From contig OU612074.1 in NCBI GenBank assembly GCA_914767715.1, positions 4,107,501 through 4,171,500 of the forward strand: 64,000 nucleotides of DNA, read 5' to 3'. Below the pieces are notes generated by a model. It saw only the letters and a program-made list of their open reading frames with translations, did not search any database and was not told the DNA's origin. Shown piece after piece: positions 1 through 64,000 of this stretch. Numbering within the stretch: the stretch's first letter is position 1; each line of letters starts with the position of its first letter. Both the position numbers and the translations under genes were made by a program. Source of the stretch: Membranipora membranacea (Eukaryota > Bryozoa > Gymnolaemata > Cheilostomatida > Membraniporidae).

Positions 1-1090
1 AGGCAGGCAAACTCTACACTCCCCATAGAATATGCACAACCTGATTTAGATATATTCTTGACCATCAATAACTTCAAACTGTCACTTCTTGACCTGTAAA
101 TTCCATACCAAGTTGTCGATTAAGTCTTTAAACTCAAGGTAGTCCAGGATAAATTCTAGACACAAATTTCTCACAGAAAATGGAAGCAGGTGGCAATAGT
201 AGAAGTGTTGTGTATACAGCTATTCAGAAGTTTGTAGGAAAAACAGGGATAACTGTAGGCTTCTCAAATCAAATTCAAATTGTTTATCTTTCATTGGGAT
301 TTTGGGACTGTTGTAGCTATAAGTAGGAGGAAATGACTCAAATTTGATTTATTTCCACTAATATCAGCAAGAGCAGTTAAATACAGTTGATGAAAAACAG
401 GACCATGCACATGTTACACCATAGATATGATACTGCTCAGTAATGAACCAAAATAACATTGATGAAATTTAATGAAAATGTCATACCCATTACCTAATGA
501 TGTAATTTGTTCAAGCGTCATATATCATCGAACCAAATTTTCTCTCCTTCCTTGATTCATTCTGTCTTTTTTTAATGACCAAACTAAAAGTTACATACAG
601 TACCACAACAAAGTACCTACCTTAAATATTTGAGGTTATAGACATGATTCCAATTTCGATACAGAATATTTTCACCCTTACAAAGCAGGGCATTTATATT
701 TGTAGCCTGATCTCTTTCTAATGAATAGATTGTCCGTTCATTGTCTAGCTTCCCTTAACATGGTACAAACAAGTTAACAATCACACAGATACTGAGCACT
801 GATTTTCAATCTATTGTATATTGTAATGGCTTGATATTGTTGACAGAACACCCTGTGCAGGCCAGTAACTATAGTGGCAGCAGGGAGGAGCTGCTTATTC
901 TAGAAAGCTAAGTAAAGGCGCCCAAAAACACTATATTATTGTATAATCAATATTGGCAATTGCTCCTTTTTGTTGTTTTAGGTACTACCTTTTTTACGAA
1001 GAGGCAAAATAAAATCGTAATACTGTGGACACGATAGACCTTCTGTATGTATGGTCCTGATCCGATCTTACCAGGTTAGGATAAATTGCT
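1..1090. other. Intergenic, no gene recognised
   Basis: I find no open frame with protein-like composition, no recognisable domain and no RNA gene here. The stretch is AT-rich single-copy-looking sequence. The short open frames lack homology that I can recognise. Confidence 0.5.
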
Positions 1091-1094
1091 AGCC

Positions 1095-1215
1095 AGTGGA
1101 AAATCAGAAATGATATCCAATGTTGGGAATCGAGTCTTGATCATATGAAAACAATTCCTTACCCATAACCATCTGAGTGCTACTCACTCCACCAGGAATC
1201 CTCTTTGCTATGAGC
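1095..1215 (-). repeat. tRNA-derived SINE-like fragment
   Basis: On the minus strand there is an A-box-like block (TAGCACTCAGATGG, with two extra bases relative to the polymerase III consensus TRGCNNAGYNGG). About 45 bases further on is a B-box-like block (GACTCGATTCCC, compare GGTTCGANNCC). The spacing and order match the tRNA-like head of a SINE, but no cloverleaf can be closed, so a working tRNA is unlikely. Family and exact ends cannot be set from one copy. Confidence 0.35.
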
Positions 1216-2028
1216 TTACGGCAACCGAACTGGTATTGCTTCTTTCCTTCAAGGATTTGTGCAGCTCCCTACCATATTTATTCCCTAAACACTAGCCCCG
1301 CCTAGTAAGAAAGTATAATCAGCAAGATAATCTCTTTGAGATTGATGAGAGTGATGGGGCGGACATTGTTGCACTGAAACAATGAAGAGTTGGCAGGTTT
1401 CAATTGAGATGTGGGTGCATAGGCTCATAATGGAAAATGAAAATCAGCACCATGGATTTTCTGCTGTATTGAATACAAGATAGCTCTGTTTGTTTTGATT
1501 TTACAATAGGCTGATCACTCAAACAGCTCTCTGACGTCACAAAACGTTAGCCTGGCTTGATGTGAGCGTTTTCGGGAAGGCCTCTACTGCGATAGATATA
1601 AAATGCATTAAGAGTGGACCAATTTTCTAAAGAAGCACATCATTACGGAGCTTAGAATCAGAGAATAATTTGATACATGAATAAAATTGATCCACCTAGT
1701 TGTTTAATTGATTCATTTGCTTGCTGTGAACGTGGGAGTTGCGCTGGCGCTAGGGGTCGGTAATTGGTGGTCTAGCATAGACAAAGCCTTTATTTGTATT
1801 ATGCAATAGTATGACTTCACAATTTGTCTTTTTGTATACAATAGAAGGCTTTATTTCATCGTATCTTGATCGTATATCTTACACAATTCACTAGTAATCG
1901 AGCATCCGAACTGAGCACATCGGAACCAAGGGCACTACATCTTATTTCGATGTGTATCAGGACTAGTCCTATAGCCCACTATCTCTATTATATTGGATTG
2001 CTAAACTATCCCCCTATAATGTGATTAC
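1216..2028. other. Intergenic, no gene recognised; CRE and TATA-like motifs
   Basis: No coding feature is visible. A perfect CREB/ATF palindrome TGACGTCA lies at 1532-1539 and a TATAAA at 1597-1602. That spacing resembles a core promoter, but no downstream gene on the plus strand can be connected to it before the LRAT gene, so the motifs may be chance. Confidence 0.3.
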
Positions 2029-2163
2029 TGTATTGGGATCGCCAATTGAATATCCCGTGACTCACGCAGCAGACAACAGTTACAGTCATAATAAAGTTAC
2101 AATTGTACTGCTAATTATTCTACTGCGTGAGTTACGGGATATTCAATTGGCAATCCCAATACA
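2029..2163. mobile_element. Short foldback MITE-like element with ~40-bp inverted repeats
   Basis: The left arm begins TGTATTGGGATCGCC and the right arm ends with its near-complement ATCCCAATACA. The arms pair over about 40 bases, with a mismatch and a one-base gap, around a ~50-bp centre. No protein is encoded. The structure is that of a non-autonomous terminal-inverted-repeat element; I could not define a target-site duplication. Confidence 0.6.
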
Positions 2164-2895
2164 CTTGCCCTCATTGATATGAATTAATAGATCAGTGGTA
2201 AAACACATAGCGTGACTATTTGTGAAGATATGCCATCAGTATAAGGCTTGTGTCAGGATATAAATGAAGTTAAAAATCATGCAGCTTATACATTACGCAT
2301 GATTGAGGCTCCAGTAACAACCTTCAAAAACTCAGGCAAGCGCTGCTTGACCAAAGTTTACGAGGGTCAGCTATAACAGATTCTGAACTTGTGGACAAAT
2401 TAAAGATGACAATTGCTGTCCAGCAACCATACATGAATAGCCATACGCCTGCTCAGGGTTAGATATGTACATGTAATACATATCAGTGATTGGTCTAAAA
2501 CAAATATATTAGGTGCCAGCAGGAACTTAGTGACTCATTATTCTCACTAAATCATTTGGCTAGGAGGAATGTGTTTGAGAAGTTATAGTCAGCCACAGAA
2601 AATAATACAAAAAACAATTCTAGTCTGAGAAATTCTGTTCAGCTGTTCAGTCTATTCAGCCTGTTCAGCAATTTACAGTTACCGGCCAAAAACAGCTGAC
2701 AGGAGCACTGGATGTGTTTTACTGGGCTGTAACAAACTACAATATTAGGGTGGACTGACTGTATACCAGGCCAGGGGCCGTTGTTTGAAACCAAAGTATT
2801 AGAGACTATTTGACGAAACTAACGTTGTCAGAAACAACAGCTTTATACCCGTGTAGACTCTTTGGTATCCCAGTTAAGCTTTAGACAAGTGCCTG
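2164..2895. other. Intergenic, no gene recognised
   Basis: No coding, RNA or repeat feature is clear. Around 2638-2670 a TCAGC(C/T)TGTTCAG-type motif recurs three times in short succession, a minor local repeat. Confidence 0.4.
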
Positions 2896-3170
2896 ACACC
2901 AGGTACACATAGGAACAGTTTGCTCCCTCTTATCTGTTGTGGTGGGGGGATATTGCAAATGTTTGGTATCCCTCCGCCACCACAGGTGGAACAAACTCGA
3001 TTTAGGGTAATAGGGGTCCACTTAGAACAAGTTTGTTCCCTCTGTGGTGGCGGAAGGATATTGCAAATGTTTGGTATCGAGGTGCCTCGATACCAAACAT
3101 TTGCAATATCCCTCTGCCACCACAGAGGGAACAAACTTGTTCCAGGGTACACAGGGGTCCACTAGATTCC
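2896..3170. repeat. Palindrome cluster; 118-bp near-perfect inverted repeat
   Basis: Positions 3025-3142 form an almost perfect palindrome with 58-base arms and a 2-base centre at 3083-3084 (core GGTATCGAGG-TG-CCTCGATACC). A related but diverged foldback unit sharing the ATTGCAAATGTTTGGTATC block lies just upstream at about 2915-2990. Both are flanked by direct copies of AGGGGTCCACT (about 3012 and 3158). Several open frames pass through it on both strands, but only because the sequence is self-complementary; they are not genes. It probably derives from repeated insertion or inversion of a short foldback transposon and could extrude as a cruciform. Confidence 0.75.
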
Positions 3171-3489
3171 AATAGTGCTGGTCAGGTCAGAATAACTAGG
3201 GATATGGTAGAAAAATCCTTTTACCATAACAGCTGGAAGTTCTGCATTGAAAGTTATCATACGACTACTAGATTGTGTTCATGAAGTATGACAATGTTCA
3301 GGGTATTATTCGTAACATATATCAGACATCTAATGTCTAGGTAACAGTTAAGTAGCTCTCAACATCAATATGGTTGAAGTTCCCAATTGTTGTCGATGTT
3401 TGGCCTGATGATGCCTTGGCTTGGCAGATGATCACCTTACTGACAGTGGAATGAAAAGAACAGAATAGATTAGTATTGTGTGATGAACA

Positions 3490-3506
3490 GGGGGGGGGGG
3501 GGGGGG
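3490..3506. repeat. Poly(G) run of 17
   Basis: Uninterrupted run of 17 G on the plus strand, adjacent to the TTAA-flanked inverted-repeat element. Length may be an assembly or sequencing artefact. Confidence 0.8.
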
Positions 3507-3657
3507 TTATATGAAGAGTTGATCCATCTATATATATTTTTTTTTGTAGAGGCGGCTGAGGTATATATAGCAGCTATTGATAAACATGACTCAGCAGGTA
3601 CAAGTAAGTAATATAATAACAGATCATACATTCGAATTCTGGCAAATAAGATCTTAA

Positions 3658-4199
3658 AGACTACGGAAGGGCCACAGCAATAAATAGTCTGGCAGCTAGT
3701 TCTGCAGTAAGTATGCAATATTTTCACATTCAATTCAGAATTTCAATTCAGAGCACTTTTTGGTAAAAATGATGTGTAGTGTTAGGAATTGTCCTCCCTT
3801 CTCATCTATGAGCTATGAGGTATTTATGCGCCCTATTGCTGTGCCAACATAATAAGCTAACATTTCATAATACATTTAATTGCCCTACTTTCCCACATAA
3901 GTTCAAAATTAATGTAGTTCCATTGTCAGGATACATTCTACAACAGTAGATAACTTCATTTAATAATTTTTACAGTTGTCTCAAGTAGCTAGAATTATTA
4001 GCTTATTAGGTTGGCACAGCACTAGGGCGCATAAATACCTCATAGTCATAGCTGATAGATGACAAGGGAGGACAATTCCTAACACTACACAGCATTTTTA
4101 CCCAAAAGTGCTCTGAATTTTCTAAGTGTGAAAATATTGCATACTTACTGCAGAACTGGCTGCCAGACTATTTATTGCTGTGGTCCTTCCGTAGTCTTT
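3658..4199. mobile_element. 542-bp MITE with ~200-bp inverted repeats and TTAA flanks
   Basis: The outer ends AGACTACGGAAGG and CCTTCCGTAGTCT are complementary, and pairing continues for about 200 bases into each side, through blocks such as CAGCAATAAATAGTCTGGCAGC and AGGACAATTCCTAACACTACA. The middle is AT-rich and non-coding. TTAA occurs immediately outside both ends (3654-3657 and 4200-4203). A TTAA target duplication is the signature of piggyBac-superfamily transposition, so a piggyBac-mobilised non-autonomous element is the best guess. Open frames inside are by-products of the repeat. Confidence 0.7.
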
Positions 4200-4203
4200 T
4201 TAA

Positions 4204-4450
4204 TGGGCTTGAGCTGAAACATAGAAAGTCTCACATTTAACACGCAGTCTAGCCCTGAAACTCTGTTTTTTTTAAGTCATGTGAAATTATGTGGATGATA
4301 TGACAATGGATAAGTCACAGTTGTAACAACATCTTGGTCATGTCTAATGGTCAGACACTTAGCAGTTGTAACCGCAGAGCAGAGGTTTGCACAACTTCAC
4401 CGTTACTAACATATATGCTGACAGCAGTCTCAGCTGATCCTCAGAGGTTT
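4204..4450. other. Upstream flank of the LRAT gene, no gene
   Basis: No coding or RNA feature seen between the TTAA-flanked element and the promoter-like block. Confidence 0.4.
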
Positions 4451-4467
4451 TATCAGCTCTTGCAGTT

Positions 4468-4540
4468 TGAGTGGTTTTCATGACGTCAGTGGTTTTCGAG
4501 TGGTTTTCATGATCCTTAGAGCATTGATGTGTATATAAAA
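4468..4540 (+). promoter_or_regulatory. Candidate promoter of the LRAT gene: CRE, repeated GAGTGGTTTTCATGA, TATA box
   Basis: A near-tandem motif GAGTGGTTTTCATGA occurs twice, with a third partial copy between. The perfect CREB/ATF site TGACGTCA (4481-4488) is embedded in it, and a TATATAAAA box follows at 4532-4540. The TATA box would place transcription start near 4,565, about 400 bases before the first recognised LRAT exon. The link to the LRAT gene is inferred from position only. Confidence 0.4.
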
Positions 4541-4962
4541 ACTAATCGAAGATCCACTGAGGTTGCAACATCTGCCAGTTGGTTTCTAACTCTGTTAAGA
4601 TACTTTAGTGCTTATGATAAGCTAGGGACCCGAAGAGGTTGATATCAATTGTTGGCTTTGGTGTTGGTTTTAAACAGGTGGTCATACCGGCTACACGCTC
4701 CAAGGAAAAAAAAAGAAATGTTTCCATATGTGCAATGCCACAAATTGCTCTCAGCTTGCAGGTCAATTAGCTTTTTAGAGGGACTTAAATCCAGGACTTT
4801 TAGCTATTGTGCGATGAAGTTCATGCATTGTAACATCAAATTGTTTCAGCTCAGAGTGGATGCCATGGCTCAAAAAACTCGTCAGTGTCCAATACATTAA
4901 CAAACACAACTTGATAAGCACTAGTCTGAGCCCCCCAGACTTTTACGTCAAGTATCACACTG

Positions 4963-6006
4963 ATGATTCATTTTTTCATGCAGACAAAAGGACATGCTAG
5001 CAAATGGAGCTACGACTCCGAAGAAGTCACACTGGAAAGGATCATTGCAGAGCCTGATTTACTACAATTCGCAGGACATTACTACGTTGAAAGACACAAC
5101 ATGTATAATCATCATTTCCTGCTATCTAATTGTGATTCGGGTGTAGCTGAGGTAAGTTCTTTCGGCCCTAGACATACTTCACTATCAAATACACAGTTAT
5201 TTAAAACCAAGTTCTATGTCAGGCCCCCATCCACCAGGTTCCCTTAGATATATGTATATTAAGTTTGACCTCAGAACAGAAAGAACGAATAACCGATAAG
5301 GTCTCATTATTACTGTTATCTATCAACCTGAATAAACTTTGATTTGTTGAATTCCAGATAAGTGCTATAATTTAGACCAATATGAAAAAGTCCCCATACC
5401 TGTCAGCTTTCATCATTTCATCGAGGGTTATAACCTCAAGTGAATTTCAAATTTTAACTGCTATTTTAACTAAGAGGCTCGGCAACCCAGATTTTGAGTC
5501 CCAACATGACATATCTTGAAGATTTGTGCTTGGGATCAGGTAGTATACCTACTAAATGCCTTTAATTTCAGTTGAAAGCATCACTTGTTCACTTTGATGG
5601 AGAACTGATGGACAAGTCTAACGCTACGGTCAAAGAGGAGTCATTCACTCTGATCAAAAAAGAAGGAATATGGTCAGTTGATGCTGTTAGCGAGAGTGTC
5701 AGAAAATATGCAGAGGCACTGATAAACAAAAGATGGCACCTAGTGCATGATAGGGAGTATCCAATGAGCTTTGAAGGCAAATGTGAGGCTGTGAGGTCAG
5801 CAAAAAGTTGCGAAGGTAACTACCCAAAGTATGACTTCTTCAACAACAATTGTGAACACTTTATACGTGAAATTCTAACTGGAAAGAAGGAGAGCAAGCA
5901 GATTGAGGAGCTTAAAGATAGACTTGATGTCTTTGTCCCTTGCTTGTGTATAGTTGGCGGTATCCTTATCATTGGTATCATTTTTAGAAAGGTTAAAAAT
6001 CTTTAA
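4963..6006 (+). CDS. LRAT/PLAAT-type acyltransferase-like protein, C-terminal membrane anchor
   Basis: Two exons are visible: 4963 (or 4984)-5151 and 5572-6006, joined in phase 0 across a GT-AG intron. The product is about 207 aa from the ATG at 4963. A strong acceptor (tttttcatgcag) ends at 4983, so the true exon may start at 4984 with the N-terminus on an upstream exon not identified. The LRAT domain is recognised by the His-containing strand YNHHFLL (residues 48-54) and by NNCEHF with the catalytic-type Cys at about residue 157; both hallmarks are intact. Known family members transfer or remove fatty acyl groups through a thioester on this Cys, acting on retinol or phospholipids. A hydrophobic segment at about 183-201, followed by basic residues, matches the C-terminal anchor of PLAAT proteins. 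The substrate cannot be told. Polyadenylation signal at 6178-6183. Confidence 0.82.
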
Positions 6007-6177
6007 TAGATAATAATCGAGCATTGGTATCCGATATCCAGAGCATATAAATTTTAGTTGATTCTTGCTGAATATGAGACTCTAGGTAACTCAAACTCCA
6101 CACTTTCGCGCACAAAGCGTATAATACCACTGCTATGAGACTTTCAAACATATACAAGACAATGTATTATGTGGCTA

Positions 6178-6183
6178 AATAAA
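6178..6183 (+). terminator. Polyadenylation signal AATAAA of the LRAT gene
   Basis: AATAAA lies 172 bases after the stop codon, and a second copy follows within 12 bases (taaataaag). Canonical position for the 3' end of the LRAT-domain transcript. Confidence 0.6.
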
Positions 6184-6189
6184 GTTTAA

Positions 6190-6732
6190 ATAAAGATCGT
6201 TTCTTGGCCTATTGGCTAAGTTCAAATTGTCACTGACAATGGCCGATTAGTGCCAGTTCAGTTTTGGCAGCTCGCTGCACACCCATGATTCGGAGGTCCT
6301 CCATGGCCTCACCTCTAGGATGCATTCTAGTTTTCTAGGATGTATCACATTCTCAGTATGAGGATTTAGGGCACCTTGCGTCCCTCTTTAGGGGCAGCCC
6401 AATCTTCTGTTTCTTACTAAACAGCAAGTTTAAATTAAAATGAGTTAGTACATGGTTTAATCTATGACTAGTTGTGAGATGTCTGTGTAATTTATCTGAA
6501 TCATCTCCGGGAATTGTTAGCATTGCAAGACACAATACAATGTACAGTCAGCTTCAGTTGATTTTGGCTTGAGTCAAAGTTATGATATGAATTGATTTGA
6601 ACTCGTTTATGAAATTTTGCTCTTCCGTGAGTGATAGTAATAGCATAAAACTATAATGGAACAGCCAGCTGCTATTTACTTCAGATGAAGTCAGAGTTTA
6701 GATAAGTTATTGTTATTGGACTCGAGTCAGAG
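6190..6732. other. Convergent intergenic space between LRAT and methyltransferase genes
   Basis: The two genes end tail-to-tail about 730 bases apart (stops at 6006 on + and 6733 on -). No gene or RNA is visible between them; it should contain both 3' UTRs. Confidence 0.5.
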
Positions 6733-7587
6733 TTATGGTAAGGATAAGTTATTGATAGCGTCTCTCATAAGTTTAATCTGTGGGGAGGTAACTCTACAAC
6801 ATCCTCCGATTAGCTCAGCTCCCTTACTCACACACATCTCTATAAATGTGGGGATATCAGGGAGTTTGTTGTCTCCCTCCCAGCCTGTACCTGATATCCA
6901 GTTCTCACCGCTGTAAGAGGAATTGTGACAGGTGAGAATTAGATGAAAATGTGCCGCTTCTACTGTACCAACTGGAATACCACAAGAAGAATGCGATTCA
7001 TAGCTCGAGGGCCCTCACTGTTTCAATCAGGGGCGGGGGTTGCATGCCCCAGTACAGCCGAAGCACTGTAGTTAATGACACTTGTTCTCATGGCAGGCAT
7101 AGACACTGTCAACCTCAGATAAAACAAGGAGCTTTGTTCAATATTGAACAAGCCGGATATCTTTTCCTATCCTATACATTCCTCGTGCTAAGGTCCCCGA
7201 TGCTTTGCACGGTTTTGGTGAGTCGCTTGTAAGATTTAGGTGGGGGGGGGGGGGGCTCCGGTGTTGGGGCAAGAGTCTGGAGTGGAAGGGGGGGGGGGCT
7301 TAGACTAGTCTGTAACTTAACTGTAACAGGGAACTCATAACTATGTTTGGTTTCTTCGATAAATATTTCAGGCCTACCTATTAGGATAAACAATGAAAGG
7401 TTTTATCCCTCTGTAAACTTGAAGTTCATCTAGTAAAGAGCTGATTTGATCTGGAGAGGTACAGTTAACTCCTACATGAGTTATCTGACTACAGTGAACT
7501 CCTGCATGAACTGCATCAGTTAGAAGCTCTCCATGATTTGTCAGCTTTTCATTCTTCAAATGAAATAATTGTTCAGACATTTATATA

Positions 7588-7619
<32 letters not shown>

Positions 7620-10600
7620 CTTTTATTGTCAATTTACAATCATCTTTATGAATGTTTTTCATGCAGTGCGTTGATAGTAGTTGTTTAAATAAGGTATCTG
7701 ACAATGGATTAACAACATAACTTTTAATGCACATACTAGGTAGAACTTATCTTTTCATCCATAATATTTCCCATCTGTTATATTTATGAAAAATCAAATC
7801 TTCTGTGAAAAATTTGATTACTCATAAGTATAACAGATATTTTGAAACTTTCAGGTTATTTAATGTCAGTTGATAGAAGTTCTCATTGTTTGCACTGGAA
7901 TGGGGAGGGGGGTAGAGTATGTGTTCATTCTCTGCCCGGTTGCTGGTAGAGGCATTCCATTCTCAACCACAGCCCACTCAATGATCAATAATGAAATGCC
8001 ACAAACAGCAACCCATGCCACACTGATGACATGATATACTATTTCATGTATATCTCTGATAGATAGAGATAATTAATTCACTTAGCATGAGTACCATCAC
8101 AAGGAAGTTGGTGTGACCACAAGAGGTGAATTTCATTAATTAGGGGTGGGTAAATGTTAGGTACTCAAACTGAATTGACTCTAACGATCAGAGATACACA
8201 ATATGTTAATAATGAAGTCTCGATGTCAGTGTGAACCCATGCTAGTTATGATGGATTATTGCGGACTGTGTTATGATTATAATTACCTGACATGCGTATG
8301 ACAACCAGGCTTTACTCTTACTAAACTCCTCAGTGAGTAATCTGATAAGAGCTTCACCTTCCTTCTGGACTGGGATCGTCTCAAACGCAAACCACTCTAC
8401 ACCAGCCTCCTCTAGTGCCTGTTATAATACATATATATATATATATATTAGGTATCATGACATGGGGGGGGGTGTGACTGTCAAGTTTGCAGAATTGGTA
8501 GGGGGTGCAAGACGATAATGATCATACAGGTACAATTTATAGGTAAAAGTAGACCAAGTTTGTCCGTTTGCCTGCATTCGGAGTTGTTCCCGATCCACTG
8601 GTCAAGTGACATGTGGAAGGGTGCCACTTCAATGCAGGCAATTGGATTAATTTTGATCTAAAGTAAAAGAGATCCAAATTCATATCACGCCATGTCGAGT
8701 CGGAGAAGCAAAAAAAAGCAGAAGGCATTTCTATTCATTATACAGGGGCTATAAGCTGGGTGATGATGAAATCAGTTTGATTCAGAATTACACACTGCGT
8801 TAGTTGTTATTATCTGCTCTTGTACTGTGAGTAGATAACTCAGTTATTGATTGTAAATTAGTAGCTGTGCAACAGAATATTAAAATATGCGCAATAGTAT
8901 CGTATTGTATGAATTTTAATCTAAAAAAAGAGCTTTTTGTGACCTTCACAATCTTAATAATGATGTACGTATGTATGTATTGTCTCAGGATACAATACAT
9001 ACATACATTGTTAGGTTATCATATTACCCAAATCTCTCAATAAAGTAGCAGTAAATTGCATCATTGGAAACTATTTCACCAATGAACTATGTTGAGTTTA
9101 ATGGCTTTAAGTGTTTAAGCCTGGTACCCATCAACTGCATAACTGATATGTTGTGCTGCATTTTGTGGTACCCACAAATTCTTTAATGATTGCCAGTGCA
9201 AAATCTTAGAAATTCCTGAGATTAAAAAAGCACATTGGTGGGTACAAGGCTTTAGGAATGCAAAAAACAACCACTGTTCATATCAGAAGGAAATAAGGAG
9301 CAGAAGGGCATTATAGAATAATGTAATCTATTTCAAAGTGCGAACACCCAAGGTCTAGAAGGTTCTAGAGTATGTTATCTCCCCTGTAACAGGGTCAAAC
9401 TAAAATGATGATCCACTTACAACATAACTGTAAGCCTAGCCCGGACTTGCCTGGGACAGTTACAAGGCTGCTCTACTTAAACTGTAATTGATCAAAAATC
9501 ATATTGGACAAATGTAGCGTAGTCAGAGATATTTTAGTGCTAATCCGTAACAGGGGAGATAACATACTCTAGACTCTTCTAGACCCTGGGTTTTCGGACT
9601 TTAAATTAGGTTACATCATTCAATAATGCCCTTCTGCGAAAAAATTTGTCAAAGCTCTGATATGAACAGTGGTTGATTGTTGACAGTTTTATGTGGCTTT
9701 CTCTTACAATTTTGTGATTATTATTAATATGGGGAGAGAATATTGGCCAAACAAATGGTATTTGTGTCAACACAAACCTTCATTCTTGGTCTGTGCCAGT
9801 CCATGAGCTGGTCTATAGTCATACTATCAACATATCTACCGTGATACTCTGAGCCGTCGTGTTGAGCTGCACCGTAAGGACCGATAGAGCCAACTATGTG
9901 TCTGTAACCGGCCATTAATAAAACAAAACATCAACCTATGTGAGGAAAGTCTCTGCCTACAACATTGAATCTTCATCAGTATGTTTTGGTCACACTTCAA
10001 CCAGTGTCTAACCTAGAGAATTAGCCTGTATTGATAGGCCCACCTCCACAAAGTATGTGATTGCAGGCTCATATTTATTGTGGGAACCATATACTTATAA
10101 ATGCTTATTGATATTTTTATGGTGGGAACAGTATGAGTCGGAATAGTTGATGTGGTTACACATAATATCACTGGGCTTTGTTGATAAAACTATTTATTTG
10201 TGGAAATTGTTGTTAGCAGATGTTTGCCTCAAATAGCGTGCCTTTTGTATACCTGAACATTGAAAAAATGAAAGACATTAAAGTGTCTAGGAAAGCAAAA
10301 AACGACCGCTGTTCATATCCAAGCTTTGACATTGCAATGAACAAAAAATGTAAATTTATTCGCACAGAGATATTATTGAATGATGTAACCTTATTAAAAT
10401 TCCCCTGTTACAGGTTAACACTAAAATATCTTTGACTACGCTACCTTTGTCCAATACTGTTTTTTGATAATTTTCAGTGTAAGTAGAGCAGCCTTGTAAC
10501 TGTCCTAGGTAAGCCCAGGCTTACTGTTACACTGTAAGTGGATCATCATTTAAATGTGAATCCGTGACAGGGGGGGATAACATACTCTAGACCCTTCTTG

Positions 10601-12744
10601 ACCCTGGATTTTTGCACATTAAATTAGGCAACATCATTCAATAATGTCTTCGTGCGGAAAAAATCTTTTTTTACTTTTTTTGTTCATTGCAAGGGCAAAG
10701 CGTTGATATGAACAGAAGTTGTTTTTAGCTTTCCTAGACACTTTAAGTTTTAATTTATCATTTTATTCCAATCGTCGCTGTCATTCAAGCTTATCTACCA
10801 AATTAGTCCAAGCGCTTTTTAAAATTTATACCCAAATACCAAAGCATGTTATAGTGAGGCAGTTATTCATAATGAGGCTGTGCCAGACTTACATGGTAAA
10901 ACAAAATCAATGCTCTGCTTGGCATGAATTATTGATGGTGGAAAGAGTGCCTTTAAAAAAGGAAGGTAACTCTCATTCTCTGCATTATGATGTCACAGTC
11001 TCCGGAAGCGCATTTTCCTTGTATTGCACATCCGGGAGACTGTGACATCATAATGCAGAGAATGAGAGTTACCTTCCCTTATGGAAGGCACTCTTACACC
11101 ATGAATTTTGTAGCAAGCGTTGCGGCTGATGGTGAGCATAGACTACACAAACATCTGCCGAAGAGCAAATCTAATACAGGCCGCCACTCTAGTAGGCTTA
11201 AAGACATACCGCTAGTTTACACAAACTATCGTGTAACAAAAAACAGCCTGTTTAGTAAATATGTGGACTAGAAAACATCTTTTCTGTATCATTTTTGTCA
11301 CAATTTGATTTTGCCAGTCTCATTTTATGAAATTATTTTTATTTTTTATTAACTTGTAATGCATGCTTCATATGATCGTATCACCTGTTACGACTTTTAG
11401 CAGCAAAGTCAATAAATCAAATCAAATCAAATGAACAATAATTGCCAAGTAGAGCATCGAATTTTTTTGCTATGCAAATCTGACACAACTTTATCATAAG
11501 TAACTGCCTGACTATAACATGATTTGGTCTTTGGATAGTCGCTATTTACTTTTCTACATTTTATGTCATAATTGAACTGAGACTGAGAACTTATCATTCA
11601 ATAAAACCTCTCATAGAAAATCAACTTACTCTCTTTGTTTGTCAGGGTCTGTCCAGTTACATTATGCAGTCAAATAAATATCTATCTACATATCTACATT
11701 GGCAGGGTTAGGTAATGTTTTGGGCGAAGTCATTAAAGCTATAGTTGCGCCTTCCCATGTTTGGGATCATATTGATGGTCTCAGGGTAATTAAGTGTACC
11801 GTGGCATATGGACACAGTTGAAACCATTAGCTTCACTAAAGTGACAATTTTTCTTAATTTTTCTCACCCACTAGGGTTATCCCCCTCTATCTTTATATAT
11901 TAAAGAGCGATAAACAGGGGACAACCTCAATGGCTGAGATAAGTTGACAAAAAACTTACTTTTTTAGAGAAGCTGTGTACATATGCTATTCAAAAGGTTG
12001 CCATGGTGCTCTTAATCAGACTAAGACCTTCATTATGATACCAAATATGGGGAGGCGCTACTATAGCTTTAAAACAAGGAGCACAATACTGACACCCGTC
12101 TGGTAGTAGATGTGGAGGACTGGTTATACTGTTGTAGTGCGGGCCCAGCCATGTCAGTCACTGATCTCTTCATGAGTTCCAAACTCTCCTCCTCTGTCAG
12201 ACTCAGGAACTCACTGAACCCGTCTACAGAGGCCTGATACGTGTTAGTTAGGATGATGTCACAGCCGGCCTCCAGGAACTGAAGATGTGCTTCTACAAAT
12301 CGGACATAACATTTAGGTATCTCTGGAAGAAACAGTAACTGACAGACATCTTACGACAAATTGATCTTTTTTTTTATAAGGAATCACTGGTATCTTATCA
12401 GTGAATAAGGAGATTTTTTTGTATACATTACCAAACCTAATCCTTACCCACTTTGCTGTCGCAGAGGCTCTCCATTGTTTTCAATCGAAAGCCTATGTGG
12501 TATACCAGCGACCTGGCCAAAGTTTCAGCATTTGAAATTAATGCACTAACAGACAGTTCCTATTGGCGATTGCGTAATGACCTAGCCACTTACTCTTTAC
12601 AGCCTCAGGGTGAGTTTGGAGGAGCCTCGCGCTCCACAGAGGGTCTCTATCTATACTCTCACAACCATTATCTGTGAGCTGAGACGCGAAACCACCATCC
12701 AGTAACAGAGTGTTACACTTTGAAGGTGCCTCCATCTCTGGGGC
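6733..12744 (-). CDS. Homocysteine S-methyltransferase (MmuM/HMT family), six exons
   Basis: Exons in transcript order: 12744-12594 (ATG at 12735), 12292-12130, 9901-9778, 8418-8287, 7553-7378, 6910-6733. All use GT-AG and compatible phases, giving about 304 aa, close to the family's usual 300-340. Family landmarks occur in order: LLLDGG (residues 10-15), DPLWSARLL (31-39), GSIGPYGA, DGSEYHG, FAFETIP, AWLSYAC, GVNC (Cys217) and LIGGCCR (Cys283, Cys284). The three Cys bind the catalytic Zn in this family, which transfers a methyl group from S-methylmethionine or a related donor to homocysteine to form methionine. The enzyme is cytosolic; no signal peptide is present. An acceptor at 12745 implies a further 5' exon, probably UTR. 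An in-frame ATG at 12825 would need that intron retained. The end of exon 2 is the weakest junction: the donor at 12129 (GTATAA) is the only one that keeps phase, and it leaves a linker about 8 residues shorter than usual. Introns hold several MITEs. Confidence 0.9.
7242..7298. repeat. Two poly(G) runs in the last methyltransferase intron
   Basis: Runs of about 14 G (7242-7255) and 11 G (7288-7298) within a G-rich stretch. On the minus (transcribed) strand they read as C runs upstream of the exon 6 acceptor. They could form a quadruplex on the plus strand. Confidence 0.7.
7594..7619. repeat. (TA)n microsatellite
   Basis: About 13 TA units in the methyltransferase intron 4, immediately upstream (on the minus strand) of the exon 5 acceptor region. 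Confidence 0.9.
8430..8449. repeat. (TA)n microsatellite
   Basis: About 10 TA units a few bases upstream (minus strand) of the exon 4 acceptor of the methyltransferase gene, in place of a normal polypyrimidine tract. Confidence 0.85.
8551..8660. mobile_element. Short TIR element, family C copy 1
   Basis: A ~110-bp foldback. The left arm ACCAAGTTTGTCCGTTTGCC pairs with the right arm GGCAATTGGATTAATTTTGAT. It is related to the copies at 30,963-31,080 and 34,198-34,312; the first of these also shares the internal GGAGTT-TCCC block. It is non-coding and sits in intron 4 of the methyltransferase gene (between exons 4 and 5). Confidence 0.5.
9107..9695. mobile_element. MITE family B, copy 1, with a nested insertion in its left arm
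   Basis: A long inverted repeat with ~200-base arms. Matching blocks are AACCACTGTTCATATCAG, GCAGAAGGGCATTAT and TAGAGTATGTTATCTCCCCTGT, each repeated as complement on the right side. It is homologous to the element at 10,282-10,742, including the internal AGTCAGAGATATTTTAGTG-type block. Its left tip is split by a 134-bp insertion (9118-9251). The right tip has diverged or is truncated after about 9690. It is non-coding and lies in intron 2 of the methyltransferase gene's first-listed transcript order, next to exon 3, on the 3' side of that exon. Confidence 0.65.
9118..9251. mobile_element. 134-bp Harbinger-like MITE nested in another MITE, TTA duplication
   Basis: The terminal inverted repeats AGCCTGGTACCCATCAA and its partner at 9235-9251 match at 15 of 17 positions. 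TTA flanks both sides (9115-9117 and 9252-9254). Removing the insert and one TTA restores the sequence AGTGTTTAGGAATGC, which matches the intact left tip AGTGTCTAGGAAAGC of the second family B copy. A 3-bp TTA duplication is typical of PIF/Harbinger elements. Non-coding. Confidence 0.75.
10282..10742. mobile_element. MITE family B, copy 2 (461 bp), TTAA flanks
   Basis: The ends AGTGTCTAGGAAAGC and GCTTTCCTAGACACT are exact complements, and the arms continue through CTGTTCATATC and TACTCTAGACC-type blocks. TTAA lies directly outside both ends (10278-10281 and 10743-10746), consistent with a piggyBac-type TTAA target duplication. Open frames over it encode nothing recognisable. Confidence 0.75.
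10931..11107. mobile_element. 177-bp foldback element with ~75-base arms
   Basis: The core arms GGAAGGTAACTCTCATTCTC...ACAGTCTCC and their complement are almost identical over about 48 bases. Outer parts (ATTGATGGTG / CACCATGAAT and AGAGTGCCTT / AAGGCACTCT) extend the pairing around a ~28-base loop. The high arm identity suggests recent insertion or gene conversion. Lies in the ~2.2-kb methyltransferase intron 2. Confidence 0.7.
11380..11433 (+). repeat. Non-LTR retrotransposon-like 3' tail with (AAATC)n
   Basis: The sequence AAAGTCAATAAATCAAATC, followed by further ATCAA units, resembles the 3' terminus of CR1/L2/RTE-type LINEs or dependent SINEs, which end in short tandem repeats after an AATAAA. 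No reverse-transcriptase frame is present upstream, so this would be a dead 5'-truncated copy. Ends are uncertain. Confidence 0.35.
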
Positions 12745-12745
12745 C

Positions 12746-13690
12746 TGTAAACAAAAAGATGCATGAGTAAATCCAGAAAGGGGAGGGGGGCGGAGTCGCC
12801 TATAAAACAATGCTGGTGATGTCATGGTAATAGTGCGAGTCTATTGGTTCAGATATGATATATTTTTACTCATGACTTAATTTTTGTTTCTGTGTTTCAA
12901 ATCTGACTATTTGTTCAATCACGATCCTTGTATTTGAACGCGGTGGATGATATCAATGAGAGACTAGCCCCTGTTATATGCCACGTAAAATCTAATAACT
13001 TCAGAACAACAAAAATAACCAGGAATCATGGTTCACTTCCTCAGGGATGGTTTTAGTTCAGATGTCTAAAATATGGTGATACTACGCAGTTAAATTATTA
13101 TTATCTTTATTACTAACCATTGGTAGCAGACTAAAAAATTAGCAGCGACCCTTATAGGTTTTTGTAGAAAAAGAGGAGGCATCCTGGGTATAAAAAGTGA
13201 AATATAAAAACTAATCAGTTTAGTTTATTCTTTATAATTAATACAGCCGGCATTGCTATACTTCATTTAGTACTGTGCTCGATCTCAGAGCAGAGCTACA
13301 CTTGGTGTCTGTCTGGCAATGTTTTAGTATTAAACAGTGGTGCGCGTACCACTGCAAGACACCCAGGTCTTCATCTAGAAACCATGAGTCAAGCGCTGTT
13401 TTGAGGCCTTCTCTAGAATAACCTCCTCATGGCTGGCCACAGCAGAATGAAACCACCCCTATGTGTTGATGAGAATCTCAAACATTGCTTTTAGCCCTCA
13501 GTACATGTTGTCAGTTTTGGTATTTTGAAATTTTGACAAGTATTTCTTTGCCTATCACTACAAACGTCTTGTTTTTTAAATGTTTCCCCCTCTCATGGGC
13601 CAAACAGGACTATCTTCTCAAGATAGGGTCCCCAAAAAAGACCCATTCTACTACTAGATCCCATGCATACTGCCTATTCATAGCAGAAGA
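12746..13690. other. Upstream flank of the methyltransferase gene, no gene recognised
   Basis: Expected to hold the methyltransferase promoter and 5' UTR exon on the minus strand, but no TATA box or GC-rich block stands out. No coding feature recognised. Confidence 0.4.
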
Positions 13691-13701
13691 AGACTGTCTC
13701 T

Positions 13702-13779
13702 AACTGTGCCTAGCTGGTAGTAGCATTACCACAATCACTTTGATAACGTAATGCCACTACCAGCTATCCCGACACAGTT
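13702..13779. ncRNA. 78-nt hairpin, pre-miRNA-like or tiny foldback element
   Basis: AACTGTG(C)C-TAGCTGGTAGTAGCATTAC pairs with GTAATGCCACTACCAGCTA-(TCC)-GACACAGTT around an 18-base loop. The stem of about 27 pairs has small bulges, which is the size and shape of a microRNA precursor. A short transposon-derived hairpin would look the same; no second copy was seen in this window. Confidence 0.35.
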
Positions 13780-14632
13780 TGAGCGCATTCACTATTGTCT
13801 GTTGGGAGTGCAGATAACATACTCAACAGCTCACAGGGGGACCTTAGTTAATACTTGTTTGGGCCTTTACAGCCTGCAGTGCCCCTGTCATCACAATCAA
13901 TGAATTTGCTGTTACAATGAGGACAAGCAACACCCTATGATAAACAGTGCTTCTGGGTGGTCTACAAAGTGGACAGTGTCACAAGATTTTATCTTGGATC
14001 CTGAGAAAAAAATTGGTGGCACTGGCATGTGCTCAGCACACCAGGTACAACAGTATAGAGTTGTACTTCCATCTGAAGTCTGAAAAAGCTATCAAAGTCA
14101 AGATAGACAGAAGTGCTTCAAAGGTGTATCAAGTAGCCTCCCCAAGAGGTGCCACAAAAGGGCACACTACTCGCATACACAAGCCAAGCCTCTGCGGTCG
14201 GGTTATTGGGTATGATGATACTCTCAGGCATCCCGATGATCCACGCCCATTGAAATCATCAATCTAAGATGGTGCAGATTATCAAATGCGTTGGAAGGCA
14301 AATATTTTTGTTCAACACAAAGTTTGACCCATTCGAATTGCTCCGAACTGAAAACAAACTAATGGATAAAATAGCTGCGCACTTCTATATCCAAAATTTT
14401 AGATGCTTTAATGTCAAGGGTTTTTGTCACAGAGCATGTCTGGTTGACATATCAGAATATGTTAAACCAGGCTTACCTAGCATTGTCACAAGGCAAATTT
14501 TTTCTGTCAAAACAAAAAAATTGACCTCGTGACAAAGCTATGGCTTACCCATCATCGATATCCTATAAGTCTAAGTGCTCAGACGGCTGCAACGCAAGTT
14601 AGTTGTTGTTAATGTCATGCCGCTTAAGCTCT
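13780..14632. other. Intergenic, weak open frames of unknown meaning
   Basis: Two consecutive plus-strand open frames (13947-14267 and 14269-14532) have no recognisable domain and no clear start context. On the minus strand near 13850-13925 a short frame encodes a C-x2-C...C pattern (CPHC, then CDD, GCK) that could be a degraded zinc ribbon. I would not call a gene here; a decayed transposon is possible. Confidence 0.3.
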
Positions 14633-14996
14633 GGCTACACACGCCGTACTATCCATAGGATTGGGAAACATTTAGTAAGGCTACGGATTGGGCAAGGTGC
14701 TACACACGCCTATTAATAGCTAGGCCTATTCCTTTCAATTAGAATACAATTTGGGTCTGCTTTGCCTTCCTATTATTCAACTTAAATGAATTAAACCGAT
14801 CACTATTTAGTAATTTAATTAAAGCCCCACCTCTTTCAAAAATAACAAAGGAATAGCCGGCCGTACTACGGCTACGGATAGAACCAACAAATTGGTTAGC
14901 CCATCTGAGGCATCTGGCAGAGCTAACCTAGCTATCCTATGCATCTGGCAGAGCTACAGATGCCCCAATCCTGTGGAAAATACGGCGTGTGTAGCC
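14633..14996. mobile_element. 364-bp MITE with inverted repeat GGCTACACACGCCGTA
   Basis: GGCTACACACGCCGTA at the left is matched exactly by its complement at the right (14981-14996), and pairing continues through AGGATTGGG / CCCAATCCT. An extra copy of GCTACACACGCC occurs inside at about 14,700. Non-coding. The flanks do not show a clear 8-bp duplication, so the superfamily is open (hAT-like by its end sequence at best). Confidence 0.55.
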
Positions 14997-15760
14997 ACAA
15001 CTTTAGAGCACTTAGACAGTAGTATCCTATCAAAGAGAGCAAAATACCGGCAGAGTTATCCCCTCCGAACAGCAGTAAGTGTGGTGAGTGTAAGTATAAA
15101 GAGAGTCTGATGAGAATAAGTATGGTAAGTAGAGCGCAACTGCTCAAACTACAACATTTCCAAGTTTATGATCAACATAGAGAACCGCACTATATCGGGA
15201 CTCTAAGTACCTAACACGTACCCGCCCCTAATTATATGATTTAACCTCACACCACATCCCATTTAATGGTATTCAGGATACTTGAATTAGTTCATGCTCT
15301 ATCGATCAGAGGTATACATGCAGTAGTGTATCATGTCATCAATGAGATAGATAATAACATCTCCTTTCAGAGGGCCTCCACCCAGATCAGCATCCTGGCT
15401 TACCTGACTGGTAACACTTTATTAATATGGTTCAATCAGGGGCCATCAGATGGTAATAATATCACACGGTGTAAATACGTCATTCGGAAATTGGTCATAT
15501 AGCCAAACCTTGTAAGCATCCAAAGTCCAAACAACACATCAACGCCTTTTGATGGGTAAAACATAAATTACGTTGTGCAGTCCAGCAAACATGTTTTATG
15601 GTGATTGTGGCACTGCTGATTATATATGAAGTGAGCTCTAAACAGTGAATATGGCCTTAGCGACCTTCTGACACCTTGTCATTGTACAGTCGTCTGCTCT
15701 TTGAACTCAAACACTAGGGTGGACACAACTCATAATTGTAAACTTAAAATCAGATCAAAG

Positions 15761-15787
15761 CAGGGAGTTTGGATCCCAAACTCCCTG
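15761..15787. repeat. Perfect 12-bp hairpin, 3-base loop
   Basis: CAGGGAGTTTGG and CCAAACTCCCTG flank ATC. No surrounding element is visible. Confidence 0.7.
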
Positions 15788-18573
15788 ATAAAAGCAGGTC
15801 AAAGTTCAGGTATAATGATTGTCAATTTCTTATAAAATCAAATAAATTGCACATTAAAGGGTCAGTCCTATTAGAAAAGTGGATATATTACCCCAGTAAA
15901 TAAAATATTGTGAGTTCATAGATCAAATAAAAAGAATTAAAAAATGATAATTGTGGAAAATGGCAATTAGTTTTCTTTTAAATTATTTTAGCAAGGATCA
16001 TAGTGGTCAGGGGGAGGCAATAAATCACTATGATCCACGATGATCCAATTTTTTTTTGCAGTTTTACTGCAATTAGGATCACAGGCTGTTTTATTTCATA
16101 TTTCAGTACAGCAGGGTAAGCGTGTATATTGCTGCAGTACATATGATGACAGTGGCTTTGAAACCTATCAATCAGTTTGTAGAAACATGAGTCACCAATT
16201 AACTTCACATACTGTCACAATACTTTATTTATTTATTTTTAGAGGTGGGCTTGAAAGTTTACAACCAGGGAGAATACAACTAAATGATAGTTAAAAGCAA
16301 CTTGTTGACCTCTGAGGCAGCCAAAAAAAATTAAGATTAATTAGGCCACATGTGGTAAAATTAGATAGAGTAATTTGACATGGTGGATTAAAAATTGTTA
16401 CGTCATTGATTGCCGTAAGGCTTCGTAACAAAGTCACCATGATTAATATATGAAGGTGATCCTATTGATTAAAGATTGATTCAGCGCTAAAGCTAATGTA
16501 TCAGCAGAGACATTATGTGTACATAAAAAAAACAGCCATACTACATTATCTGACTAGGATAAGTTGTGGCTACAGTAACGCCATATCTCAAGGTGCCGCG
16601 ACGTAATATAATCGGTGTTGTATGTAGAAGCTCTCTGCCAATGTGTGAAATCAGAAGCGGACGGTTTGTGGTTACTTCTATTCTATTAAAACTATGGCCC
16701 AGAGAGCTGAAATTAAATGCATGTAACTTCCGACTTGGGAACACTGTTGGATGTTAGGTGTTGAACTCTGGTTATCGTTTGATCATACAGCAATGGAATG
16801 GGTGATCACAATATGAACAAGAGATTTCTACACGCACATATAATATATGAATGTGAACTCCTTGATCAATCTTAATTGCCTGATGGAAATCATATAGACA
16901 GAGTGAGTGTCAGCAAGGAAATAGGAAATGGAATGGTGTGTCCTTGGTTGGTGTCAATAGAATAGTAGTAGAGTAGTATTATTTATTTCCATGCATTGAT
17001 TAACCATTATTAACTATTTTTATTGGACCAACTGGTTACGTGCAGAGTGCCCCAACCTAGGGCATATACATATATACATAGGCCTACTGGAAGCCACATG
17101 CAATACACCACTAACTCTGTTACGACCTAAGACAGTCTTGTATATGTGTGTGGATTATACTGATAATGAATGGATTAGGAGTGAGCCATTTCTTCTGTGA
17201 CACATGTGTGACACATTATACCCTCCCTCCTACCAGCAGCATTTACATTAAAAAAAAGTCAAGCAATAAAGAGATTACTCAGCCAATGATATAGCATGTG
17301 AGTTTATTTATGCTAATCAGCTTGTTTATAACAATTTCTTTGTACTGGGAAATCAAACAAGCAAAACTGGTAATTCCCAACCACATTCACTCTGATCCAA
17401 GCTATGTCAAGGGCAAAAGATACGTGATTGGACGATGTTGCCGTGTCATACCGAAGCTGTCCCATAGAGATTTTGGTAAGTCAATGTGACTCAATGAAAC
17501 AAAATTCATGTTATCCTTGTTTTATGTCAACATCCAGCCACTGCATTCAATATGAGTGTATCAAAGTGATGCCTTAGATGTTAGTTTACACATTTTCATT
17601 GTAACTTTTGTAGGGGCAAGCATGGTTTACTAGTAAGTGTCCAGTATCAGGACCCCTTACAGAACGGGAAACTTCCCCTTTCTCCAAATCACAAGTAAGA
17701 CTTTTACTACTAGATCTGTTAAATATGATGTTTCAAGCATACCTCTGTCAATTTAAATGTCACAGCATTGTATAAGTATGAGTTTCACCCTAAAGTACAG
17801 GCCATAGAATGACATGCTGCAGCCCCACATATATTCAAAAATGAATTAAATAAATTGCCAAGCCACACAGCAGACCTCATCTGACATCTGTCTGTATTGT
17901 AAGATAGTGTTACACACATACATACACACAAAATTGGATTGGATTGATTGATTAACAGCTATCCCCTGCAAGCTTTCGACTCAAAGAGGGTATAACATGT
18001 TACCTACACTACTGTTTGACCCTGAGAGATAGTGATACGCTCTTAGTCTGCTAGGAGAAAGAAGGAAAGCAAAAAAGTGGTTGTAGGTACTAGGTGTTAG
18101 ACAATTAAATATATTATACAGTACATCACTTCATAAACTAACTGATATTATTGCCATTGCGGCTTATACACGGGAGTAATATATATGTCTTCCGTATGAA
18201 ATACATTGGCATTTTGTGCTCATCTCAGTCATATATTAGCTACACTAGGACTACTAACTACGGAGTCTCAAACAGCCGCCCCATGTAAACGGTTTGCCGG
18301 TGTATAATCTTTTAGGACAGTATTGGTTGGGCATAATGTCATATCGTCAAATAGTTAATTCCTCCCAAAGCAGCTGTATGAATTCATGGAACATGTATTG
18401 TCCAGACTTGTGACTGAGACCAGCTAGGTTTACTAATAGAACTTCGGTCTTAATATACTAACTAAACCTCTGTTTGCTTTCTCAGTTCACTGTCAAAGCT
18501 CAAATGCAGGTTGTTTTCTATCGTTGAGAAAGTAACTTTGATTCTGTCAACTTCTTATTTCTGTATATTTCAG
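15788..18573. other. Intergenic / 5' region of eIF4G, no gene recognised
   Basis: This 2.8-kb stretch has no convincing coding exon. It should contain the eIF4G promoter and first non-coding exon(s), since the first coding exon begins at a splice acceptor. I cannot place the transcription start. Confidence 0.45.
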
Positions 18574-18597
18574 GTTTACTCTTCCCAAGTTGTACTA

Positions 18598-18606
18598 ATG
18601 TACTAG
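18598..18606 (+). promoter_or_regulatory. Two-residue upstream ORF (ATG-TAC-TAG) in the eIF4G leader
   Basis: Within the 5' UTR portion of exon 18574-18646, a minimal open frame (Met-Tyr-stop) ends 10 bases before the eIF4G initiator at 18617. So short a uORF this close to the main start would be expected to impede or gate initiation by reinitiation or leaky scanning. It depends on the exon starting at the acceptor at 18573. Confidence 0.5.
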
Positions 18607-18616
18607 ACCAAGAGTC

Positions 18617-21600
18617 ATGTCAGCTTACAACCCTAATATACGGCAGGTAGGGAGGTGTGACCTATCACAAAGCTTGCTCAGCATATCATAAAGCCACTAC
18701 ACATGGTGGCAAATATTATTGTAGCTTGGATTGATGGAAATAATTAGGGATACAGTGATATACGTCTCCATTGATTCACTGGTTAATTCACTCATCAGTT
18801 GCTCCAACACTCTGGTCAGCTGTCGTTTCTGCCAAATGTGACATCGGTGGACAGCAGACTATGATTGTTGACCATGTCTATGACATCACGCATTTTATGT
18901 TGTGTATTTGTTTGGGCTGAAATTTAAAAGGCGTTTTGATATTTTTTGCAGTTTTGACATGTATTGTGCTGTATTGAGCCATAGTGACTGTCTCGGCACA
19001 CACCATTCTCAGTTTAGTCCTTTCTTTTCTTTACATCTCTTGTCATACTTTATTTTACCAGCAACGTGCCATGTCACAGCCTAGAGGAATACCCACCAAT
19101 CATCAACGGGGACACAATATACACGGTATGAGCGGAACTTCGCCTCAAACACCGATGCACTTCTCCCCTCAACATCAACAGTATATGATAGCTAATATGC
19201 CGGGACAAGCTATGGTATGTATTATAGTTACTGCCTTTAGATAGTGGTTTTGCTGCAATTTGAATTGGAAGTTCCAGGGGTATTAGACCCTAGGCCTACA
19301 GTGTGTGATCTTTGAGTGTAGCATAATCGTAATCTCCTGCCACTTGGCACTATCCGCTCACTGTTGGGAGGGTTGGTTCTGCTTGTTGTGGTTGCTGTGC
19401 AGACAGGACTCTTGAAGAAGATTGCTACTATGAGGTATATAATGATGACCGTGGTGCCTGAATGTGAGCAACTTGATATTCTTGGTTCAATACACAAAAA
19501 TCACACCATCTATCGATATGTCATATTCCACGCTCAAATGATAGACTTAGGGAATCATGACTATCACTCCAGTTTTTGACCTCCACCTAGACACAAGCAG
19601 CACTTTGCTGTCTGTTAATATGATACTTAGGTCATGTGTCTGCAGAATGATTTTCTCTTATTGAACAGATTGGTTTGTGGATCTCATTATCATCACCTTC
19701 ATATCATAGCTGCTCCCTATCTCTGTCTACAGCGACCTTGTCTTGTATCACTTATTGTTCTGACAGCTGACTGAGGCTATGTTCTATGCTGGTAGAAGAG
19801 CAGTCTGGTGGTCGCGGTACATTGTTCTGATGATTGCTGCTTGGTTCTATCAATACCTTAATTCCAATTTGATGATGGTACTGAGGGTGTGATGTTTGAT
19901 TTTGACCCTTTATTATCCATGCAATCTGAGAGGATGTTTATATTGTAGAAAAGTCAAATAGCTGTTTATTCACAAAATCTTTTTATGCAGTATTTCAGCC
20001 CCCATTGTGTCATCATGGCAGTGAAATATTGATTGCTTTGTTGCCCAATTATTGATAGTGAGGGTTTATATTCATAAGTTTTGCTTTCCCCTTCCTTCAC
20101 AGTGAAAGTGGTCAGTGGAATTCCCAAACATTGATGATTCAAACTCACACCTAGGCCTGATTTCTCATGCTGTCTTGACTTGAACCTCTGTGCACTCTAA
20201 ACTCTCAGTGTTGTAATATAACTCAATGCAGCAACAGTATGAGAACAGGTCATGATTTACTCATTGCCCAAGTTCTAAGGATTGCTTAGCTATTCGTAAC
20301 TCACTCCTCAGTCTTCAGTCTTTGTTGGACATGATTCGTATGTTTAGTAGAGAGACGTTGACTGACAGAAACACCCATTGGGTAATGGATGCAGTGATTA
20401 TGATTGTACACCATCTCCCATACAGTCTATCAGATAGACTCAGTCAGTTAGATTCTAAGTAACTTTGCCCTGCGCTCTTACTGTGGAAGTTGATGAGAGA
20501 TTAAGTATTAGCAGCATATTAGAATACTGTTTTATATATCTCATTGAAGTGTTACTGACGAAGCCTGTGGCCTCCCTGAGGCAATATTGGATACAGCAGC
20601 TTGTAGTAAATGCTGGCTCCATTTTTGTGGGTTATTTGGTGGTCTTTCATGACATGACTACAGCTAGTCGCATTGAGTCTGTCAACTTATTACAACGTGT
20701 ACATGAGCCACTGTAGATCTCATGTAACATGATCGGTTGCTATGGATATGAGTTTGAAGTATTTTGGGACAGGAAATAGGTGAATGATGTTGCTCTTGTA
20801 ATTTGATGACACCGCAAAAGCTAATAATATATTGATAGAAGCGGACAAGGATTGTATAAGCTCAGTCCTCCTTAGTGTTGACTTGAGTGGTGTATTAGTG
20901 ACGCTCCTGATATCCTCCTTATATTGATGCTGTTAAGTTTGTAAGTGTAGCTTTTCTGTAAAACTCGGAGAGAAGCTTTTGTTTATCTAAGGATATAATC
21001 ACAACCTCTACTGGAGCAGCCTTTAGTCAACTCCTCGCAGACCTCTCTACAACCTAACGACTATACAATGAGTTCAGTAAGTAGCTACCATCGAGTTATC
21101 AGACAGCGTTTAGCACTTTCTCACTTTTTCACTACCGACCTTGCCTCATCATCATGTGTGCTCATCTAATCAGTGTAGTGATTCTCTGGGGCGTTGACCG
21201 TTCATGTTGCTATAGACACCCAGTCAATTACAGCTGATCTAAATCACATAGCTAAGAGTTGGATTAGTGGGTTACCCTCTTAACACCACTAGTGTTGACC
21301 ACAGAAGATGCGATAGTAGTAAATCTCTGATGATCATGACATTATTCCATGCTGAAGATATTATATACTATGATTGAGTGAGTGAGGTGTTTAGAATTCT
21401 ACTGCCCCTGTTTTTAGGAACTTTGAGACCTATGTAAGTTGGTTGCATCAAAAGCAGGTCTCCGGCAGGATGAAGGTTTAGTTAGAGACACATTACATTA
21501 TCCTGATAATGTGTTTTTATTGGTGTCAGTTTCCTGAATCTATTATGACATGTGTTCACATTATGTTCACATTATGTTCACATTATATACGACTGAACAC

Positions 21601-24600
21601 GTGGCTTGGCATGGTCAGCTGAGATTTATTGGCACAAATAATCAGTTAATATAATAATGTGGACTTGGCTCAAGCACATCAGGAGACTTACGATAGAGAG
21701 TGATGTATAACCCTCAAATTAGCCTACCAGATTTGCTATTGAACAAGCCAGTCTAGTTATGTATAGTACAAAGGAGCCTATTATTTACACACATTATAAT
21801 CATTGTGTAAAAAGCTAGTCCACTGTAATCATACAGAGTTGTATAACAGAAGAATAAATACATGGCTATTATATCAGTCTACACATCTCAACAACCTAAC
21901 TGTGTTACAAAAGGCCCCTAATTTCTCGCTCAGTGTGATGTCCCATACATGAGAAATGAGAGTTTATGAGAACATGCGGTTTTGATCAATGTAGCGCTTT
22001 CTTGACATCAGTACATAGCCAAGTAGCATTAGCTGTAGACATAACACTTTAAGCTGTAGTCAATCTCAGCTACAACAGTGTCTGGATGCACACTAAATAT
22101 AGATCATCTTGTTATGAATAATTATAATTCTGCGATCTGGACATTATTCTGCTGAGTTGGAGTTGTCATTATTTGAACGTAAGTGGCTGTCAGGGATATT
22201 TTATACACTAAAGCGCTGGTATGTATGAAGGTAATAGTTTTCTTGGATGGAATGATTTGTCTTTTGGTACCGTTCATTATGTTGATGTCAAGAGTAAGGC
22301 AGTTTAGTCTGATATTTCTAATCCTTAGCAGTCACTCTCACTGGACATAACTGAGCTTTGTTCGAAGAATCTGATCCAGATCAAACATGCTTTGACTCCA
22401 AAGTTTGGAATCGCGCCAAAACGATACACGTGTTTTGTCTGTTGTAATTGCTCATGTTGCAGTGTACCCAATATTGTTGTTTAGAGGAAAGTTGTTTTGA
22501 TGTTTGTTACCATTCAGCAATATTAGATAATCAATGCGATGATGCTGATGCCAGAGTAGTGTACTGTGAGATTATGGGTAATAGACTGGAGTTAGACATC
22601 GATTGAGAGGCAGCGCCGAGGCTTCTTATCGTCTGTCTGTCTGTCACTAACTGAATTTATCGGAGAGGAGAGGATAGTATTATATTCTTTGTGTTGATGT
22701 GAAAGTCTTCTGATAGTACATAATTATTCTCACGAGACGGGAAATTAATCCTGAATCATCAAACTCTAGACCAAACATCTGTCCTGACTTCAGCTGTTAA
22801 TATCTATACAGGCTCAATTTTCTTTCTCCTGTTTTTGTTGATGTGTACTATAGTTACTCCCAGTGTTATACAGTGGACAGACCACTAGTATGGACATGAG
22901 ATTAATGAATAATACAGGGGAATTATCATATATATTAATTAGGACTTCCTTGTTTTATCATGAGCCTGTTGCACCTGGGTTGATATTGAAACTCGAGATT
23001 GTCCCACCTTACAATCATAAGAACTTTTTTTATAACTGTGAGTTGGTCAGTGTTGTCCTCACTTTGCTGTTTTATCTCAATATTAATCAGCTTTCTAAAC
23101 TGGATTTCTCACCGGGTATCCTTTCTAGAGTTTTAGTATGATTGGAGGTGACTATTGCACTGGTAGTGACCCGGTCCACGCTCAAGCTAGGAAATCCATT
23201 TATTTCACCATCATGACTTTATTTGCTGTGTCATAATAAACAATACCAATCAGACTAAACAAATAGCCTTGTTTTTGTGTTTGTATGCCTGTTCAATGCT
23301 TATCGATCTCGGCTGGATAAGCCAACTCGTTTTAATCTGGGTACTCGTGTACTAGTAGCGTACTATTCCCACATGCTGCTTTGAATAGGTGGGTGGTTTG
23401 GGAAGAAAGTGATTAGAACCACTTATGTACTTTTCACAGTACTGCTGATCCTCACCATGATAAAATCAATCACAGTGAGATGGCGTATGAGATAAGATGA
23501 TGTGATCGCTCAGTGTCACTATTTCTTTTTGGAATGTGGAAGGGATCCTCTTAGATTGATTTCAGTTGATTGGTTCCTGTCCTTATTATGACATGATTGC
23601 CTTTTTTTCAATCATAAGAAGGAAAACTGTTATAAAGATGAATGACCCGTCCTAACTTCCCAGTTCCTCTTTTTATAGTCAGGCTATAATTGTAACAGGA
23701 TCCTAAGATTAATGACGTATGTGTTTTTGGCTCAATCCTCCACATAATATGAGCACAGGGTAAGGATATATATCCTTACTCTGTGATAATATCCTTACCA
23801 TGTGATATAAGCTTCCAAATTCTGTTCACTGAAACTACTTATTATAAAAGGCTCTAGATCCTGACCTTTGAACTCATGATCTATTTATAATGAGTTTGAC
23901 AATCTGCTGTCAGTGCACGTTTGGCGTGAGGCTGTCTAGACTTGATATCTCTTCACATTCCTATCATTCACTCATTGTACTCTTGACCAACTATCTAGTT
24001 TACGTGTTACTCTGAGTAAGCACAGCACAGTACGCTGACCGACTACCTTCTTATACGGTACCGGCCTGGTGTAGCTGTGTAGTGAAGTGGTGGTGTGTGG
24101 TATTGTCTAAATGTGACTAAATATCAAATTTATGTTCAATCCAGCGCAGTAAGAACATGCAAGCTTGACAATTAAGTGAGGAATACCACATTTAACTGTT
24201 CTAACGGTATGTAGTAGAAAACTTTGGAAAGCTAATCATGGTTTTGGTAAGATATTCATCATTAGTTAACCAAAGCATGATATCCATTGGTTATCACTCT
24301 ATCCTAGGTAAATAATGACTCTTATTCATTTTGTTCCTTTGCTTACAGTATCATCCCCAACAACAGATAGCACAGCTTCCACAGTACCCAGGGCAGCCCG
24401 GATATTATATACTTCCTGCTGGCGGTCAACCACAACCACAAGGTATGTTACCATATTATCAATGGAACAATAGGTAGACTAACCTGATATTCCTAGTTTC
24501 TTTTTGGTGGAAGTATTCAAGCGGTTGTAGGAGTAGGAGGTAGCTCAGTTGGTTAGAGCGCCTGCCCTCTGATGCGCAAACGCTGGAGGTCTAAGGTTTG

Positions 24601-27600
24601 AATCCCGCTGTAGTCTACCGACTACTGGGCTCAATTGACGCCCCAGGTGTGCTCCAATCAGCCTGCAAACTGAGAGCTGTTTATTTGTCAGTCATCTAAC
24701 AGAGATTGACTTGCAACTTTTACCCCTTAACCCCTGACTGGTTAAAACCAGTATGGAACAGTGTTGTTTGTGGTGGGATTACTCTTCCACCATTAAGGTC
24801 CTTGTCACCCTATTTATCTACATTATCCATAGTAGGTAGTGGAGTATTTGGATCTGTAGCTCATTGCAGTCATCACCTTTCATCTCTCTAATGTATCTAG
24901 AGAAGGTAGTCATTGTCTCACCAAATAACTCTTTGAGGTCAGGATTTGGCTTTCTTAGAAATGTTAGCGGTGTTTCTGGTGGTTTGTCTTGCACCTCGAC
25001 AGTACTAGTCTTAAGTAAACCGTTGACTTTGACTGACTAGGAGTTGCGTTACATGGATCTCTCATAAACCCTAGTATGGGAAGGAAACATGAAGGAAATG
25101 GGTCTATATTATTAGAAAGGCACATCAGGGTACCCTCATAGTGTTCAATGAGTTAACAGGCTGGCAGTTCAGCGCTGTTATAATATTAGGTGATATTATC
25201 ACCGTGGCTGTGTAAGAATTGGGCTTATTAAACGGAAGCCAGCTGTCACATTCCCACATAACTAGTGCAGGATAATATGGGATACTCTCACTCTTAGTCT
25301 GCGGGTGGAGCAATAAAATTTGTCTCTCTCTACTAGTTAGTTAGCCTTTTGTTTTGCACCTTTGGATTACCTCATCATGGATACTGATCACCAGACTGCA
25401 GTTCTTTCTCCGCTCAGTAAAGTATTTGTGCCTTCAATGGATTTTAATAACAACAGTGCACTGGAGAGCTCAGTGAAACAGCACGGCTTCTGTGATGGTA
25501 TGTTGAAGATGGACAAGTTGCAAGTTTCCTTCTCACCGCCATCCATTCTCTGACTAAACAGGAACATGGATGTACATATAGCTGATACATTCATCTAGTA
25601 TCAGTACTCGAAAATGTGTGTTGTTGATATCATCATGTTTCAAATTGTGTCTTTTCAGGTATGCAGTATGCAGCTTATGCTGCTGTGGCGCAACAACAGT
25701 TACAGCAGCAGCAACAGCCACAAGGGATCCCCATGCAAGCACCTCCACAGGGACCTCCCCAACAACAACATGGCGGTCAGCAGCAGGGACGTCCCGCTTC
25801 TCAGCCTGGTATGGGAGGTATGCCTGTACAACAACCTAACAATGCTGCAATGAGCCAGTCTATGTCAGGCAGTTTCCCTCAAAGTCAACAACCCCAACAG
25901 TCTCAAATGGTAGCACCGATGCCTCAACAGCAAATGCAACCACGGCAACCAAATCCATACGCTCCTGCATTTCAACCACCGGTGAGTAGGAAGGTTTAAT
26001 GAAGAATGCAAGACTCATGTTTGCTTTACAACAAAGCATAATTCGCATCATCAGAGGTGGTTAAGTGCCAACAATACATCTGGACATTCCATAAGATGGT
26101 TCTTATCCAAGGAAACATTCATGTTAGCAAACTTTTGTATTTTCTAATATTGGTACATAAAACTTACAGCGTGATATTTTTACTGATATATATGTATCCT
26201 TAGTTAACTAAACCGAGCAGAAGGTTTAATCCACAGTAACTTCATATACTGACCTAACCATCTATTTTGTTTCCACCCATTGGTTAATTTTGACAGGCTG
26301 CTTTACAAAAGAGGGAGCGCAAACCACTAGCTATAATTAACCCAGAAACACACGAGACTGTGAATAAAGAAGCACTCACTAAACCTCCGACTAGTGCAGC
26401 CTCAGATTCTACTAGTAATACAAGCACGCCACCACCCAGCACAGATAGACAAACTCCCGACTCACAGGCCCAACCTAATGCCGCTACTGAGGCACCTAAC
26501 ACAGTAAGATGTCACAATAACAAGTCATTTCAATCTTAGGACATGTGATAATTCGTATTCTGTTATATATTTGGGAAGTGCCACTTCCATGTATATATAC
26601 ATCATAGATAAATGTGCGTATTAGTAGGATAATTTGATGTTCAAAAAGAAGTTGTCCTCTTTTTGTGATTTGTGGTCAGAGGGGGAACAACTCAGTAATA
26701 TTTTCACATAATCATAAACATATAATCATTTTATGGCCATAAATATGAGTATTTATAGGATTATGGTCGCAACACACCTACTACTTTATTTTCCATGCCT
26801 GATTCTTGACATATATATCAGTACATAAGACGATAACACTACTTTTATATGTTAAACAGGTACAGGAGACTAAATCGGAGCCGAATAAAGAATTAGCCAA
26901 TCAGTTTAAGCAAGCAGTACAAGCTAAACTAACAGGAGAGCCTGCCGTAGTGAATGGTGTGACTTCTGACACTCCGTCTGCAGAGTCTACGACTAAACCT
27001 GAACAACAAAAATCAGCTCCTGCTGCTGATGCAACCCCTGCTCAAAAAACCGCTGATACCGACAAGGTTTGTTTCTCTTATAGCATGGGAAGAATGTTTA
27101 TAGGAAAGGGTATTATAAGACGTTGAATTATAAATTTGATGGATATTGTAGTTGGCACGTCATTGGTAATTGTATAAAAGCTATAGACGCTGTAATTGTG
27201 GAATAGTTTTGAGCAACTCATGTCTACAGTATTGTATTAACGGTTGCTGCCTTGTTTCAGGTTGATAGTGCCAAATCTGAGAGTGTCCCAAGTAAACCCG
27301 CTGCTTCAAACACTAACAAACCTGTCGCCGCAGAGGTCAAGCCAACTGTACAGATTAAAGTGGAGGTTTGATACTAAGATATATTTTAATTTCTCGGCAA
27401 TGCTGTGACTATCTTTTGTGATTCAGAGTTATCCTGCCCCGTAGATAAACTATTTTGTTAAGTAATGGAAAGCAAGCAGAGAATTTCTTCTCCGTTGGGA
27501 GGCCTGGTTCTGCTCTGACCAGTGTATGTATCGAAGTTTGAGCACCTATGCCTGGGGGATGTACATTTTGTACAACTTATGATTTATCGACATAATATGC

Positions 27601-30600
27601 AGTAGTTATTCATTCTGACTGATTGAATTTAAGGAGCCTGCTGCTGAAAAGTCTGTGTCTTCCGCTGATAAAACTGCCACACCAAAACCAACACCTAGTG
27701 TTGAGCCACAGAAGAAAACAGAACCTGTGTCAGCAAAATCGCCTGCTACAAGCACAGAGATAACACCTGAGAGTAACAGTAAACCAGCTACTCCCAAAAC
27801 TGAATCTAAACCTGCACCAAACGCTGCCGCCAAACCTTCACCTGTCTCAGAGAGTAATAAAACAAACAATGTGCCAAGTGAAAAGTCAGCAGATAAAAGT
27901 AAATCTGATAGTGACAGTGTAAAGCAGGAGCCATCAGCTAAACTAGAGCAGATTAAACCTGTCTCAGATAGTAAGCCAGCTGCCAAGGAAAGTCAAAAGG
28001 AGGTAGAGAAAGTGAGCGAGCCTACACCACCACCAGCAGCTGCTGCCGCGCCTGTGGCTAAGAAGGTTTGTTATCTATGATAAGCAGATTTTGCTTGTCT
28101 CTTAGGTCTGTCCAGGTTGTAAACACTGGCTGACCCACTCAAATCATCAATGATATGAGTGCATTTGGAACCTCTACATGCTAAAACATCCCTATGTTGT
28201 CTGATAAATGTTATGCACCACCACATTTGCTGGTACACACGACCGACTTGGGATAATATAGTATGGATCTACAACATATAGACAAACAGTAGAATGTCTT
28301 TCTACCCTTATGTCTATGTTTGTTAAGGGTATGTGTGTCTAGGGAAAACAGGCCAGGTTTAGTGACAATAAATGTTCCGAATAAGCTCATCACCTTAGTT
28401 TTGACCTTGCTTTAATAGTTTACTCATGATTTTAGAAGTTGTGTTCACATAGTGATCCTAGGAGTAGACTACTCATGATACATACAATTTGACAGTTCAT
28501 AAGACTGCAAAGTTTGCCCACATTATGGAAACAGAAGATAGTGTAATGTTTTGACTATTAACTCCTTGCAGCCTGATTCTGAGTTGATGCCTCCCCCACC
28601 TACGCCTAACTCAGCATCTAGCGAGAGTAATAAAGAGAACCAGTCGTCTTCTCCGGCTGCCACTGATAATAAACAAACCACACCCACAGCACAACAACCA
28701 CAGTCTAGTCAGCAATCTTCCCCCACCACCACTGCATTACCGGTAGACAAACCGGCAGCTAATGTGTCTATGAAAGGCTCCAAGAGTGTGGCTGACTTCA
28801 CAAATAGCACAACCGCCAATTATTCATACAAAGAGGGTAAGTTTGTGTAAGGGCAGCCAATCTCTGCAATTCAGTTTGGTGTTCGTATAGTCAGATACCA
28901 ATGATTGAATCTCATTGCTCCACACACCCTCTTTCACATGTTCATGAACACACTCAGGCAAACTCAGCAGTCTAAACTATTTCCAGTGTTCCAGATGCTC
29001 CCCATATATATATATATATATAATATCGCACATGACTCAGTTAATGTACATGACGAAAGCTTCTGTTTCTGTATTTCACAAGTAACTGTCTTGTACGTAG
29101 GATACAACTGATATTTTCTTGATGTAGATCTAACACGGCCTTTGAACCCAGAAGGAAAGAAGGTATACGATCGAGACTTCTTGATGAGCCTTAGGGCAGC
29201 TGGTCCATCTAAAGAGAAACCTGTAGGCCTGCCAACACTGAATGATATTCTGCTGGCTAAACCTCTACATTCATCTGAAAACCTTTCTTATAGAGAACAG
29301 ATTCGGCGTGATATGAACCCTAACTTCTTCAAGCCGATGCAGGTCAGTAAAAACCCACTGAAATATCTTCAAATCGGTTTAAATGCTTGTAGGTTGCTCT
29401 GCATTTCCATTGTCCGATCATCTGATCAGCCATATGTAGGGACATGAGCACCATACATAACAAGCTTAGCAGTAATTCATTACAAATCTTACATACTAAA
29501 ACTTCTGTTGTTTTTATGCGATCTTGTTATATCCGCTGGTATATAATAAGTTATTCTCACTGAAACAGCTGGGTGTGTTTGTAGTCTAGTTTATCTAAGC
29601 CTGGTGGAGACTTGGGCTCCAGATCATCTCCTTTGTTTGGCATGGTTTGTATCTGATCTTGTATTCTCCTCATGTTAGCCATATTTCCTCAAAATTCTCT
29701 ACACCTCATATGCGCAATGTTTGAATCCTCAACACATTGAAATCAATTATTACGGAACTGAACCAAAATTTGGAGACACATTTATTTCAAAGTATACTCC
29801 ATACACCCCGAGAGACACTGATAGCAGTTATCAACATTTGCTAACACGGTCAAATGGAATTTCTCAGCTTGTACATTGCCATATCTAGAAAATATCATAC
29901 TGTTGTTATGAATGCTTTCTATCAGTGCCCTGTCACTACCTCTGCCTCCACACTTACATCTATCTATCTATCTATCTCTGCATTGTGTCTTGTACTTCTG
30001 TTGTTCATTACAAGCCTCTGCCTATCTGACACGGTGATGTCAACAGTTCTCTACTTATGTATGCCACTGCTGCTCATAATCAAAACCAGAGTTGGTGTTA
30101 CTGTTATGTAGATCTGACTTCAAACATGAAATTACCCGATTACTGTGTTGTAGAACCAATTATAGGTCCGTTCAAAACTGTTAACTGTTAACTGTATTAT
30201 ATTGCATGGTCATTTCTTTGAATTTCTAACATTGTGTTATGTTTTATTATTCAGTCTCCCCGAAACTCACAGCAGAAAGGAGGCGGCGGCGTTAGAAGTA
30301 TGAATAAGAACAGCAGTATGGGACAACGCCAGGGTGTCAAGGTCATCTCTCATCAGCTGCAGAAAAATGTAGAATTCAAAAATGTAAGTCTGGTACTCCC
30401 TTGCCTCGGCATTATTAGCAGCTCTAAGCGTTGTAGCGCTGAGTATTTAAATATCTGAATGCTCAACTAATATACAACATGGCAAGTGAGCCCATGTTGC
30501 AATTTTGACTCAGGAAGCGAAGTGACTTTGGAATGACTGAGCAGAATATTTGGATTCTTTGAATACCTCCTCTTTATATTCCTTCAATGTTGTGGCAGTC

Positions 30601-33600
30601 TGAATGATTAGAAGATCAATCACATTTCATCCATTCACATTCATACATATACAGTATAGGATTAGAAGTATTAGTTGTCCTGTGTGTCCTGTGTGTCCTG
30701 TCTGTCTGTGTCTGTGTCCTTAGAGCATTATAATAACCATCTGTATTACAGAGAGCAGAGAATGCCTGGAAACCTGGAGACAAGGCTAAAGACGAGAACG
30801 CAAGCGAGGATGATAAAACACACAACGATTTGCTCAAAACTTTCAGAGGCATGCTCAACAAAATCACACCACAAAAATTCAAAGTTATTCTGGAAAAGGT
30901 GGGGACCAATTGATAGAGTTTTCTCCCTTGGTGTGCCACATGAGTATGCGTGACTTGTAGTCAAATGAGATCAAGTATAATCCAATTTGCTTATATTTGG
31001 AGTTACTCCCCTTCAGGCTGCTGCTAATCAGTAGAGTTGAAGAGGCCCTGATGTGAGGCAAGTTGGATCAAACTTTATCTTTGATTGAATAACATTACGT
31101 TACATAAGATTCTATCTGTGAATGAGAAACCAGAAACCTATAAAAAATGATTTGGCAATGACAAAAATACTCCCTTTTAAATGCTAAACTTGATAAATTA
31201 TACTGATATTTGGCAATCTCTACTGTCTGTAGTTTGAACAGAGATGATCTATTGGCTGCTACGGTATTTCACAAATATTTCAATGAGGAAACCGTTGCCA
31301 AGTTTTGACAAAACAACATTATTTTTATTTTTAAATGTTTTGACTCGACTCTCGCATCATCAAAAGATTTTGCTGAAAAAAGAATGGTATCGTCATCAAG
31401 CCAAAAGAAATTAACAGTCCCAGCTGATAATGTGATTATGTTGGGTTTGGTCGGTGACAGGGCATTGTCAACTAAATGAAAAAATTCACTTTATGGTATT
31501 TTTGCATGTTTGCTTCATGATGTTTGCCCGCTGTTATTGGTGACAGTCTCAATCTGTATCATAAAGCCTATAAATATTTAACTATGCTTTCATGCATGCA
31601 TGAAGGCCCCAAAACTTGGCACCAACGTCAGTATTTCTGCTTTGTTCGTTGTAGATATTGAAATTATCAGTAAAATCAGAGCAAGATCTTAATGGAATTA
31701 TGAACCTTGTGTTCGAGAAGGCCATTGCAGAACCTGGATTCAGTGTTACATACGCCAGTCTTTGTGAGAATCTAGCTAAGGTTAGTGATATCACAGTGCT
31801 ATTTAAGTCCGGCCCAAGCCTACTATGTAGAGAGCTCTTCTCGATCTAGCTGGAGAGATTTCAATAAATCATTCCAGTTGGCAGGAAAGAATCCCTCACA
31901 ACATTCACATGCCGTGATCAGTTGACAAGTTATACAAAACGTCTTTGAGAACTACAGACTGTTTTGCGAAGACCATTTCCATTCTGGCGTGAGAGGTAAA
32001 AATAAATATTATTGTGCTTTTTGTAAGTGTAATAGTAGATTATATATTATTCTGACTCAGATATAGACAATAATGGGGTAAACCTGATTGTCCAGAAAAC
32101 AGGGGTTAATGATCCATGATTCTATATTCTTTATAGAGATTCTTTTCACCACAGTATTTGGTCATATATCAAGTTCAAGTGGATTTAAAGTGGTTCACAT
32201 TTATCCTCAGTCACACTAAGTAGTTAAGAGATCTTTAAATAAATATCTTGAGACTAATAATGAGACTTGCTACGGGATAAGAAAGTTGAGGAACTTTTCA
32301 CCAGTGATGTCTCAAAATATATCTGACAGTGATGTCTCAAAGATGTCTCAAGACAGTGATGTCTCAAAATATATCTGAGGATTTTGATTGGAATCATTGA
32401 CTGCTCATTGTTTTGATTTAGAGTTTTCATAATCACAACCCATCCCCCTCTATATTATAGTGTTATAACCAGCATTCTGGTGATCAGTAGTGGTGATCCT
32501 TTACTTTACTTGAAACCTAAAAACCCAAAGGCTATGGTCGCAGGCAAAACTTAACCAACTAGTTTGTGGAAAATACTGAATTTCACCTAACAAGTTTTCA
32601 GGGTCTTTAGTATAACAACACCACACCAGGGCAGAAACATGGCCAGAAAAACTAACATGGGAATCAAGGTTTTGGATGAGAGTGCTAGTTCAAGAGTTTT
32701 GAATATGTAAATTTAGTATCTGTTGGCAGGTAGTTCTAGACATGGATGAATTTTAATACACTTTTAATTGATGTCAACAGGCCAAATTTTATACTCCGTG
32801 CCTTCCCGTACCGCACGCTGAGTTCTGCCTGCCCAAAAAACAAGATTTATTGCTCTTACCATAGTGTTGCAGTACGCTCTAATCACAAATTATGCATAGT
32901 CAGAATGTGATGCTCACTCATTTTGCTCTTATAAAGTTTTGATGCATTTTTCAGCGATAAGTCAAGTGTCCATGGTTCACGCTTCAATCATGTTGAGTTC
33001 CCTTTCATTTGAGCATAGTGAGCAGATTCTAAGCTGGTCATTACTATAGCTGAAGTAGAGTTTTCGTTACATACCAGTTAACTGGTCTTGACATAGTCTT
33101 AATATATGAAGTCTATGGCTCTAGATAATGAAATTGAGCCAGGTGCACTCTCTCTAATTCATTGATTCTTGAAAACTTGAACATTTTTTGGCACAAAATT
33201 ATTCACCAAGGAATTTTACCTGAATGATATAATAAAACATTACATTGATCAATATATAACCCTAAGCATAGACATTAATAGCCGACAAAAAGTACATGTG
33301 GTTTTCAAAAATTTCACACCGACATTGAGAAATTCCAAGATTCCTTGTAAAGACCACAGACTTATGTTCATTTTCTTTTCAGGTGATCAATATCCTTGCT
33401 TCAACTTTAATTACCTATCCAATTGTTGTATCCCAAGCAAAGCGCATGGACTTGAAGTGAGAAAAAAGACCGATAGTTTGATCAGTGCAGAATATTAAAA
33501 CGCCATACCAATGTAGTGCTGTTATGTAATCAGTCAGTAAACTATAACAATTATTTGGCGAGGGGGGCTTTTTAAGTGCAGAGTTGGGCACAGTACACCA

Positions 33601-36600
33601 GTACAATGTTAATGCAGTCTATGTGGCTCACGCCGCTAGGTATGTATGTGGCCATGCTGAGACCTAACACAAACTTTACATGGTGACAATCTTAATCCCG
33701 AAGACCTTTTTGGCTGATGATCCATCTAGATTCATCTTTGGTACCCTTCAGACAGTCAAGCTGTCATGTCAAGTTAAATACCCATGCAACTTAACATGAC
33801 AGCTTGACTGTGTGGAAGGAACCACGCTAAATGGATGAAATAACAATATACTCCTGGAGAAAGAGAGTTCAATTTGTTGGTCCAATATAAAATTATCCAA
33901 ATCTTCGTCTTCGTTGGCGTCCGTACTTCATTTATTTCTGTCTTATCTGCTGTAGGAGTTTAAGGTACCACTAGCTGATGACCCAAATACAATTGTGAGC
34001 TTCCGAAAGCTGCTACTCGTACGATGTCAAAAAGAGTTTGAGAGATCACATGATGATGATGTAGAGATGGTAACAAAAAAAGCAAACCTGGACAAGGCCA
34101 CAGGTGACGAGAAGGCTCAACTTCAAGTGGAGTTTGATAAATTTGAGACCGCTGCTCGACGCAGGAAGCTAGGAAATATAAGGTAAATAGAAGATAGAGT
34201 TCGATCAAGCATGATCCAATTTGCCTACATATAGGGTTTGAGCCGCGCGGGCTCACCATTAGAATGGGAATGACCGGTCTGCGGGCAAATTGGATCAAAC
34301 TTGTTCTAAGATAAAGTAATGTCAGTTCTATATGTATGGCTCTGTCATATCCAAAACCTGTCATACAAGATAGTAGCTACCAAAAAATCATTATTATGCC
34401 ATTACTCAGGGAAGGTTATCTCGCTGTTGTGACTTGCTAAGAATTCCGGATGACCATATCTGGCGTGTTGTGCTTGGTCACTGTGCTCTGTAGTCACGTC
34501 TAGGCGCTCCAGCGGTACAATATCATCCCCTTACACTGAATTAGACCCAATACCGACCAGTCCTTACAAGGAATTTGGGATTAATGCAGCACATTGATCG
34601 ACTTTTCAATACTCTGGAACTGGGCAAACTATACATCGGTAACATATTTAAATAGGCCTTATATTACCTCCCTGCACCTATGCTCAGTTGCTTCACTCCT
34701 AACTTGAGTATGTTAGGTCCATGACAAATACAGGAAATCCTGAAATCCGTATAACGGCAAAATCCTGTTGCTAGCTCCTCATAATCCGCAATTGGTATCG
34801 AAACAGTGAGCGCCAAGCATTGTCTGCAGGTGTTCAATCATAGCCAAATGAGGAGATTTCTCAATGGCATTTTATAAAAATTAATGTTTTGTGAGGAAAT
34901 TGTGTAATGGTATTGGAGGAAAGGTCATTCTGAATATGGAAATGTGCTACGGAGATGTACCTTCATTCCCACCCAAATAAAGAGAGCTTGTAGCAACAAG
35001 CCAAAATTTACTCAATTTTGACACATACCGACATTATTATAGCTACTACAACTACACTATACCCTCTAATCATATTTACACCTCAGTGTAAGTATGCACA
35101 CCTGTCTGAGTTTATCACATGAGTTGGCCCGAAGAGTTAGATATGAATGTACTCATGCCGCAAGAGATTGCTCATATACCGGTCCGCTCGGGGTTTCAGA
35201 TGCTCGTATTTTTGACAGCAGTTGTCTCTCGCTAGAACCTACAAATCAAATTTGTTCCACTGCTTCACACAATCATGCACTGGAATTGCTGTCTTGGACC
35301 AATACAACAGTACATATTACTAAGCTCAGAGAGTCCCAAAAATGTAATCAGCGACACATGGTTTTGTTTGGGGTTTAGAAAGATTAAGTTGAATGAAAAT
35401 ACTTTAATTTCATCTGCATATTTTGACCATTTCAACCTGACATTAATGAAGATTATGTACAGTGATTTGCTAGTGATATTGGAAGCCAACAATGAGTGAG
35501 TCATCTCTGCCACCATTGAATGACCAGGTTGTGATTAATTCCTGGACCCCATTCATAAAAATACAACATTAAAATAAAAAACAAAAAACATCCATATAAA
35601 CAAGAGGATATCTGAAGGGTTAGGACAAATGAAGAGTGATTCAGTGATTTGAAAACCTGTGTTAATATTTCAATTAAAAATCTTCAATTGTCTGCTTGAG
35701 TGAAGGGTAATGATTCAACCACTGTTATAAATCACATCTCATTGTTGTGGATTAGCATAGAAGCAAAGGTAACCACTAAGCACTGATTAATTAACAGTAT
35801 CGAAAACATGACTACTGCTTATATTGAGTACTCTATGCATTTAATCCTCAGAGGCCCTGAACTCAACAGTGGTAGCTAAAATACAAAGCCTGAAGGAGGA
35901 GGTTTACAATGAAGCTCAGGACTACTCTAAAAGTCACGTACACCAGTATTTTGTCATCTTATAATATGATGTTGTGTACGTCAACCTATATCCGTGTTCG
36001 ATTGTTCATTCAAGATATGTTGGCAAACTATAAAAACGACTCTCTCACTGTCGCTAAACCTTCGTTAATCTCAATTATCCTTGTGGACGACAGGGGAGTC
36101 CGCCATGAGAGTCCACGCTTGATCAGTGCACATGGTATATCATATTCAAATCTAGGGCTACTTTGTGCGTCATCTTCAAACTTACACATTATTTGCCAAT
36201 TATACTCATAACTCAAGATCAACACCACAAAAGTGGAAGTCACCATCAGTTTTGAAGCAGGCTCCCAGTGGGTTGGTCCATCAGGTGCCCAAGGGCACTT
36301 GGGGATTCGAAGATGAGAATGAGAATCCTATTCTTTGCACTCACTTCTCTTGTCTGGGGTTAACCGTACGCTGATCATGTAGAGAAGAGCCATACACTAT
36401 GATCTCATGTTGCGATTTTGTAAGGATTTCGGGAGTAATCGCCCCAAGGAAACGGCATTAAAGTCAAATTCCGATTGTGACGAATGACTTTTTGGACGCG
36501 AATACACATACCGTGTAGAATCGAATAATTCCTAATTGGCTTGCACACAATGACTTCAAAGGGCATTGACGCGGGAGGCTGGGGTTCAAGTCCCGGCCGC

Positions 36601-39600
36601 GGCAGATTCTTTTCATGTTTTTTCCAACATGGGAATGGTTAGAATTCATAAATCGAAATTGGAGTGAACCACAAATTCGAAGCATGGAACCATAGTGATA
36701 TACTACCTCTGCCTCCTTTGTTTGTCAACTAATAATACGGGATAGGGAAGCTAATCTAGACAGCAAAGCAGTCAACTGTGCAGTTACATAGGAACTATGA
36801 GGGTAATAATGCTCAAATTTGGTCCTTGATTGGGTTTCAAAATTTAGGATAATCCTCTATTTTAGTTTACTTTAATATTTGTTTCCAATACTTACCGACC
36901 AAAGTGGATATTAAATCTTAAAAGTGACAGAATGATTGTCAAAGTAAGTTGACAACCATCATAGAGAAACATTCCTGAAACCTTAGCAATGATTTTAGGT
37001 ATAAATTTTCACAAAAATTTGTTATGGCCTCTGAACAGGACTGTGTTATATGAACCCCAGTAAGCAAAGACTGGGTCGTCAAATAGCTCAATTGTCAATT
37101 GATACATTAATATCGATCACAAACTCAGGTTTAAATATACAAAGCATTCTAAATGCTCAGGTTGGTAGAAAACAATAATAAAATACTTGATGTGTGAGCT
37201 TTGCTCATTGCCCTTATGTTATCTGAAACCTGTTGGGTGGCAAAAAGGACACCAACGACAACACTTCTGATTTTCCGCATCATATTTTTTTGGTTATTTT
37301 GTGCTGTGATTCTATATCAATTTGACAGAGTGCTTCTTGTTTTTTTATTAAACAGCCCTGGCCACAGCTGTCCACAAAAATAAAACAAAAATCCATGGTT
37401 ATGTCATAAACACAAGCAGGAAGTGTAATTTTAGCAATGAATGATCGTCACTTGGGCCATACTATATATGAACAGCTTGGCACAAAAATCTGCAAATGAA
37501 TATGAGGGAACTGATTCCCAAAAATTGGCTGCGGTCACAATAACGGGAATTCATTGATATTGGTGTCGTATGTCAGTCGCTTGACATATTATTACTGTTT
37601 AGCACTGACGACATGCCTTTCAGTAATGTCTTCGCGCCTTGTCATCCATTTCGATAAAATTTTGGCACATAGCGTAAGGTACTTTTTTTCCTTAAAAATG
37701 AGTATGATGCCCCAAAAAAAAAGTGGCCCGGAGACGATAAATAATCCTCTTCTCTTGCGCTTTTCATTAGCGTTATGCCTGAAGAATACGCACGTCGTCG
37801 TCGTCGTCGGGGGGCCGTCTTGCGAGGGGCAAAAGTCTGGGGGGCTCACGCTAACCAGTACCGTGCTCTGCCTATGCAATATTTTGAAAGTAAATAATTA
37901 AAGAATCCTCGCCGGTCTAAGTCATTGATATCGTTAGAAATTGTCTCCCTTGATGACCTATGATGAATATAAGTGGTATGGTGTTTTACTGCACTATATA
38001 AGTTAAAGTCGATGTTAAAGCATAAATCTTGACTGTGGTCTCTGTTTATTATTTTCATATTTGATATTTTTTAGGTTCATAGGAGAATTGTTCAAGCTTC
38101 AAATGTTGGTACATAAGATTATGCACGACTGTGTGGTGAGCTTACTGAAGGGAGCCGATGAAGAAAGTTTAGAGTGTCTGTGTAGACTTCTGACCACAAT
38201 AGGAAAAGAGCTAGACACAGACAAGGCAAAGGTATGTTAGTCTTTCAAGCGATAGAAATTGTGATGATTTAAGTTTTTGCTTGTGAGACATAAAAAATGT
38301 CAATCGAATTTGATGTTGGCACCTCCTGGCCAACTTCCCTCAAACTAATAATTCCGATTAACACCATATAATATTATTTGATGTTTTACTTAGGTTTTGG
38401 GTAGCCCAGATTTGATAAGGCAGTAGTTACATAATCCCCTTAGGCTCTTGACCAGGTTGAATGTGAACTTTCCACAGCTTAATCTGAATATAAATTAAAT
38501 TGATTGTAAAACGTGATATGAAATAAGTTTATCTGACAAAATTTTTCCATCTTTTTGAAACATTTACAATGTTTTCGAGTTTCTTACAACTAACTGATCA
38601 TGATCACAAATCATGATAACAAATCTATTCATGGTATCTACTAGGAGGGATTAACCGTTTTCCTTAGATTTCTATACCTGCTGTTTTATAAACACACCCT
38701 AATTTTTGCTCTGATTTACCCCCTTTGATGGGGAGATCTTACAAGTTTGACTTATCCTCATGGCTCAAAAGATTTTTAAGAGATTTGTTCTGGTTCCGAA
38801 ATCTAATCATCAATCCATTGGTCAAAAGAATGTCTGTACTTTGATATTTATAGAAATGTCGGTCACAACTCTGCATTAGCCCAGTTCTCCTTTTGTCCCT
38901 TGGTCTAAACCCAGAATACTGCCACCATAATAATCTTCTCGAGTAATTTGACCCTTCTCTTTTGAAGCCGAGGACGAATCAATATTTTACCGAGATGAAG
39001 AAAATAGCCGATGGTCAGTCTCATAAGAAGGTCTCATCTAGGATTCGATTCGCTCTACAAGACACTATCGAGCTTAGAGAGGTGAGTTTCCCATCCCTCA
39101 CTCTCAACCAACAAGAGAGAAACAGACTAGGTGACATGATAATCGTCTCCCCCCCCCCCCCACCCTAGCCAAAATGTTGTTTGGTAGCAATCAATCTCAA
39201 AAACCTTCATACCCTTTATTTTAACTGATGAATAATGTATACCACTGATTGTAATACACCATTTGAGGTGGAGCAGCTGCTCTAGGTAAAGAAGGTCAGC
39301 AACACTGCCTGCGGGTCATACGCATCGCCCTCACTCATAACATGGTATGCCCTCTCTTATACTTTGGTCACTCCTCCCCAGATCATTGACCTTATGGTCT
39401 CATCAGATATGTTCTCATCTCACTCCACACTCATCTCCTCACTTCCAACATCCAGACATAAAATGCACGAGCTTTGATAAGCCCATGTTGCCTTAAATAG
39501 CCGCGAAAATAATTAGACACCCAGCATTAGAATATCACCCACTATAGATAATATCGACCTTGTATGATGTACCAGCTATGATAGATTTATACTTTATACT

Positions 39601-42600
39601 TGGCGTGGTCTCTTAAACAACGCCAAGCATAAACAGCTTGGCATAAACCATAAAATGAATATTGTTTGGCAACATATTCCTTAAATTTGGCCTCATGGTA
39701 AAGGAAAACGCTGTTACATGCCTCACATACAAAACCGGTAGCATCCTGGCAACATTGGACACAGGAGGTTGGCACGGTGGTAATATAGGCCAAGGCTTCT
39801 TTCTCTTCATGGAAAACAAATGGCACTGACACTATGGAGTAAAGTGCTAGGCTCTAAACTCAATAAAATTAACTAAATTAATTATGCATTCAATGCATAA
39901 ATTAAAATTCTTGTATCAACCAGGTAATATATACGCCCTATAAATCTAATATTCATATTCAACGCAGTGTTTCCTTTGGAAAGGACACCCTGACCGCCAA
40001 GCAATGATAAATTAGCATAATTCTAGAGACCATTAATCTATATTTGTGCTGAATATGTATATGTTTCTTCCGCAAAGATTTCATACATAATTGTAATAAA
40101 CATGTAATAACAAAAAACTAATGGTGATGGGGAAAAATTTGGTTGAAATATGTATTGAATATCTGCAGAAAAACGTCAACAATAATTGCTACACAGGATC
40201 AGCAGTCAGTTTATGTACAAAAAATAGAATATTTACACTGTAATAGATAAGCTTTTGTGATTGAAAATCTAATACTTGATTTCACCATTGGATGGAGTTG
40301 AGTGGAATGGTACCAGAGGTCTATTTGGGTATCTGGGAGTCATGAATCGAACTAGCTCTGGGTGATGAGGGTAATTCTCAGATACGAAATGAACCATGTT
40401 TTGGTCATGAGGGTAATCTGTTGTTTTATCGGGCAAGAAGTTCACAAGATTAGGGTTATGGGGGTAATCAGTAGCCTTGGTGTTATCAGGGAGAAATTGG
40501 ACCATGTTTGGGTTATGAGGATAATTGGTAGGTTCTGGTTTGAATATCACCTGGTCAGAGTGATGTTGGTAGTTGTCCCCATCAGATAGAAAGTTAACTG
40601 CTGCTGGATCATGTTGATAATCAGCTGGCTGAACCCGTGAAAATCTAATGAGACCAAATTTACTTGCAATGAAAGCACAAAATAAAACAGCAACTACTGT
40701 GAATAAGAGTCCGGTGATACAGGCGAGCATGGTCCAGAACTTGGCGGTGCGCTTGTGTTTGACAGCCGAGTCGTAATCACCCCTGTTCTTTTCTGTACGT
40801 GCTGAGAGAAAGTGAACTAATCCAATAACAGACAGCGGGCCGAAGCAGACGATGGTTGTGAGAATGGACATAACATAGTGACATGTCCATGGCCTAGTGA
40901 CTATCTCGGGGGCCAGCTCCTGTAAACAAAGATTAATAGAATAAGTCACCTCCAACATTAAGAAGAAGCTCCATTACTCCATACCGAATCATGAAAATGT
41001 GTGATTTGTGTAACAAATCCTCCATCACTCATGTCTATCCGGAGTTTGGTTGTTTTAAACATAGCTATAGTTAGGACAGTGAACACTTACACAATCGGGT
41101 GTGCTGACGGGGGACATATCGACTGTCGTAGCATCCTTGTCCATGGATATCACAGAAATAGTCGGCTTCTTAAGATCTCTGTCACCACCGATCTGTACAA
41201 CCTTTTTCTCTCCCTGTACTCCTGCTCCTGGTCTCATCTTGTATGCTGGTCTGTAAGATAAATGAATATTTGAGACACGCTAATCATGTGAAGTAATAGT
41301 GATACATAAATCTAAATAAGAAAAAATACACAAGGCTCTAGGCCTCAAGGCAAAGTAATTATTCTGAAATCCTAAGTGAAGCTTGGATAGTGATGTAAAT
41401 AAGCGCCAAGCGCTGCCTTCTCACGCTGCCGCAATAATACTTGACCGGGTTGTTCAGCAGCTGTCACCTGAGTGAACAGCTTCACCAAGTGGCTATCTTT
41501 TTTGTCTACACTCAACTAGAACAGCCCTCAAGCCCTCAAGAGATTGCTTCTTGTGACAAAGCATTTACATGCAGCACTTTTGATGTGAGCTTAGAAACTT
41601 TGCCTATGATGATTCCAAAGGACTGAAATGATTATCAAACACAAAAAGATAGAAAAATAATTCTCAACTCTCCCTTGACAAAGCTTCTTTTTCACTATCT
41701 TAAGCCCAACTGTTTTATGTGCACATGCGATTAGGCCCTCTAGGGACAGTTGATTGCTAAAAAAATGCACAAAGAAAACAAAGAGCTGTACTTATATAAA
41801 CTTCTTATGTTTACCTTGTGGTTCTTATATCAGCCTCAACAACTTTGGTTTCCTGACCTTTGTGGTGCCAATTAGATGAGAAGAGCAGACACAAGATAAG
41901 GTTAAACAATGTCTCAGTAAAATGTGAAACCTGAATACTTGAGAGGGAGATATTGTTACTTACATGTATAACACAGTATTAGTCAACTCTAGTCAATGAT
42001 ATCGACACCCTTATAATTATTGTAAGATATGCACTGGTGTGGATTTCTGATTTTTGTGAGGGGATTCAGCCTTGGCACAGCCTTATATATTATGCATACA
42101 ATACGCCTGGTTACCTCGAGAGTATATATAAGTGTTGTTATAGACTGGTATTGGTAGGATTATACATGCATGATTGAATAAATAGCCTGGAGATATATAT
42201 CATTACGATACAGCTATTCCTAGCTGAATGACGAATCATGAAACTTTTATTGTTGGCTGAACAACAAAAACAGTTGTCAAGAGATAAATCAAAATGGTCA
42301 GAAGCCTGTAACTAAGGATTAAGACTGTAATGATATGCTAAAAGATGATATTGTCTCAATATTTTCATTGCCATTCAGCAATATTATCGATTGTACTGAA
42401 TGTTTATATAGTAAAATTGGTAACTGACCTTTGGCTTCAATTAACCGAATTTGAGGAATCATATTATGATCTAAACTGTATCATTTTAATGACACAGTTA
42501 CCTGGTCAATTGAGGAAAATTGTATTCAACGAAATACATCTGTTGTGTTAGAATGGCGTCTGTCTGCGCTGCAGACTTGGGAGAAATCTCTGCAAACAGC

Positions 42601-45600
42601 CAGAGGGTCTAAAGTTGAACGACTCGATCTATGCAACACCTTCCTATACCTCCCTCATGTGTTATAACTGCGGTAGCAGCTGTTTTGCATCGAACATTGT
42701 CAAATATTTGGGTGTCCAGATTGTTTATGACAGGACAGGGTGTCACCATTTAGAAGCTGTCGTTATGTTTGCCCATTGCCTTGACACCCTTACTCTGTGA
42801 CACAGGTATGTAACTGTTTGATAGATGAGGACAATTGTGGTTTTCTGCATTTCTGACAAGTGTCCAGCTGCAACCAAATGGACTGAACACAAGTTCACCA
42901 ACCTGGGATAATGGAAAGACTGCTTGCTTCAATAAATTGGGAATAAACACTATCTGCAGGTGTGCCGCCCCACGCCAATGACCTTGGGCCTTTATGATGA
43001 GTCACTCTAAGTTACGGGGTCAATGCCTTAGATAAGCGGAGCTCCATTGCCCCATTGCTCCATTTGAAATCCGCATGTCTCATTCACCATGTCGCAATTA
43101 GCTTCCTTCTGATTAATCAGCCTGGTCTAGGACATGGAGCATCCATTGTTAACTGCCCAAAAATAGACTGGCGTGATAAGATTATTGCTTTTTTGCAAGT
43201 GCTGTGGTGCAAGGCCGAAAGCATAAAATGTTTGGGTCCGGTTTTATCTCTAACTTTGAGACTTGAAAAAGAAAAAAAAACACGTTTCTAAAAAGTAATG
43301 GTCCACTACATTTTTGCCAGCAGCTGAAAGTTCTTGTGATGTAAATATTGTGACATTTAGCCAAATGAATGGTTCTTTGTTTTGGTGATCATCCAGGAAA
43401 TAGACTACCACCAATCATGATTAGTATTAGGTTGGTGCTATTAGCTACAACTGAACAATTGATAAATGACCTTAATAACATAGATTAACTGTAGGATTTA
43501 AGAGGGACTGCACTGCGAGTGTTTACAGCTTAGTGAGAGAAAGCTGTTTGTTTAGTGGTCCAAGTTCAGCCCCTTTTATAGTAAGCGGCTTATAATTACA
43601 CGCTACAACACTTCTCGCAGCAGATTATACTAGGGCAATGTTTGCCAGCGAGAGAATAGTCTCATTGGTTAATTAGCAGTATCCAGTGGCACGTTTATGA
43701 CTGGATTCATTAAAAGGCTTTGTTTATGGAATATCATTGGCTGATAGCTAACCTTATGATTATATCGCAGCTTGTAAACACGCTTTGTGTCTGCAGGGAA
43801 AAATGTGGAGATAATGAGCAAAGGTAGAATTTCAAGCTCTATTTTATTAGCTGGTCTGTGGACCGCTTTATGTCCAATTGTTGATTGACTCGGCAAGCAA
43901 ATTAGGTTATAAATATTATGAATCATTGCTTTCCCAACTATTGCGTTAACCATTATTCTATGTCTAGGTAAAAGCTCAGAAATTGTATAAAAATCAGGTT
44001 GTCCGCTGTTGTAAAATCAGGGGAAAACTGCCAAAATATGAGATGTTCACAGCTATAGGAAGTTGTCCTTTCTTTTAAATTACTTCTCAAAGAACAGACA
44101 ACTCTGAGTTTATTTTGCATTCTGGATCTACTCAGCATTTAAAAAGTAGCATCACAGCATATAATAGTAGGCTGTATGATGCTGATGTTGATATACATAA
44201 TATTTATATGGAATATTTAATAAATATATGTTATATACCCAATAAACTTGAATCCCCAATGGTAATTAGTGTTTAATATGATATATAAACGATTCCGGTG
44301 GACTAGGAAACGATTAGAGGCAAATCTTCATTTGCCTTAAGACTCTGACAGTAAAGAGCCAAGTTTACTAGGAAGTAACGCTGATGTGACATCCATGGAC
44401 TGCCATACTTTTTGAAGGAACAATGGTACATATACTGTCAGAATGATTGACTGCCCATTCATCATCACAATGAATCACTCTGACACCTTAGGTATATTCT
44501 AATATTTGACACCAACAGTTCCACAATGTCAATACATAGGATTCGCTAGCTTTGGTGAACTATTCATAGCGAAGATTACAGCTGAGGCAATTGCTGCTTT
44601 TGAAGATTAACTGTGGTATTATTGAAAATGATCATGAGACACAGCACAATGTAAACATGGAAATATAAAACTAAAGCTGCATCAGCAGCATCCAGCAAAT
44701 ATGCTACTCATTCTTCACATCTATTACACTAACTGTCATATCACTTACAGTATAAACCATACAGTTTGGGTTGGCTGAATAAAATAACCAGTGTTTTTTG
44801 TATAAACAAACAAAATTTTGTTGTCAACTAGATAGCACCACGCTTTGCCTGTTTCTTGAAATATCACCCAAAGATTTCAATCTCAGCTCCATGTGATTGT
44901 TTGGCATGACTAATACTGATGAAGCAGTTTCATAACTAATGATTTCCTCCTCAAGCCAACTTCATTTGATCTAAGCATAAGCCCCTTTTGATTGCAAAAT
45001 AATCTAAACTGTTGATGGATTTTTCCTTGTGCCTGCCTTTAAATAGCACATTCATCATGATTTGTGGTTTCTATTGCCAACATGTCATGTGTTCATTGCA
45101 CAGGTAATTGACGCTGGATTTTCGATTTTTTTGTTGAGATTTTATTGTAGTTTTTTTGTAACAGGAACTTGGTAGAAAAAGTGTAAAAATTATAGGATAC
45201 AAAAACAAAGAAATATGAAATTTTATTTGAAGTGATAAACTATTGAAGACTCATGACAAAGTATTTCTCTGGTACAATTTACTCACAATTTATCTGAAGA
45301 CAGTAATTGTGTATTTCGAAAAATGAAGTACGATATGATTGAGGCATAGTTATGGAGGCAGCATGTTAGGCCATGCTCACAGGTTCAAAGGTGGCTTCAG
45401 TGGTGTCCAATATCTCATCATTAATCATCTCCTGTTCCTCTCTGATGATCTCATCCTCGAGAGCCTGCTCCTCCTGTATCTCCTGAACCAGCAGAGACTC
45501 AGTGGTGGTGCTGCTTGTGCTTGATGTTGATGCTGTAGTAGCGTTGAACATTTCCTCTTCCAGTAAGAAGCCAGTTGTTGTTGACCCTGTGAAGGTTTCG

Positions 45601-48600
45601 TTTGCGATCTCCTGCTCGAGAAAGCTCTCTGTTGTCGACGTGGAGGTGGAGGAGGAGGTGCTGGAAGTAGGGTTGACTTCCTCCTGAAACTCCTCAATGA
45701 TTTCACCAGTGTTCCCGTCAATTATCTCCTCCTGAATTATGGTGTTGTTGTCAGGCCCTGTGAATTCTTCCTCAATCACTTCGATGTTGTCAGTGGTAGA
45801 TTGAATGCTCTGTGAGGCGCTGTCGAATTCGGACATGGTTGTAGTTGTTGTGCTGCTGCTGCTCGGCTCTATAACTTCTTCAGCCAGGATTTCACCTGTG
45901 TTCTCATCAATTAGCTCTTCTACAAGTGTGTTGTTGAAGACTTCTTCGATAACTTCAACGTTATCTGTGGTTGATGATGGAAATGCAGATGTGCTTTCAA
46001 ACTCTGATGGTGTTGTGATAAGCTCATCAATGTTGTCAGACATAGTGGTGGACTCAAAGTTGGATGATGTTGTCTCAAAGTTGGATGATGTTGTCTCAAA
46101 TTCAGGGGTGGTAAGATTCACTTCATTTTCCAGCTCTTCGAGTTCTGCGGTGAGTTCAGAATTCTCTTCAGCCACTTCATCAAAATCCTCTTGGATTTGC
46201 TCATTGAGTACAGGGTCAGTTGTGTCTTCAAGCTCTTGTTCAAGCTCCTCTCCCTCCTGCTCATTTTCCAAGATCTCTTGAAATATTTGCTCCTCTACCT
46301 CATTGATGAATGTGGTTGTTGTTGAGGCTGTCGCCAGCTCCTCTTCAATGCCCTCAGTTGTTGATTGAACGATCGGCTCTCCAAATGTGGTGGTCTCTGA
46401 CTCCCATGTGGACTCTGGTCGCCATGTCGATTCTTGGTCAGTGGTTTGTGGCCACCTCTGGAATGGAAAATCTGTAGATACGAAATCTGCTGTGGTTGAT
46501 TGGAAATCTGCTGTGGTGGAAGGCTCTTCAATCATTGGAAGCTGGTTCTGGTACTGAGGACCCATTATCCAGTTGAACACATGGACTACACCATAAGAAG
46601 AGGTAGGAGTCGTTGGTTGTTCTTGCTGTTGCTCTTGAGACTCCCACTTGTTGTTTCCGGTTTGTCTTGAAACTGTGAAGTCGTCATCATAATCCGGCGC
46701 GCTGAACATGTCACCAAAATTATTGACAAACCAATAACCTCCGGCAAGCATTAAAACAGTAAAGATGGTAACTGCTACGATTCCGACGATTACAGCCCAG
46801 CATGACCAGCATTTGGCTTGCCTCTTTCTCTTCCTTGCTTCGACCATGTTACCTTGTTTCTGGTGTGTCTTGGCAGCTATGAAGTGAACAAGTCCAATGA
46901 CGCTGAGGGGTCCAAAGCAGCAGATGGTTGTCAGTATGGTCATGACATAGTGACATGTCCACTTGCTTTCATCAGCAACAGGTGCTGCTACATCAATTGA
47001 GGTCTGTAAGGAGAGCATTGCAACTCTTAGTATTTTCAATATAAATTATATTGAAAAAGATTCCAGCAACGGAAAGCAGATCAATGATTATAACATACTG
47101 ACTGTAAAGGTGTAAAATTTATTAAATGTTAATGTGTAGCATGCTGTTATCGGGGACATTTACCTCTTTAGGGACAATGGGTGTCATATCCACAGTTGTT
47201 TCTGTCCTTCCTCCGCTGATAAAGGAGATGACAGGAGACTGATTCTTCTCTACTTCAGCACCCATCTTCACCTTACCCTCGGCTGTTCCTGGCTTCATTC
47301 TGTCAAAATCAAAGAATCAAATCAAGGATGAAAAAAAGATACTGGAAATCTTCGAGAAATCCATGCAGACGATTATAATCAAAATTTCGACAGATTTCCA
47401 TGTAAGTTCAGTTGTCGCATAGTTTGGTGTCTGGAGTTAGAGATAATGACATGTTTTATTAGTGTATATGGTAGCAACGACATTCAAAGTAATAATCATC
47501 AGCATTTTCTTGTATTATGAGGAATAAGTGTGTTGTTCTCTTTCAGCCGAATATTTCTTACCTGTTTGATTGATAATTAAATCAAGTTACTCTGAAATAA
47601 GTGTTTCTCAGGGGTTAATTTTCCCAAAACTGATAAGTGTGAGCAACACAGCTCACAGTTATATTATGAATCTTGGCGCATCCTGCTGATATGCCTCACT
47701 GGGTAAAGGAAAGCTCAGCTTGTTTTTTGCACCCTTAATCTTAGCTGATTGGCTAGAGTTCACTTTTTATGTAAGCTATTTCCTCAAATCACGCACCTCT
47801 ATGTTGTTACACAAAATAATGTCATGAAAGCCCATATGCTAAATGAAGGGGTAATTATGATAATTATCATAGCAAGAACCACAAAGCTGGCAACTGACTT
47901 TTCACGTGATATCTTTCTTCCTTACTCAAGAATAGCCATGTAGTCTCAAACAAAGTGTCTGGAACAACCATACCAGGCAACCCTGAAAATCACTTGCTCT
48001 ATAAATATTCCAGACAAGGAAATAAAACTATGCCAATTATTTATTTATTTTCGGCAAAGCACATGCAACACGATAATGGGGCAGATCACTTTTGGCAAAA
48101 AAAATTAAATGATCTGAAAGGTTTTTCTAAGCACATATCCATGAAAGTGAGAAGAAAACCAAAGCCCTAAAATCAGTGGTACTTAATTATTAGAATAGGG
48201 TTTCGGATTTGTGCTGGAAAAATGTGAACAAATGTTCAGTGTGGTTTCCTGCAGGCGGGTGATTAAGGTTGTTGGTTATGGCTGTGTTGGTTATGGCTGT
48301 GTTGGTGGAGGTGTAGTAGGTGGTGCTGTAGTAGATGGTACTCTTGTAGGTGCTATTGAAGGCTGCGTTCTGGTTGTAACAGGCTTTGTCAGCAGAGGTG
48401 TAGTTGTTGGAGGTCGAGTCCTCCTCGGTACAGTACTCCTAGGTAATGTTACTGCTGGCTGTTTTGGCCCAGCGCTGGTTGTTGTAGGGACATCCATGAG
48501 GCAATGTGGGGCATCCTTCTGCACAGCTTTGAAGTACAAACACGTCAAATCTTGGTAAGATTGGGACTTTATGATATTGTCCCGATTGCTGTAGCCTAAG

Positions 48601-51600
48601 TATCCGAATGCACCAGCTAGGCATATGCCGACAAAAAGCCCCACAAATATACAGTAGGTACCGACCTCCTTACGGGCCTGGGCGCGGCGTTTGCTACCGC
48701 GATGAAACTCGGATCGTGCAACAATGACGTTAACAAGTCCAACTACTGAGCAAGGGATACAGCAGCAGCAGAGAGTGGCTATGGTACCGACACAGCACGC
48801 TCCTCCCCATGGGTCCTGATCCTCCTTGTCCTGTAAAACAAAGGCATACATTCATGTATTGTCTCTGCTAATTATTGGTCACTGATCTCATGACCAGTCA
48901 ACGCTTGTCTATACTTCCAGATCAGGCATGAAGGATTTACTTTACAAACCTTACAAGCAGGATTTACTGCAAATCTCAAAGCTAAAATGATAGATCAGTT
49001 GTATTGGCAATTATTTTGTCATTTAAATTTATTCCCTTGGCTTAATCCCACAGTAAAGCTATCCCTTGAAACCTGGAACTGAATGTCAGCTATATACATA
49101 TATATATATCCTGTTCAATATATATATAAAAAAAACCACAGCCATGTCCGGCTTCTACAAATCCCCTTTATTTACTCATTCCCTGGACATATGTTTTAGA
49201 AGCTGATCCTCAAATTTAAAGCTGTCATAACTTCATCAACATATTTTGTTCATTCTCTTAACCAAATAGCAACAGCATGATTGGAAAAAAAAAGATTTAT
49301 AAAACTGACTGGAGACTTAAGTTGTTGAAAATGGGGTTTGCTTAGCAGTACATGAAGTGGATACCAAGAAATTTGTCCTTGTCATCACAAGCAAAGGTTA
49401 CTGATTAATTTACTCTACCTTAATATCTAGTACTGCAGTGGTGCCTGCATGAACCTCTGGTGTTTTCATTCTCCTAACCACCGGATTTATTGGCCAATGC
49501 TCTCAGATCAGTCATTCGTTATTATTTCGTGTTATTCCATGATAGCCTTTACTTAATGAAGATTCTCAAATAACGCACATAAGTTGAATAACGTGGTGAA
49601 AACGCATTGTCCAACGCAATGTACAACTATTTATTGCAAAGAGAAGGCAAATCGATCAGCTTATTAGTTTTAATAATGCTATAACATTCCTGTTTAGATT
49701 AATGACAAGGCCACTTGCCAATAAATCAAAGTTATTTATATTTCTAGACGACTTGTGGAATAAATTGCCCATGTAATGAACAGGCACATTCATGACTGTG
49801 ACAGCGATATCTGCCGCTGCTTATATGTTTTATAGAAGATGACAAAAAATGATAATAAAATTCCTTGGTTACTGATGCTGAGATAGTCACTTCGACATAA
49901 TTTATTTTATTTATACTTGGTATAAAATGTTACATTGGACTGATAGTTTATTGCATAATTCTCATTTAAGTCGTAGTCAGCATTATTTATATAGGCAATC
50001 CAATTGTCCGAATCTCATCTCTGTAGTCGTAGTAAATGATAAGCATGTAGCCTACAACCAACCACAAGACAAAACCAGATAGACAGGCCAAGCTGGTCCA
50101 GCAACATGCTGAAGATCTGCGTCTCTCTGCAACTCGAAATATACCCTTGTTGTAATCAGCTTTTCCGGTTATAAAGTGCGTCATCCCGATATATGTACAT
50201 GGGCAGCAGAAGCAGAATAGCAGAGTGATCCAGGTGAAACAACTCTGACTGCGCCATGGGTTACTGTCGAGCGTCAAACTCTGTGTAAAAAGAAAGATTA
50301 TAAAGTGGGATGCACAGATACGAAGTGCTCGTAAGCAAATTTAAAACCTCTGTTTCTCAAAAACTGAAAAAAAGCTAAATTTCAAAATCGTCATGAGATC
50401 AACAATCAATTGCCCACCTCAGATGGTAGTATCGGCTTGGTCTCTATCTGAGGCATTGGTGCAATAGAGGCTGTTGATTTGACTCCTTTCATCATATCCT
50501 TCTCATTTGCCATCCCAATCGTCTGCTGCTGAGCCTTTATCAGCTCCTGTTGCTGCTGTATAACTGTCATGGTCAGGGAGGCCTTCTGTTTTGACGCAGT
50601 AGACTTAGGCGGCTGACCGTAACCTATATAGCTGTCCTGACGCTCTTGTGGTGCTCCTCCATATCCTGGCTGAGACTGGTATGGTGGTTGGGGATAGTAA
50701 GCTGCTGCTGATGGTCTAGCACCCCAGGGTTGTGTAGCAGGTCCAGCATACGTGACAGCTGACGAAGGCTGTGGTGCATATCCTGCGATGGATGGCCTTC
50801 CCCAGGGGTCGGTTGATGTGTAGGCTGGTGGAGCTGCAGGGTACATGCCGTAGCCTGAGGCCTGTGGTGCATAAGAAGGACTATAGCCCTGCTGGTCATA
50901 AGCTGCTGCCTGCCCGTAACCCATTTCTTGGTTGTAGCCTGCTGCTTGTCCATAGGCAGGATCTTGGCCATATGCGGCTGAAGTAGCATCATAAGATGGG
51001 TACCCAGAGGCATACGCAGGTTGTTGTGCTGCCCCTCCCTGAGCACCGTACTGCCAGTCAGCCATAGCTTCTGGTACAGTGTTCAGTGGTGGATTTGGTG
51101 CTCGAACGGGCTTCTTATCTCCTAAGCTGTAGATTGTATCATCACCTACCTCAAATAAAGTCACTGCTAATCTATCCGACTCAAAAGCGTTGGTCATAAC
51201 CTTTTACAAGGCTGGAGTCATGGACTGCTGTCCAACAGTTTTCTGAGACATTTGACTGAGCAATAGAAAGTCGTAAGGGAAAGGAAAACTTTGAATCAGC
51301 AATGTACTGAAATTCAGCTTGGCACTCAACAATGGCTTATGCAGGGAAACATTCTTTGGCACAGTGGTAGCATAATGTTGGTTGCCTGTTTGTCTTCATT
51401 TTCTGGCAAAAAATTGGTAATAGAGAGCACTAAAATTACTTACTTCACCCTCAGTTAGATAAACAGAGGTCAATTAAGTAACTATTGGGAAACTGTAATC
51501 CTCTTTATCGCTAATGCGGAACAATGCATTTTTATCTTTATTATCCACCCTGAAAGAAATGTTGTAATAAAAGACAAAAAAAAACAGAAATACACTACCG

Positions 51601-54600
51601 CAGACAATGCTTAGTTTTTTAAGCAAAAAAGTCCAATTTTCTCTCCCTCTAAACCTGGTCTAAAGCCAAGAAATTTGTTTGGTCATATTGAATATCATTA
51701 AAATTGAGCACTGCAGCTTTGCTTCATGTTTACTGAGCTTTTTAGCAGCTTCTCATCACGTCACACAGACCTAAATCTCACATTGTTATCCTCATCATTT
51801 TCGGCCTAGAGATAATCTAATCACTACATTACAACCTGGTCGTAAGGCCCATAAAACTTTATAATCTGGGGATTAATCCTATTCGCTACTTCCTTTTTCT
51901 CCGCCAGTATCGTCAATCATCTTCTTCACCAGGTCAAAAACAAAAACAAAATGGCAGGTAGTGCTAGATTCTCCCATCTCCACCTCAAATGCTCGTAGTT
52001 TAATACCCATCCCCCCCACTAGTAGTATGCCTACCCCCCCCCCCCCTCCCCCATTTCAGCCCTAATTTCTTTGGCGCATTATGGAGAACATCTGGCCAGG
52101 ATGTTATTGTCTGCCATATATATTAGTGTATATAAATGTAAACCATGTATTACTGTGATTTAAATATTATCATAGAATATATAAGTAGATATTTAAGGTT
52201 GAAGCTGTATTCTGTGTGATGTATGGAAAATCATGCAGTAAGATAACACCACAAGTCACTTCTGTCCGACTAACCACTGATATAACTACCATGTGGCTAT
52301 ATTTACTTTTTCTTTTAGCATAACTGGAAGCCTCGCAGAGAAAGCAGTGGACCCAAAACAATAAAGGAGGTTCGAGCAGAGGCTGCACTTGAGGCTCATG
52401 AGAGGCAGATGATGGTAAATTCGGCTCAGATACCAAACCGAGGCAGCCAGAGCCGAAACTTTGCACAGCCCAGGTACGATAGATTTGTAAAAATTGTTTG
52501 ATGTCAAGGAGGGTTAATTAAAGGAGATTGCCGCTCACAACTCTTCTATCACTAGCTGGAGTTGTTTTGCTAGGTAAAAGACCCTTTACCTGGTACATTA
52601 CCATGAGGATACATTATAATATCACTCTAACTATACTAGGCTCACAAGTCCCAGAACATTATGTCAAAGTTGCTACTTCCCCATTACTTTAATGGCACTT
52701 TTAAAAGACATTAATTTCGTAAAGTTATTTATGTGAAACAAACAAACTGCTCATAGGTAACCATCACTTTGGCTAAGAGCAGTATTTATAGTCAAGCAAG
52801 TTCCACAGGGCTTATTTTCCAACATGGCTGAATTATCTTAGCAGGGACATCATACTTCCCCCTCTTTTATGGAAGGCATCCATGAGTTGTCACTGTCTTG
52901 CAAGAACGACATATTTTGTCATCTTTTTAATTTGGTTTGGTTGCCATGGTTAATTGAAGGTAAATATCTCTACCTGTACAAGGAAATACTGTAAACAGTG
53001 CTCTTTTACGCCTCATTTTTCAATCAGTTTGTTCAAATGTTTCACCACTGGTGTTTTTTACATCAGTACTGTACAGGGGGAAGTTTCACCATTGGAACAT
53101 TCACATGATGCAATGAATGGTTCAAGCTGTTGCAAGACCCCGCTTCCGGATCATTGTGGTACGGTGCAATGAGATAAAGCGTTTAGTGTTAGAACTTTCC
53201 TGATGTTCAGCATATAGAGCTCAACATTGGGCAATTATAATCTAATCCATTGGTCTAGGTAACTGTTCAGCCAAAATCAGTGGACAGAATGATTTTTATC
53301 ATGGATGCTGAAAATTTAGACATATCAGTTTTTTCCCTCATTTACATGTGTCAGATTGTCTAGATCAGGGCATTAGTTTTGAGTGAAAAAAAAAATAACT
53401 CCTATTAATAACTATCCGTCTACTTTGCAGACCACAAAGAGGTGAACAGGATGGCTGGAATCAGGTAGGAGGTAGTATAAAGCCTCAGCGTATAGACCCC
53501 AGTAAGCTCAAGCTCAGCAAACCTACATTTGGGGCAAGTGACACAGTTCAACTCGGACCAGGTGCTGGATTCGGCAGTGGATCCAGCTGGGGTAAGGGAT
53601 CAGGCTCTGGAAAAAATACACCACCTCAACAAGAGGAACGTCCTAACACTCCAACCAATAGATTCTCCGTAAGTGCCTACAAAATGAGATAAATAGTTAC
53701 TGTTAAGTTTTAACTGTTCTCTGTTGTTTTGCAGAAGATCTTTTATTACTATAATATGCGTATTTTTCAATAGCTTATTATTGATGATTTTGGTGCACAG
53801 GGTTATGATGTGGATAGTAATTTACTCGAATCACTGATTGTGAGCAGTTCACATATTTTGGAGTGAGCACCTCCTCCCTTACCAAATATTCCTGTTTCAC
53901 TTGAGAACTTGAGAGCATAGATTGTGCGCTAATTGAACCATATGACACTGCGTGATTTGAATAAACTTAATCTTGTGAATTAAACATTTGCTGGACCAGG
54001 AAATAAATGTCAGTTCCAAATATATTATACCAGACTTTCTTCCAATCGTTGGCAGATAAAGTCAAAACCTAAGAAAAAAGTATGCTCCAATTGTGTGCCA
54101 GTTTTATAAAATAACATAGAACTATACCCTGTCAACGCAGATCCACAGGAACCCAATATGTTCACTTACGCTTTGATCTTCTTACTGACAGGCACTTAGC
54201 ATGGGTGGTGATCGAGATGCAGGTAGAGATGAGAGATCTAGGTCAGGTCAGAGGTTACCTACTGGTAGGAATAGTATGGGCCGAGGTAGAGGTGGTCGAA
54301 TGAATATCACTCCACGTGGCTCCATGGAGAAAGACAGGTAAGTTGTCTGCTTTTGATTTCTCATCGAGGTGACCAAAGCTTAGGAAACTAGCTTTAAATC
54401 GTAATTAATGGATATGGGGTAGAACCTTATTTTGCCAAACCATTATCATGACTCACAGATGCACACATGTTCTAAGTTCTGGAGGCTCACTGAGGGCATT
54501 CTATCAGTTTTCGCCATCAAGAAATACCATCTTATCCCTGCTCTATGTTTACTTCAGATCTAGTGCACTAGCAGCTGCACGACAGTTCTCTAGACCAGGA

Positions 54601-57163
54601 ACTGGCGGTCCTGGTTCTCGTGGTGCTTCCAGAGAGAGTAGCGTTGAGGGGCGCGGTATGAGGACACCGACCCCTACCAGACAGGGTGCCTCAGCTGGAG
54701 GATCTAGGGCTGCTGCTCCTGCTGTCAAACAGCTAAGTAGAGATGAATGGAGTCAGAAGATGGGTTCTATAATAGATGAGTTCATCCACACCAAAGACCT
54801 TAAAGTGAGTCTGCACAAGCTTTACCGACCTTGGTTTGGCCATTAATGTTTACACCTCACCTTGCATTCTTATGCAATTATTCTGAAGTGCCTAAAAATG
54901 AGTTTCCAATCTTGTCACATCAAGGTTAAGCTAACAACTGCCAAGTACTCTGCGATGGCATGCAAACATAAAGTTATATCAAGCTTTGATTTTCATCTGA
55001 ACACAGCCATTTGTAGCCAACTTGCTGGCACAGAGCTCGATGATAAAGGTGGATGATAATATTTGTGTTCAAACTTCTGATTGAGGTAGATGTTGCATAT
55101 CAGGTAACCCCACGGCCCTGAACTACAACGATAATAACCTAAATCGCAAATAATTAAATGACTCACTTCTCTTTGTAGGAAGCCATTGAATGTGTTAAGG
55201 AGATAGGAACACAGTCTAGTGCTGAATTACTAACAGAAAGTTCGATCAACCATACATTAGAACGATCTTCTCAGGCCCGCAAAGCCTCTGGACAATTACT
55301 AGCCGAACTTATCAAAGTAAACTTATTAACATTGGACGATCACATGAAGGGACTAAGCTCTGTCATAGAATTTGCTGATGATCTGGCCATAGATATACCC
55401 AATGTGTGGCAATATTTCGGAGAGCTAATATCACCGACGTTTATGCACGCCAAGGTTCCGCTAGCAAAGCTGGTGGATGTCTGTAGCCCTCTATTATCTT
55501 TAGGAAAATCTGCTAAACTGGCTGCTGCAATACTAGAGGAAGCTAGTCATAGCATAGTAAGATATCTTGTTATTTGCTTTTAATTTCAACAGCAGTTGTA
55601 TATTTTTCTTGCATTAGTTCAAAGTTAGATATTTGAGTTTTGCTCCCCTGCTAATCACATACAGTCGCTGATGGTAAAAGATACCTGATAGCTCGTAATG
55701 ATTCAGCCTTGGATTGTTTCTGATTTGCGTAAACATCTTCTCAGATAACCTCGTCAAGCATATCGTGACCTACTTTGGTCCACTTGGCTCTGAGGCAAAC
55801 TTACTAAGGCTTTCCTGATTTTGTAGGGTCATATAGAATTAGGTAAACAATGGAATGACAGCAATCTAAAGTGGTCTTCGTTCCTCTCAGCTGAAGAAGA
55901 TGAGAAGGAATTCATCAAATCTAATGTAAGTATTATTACATAACACTATTTAATTTTCTCTTGAAATCACCTCAAAGTTCTTGGAAAGAGGTAGAAATGA
56001 AGTGGGCTGCAACTGATCATTTTGTTGTTGAGAGATGTAAGAGTATATGTCACTATCTACAAAATGATTGATTAGTATTTATCACCATTGTGATGTGTTC
56101 ACCACAATGATGCCTTTTCCTACTTGTTATCTTAAGAAACTAGAGTACACATTATCAGACACAGTAGCCAAGAGTACATCATCAGCCTCACGCCAAACTT
56201 CCTCAGAGGATATCAGTGAAACTCTGAATAAGTTATTACTGATAGACTCAGCACCCAACGAGACTGTCTTTGACTGGATCGATGGTAACCTGACGGCTGA
56301 GAAACGAAAAGAACCCAACTTCATAAGATCTCTAACTCAAACAGTCGCCAAAGCTTGCATCAGTGAGTTTTCAACCATCTTGGCTACTGAAGTAAAAATT
56401 CCTGGCATAGATAGTGTGTGAATCATGATTTGCCAATCATTGTTTAGATTTGATTCACTAAACAGCCTCTAACCACCCTGAAAAACAGCTATCAAGAGAT
56501 TTATTTACTCTTTACTGACCATAATGTTGATGCTATACTTAGTTCCTCCTTGTAGTTCAACTTTTTTCAAGGTCGCATCATTTTATAACATGTGCTTTTT
56601 ATTACAGAATCTAGCGAGTTGCAAGAGGAGACTTTGAAGAATCGTGCTCCCATGTTATTGAAGTATTACGACAGCAAACCCGACACAGAGTTGGCTGCTC
56701 TCAATGCACTAGAGGAATTAATGGATGAGCTGCAACACCCTTCCAGTAAGTCCATAAATAAATAAGTCAGCACATTGGAAAATGCAGCAACCTAACCTTG
56801 TTTTGTTTTGTCATTTTTATCAGAACTATGCACGGCACAAGAATCACTTGAACTGTCATGGATGTGTTAAGCTGTGATGTATCTGGCATCAACCATGCCT
56901 CCATATATATAGGCTCCTCATCCGCAATTCTAACTGAAGCTACAGAGATGATCTCACTGCCCCCACTGTATTATGTCGTATTATCAATCTATTACATATT
57001 TTATCGTTTTATTTTAGAATTGCTCAGCGATATATGTTATGCTCTCTCTGAAGAAGAGTTGATATCAGACGATTCATTCTTTGACTGGGAGAAAAATAGT
57101 AAAAATGGAATAGCTATCAAATCTGTATCACAATTCTTCCAATGGTTACGGACTTCTGATTAA
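18617..57163 (+). CDS. EIF4G: Eukaryotic translation initiation factor 4G, full length, 26 coding exons
   Basis: Scaffold of the cap-binding complex eIF4F: bridges PABP, eIF4E, eIF4A and the 43S ribosome in the cytoplasm. Exons: 18617-18646, 19062-19214, 24349-24442, 25659-25981, 26297-26503, 26860-27066, 27261-27365, 27634-28065, 28572-28836, 29128-29342, 29585-29644, 30255-30383, 30752-30898, 31655-31780, 33956-34182, 38075-38231, 38968-39081, 52319-52473, 53431-53668, 54192-54337, 54558-54804, 55179-55556, 55827-55925, 56137-56362, 56608-56745, 57018-57163. Every junction is GT-AG and phase-compatible, and the total (4,764 nt) is divisible by three: 1,587 aa, near human eIF4G1 (about 1,600). 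Order: Q/P-rich N-terminus, KRERK PABP-region motif (205-209), eIF4E-binding YDRDFLM (619-625), MIF4G (about 741-997), linker, MA3 (about 1235-1390), W2 (about 1419-1587). The start has an in-frame stop just upstream; translation could also begin at the ATG at 19071. Whether the gene corresponds to vertebrate 4G1 or 4G3 cannot be said; p97/DAP5 is excluded by the eIF4E site. Confidence 0.95.
19215..24348 (+). other. eIF4G intron 2 (5.1 kb)
   Basis: No nested gene recognised on either strand. Contains a tandem repeat of an 11-mer (ATGTTCACATT, about three copies at 21551-21586) and a perfect 20-bp palindrome GTAAGGATATATATCCTTAC at 23760-23779. Confidence 0.6.
24534..24900 (+). repeat. tRNA-derived SINE or tRNA pseudogene
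   Basis: A perfect A box TAGCTCAGTTGG (24541-24552) and a good B box GGTTTGAATCC (24595-24605) are spaced 54 bases start to start, about 10 more than in an intronless tRNA. The T stem does not pair (TAAGG against CCCGC) and no 7-bp acceptor stem closes, so it is not a working tRNA. A longer unrelated body follows, as in tRNA-headed SINEs; its 3' end is not defined. Sits in eIF4G intron 3. Confidence 0.55.
25949..25978 (+). other. PAM2-like PABP-binding motif in eIF4G exon 4
   Basis: Residues [10 protein letters not shown] fit the N-x-x-A-x-x-F-x-P core of PAM2 peptides that bind the MLLE domain of PABP, though the usual Leu before Asn is Pro. It lies directly before the exon carrying KRERK. 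Function is inferred from pattern only. Confidence 0.4.
26309..26323 (+). other. KRERK motif of the eIF4G N-terminal conserved region
   Basis: The exon begins [17 protein letters not shown]. The same KRERK followed by a charged I-x-x-P context occurs in the N-terminal part of animal eIF4G1. It anchors the assignment of this low-complexity N-terminal half to eIF4G. Confidence 0.7.
27634..28836 (+). other. eIF4G Pro/Ser/Lys-rich disordered exons
   Basis: Exons 27634-28065 and 28572-28836 encode a low-complexity region rich in P, S, T, K, E and A, with no domain. It links the PABP-region motifs to the eIF4E-binding site, as in other animal eIF4Gs where this part is poorly conserved. Confidence 0.75.
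29004..29022. repeat. (TA)n microsatellite
   Basis: About nine TA units in the eIF4G intron just upstream of the eIF4E-binding exon. Confidence 0.85.
29166..29186 (+). other. eIF4E-binding motif YDRDFLM
   Basis: Matches the canonical YxxxxL-Phi helix that docks on the dorsal face of eIF4E; the human counterpart is YDREFLL. The preceding PLNPEGKK is also conserved in position. Confidence 0.95.
30963..31080. mobile_element. Short TIR element, family C copy 2
   Basis: The left arm ATCAAGTATAATCCAATTTGC pairs with the right arm GCAAGTTGGATCAAACTTTAT. About 118 bp, non-coding, in an eIF4G intron inside the MIF4G region. Confidence 0.55.
31781..33739 (+). other. eIF4G intron between MIF4G exons 2 and 3
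   Basis: No nested gene. A tandem repeat of CAGTGATGTCTCAAAATATA-type units (three copies plus a partial one) occupies 32302-32380. The hairpin at 33740-33823 lies in the last 220 bases of this intron. Confidence 0.6.
33740..33823. ncRNA. 84-nt hairpin, pre-miRNA-like
   Basis: CAGTCAAGCTGTCATGTCAAGTT pairs with its near-complement AACTTAACATGACAGCTTGACTG with one mismatch. Flanking GGTACCCTTC / GAAGGAACC extends the stem to about 36 bases around a ~12-base loop. Size and pairing fit an intronic microRNA precursor; a very short MITE cannot be excluded. Confidence 0.4.
34198..34312. mobile_element. Short TIR element, family C copy 3
   Basis: The left arm GATCAAGCATGATCCAATTTG pairs with the right arm CAAATTGGATCAAACTTGTT. 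The interior is GC-richer than its surroundings (GAGCCGCGCGGGCTC is itself palindromic). It starts 15 bases after the exon 33956-34182 donor. Confidence 0.55.
36575..36605 (+). repeat. tRNA 3'-half-like fragment
   Basis: CTGGG-GTTCAAGT-CCCGG forms a good T arm containing a perfect B box (36583-36593) and is followed by CCGCGGCA. No matching D arm or 5' acceptor strand is found upstream, so this is a fragment, probably SINE-derived. Confidence 0.35.
39587..39853 (-). CDS. Cys-rich open frame of unknown function, possible 3' exon or decayed gene
   Basis: An open frame without ATG encodes about 88 residues. It has a C-x2-C-x7-C-x2-C pattern (CVQC...CEAC) followed by a conserved-looking YHEAKFKEY stretch and further Cys, and ends at TAA (39587). 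Residue composition and the paired Cys look like a real zinc-binding segment rather than a chance frame. A possible acceptor (ctccatag) ends at 39833, which would make it a terminal exon entered in phase 1. No upstream exon was identified. I do not recognise the family; it may be a relic. Confidence 0.35.
   Translation of the reverse strand, partial: SLALYSIVSVPFVFHEEKEALAYITTVPTSCVQCCQDATGFVCEACNSVFLYHEAKFKEYVAKQYSFYGLCQAVYAWRCLRDHAKYKV
40269..41237 (-). CDS. CD225/dispanin membrane protein A with His/Tyr-rich repeat tail
   Basis: Two coding exons, 41237-41091 and 40919-40269, phase-0 GT-AG junction, 265 aa. An acceptor 11 bases before the ATG implies a non-coding first exon. The cytosolic-type N-tail ends with ISVIS...TTVDMSP, shared with gene B. 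CD225 core: hydrophobic segment 1 at about 61-88 beginning [12 protein letters not shown], basic loop with [14 protein letters not shown], hydrophobic segment 2 at about 111-140. The tail (149-254) is seven degenerate ~16-residue repeats, typical unit [14 protein letters not shown]. Known CD225 proteins (IFITM, PRRT, TUSC5) act in membrane fusion, trafficking or antiviral restriction; which applies here is unknown. In this fold the C-tail is usually extracellular or luminal. Aligns without gaps to gene B through the membrane module (Trp60 in both). Confidence 0.87.
41240..45365 (-). other. Space between CD225 genes A and B, no further gene recognised
   Basis: A 4.1-kb stretch that should carry the gene A promoter and non-coding exon and the gene B 3' UTR. 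I searched both strands for the W-x-C...G-L-V...basic-loop signature of the neighbours and found no fifth copy. Confidence 0.5.
45366..47298 (-). CDS. CD225/dispanin membrane protein B with long acidic Ser/Thr-rich tail
   Basis: Two coding exons, 47298-47164 and 47003-45366, phase 0, 590 aa. An acceptor lies one base before the ATG, so a 5' UTR exon is likely. The N-tail carries ISFIS...TTVDMTP. The CD225 core begins [12 protein letters not shown] at residue 60 and continues [12 protein letters not shown], basic loop (KRKRQAK) and hydrophobic segment 2 (about 111-140). The ~450-residue tail is dominated by S, T, E and D with many TT/SS pairs. It includes short tandem units (TTSSNFE repeated) and two long related blocks near 389-425 and 447-487, each containing STTDN-x-EVIEE and NTGEI. 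That composition suggests a rigid, probably O-glycosylated, strongly anionic stalk if luminal or extracellular. Most CD225 proteins are 100-350 aa, so the tail is unusual. No second domain recognised. Confidence 0.87.
48291..49469 (-). CDS. CD225/dispanin membrane protein C with Thr/Pro-rich tail
   Basis: Two coding exons, 49469-49419 (17 residues only) and 48830-48291, phase 0, 196 aa. An acceptor-like AG lies four bases before the ATG. The tiny first exon ends TTAVLDIK, a reduced form of the TTVDM-x-P end of exons in A and B. CD225 core: DPWGG at 23-27, a very Cys-rich first hydrophobic segment ([16 protein letters not shown]), [11 protein letters not shown], basic loop, second hydrophobic segment (about 75-97). 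The tail (about 133-196) is mucin-like: Thr and Pro with regularly spaced Arg/Lys. The clustered Cys near the first segment resemble palmitoylated Cys in IFITM proteins (inference). Confidence 0.83.
49987..51197 (-). CDS. CD225/dispanin membrane protein D with Tyr/Gly/Gln/Pro-rich prion-like N-terminus
   Basis: Two exons, 51197-50418 and 50280-49987, phase-0 GT-AG junction, 357 aa. An in-frame stop three codons before the ATG fixes the start. Residues about 48-205 are low complexity, rich in Y, G, Q, A, P and S with repeated GYGQ/AYGQ/YDQQ/PAYGQ words, like FET-type or dispanin proline-rich N-termini. A short Gln/Lys stretch (about 206-225) could form a helix. The CD225 module fills the last exon: DSNPW, Cys-rich hydrophobic segment 1 ([17 protein letters not shown]), loop TGKADYNKG...AERRRS, segment 2 ([17 protein letters not shown]). 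Unlike A-C there is essentially no C-tail; the extension is at the N-terminal, presumably cytosolic, side. First gene of the cluster in transcription order. Confidence 0.87.
51200..52318 (-). other. Upstream flank of CD225 gene D inside the eIF4G intron
   Basis: No exon recognised. Should contain the promoter of gene D. Includes a C-rich run (about 52034-52046). Confidence 0.45.
52319..54804 (+). other. eIF4G linker exons between MIF4G and MA3
   Basis: Exons 52319-52473, 53431-53668, 54192-54337 and 54558-54804. [18 protein letters not shown] and the following DGWN and [11 protein letters not shown] match the conserved post-MIF4G segment of animal eIF4G. The rest is Gly/Ser/Arg-rich (RGRGGR), compatible with RNA contact. 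Confidence 0.85.
55179..55925 (+). other. eIF4G MA3 (HEAT-2) domain exons
   Basis: Begins at [16 protein letters not shown] in the preceding exon and continues through [20 protein letters not shown]-type helices and [10 protein letters not shown] to [12 protein letters not shown]. This is the second eIF4A-binding HEAT domain. Confidence 0.88.
56137..57163 (+). other. eIF4G W2 (HEAT-3) domain exons
   Basis: Exons 56137-56362, 56608-56745 and 57018-57163 encode a C-terminal W2 domain ending [11 protein letters not shown]...SVSQFFQWL. The aromatic/acidic boxes match the Mnk-kinase-binding end of animal eIF4G. Presence of W2 marks a metazoan-type protein, since yeast eIF4G lacks it. Confidence 0.88.
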
Positions 57164-57199
57164 ACGGCTTAGTTTCTTCAAATTACTGTATGAAATACT

Positions 57200-57288
57200 G
57201 AGTTGGGAGTACAATACGGAATGTTCTTCAGAACACTGACATTTGTATTCCCCAAAGTTTTCCATATGTGGAGGAAAACTCCCAACTC
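57200..57288 (+). promoter_or_regulatory. Structured hairpin in the proximal eIF4G 3' UTR
   Basis: GAGTTGGGAGT at 57200-57210 pairs perfectly with ACTCCCAACTC at 57278-57288. An inner hairpin AGTTTTCC...GGAAAACT shares the 3' side, and TGTTCTTCAGAACA is palindromic between them. It starts 37 bases after the stop codon. It may be an RNA element or a small foldback insertion. Confidence 0.5.
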
Positions 57289-57822
57289 TTACTGAGCAAC
57301 TTGGAATGGTGCTATAAGCTTACCATTACAACCAATATTATTATCAATATGTTATATGATGATAATCTATGAATTCTGTCAATTTATGAAGTTTTTTTGT
57401 CTGAATTTATTCCTTGATGAAGCCTCCTAATCTATATTCAGGCTCATTTCTGCCCTATAATATAGCAAACATGAACTTTTTTCCAGGGGCACCAAACAAA
57501 ATGTGGGGAAAACTTCCATACAGGGAGGTAATGTCCCACAAAATGAGGTAAGCTCTGACTGAAGGGGTCAAATGCTATAACCTCAGGCCCTCTGCATGGT
57601 ATTTTGATTTTGGGAGAAAGCATGCACTGAATAGTAATTTATTTTCAGTTAAATATTATTATATAACTGATATGGATAGTATTTCACACGATTTAAACAT
57701 AGACTGTTGATGTTGTTGCTCCTATAAATAATGATGCAGAGATTATGTCTATGGCTGAACTGTAATGCACAGTTTGTGTGTGACTGATGTATATTATACT
57801 GTATTCAATTATATTATTATAA

Positions 57823-57828
57823 AATAAA
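57823..57828 (+). terminator. Polyadenylation signal AATAAA, likely end of eIF4G mRNA
   Basis: First clear AATAAA downstream of the eIF4G stop, giving a 3' UTR of roughly 680 bases. Confidence 0.5.
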
Positions 57829-57839
57829 AACAATGATCC

Positions 57840-60449
57840 CCTGGAGTATCTAGTCCTATAGATGTACGCCAGAATAATTATAGTAATGAAGTAGCTCAGC
57901 CAACAGCATGGTAAACTGGTGGAGCAAACATAATCCTGAAGACATACGAGGAACACTGACATTCTTCAGATACCTAACGATTTTGTGTCAATTCTGGTCA
58001 CAGAGAATGAGACTTCCTGATCAGTGAAATTGTCCCCTCCGCACAATGATTATCAACTGAACTTGATTGACAAAATGAGTCGACAAGATCTGCTACATCA
58101 AAGTATGTTCTGGTGATGCTGATGATAATCAACTCTTCAAGATTCAAGCATATTATTGGTTTTGGGATTGCTTTCGTTTTTGGGAAATTGAAAAACAGCC
58201 AACTCAGTTTGGTCATCTCAGACATCCGGTTTGGTCAAATGGTTGTCCCAGTTTGTACGACCACCAGGAGACGACCTTTCTATGCACAATCGCAGTTTCT
58301 GTGAGATCATACATGTTTTATCCAGTGACGAGGTCAGCTATAATATTGTTCCTATGGTACTGCAAACAGGTAGGGAGTAGTATTTCGCTTAATTAGATAA
58401 AGAGAGGTCCCTTAGCAACCAGGTGTTAGATTTTAATCTCATTGCAGTCCACGTGGTTGTTGAGGCCCCTGGTGTGCTCCGACCTGCTTCAAACAAGGAG
58501 GAATATGGTGAAGTAATTGCAACCTCAGCATTGTTGAGGGGACCAATTTTATGCACACACTTCCTTATTACAACAGGATTACTCAGTTCTTAGTACCTGC
58601 ATCTTCGGAGTTATCTGCTCAGATAATAAAGTGTGACAACTTCAACTCAACAACTTTATTTTTGTGCTTTTGTCCGTTGGGAATTTTGGATTCTTGTTTT
58701 AAACATTCTTGTTTTAAACGTGATATATCGCCTTTTCAGTTTCTCAGAAACTACTTGTCCCGTTTCAAAAACTCCTTCACTGACACGTTGCTTGTAGTCT
58801 GACTTGTGTTTAATCTCGCAAATTTTTCCAAACCGCATGTTCCTAACTTGTTGTACAATAACTAAAATACATTGAATACATATAGGCAGCAATGGGCAAA
58901 ATGATGCAAAAGCGTGATGAAAATAAAAGCAGTATTACATGCAAAGCACATTGCATACAACAATGGATCACCTTTTTTGGGTGATTGTTTAGCAAGGAAA
59001 GAGAAATGTTTATGCTCATAACTTCTCTACTAGTGAATTTATCATCAAACGCCACGATCAAATTCTCGGAAATACTCTCTAGTTTAATGGAAGCTAGTGT
59101 GTATAACATGTTGTTTAACCTATTTTCAGTTTTTTGGCTGGAAAAAAGTGCATGTTTTGGACCAAAAAGCTGGTTTAGCCACAAAAATCCAAATATCTCA
59201 AGATGTAAAGCCATAATCAACAATCGCTTCGATCAAACCTAGACAATCTCCTGTTGTTCATCATGCTGACAACAAATTTGACTGACATCTTTCTGAATTT
59301 CTGATTTTTGGCTGGAAAATTTTGACCTAAATTAGTTAAAATTTGGGTTATATCTGTTACAGTTGTGACAACCAGGATCTGTAAGCTGGTAAGATTATTG
59401 ATTGAAGTGACAGTACAAGACCAAAATGGTATAATGAATTGGAAATTTGAGTTTCTTCATTATTTGGGTTTTATATAATGAGGGGTCAGAAATGGCCCCA
59501 TTACCATTGCAAAAATCAATTACAAGTCTCGAAGACAGGAGGCCCAAAATCATAAAGTTTCACCAAAATATCACTCCTCCAGTTAGTGCCATGCCTCCTC
59601 TACATGGTGAAAGCATAAGCTATTCAAATACCTCAAAAACAAGGCACAGAGAGCACAATTTAAAAAGGGCACTTTTTGCCCCAAAATGAACTTCCAGAGG
59701 TCACTGCGACTCAACGTCAAATATTTGGGAGGTTTAAACTGTGAAAATAACTATTAGACATAATCACCAATACAATATTAAAAAGTTTTAAAAGTTCAAC
59801 ACGAAGCCAAAAAATAAAGGGATATGATATTCAATCTTCCCATCACAATAATGTGATATCAGAACCTAGACTAGTGTGGGATGTGCAAAACATCAGTGCA
59901 TTTGCTAGTATCTATTGCATATGCCACCCACAACAAGGATTTCCTTGCTCACAAGGAGCGTGCAAAAATGCTGATATTAATATTTAATGCCTATGTGTTG
60001 CAAAGAAATGATTCTGAGCTGATTAAAATAGACCGCAATGATAAAATACTGTTGTCTTGCAACACAAACAATCTAATAAAAGTATCCCGTTGATAATACA
60101 AACAGCTTTTGCTCTGAAAAGGTCAATGCTGGCATCGACCCATGATTTGACTTCATTGATAGTACGATGAGCTCCCCTTCATAGGATAGTACCCAGATGA
60201 CAGTTTATTTATAATGAGTGTAGACTCTGACAGTGACAAGTTATCCACCGATCCTAGTGCTTTGCTGGTGATGCAACTATTGATGGATTCCTTTGGGTCT
60301 GGTGAGAGAGTGTCAGAGAGGTTCTCAGCTGATTAACTTATTGGTTGATATTTCTCAATCCATTGAACTACGTTAGATGAGATAGTAGGCTGTTTACAAT
60401 CAATTTGTTTTTATGTATTGTAAATGTGCCGGCTTGATGGGTCTGCGTC
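57840..60449. other. Intergenic, no gene recognised
   Basis: Only weak open frames without protein-like features. Parts of 58.9-59.7 kb have the loose, non-coding look of old repeats, but no boundaries can be drawn. Confidence 0.45.
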
Positions 60450-60948
60450 ATAGACTTAATAAGAAACCTAGACAGGACACCATATACAGCTGAAGTGAGG
60501 CACTTATTTGTGGAGCGACGTAACGTCATTGGAAGGTGCAGTAGCATTGATGCTGTCATTGACTTGCAGCTCATATACCAGGTTTTTTTGTTGATAACTC
60601 GATCAATTTTTATCAGATTGTGAGTTTGAAAATTGCTTCACTATCAGCAGCATCTTGTTATCCATTTGATGTTAGTTTGCCTTTTAAAAAAAATCTTCTG
60701 ACGAAAAGTATCAAACTGTTCACGACAAGCAGCTAAATCTGTTGTAATTCTAAAACTCAAAATTCGATCAAAATTGATTGAGTTATCAACAAAAAACCTG
60801 TATATGAGGCCATATAAGCTACAAGTCAATGATAACATCAATGCTACTACACCTTACAATAACGTTACGTTGCCCACAATTAAATGCCTCAGTGACTCAA
60901 TGATAATGCTCCATATAGTGTCCTGTCTAAGTTGATTATTAAGTCTAT
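60450..60948. mobile_element. ~500-bp foldback element with ~170-base arms
   Basis: ATAGACTTAATAA at the left is matched by TTATTAAGTCTAT at the right. Pairing continues through CTAGACAGGACAC, AACGTAACGT, GTAGCATTGATG, CATTGACTTG and TTGTTGATAACTC. The arms have diverged by small indels, so it is an older insertion. Non-coding. Confidence 0.65.
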
Positions 60949-61637
60949 TTCCACGTTTTCAGTTTGTTCATTAATTGTATTGGTGATAAGCTGCTCAATG
61001 TTTCCCAAATAACTCTCGTTTAGGATAGTGTAAATATATCTATATTGTGTGAAATGCTCAATCATTGATGAGGTGAGGAGTTTGAGGAGGTGAGAGTTTA
61101 TATAATAGAAGGTGTGTATTGTGTGGAGCTATGTTTTGGAAAGATAACTCCAAACTGAGAATGTCATTGCATGTAAATTCTGTGACGCAGAGTTTATCTG
61201 TGTATATTGAGAACAGTTTGGGGTTCAGAAGTTCTGTGTGCAACCTGTAGATATAACGATTAAAGCTGCCTTCTTTCCTGATGATATAACTCATTATTGG
61301 CTCTGGGTATATATAGCTGATGATGTTTGGTTGTAGGTCGCAGCTTGGTTGGTCTGTAGCAGCTTTCTTACAAGTACTGTCTTGTCGGGGATATCGTGTT
61401 GAAGTCACTCATCAAATCTATGATGAGTTACTCTTCATAGTACCTTGGTTTGGCGTCCAGCTGTTGTGTGACAATGTCAAGAGAAAATATCCCTCCAGCT
61501 CTACGCTTATATTTACCCTAGAGAAGTAAAGTGTCAGCAGAAGGAAAAGTTCGCCTGCCATTTGGGTGCCACTCTTGAGATAGCTGAATTTAAGGCTAAA
61601 ATTCACTCAATTTAACCTCTTAAATTTATAAAGACTC

Positions 61638-61905
61638 CAACTAGGCTAGCCAGAATTTACTCATTAAGGGTAAATAATCCTTATGTGGTTACTCTGAAAA
61701 CTTCATTCTAGCATAATTACTTTGTCTTTTTCTTATAGCTATATCTAACGCCCAATGTTATGTGAATGTGGACACCTGCATCCACTCCCCTGCCAACAGT
61801 GTCTGGTAATTACGCCTATAAGATAGTTCTACATGAGCAGCCACAGCTGACAGTTACAGATGTCAGGCATTTTATGATCATTTTGATGGAAGGCAAGACG
61901 ATGGG
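61638..61905 (+). repeat. Diverged duplicated segment, copy 1
   Basis: Shares GGCTAGCCA, TTTACTCATTAAG, TGCATCCACTCCCCTGC, AAGATAGTTCTA and CAGCTGACAG, in the same order and orientation, with 63541-63880. Could be a dispersed repeat or remnants of a local duplication; no coding frame is conserved between the copies. Confidence 0.5.
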
Positions 61906-63540
61906 TTTAATTGACACCTGGTAGGCCTAATATATTCTTGCAGAGTATAAGTCACACTACCCCAAACTTCTACACCTACACAAGATTACGTAAAAAGAAG
62001 GAGTAACAAAATGAGAAATGCTAATAATTTTTGAATTTGAGATGGCTGTGTTATCGCTTTACGCTTTACATTTAACACTTTCTATGCCTTTTGTACTCTT
62101 TAAAAAAACACGAATATGACCAGACTTTAATCTCCTTCAGTAGTATACTATAAGAGTCTATATCAGGGGCTTTTACTCGCCCAGAAGGGGAATTCCCTAC
62201 AATTATTGATTTTAAAAGCCAAAGCCAATAAACTAATAGCCTAATACTGGCATAAACATTCACAGTATGTCAGCTGTCTAGAACACTTATATCATTCACA
62301 TAAGGCTGTGGATATTTTACATTATAGGGGATTCCCCGCTGCTAACAAACAGTATTCATAACACAGAATGCACAATCTGAAAGCTTTATCATAGCAATCT
62401 CAATCACCCTTCATCAACAAGTTATAACTAATAGTTAACTACAATACCTTATTTGCGTTGGATAAGCCAGTCATGAGACACGTTCATAGCAAGTTCATAC
62501 CCCACTCACACTTGAGAACTGTTAGAGACACCAAAAGCTAAGGGAGGACTTCACTTAGGTATGTGTATTAGAAATTATACATTTCAAGATAGTGGTCTGC
62601 ACTGAATATCCTTTTACAATGGACTGCCTTCTCTGTAGTTTATACAAGTCCAGTGGAAAGGCCTCTACAACCGGGGCATGCAACTGCTGGACTTGCTCAA
62701 ACTAAAGAAGGCATGTGCTTTTAACAGCTGCGTTGCAATGATTATGTTTATTAGTAAATGATCATACTTAAATAAAAGATGTACAGAACAAGTGTTATCT
62801 CTGAAACTAGGGGTTTTAGGAAAACTAAACTCAATACAATTGATAGAACAGGCTCACCTCAAATCACTGTTACAAATGTCTGACTTGCTCAAGCAAGATC
62901 TTCTCAGTACCGAGCTATCAGTGGATTGTCCTCTCTACTAGCCGCCAGCCTTTTGGGTGACTCTACAAGTAATATAATTCTCATATGAGTAATCTAGCTG
63001 TCCTCACGAGTATAGGCTTCATGTTGCACAGAAAACAGTCATGAGTAGAGTCCCTTGCCCAATCTTGCCTACTTCTTTTTCTTTTGTTTTTTGGTTGTAG
63101 CGTCCTTCAAGTTTTTCATTGTTTTGATTGGATCCATAATATGTAATAATATATATGTATATATGTAGTTGGTACAAAGGGATAATATGATTCCTCAGTA
63201 TGAAATATGATAGTAGTCTGCATGCATGTTTGCCGCTACGTGGCTGACTGGTTTTTGGCTGAGTCATGTTGTTTAAACCTTTGTACACAACTACATGTAA
63301 AAATAGGAGTTGCCTTCCTTTTTATGTGTGGTGGGGCAACTCCAAAGTAATATATGATGGCTTTTAGAATTTGACTAATATTCAATATAGCACTAGTGTG
63401 AATTTCCCAATGTAGTTTGCAGTAGTACTCCATTTTGACATATCCCTGCTACTGTATGTAGGCTTCACGCTTGCAAACTTTGCTATGTTTACATGTTTTA
63501 TACATACTGCAGAAGAGAGTCTGCTGTAGACATTAAGTCA
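61906..63540. other. Spacer between the two copies of the duplicated segment
   Basis: No gene called. Two short stretches (about 62640-62715 and 62845-62940) read LLDLLK-like and MSDLLK-like words in one frame but have no supporting splice context. A hairpin GGAGTTGCC/GGCAACTCC occurs at 63306-63343. Confidence 0.35.
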
Positions 63541-63880
63541 CCCCAATAAGCTCAGCCAGAGGCTAGCCAAACTTTACTCATTAAGTGTAAATTAACTCTG
63601 TGTGGGCACAACTCTGAACATTTAATTCTGGTATTATTACTCTGTCTAACTAGATCTATGTTTTAATGTTAAAATCATTTTTTGGTCATACGACCTGAAC
63701 ATTCTTTTCTCTAATGCTAAAATAGGCTCGTACAATAATGAGGACGCTTGCATCCACTCCCCTGCATGCCACAAACTAAACATGGTCTGATAACAACGCA
63801 TTTAAGATAGTTCTATATCAGAAGCCGCAGCTGACAGAGAGAGATGGCAGGGATTTTATATAAATTCCATTGACACGGGG
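63541..63880 (+). repeat. Diverged duplicated segment, copy 2
   Basis: Homologous to 61638-61905 in the same orientation, about 1.9 kb apart, with insertions lengthening the middle. Ends near the window edge. Confidence 0.5.
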
Positions 63881-64000
63881 TAGTATGGATGGATTTATTA
63901 CAATCACTGACAACGAAGCAGTGAAATTGGCACTGGTAAAAGACAAAATATAGAAAAATCAGGTCTCTGTGGTAAAAGTTAAAAATGAATATTGTTTAGT

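Follow-up and report, generated by a model that had tools for sequence, protein, structure and literature searches.

A cluster of CD225-family genes antisense within one intron of an eIF4G gene in Membranipora membranacea

One intron of the large essential gene NF1 holds three antisense genes, EVI2A, EVI2B and OMG, which are not members of one tandem family, unlike the genes described here. In insects, several related membrane-protein genes of the TipE group are clustered in one intron of the unrelated, conserved gene CG18675, and this nesting was gained in one lineage (PMC3240667). The host in that system is single-copy, and the nested genes lie on both strands (PMC3240667). The insect cluster of GMC oxidoreductase genes in the flotillin-2 intron likewise consists of multiple homologous genes within one large host intron, but the gene family and the host differ from ours, and a functional link to the host has been proposed there (PMC3240667).

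The locus analyzed here lies in a 64,000-nucleotide stretch of M. membranacea DNA, referred to as the window. An intron of a plus-strand eIF4G gene, 13,237 bp long, encloses four minus-strand CD225 (dispanin) genes, named A to D. In contrast to the TipE cluster, all four nested genes are antisense to the host, the host is part of a tandem array, and one genome contains host copies with and without the nest. Like the TipE genes, A to D are most likely independent genes that are tolerated in the intron. Nested gene clusters are a known kind of arrangement, and the setting of this one is unusual, not unprecedented. A search by title of the open-access literature on CD225 nesting, eIF4G nesting and eIF4G arrays found no report of this locus.

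The host gene and its intron

The eIF4E-binding motif and the MIF4G, MA3 and W2 regions are all found in one gene of the window, with 17 exon pieces in order, which identifies it as eIF4G. Single host exons fall under some of the Pfam cut-offs, the W2 and eIF4E-binding exons among them. The exon at 29121..29357 of the plus strand contains the eIF4E-binding motif YDRDFLM, of the YX4L-hydrophobic type, and reaches 20.3 bits against the Pfam profile for eIF4G1-like eIF4E binding (cut-off 27). The MIF4G domain is encoded to the left of the large intron. Its exons at 31655..31786 (26.3 bits against PF02854, cut-off 30.8, profile positions 24-64) and 38073..38234 (56.4 bits, positions 104-163) are accompanied by the exon at 33956..34183, which has no Pfam match alone and recurs in the array copies 2 and 3 discussed below and in the copy at 4.18 Mb. 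The end of the domain and the intron donor are located in the exon at 38968..39081 (22.4 bits, cut-off 30.8, positions 166-201). To the right of the intron, on the same strand, the exon at 52319..52468 was present in nine of the nine loci measured. It is followed by the MA3 exon at 55179..55559 (54.5 bits against PF02847), which is missing in copies 2 and 3, and by the C-terminal W2 region at 56146..57160, where 56852-57160 scores 26.3 bits against PF02020 (cut-off 30) and 56146-56418 gives no match.

The intron spans positions 39082..52318. Its donor site, GAGAG followed by GTGAGT, ends the exon at 39081, and the acceptor TTTTAG lies directly before 52319. The exons on either side join in phase, and the joined peptide matches positions 612-744 of chain 6zmw_g (eukaryotic initiation factor 4 gamma 1, presumably the human protein) with an E-value of 3.4e-45 and no gap at the junction. 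The antisense nesting within an in-phase eIF4G intron, as proposed in the first-pass annotation, is thus borne out, and the predicted coding exons of each nested gene are all contained in this one in-frame intron.

The nested genes and their family

Each of the four genes, all on the minus strand, has a GT..AG intron in phase 0 just upstream of the segment encoding two helices. Gene A (41091-41237 and 40269-40919) encodes 265 residues, and gene B (47164-47298 and 45366-47003) encodes 590 residues, including a long acidic tail rich in threonine and glutamate. The product of gene C (49419-49469 and 48291-48830) has 196 residues, and that of gene D (50418-51197 and 49987-50280) has 357, with an N-terminus rich in tyrosine, glutamine and proline. 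The first exon of gene C is the least certain part of the models, because it encodes only 17 residues and has a weak upstream context. Ranked by length, the first four stop-to-stop frames of the intron (559, 265, 234 and 186 residues) are all on the minus strand. Markov-1 simulation of 300 sequences of equal length gave, for the longest frame, a 95% limit of 165 residues and a maximum of 236, so the frames of 559 and 265 residues are above all 300. A minus-strand frame of 88 residues at 39590-39853 was rejected as a fifth gene, as it has no family match above cut-off, is split in copy 2, and ends differently in copy 3. A scan of 38-53 kb for repeats of at least 30 nt found one direct pair, 80 nt long, in the helix-coding region of A and B, and no inverted repeats.

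The Pfam cut-off for CD225 (PF04505, 27.1 bits) was reached by genes A (45.1) and B (44.5), whereas C (14.9) and D (14.6) fell short of it. The second exons of C and D alone scored higher than the whole genes (17.3 and 18.1 bits), and eight block shuffles yielded no CD225 match. In phmmer comparisons, A matched D with 39.9 bits and C with 22.6, and C matched D with 35.6. Three of the nine outside peptides in this comparison are not CD225, as they were translated from the strand opposite to the match, which does not touch the matches among A to D. A genome search with B matched D (E 1.5e-4) and C (E 5.2e-4, with three stops and an aligned stretch extending past the exon), and a search with C matched D, B, and CD225 loci on C1, C3, C4 and C11. 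Because of the exon-2 scores, clean shuffles, mutual matches and genome searches, C and D were assigned to the family, and their homology to accepted members is supported. The initial description of four CD225 genes therefore stands on the Pfam profile for A and B; C and D do not pass that profile and are retained through their matches to other members.

Proteins of the dispanin family share a G-D in the loop between the helices, an A-x6-A motif and, in helix 1, a double cysteine, with an aspartate ahead of that helix (PMC3282796). Judged by eye from the alignment, the loop G-D is present in A, A-x6-A in A, B and D, and both the double cysteine and the preceding aspartate in B, C and D. A conserved splice site in the inter-helix loop is also described for dispanins, with S. 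mansoni and mouse Dspa2f given as lacking it (PMC3282796). None of the four nested genes has this site, and both helices are encoded by one exon. Among 64 CD225 matches in the genome, 28 cross the loop (four of them representing A, its two copies and B), 35 stop at the loop, and one covers the second part only. The antiviral IFITM genes (DSPA) are described as having two exons split in the loop and an unsplit N-terminus (PMC3282796), and this layout was found in none of A to D, all of which are split before helix 1. A splice site in the N-terminal part before the first helix is reported for DSPC and DSPD1 (PMC3282796), which resembles the arrangement here. The nested genes differ from C/D-type dispanins in the missing loop splice site and in the long tails of A, B and C past the second helix.

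The domain of gene A has PRRT1 as its sole significant match among solved structures (E 7.3e-5), a further likeness to C/D-type dispanins, the group of PRRT1 and SYNDIG. Apart from A, the closest of the matches listed for gene B belong to another CD225 cluster of the same genome, and no second copy of B is present among its 22 listed genome matches. NCBIfam searches with full-length A, and with only the helix parts for B, C and D, gave nothing above the curated cut-offs. Structure models of D (pLDDT 76.9) and C (72.0), built from four-row alignments, had no PDB fold match at an E-value of at most 0.001, a result that is uninformative for helical hairpins. Scans of viral contigs returned four pattern matches for the A domain and three for the host peptide, with none confirmed. 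The link to antiviral IFITMs raised earlier is not upheld by the closest relatives of A and B; the sequence comparisons support neither an antiviral function of A to D nor a tie of translation to antiviral membrane proteins.

Acceptor-like CAG trinucleotides are located 13 nt before the ATG of A and 1 nt before that of B, which makes untranslated upstream exons likely in these two genes. The two coding exons per gene agree with the first reading of the locus, but they need not be the only exons. The four genes could alternatively be one transcription unit, in which they serve as alternative cassettes behind a common 5' leader or are trans-spliced from a polycistron. Their head-to-tail order, the phase-0 junctions at the same place, the acceptor-like sites in A and B, and the short distances between D and C (about 0.5 kb) and between C and B (about 1 kb) would fit such a unit. 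However, 4.1 kb separate B from A, the acceptor-like site is weak in C and was not seen by eye in D, and separate AATAAA signals follow B, C and D on the minus strand at 139, 239 and 38 bp, respectively. No AATAAA was found within 1 kb downstream of the stop of gene A. We consider the single unit unlikely.

The eIF4G array and the origin of the nest

The eIF4G gene of the window is a member of an array of about 0.5 Mb with at least nine copies on one chromosome (C10); all counts from genome searches are lower bounds. The eIF4E-binding exon was also found on C10 at 4233687, 4536139 and 4584461; a partial copy lies at 4233132, and one of 60% at 14838181. A diverged eIF4G locus occupies C10:14.73-14.84 Mb. 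In the nine copies compared at this intron, three carry the insert (13,237, 20,676 and 9,804 bp) and six have a short intron of 146-480 bp. Four of the short introns are plain (146, 147, 223 and 230 bp), and two, of 477 and 480 bp, belong to recombinant copies with a nested-type parent. Even the most diverged copies measured (87% identity) have the short intron.

Of the copies found, only that in the window has all eIF4G modules tested, and in no other are all four nested genes intact. The nest is thus carried by an important host copy, as the first-pass annotation had assumed; elsewhere in the array, copies lack the eIF4E-binding part or else the MA3 domain. Copies 2 and 3, at 4.232-4.267 and 4.535-4.567 Mb and both truncated, repeat both host flanks and much of the intron on the same chromosome, in aligned pieces mostly 91-98% identical to the window. 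They have a common deletion of gene B, exon 2 of gene C and the MA3 exon. Gene D is open in copy 2; copy 3 is additionally without D and has a stop inside A.

Alignment with the short-intron copies and copy 3 places the inserted segment at approximately 39150..52310, with its left edge at a poly-C run and its right edge 5-15 nt before the acceptor. Copy 3 retains short-intron sequence on both sides of the insert, about 60-65 nt at the left end and about 22 nt at the right end, and we therefore interpret the cluster as an insertion. The right flank of the short intron was lost in the window copy, and the clean join is visible only in copy 3. The three insert-bearing copies constitute one clade with a local support of 0.995 on 246 nt; exon 52319 alone did not group them. 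In a short comparison over 62 codons (NG86), A and B differ by a dS of 1.46 and a dN of 0.41, which fits purifying selection. Against copies 2 and 3, the window gives a dS of 0.016-0.043 for the host, A and D, leaving out D in copy 3 (69 codons, dS 1.34), where D is absent and the match is another gene. In the two flanking exons, the window shares 95-96% identity with the plain short copies found at 4.40 and 4.45 Mb. The high divergence between A and B, compared to that between the copies and in the flanks, indicates that the split between A and B most likely predates the insertion.

Based on the comparison of the copies, an origin of the locus can be proposed, which we regard as probable. About 13 kb of DNA already carrying diverged CD225 genes would have entered, in antisense orientation, an intron of about 146 bp at the MIF4G end of a repeatedly copied eIF4G gene; this would account for the backward CD225 genes in one eIF4G intron. 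All four genes presumably arrived together. As the source of A and B, the CD225 cluster at C4:6.517-6.577 Mb is the foremost candidate. Later duplications appear to have taken the nest into two further, truncated eIF4G copies, where it is decaying. In the intact copy, A to D are most likely transcribed independently, each from its own promoter and to its own poly(A) site, and their products are probably PRRT1/SYNDIG-like two-helix proteins of membrane trafficking. The eIF4G pre-mRNA probably runs through the cluster and splices it out, with promoters, poly(A) use and host splicing all predicted from the DNA. The nested genes would then be tolerated passengers, and regulatory coupling to translation is unneeded.

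Coupling or mutual exclusion between host and cluster had been suggested at first. In this reading, convergent transcription would keep eIF4G and the CD225 genes from being active together or bring them under joint control, for example in infection. The intact cluster occurs only in the module-complete eIF4G copy, which could point to an advantage of the link instead of chance. In humans, interference of nested genes with transcription of their hosts is reported, mainly for tandem arrangements (PMC3192792). However, the insertion hit a short intron, host copies elsewhere manage without the cluster, and copies 2 and 3 have deleted or broken CD225 genes. The TipE genes are also reported to correlate mutually and poorly with their host (PMC3240667). 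Coupling is quite improbable in light of these observations.

A history in which the large intron came first and gave rise to the short ones by deletion is similarly improbable. The invisible right flank of the short intron in the window and the nested-type parent of two short-intron copies would agree with such a history. Against it, copy 3 keeps both ends of the short intron, the most diverged copies have short introns too, and the middle parts of two short introns (copies at 4.18 and 4.59 Mb) have no match in the window intron.

An assembly artefact, in the form of a false join or uncollapsed haplotypes, is very improbable, even though the identity of most aligned pieces of copies 2 and 3 is in a range partly reachable by heterozygosity. 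The window, including the intron, contains no N, and no join within the intron, a possible error pointed out earlier, is needed, as copies 2 and 3 repeat both flanks and much of the insert. The three insert-bearing copies differ in gene content and have common derived deletions, and short-intron copies are interposed: one separates the window from copy 2, and three separate copy 2 from copy 3. Positions 1-25 kb of the window, with exons for LRAT and homocysteine methyltransferase, have no match of at least 300 bp in the stretches compared, two repeats excepted; a haplotype copy should repeat this region. That the array is an immune-driven expansion of partial translation factors, in whose complete copy the nest persists because antisense transcription of membrane-defence genes reduces full-length eIF4G during infection, is barely credible.

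With the insertion into one member of a tandem family as the preferred reading, the genome holds nested and un-nested versions of one intron, plus an intermediate in which the two ends of the old intron survive. It thereby offers a useful internal before-and-after comparison for the effect of a nested antisense cluster on its host. If the copies are expressed, the splicing and output of the 13-kb nested intron and of the 146-bp introns of closely similar paralogues could be compared in the same cells. Since eIF4G is normally a conserved, low-copy factor, an array with copies lacking modules is itself worth study.

Dispanin genes nested in the eIF4G intron

The plus-strand eIF4G gene of the window, here called the host, contains an intron (39082–52318) with four minus-strand genes, A to D, as claimed in the first-pass annotation. 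The flanking exons are both coding and join in phase, as had also been proposed (donor 39081/GTGAGT, acceptor TTTTAG/52319). The peptide spanning the 39081/52319 junction resembles eIF4G1 (6zmw_g, chain positions 612–744) with an E-value of 3.4e-45, and also matches EIF4GII (1hu3_A); both are presumably human proteins. An exon with the eIF4E-binding motif and MIF4G exons lie 5′ of the intron, and MA3 and W2 exons lie 3′ of it, all on the plus strand. Seventeen exon pieces of the host could be arranged in order, and several single exons are under Pfam cut-offs on their own. Upstream of eIF4G, the window contains an LRAT-domain exon (5566–6003, plus strand) and homocysteine S-methyltransferase exons (6736–12840, minus strand).

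Each nested gene has a phase-0 intron immediately 5′ of the two-helix segment. Two open frames, of 559 and 265 aa, are longer than any in 300 first-order random sequences of equal length (maximum 236). Pfam CD225 scores are 45.1 bits for A and 44.5 for B, above the cut-off of 27.1, which C (14.9) and D (14.6) miss. Exon 2 alone scored 17.3 for C and 18.1 for D against CD225, and none of eight block-shuffled versions of these exons matched. Among 13 sequences compared with phmmer, which included the four nested domains themselves and three wrong-strand reads, A matched D with 39.9 bits and C with 22.6, and C matched D with 35.6. Genome searches with B and C both recovered other genes of the cluster and further CD225 loci. 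Therefore, we call all four genes dispanins; the initial claim of four CD225 genes stands for A and B, and is less certain for C and D, which were assigned by their exon 2 scores, their phmmer matches within the cluster and the genome searches.

The only significant match of the A domain to a solved structure was PRRT1 (E 7.3e-5). The single match of C, to the same PRRT1 chain, was not significant (E 0.75), and D had none (best E 0.79, unrelated). Of the dispanin motifs taken from PMC3282796, an alignment read by eye contained GD in one of the four genes, and A-x6-A, CC and the N-terminal aspartate in three each; none of the four has the splice site that dispanins usually carry in the loop. 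Of 64 CD225 matches in the genome, 35 end at the loop, 28 read through it (B, A and the two copies of A account for four of these), and one spans the second part only.

There are at least 64 CD225 matches in the genome, of two exon types, many in tandem groups (C1:29.38–29.46 Mb, C2:25.90–25.93 Mb, C2:33.63–33.66 Mb and C4:6.52–6.58 Mb). The closest relatives of B beyond the eIF4G array are a tandem cluster at C4:6.517–6.577 Mb (ten matches, 34–46% identity) and two C1 genes (36–41%). An 88-aa cysteine-containing minus-strand open frame follows A (39590–39853). In the two other nest-bearing eIF4G copies, copies 2 and 3, it is respectively interrupted by an insert and different at its end.

The eIF4G array and insertion of the cluster

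A search of the genome (339 Mb in 18 contigs; window at C10:4107501–4171500) with a peptide from the end of MIF4G identified at least nine copies of the FIGELF exon at C10 4.145–4.647 Mb. Further matches were partial copies, found on either strand, and diverged loci at 14.7–14.8 Mb and on C1. The tandem eIF4G array extends over C10:4.126–4.654 Mb and holds at least nine copies, which differ in the modules they lack, and extra partial ones on the minus strand. Apart from repeats at 1395–1707 and 3650–4199, window positions 1–25 kb have no match of at least 300 bp in the stretches compared (4.0877–4.2996 and 4.4866–4.5956 Mb, minus 198 bases), which argues that the amplified unit is eIF4G itself. 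The exon at 19065 does recur among the copies.

The eIF4E-binding exon probe matched the window, copy 2 (~4.232–4.267 Mb), copy 3 (~4.535–4.567 Mb) and the 4.58–4.60 Mb copy, and not the 4.18 Mb copy; lesser matches were one at 14.838 Mb (60%) and a part copy inside copy 2. Besides the window, the 4.18, 4.40, 4.45 and 4.60 Mb copies contain the MA3 exon, which copies 2 and 3 lack. Three MIF4G exons are missing from the 4.58–4.60 Mb copy, and neither probe matched the 4.62 and 4.65 Mb copies, which were read in part. Since each other copy examined lacks modules, the window copy is apparently the only one found with every eIF4G module tested.

The equivalent intron, measured in nine eIF4G copies, is 13,237 bp long in the window, 20,676 in copy 2 and 9,804 in copy 3; short introns are 146, 147, 223 and 230 bp, and two further short ones measure 477–480 bp. 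Copy 3 keeps ~60–65 nt of the short intron to the left of the insert, the segment that in the window is ~13 kb long and carries A to D (~39150–52310), and the last ~22 nt of the short intron to the right, in the form seen in the 4.40 and 4.45 Mb copies. Approximately 20 nt at the right edge are absent in the window and copy 2, and where the insert entered, the short intron has lost ~60 nt. On this reading the cluster is an insertion; the sequence itself is the source for the anatomy, the insertion, the duplication and the loss described here. The three insert-bearing copies form a clade (local support 0.995, 246 nt), also with the exon before the intron alone (0.997); they do not group with the exon after the intron alone.

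In the two 477–480-bp introns (C10:4180540–4181350 and 4470300–4471200), the exon that follows is partly repeated, and this extra piece is joined to ~200 bp from the right-hand end of the insert. These introns therefore look like recombinants of short-intron and nested parents, and record exchange between eIF4G copies with and without the nest. Poly-C runs of 13 are present at the left insert edge (39149–39161) and ~270–280 bp before the right edge (52034–52046); the latter is shorter in copies 2 and 3. Four G runs occur at 3.5–8.5 kb.

Duplication and probable decay of the nest

Compared with the window, copies 2 and 3 show a dS of 0.016–0.043 (host, A and D), and that between A and B is 1.46 over 62 codons, which argues that A and B split before the nest duplicated, and most likely also before the insertion. 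Lower identity, in place of dS, suggests that C and D most likely also split before the duplication, and before the insertion. Window positions 45272–48922, with gene B and C exon 2, and 55015–56071, with the MA3 exon, are missing from copies 2 and 3 at identical breakpoints. Copy 3 further lacks 49917–51428 (D), and its A has a stop in exon 1; in copy 2, D is open and the tail of A is altered and shorter. We infer that these differences are losses from copies 2 and 3 rather than gains in the window, most firmly for MA3. Relative to the window, copy 2 has a host dN/dS of ~0.87 and copy 3 one of ~0.49, both from few changes; the 4.18 Mb copy has 0.26. In copy 2, the nested intron includes 10.4 kb (C10:4242781–4253202) whose minus-strand open frames resemble those of retroelements, judged by the frames alone.

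Predicted expression and comparison with other nested genes

Each nested gene would have its own promoter. AATAAA signals are located 139, 239 and 38 bp downstream of B, C and D, respectively, and none follows A at a comparable distance. Close to their ATG, A and B have acceptor-like sites, which suggest untranslated first exons. The nested genes are expected to encode dispanin-type membrane proteins with two helices; mammalian dispanins are described in PMC11730294 as acting on SNAREs and membrane fusion.

No prior report of a CD225 nest in an eIF4G intron was found in the open-access literature searched. The nearest arrangement in the sources consulted is the insect TipE cluster within an intron of CG18675, whose nested genes are, according to PMC3240667, co-expressed together and poorly correlated with their host. 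The CD225 nest is a further case of such nesting. Compared with the TipE cluster as described there, its setting is unusual in that it is antisense, lies in one branch of the eIF4G array, and has its un-nested state preserved in the same genome. The eIF4G array may be of greater interest than the nest.
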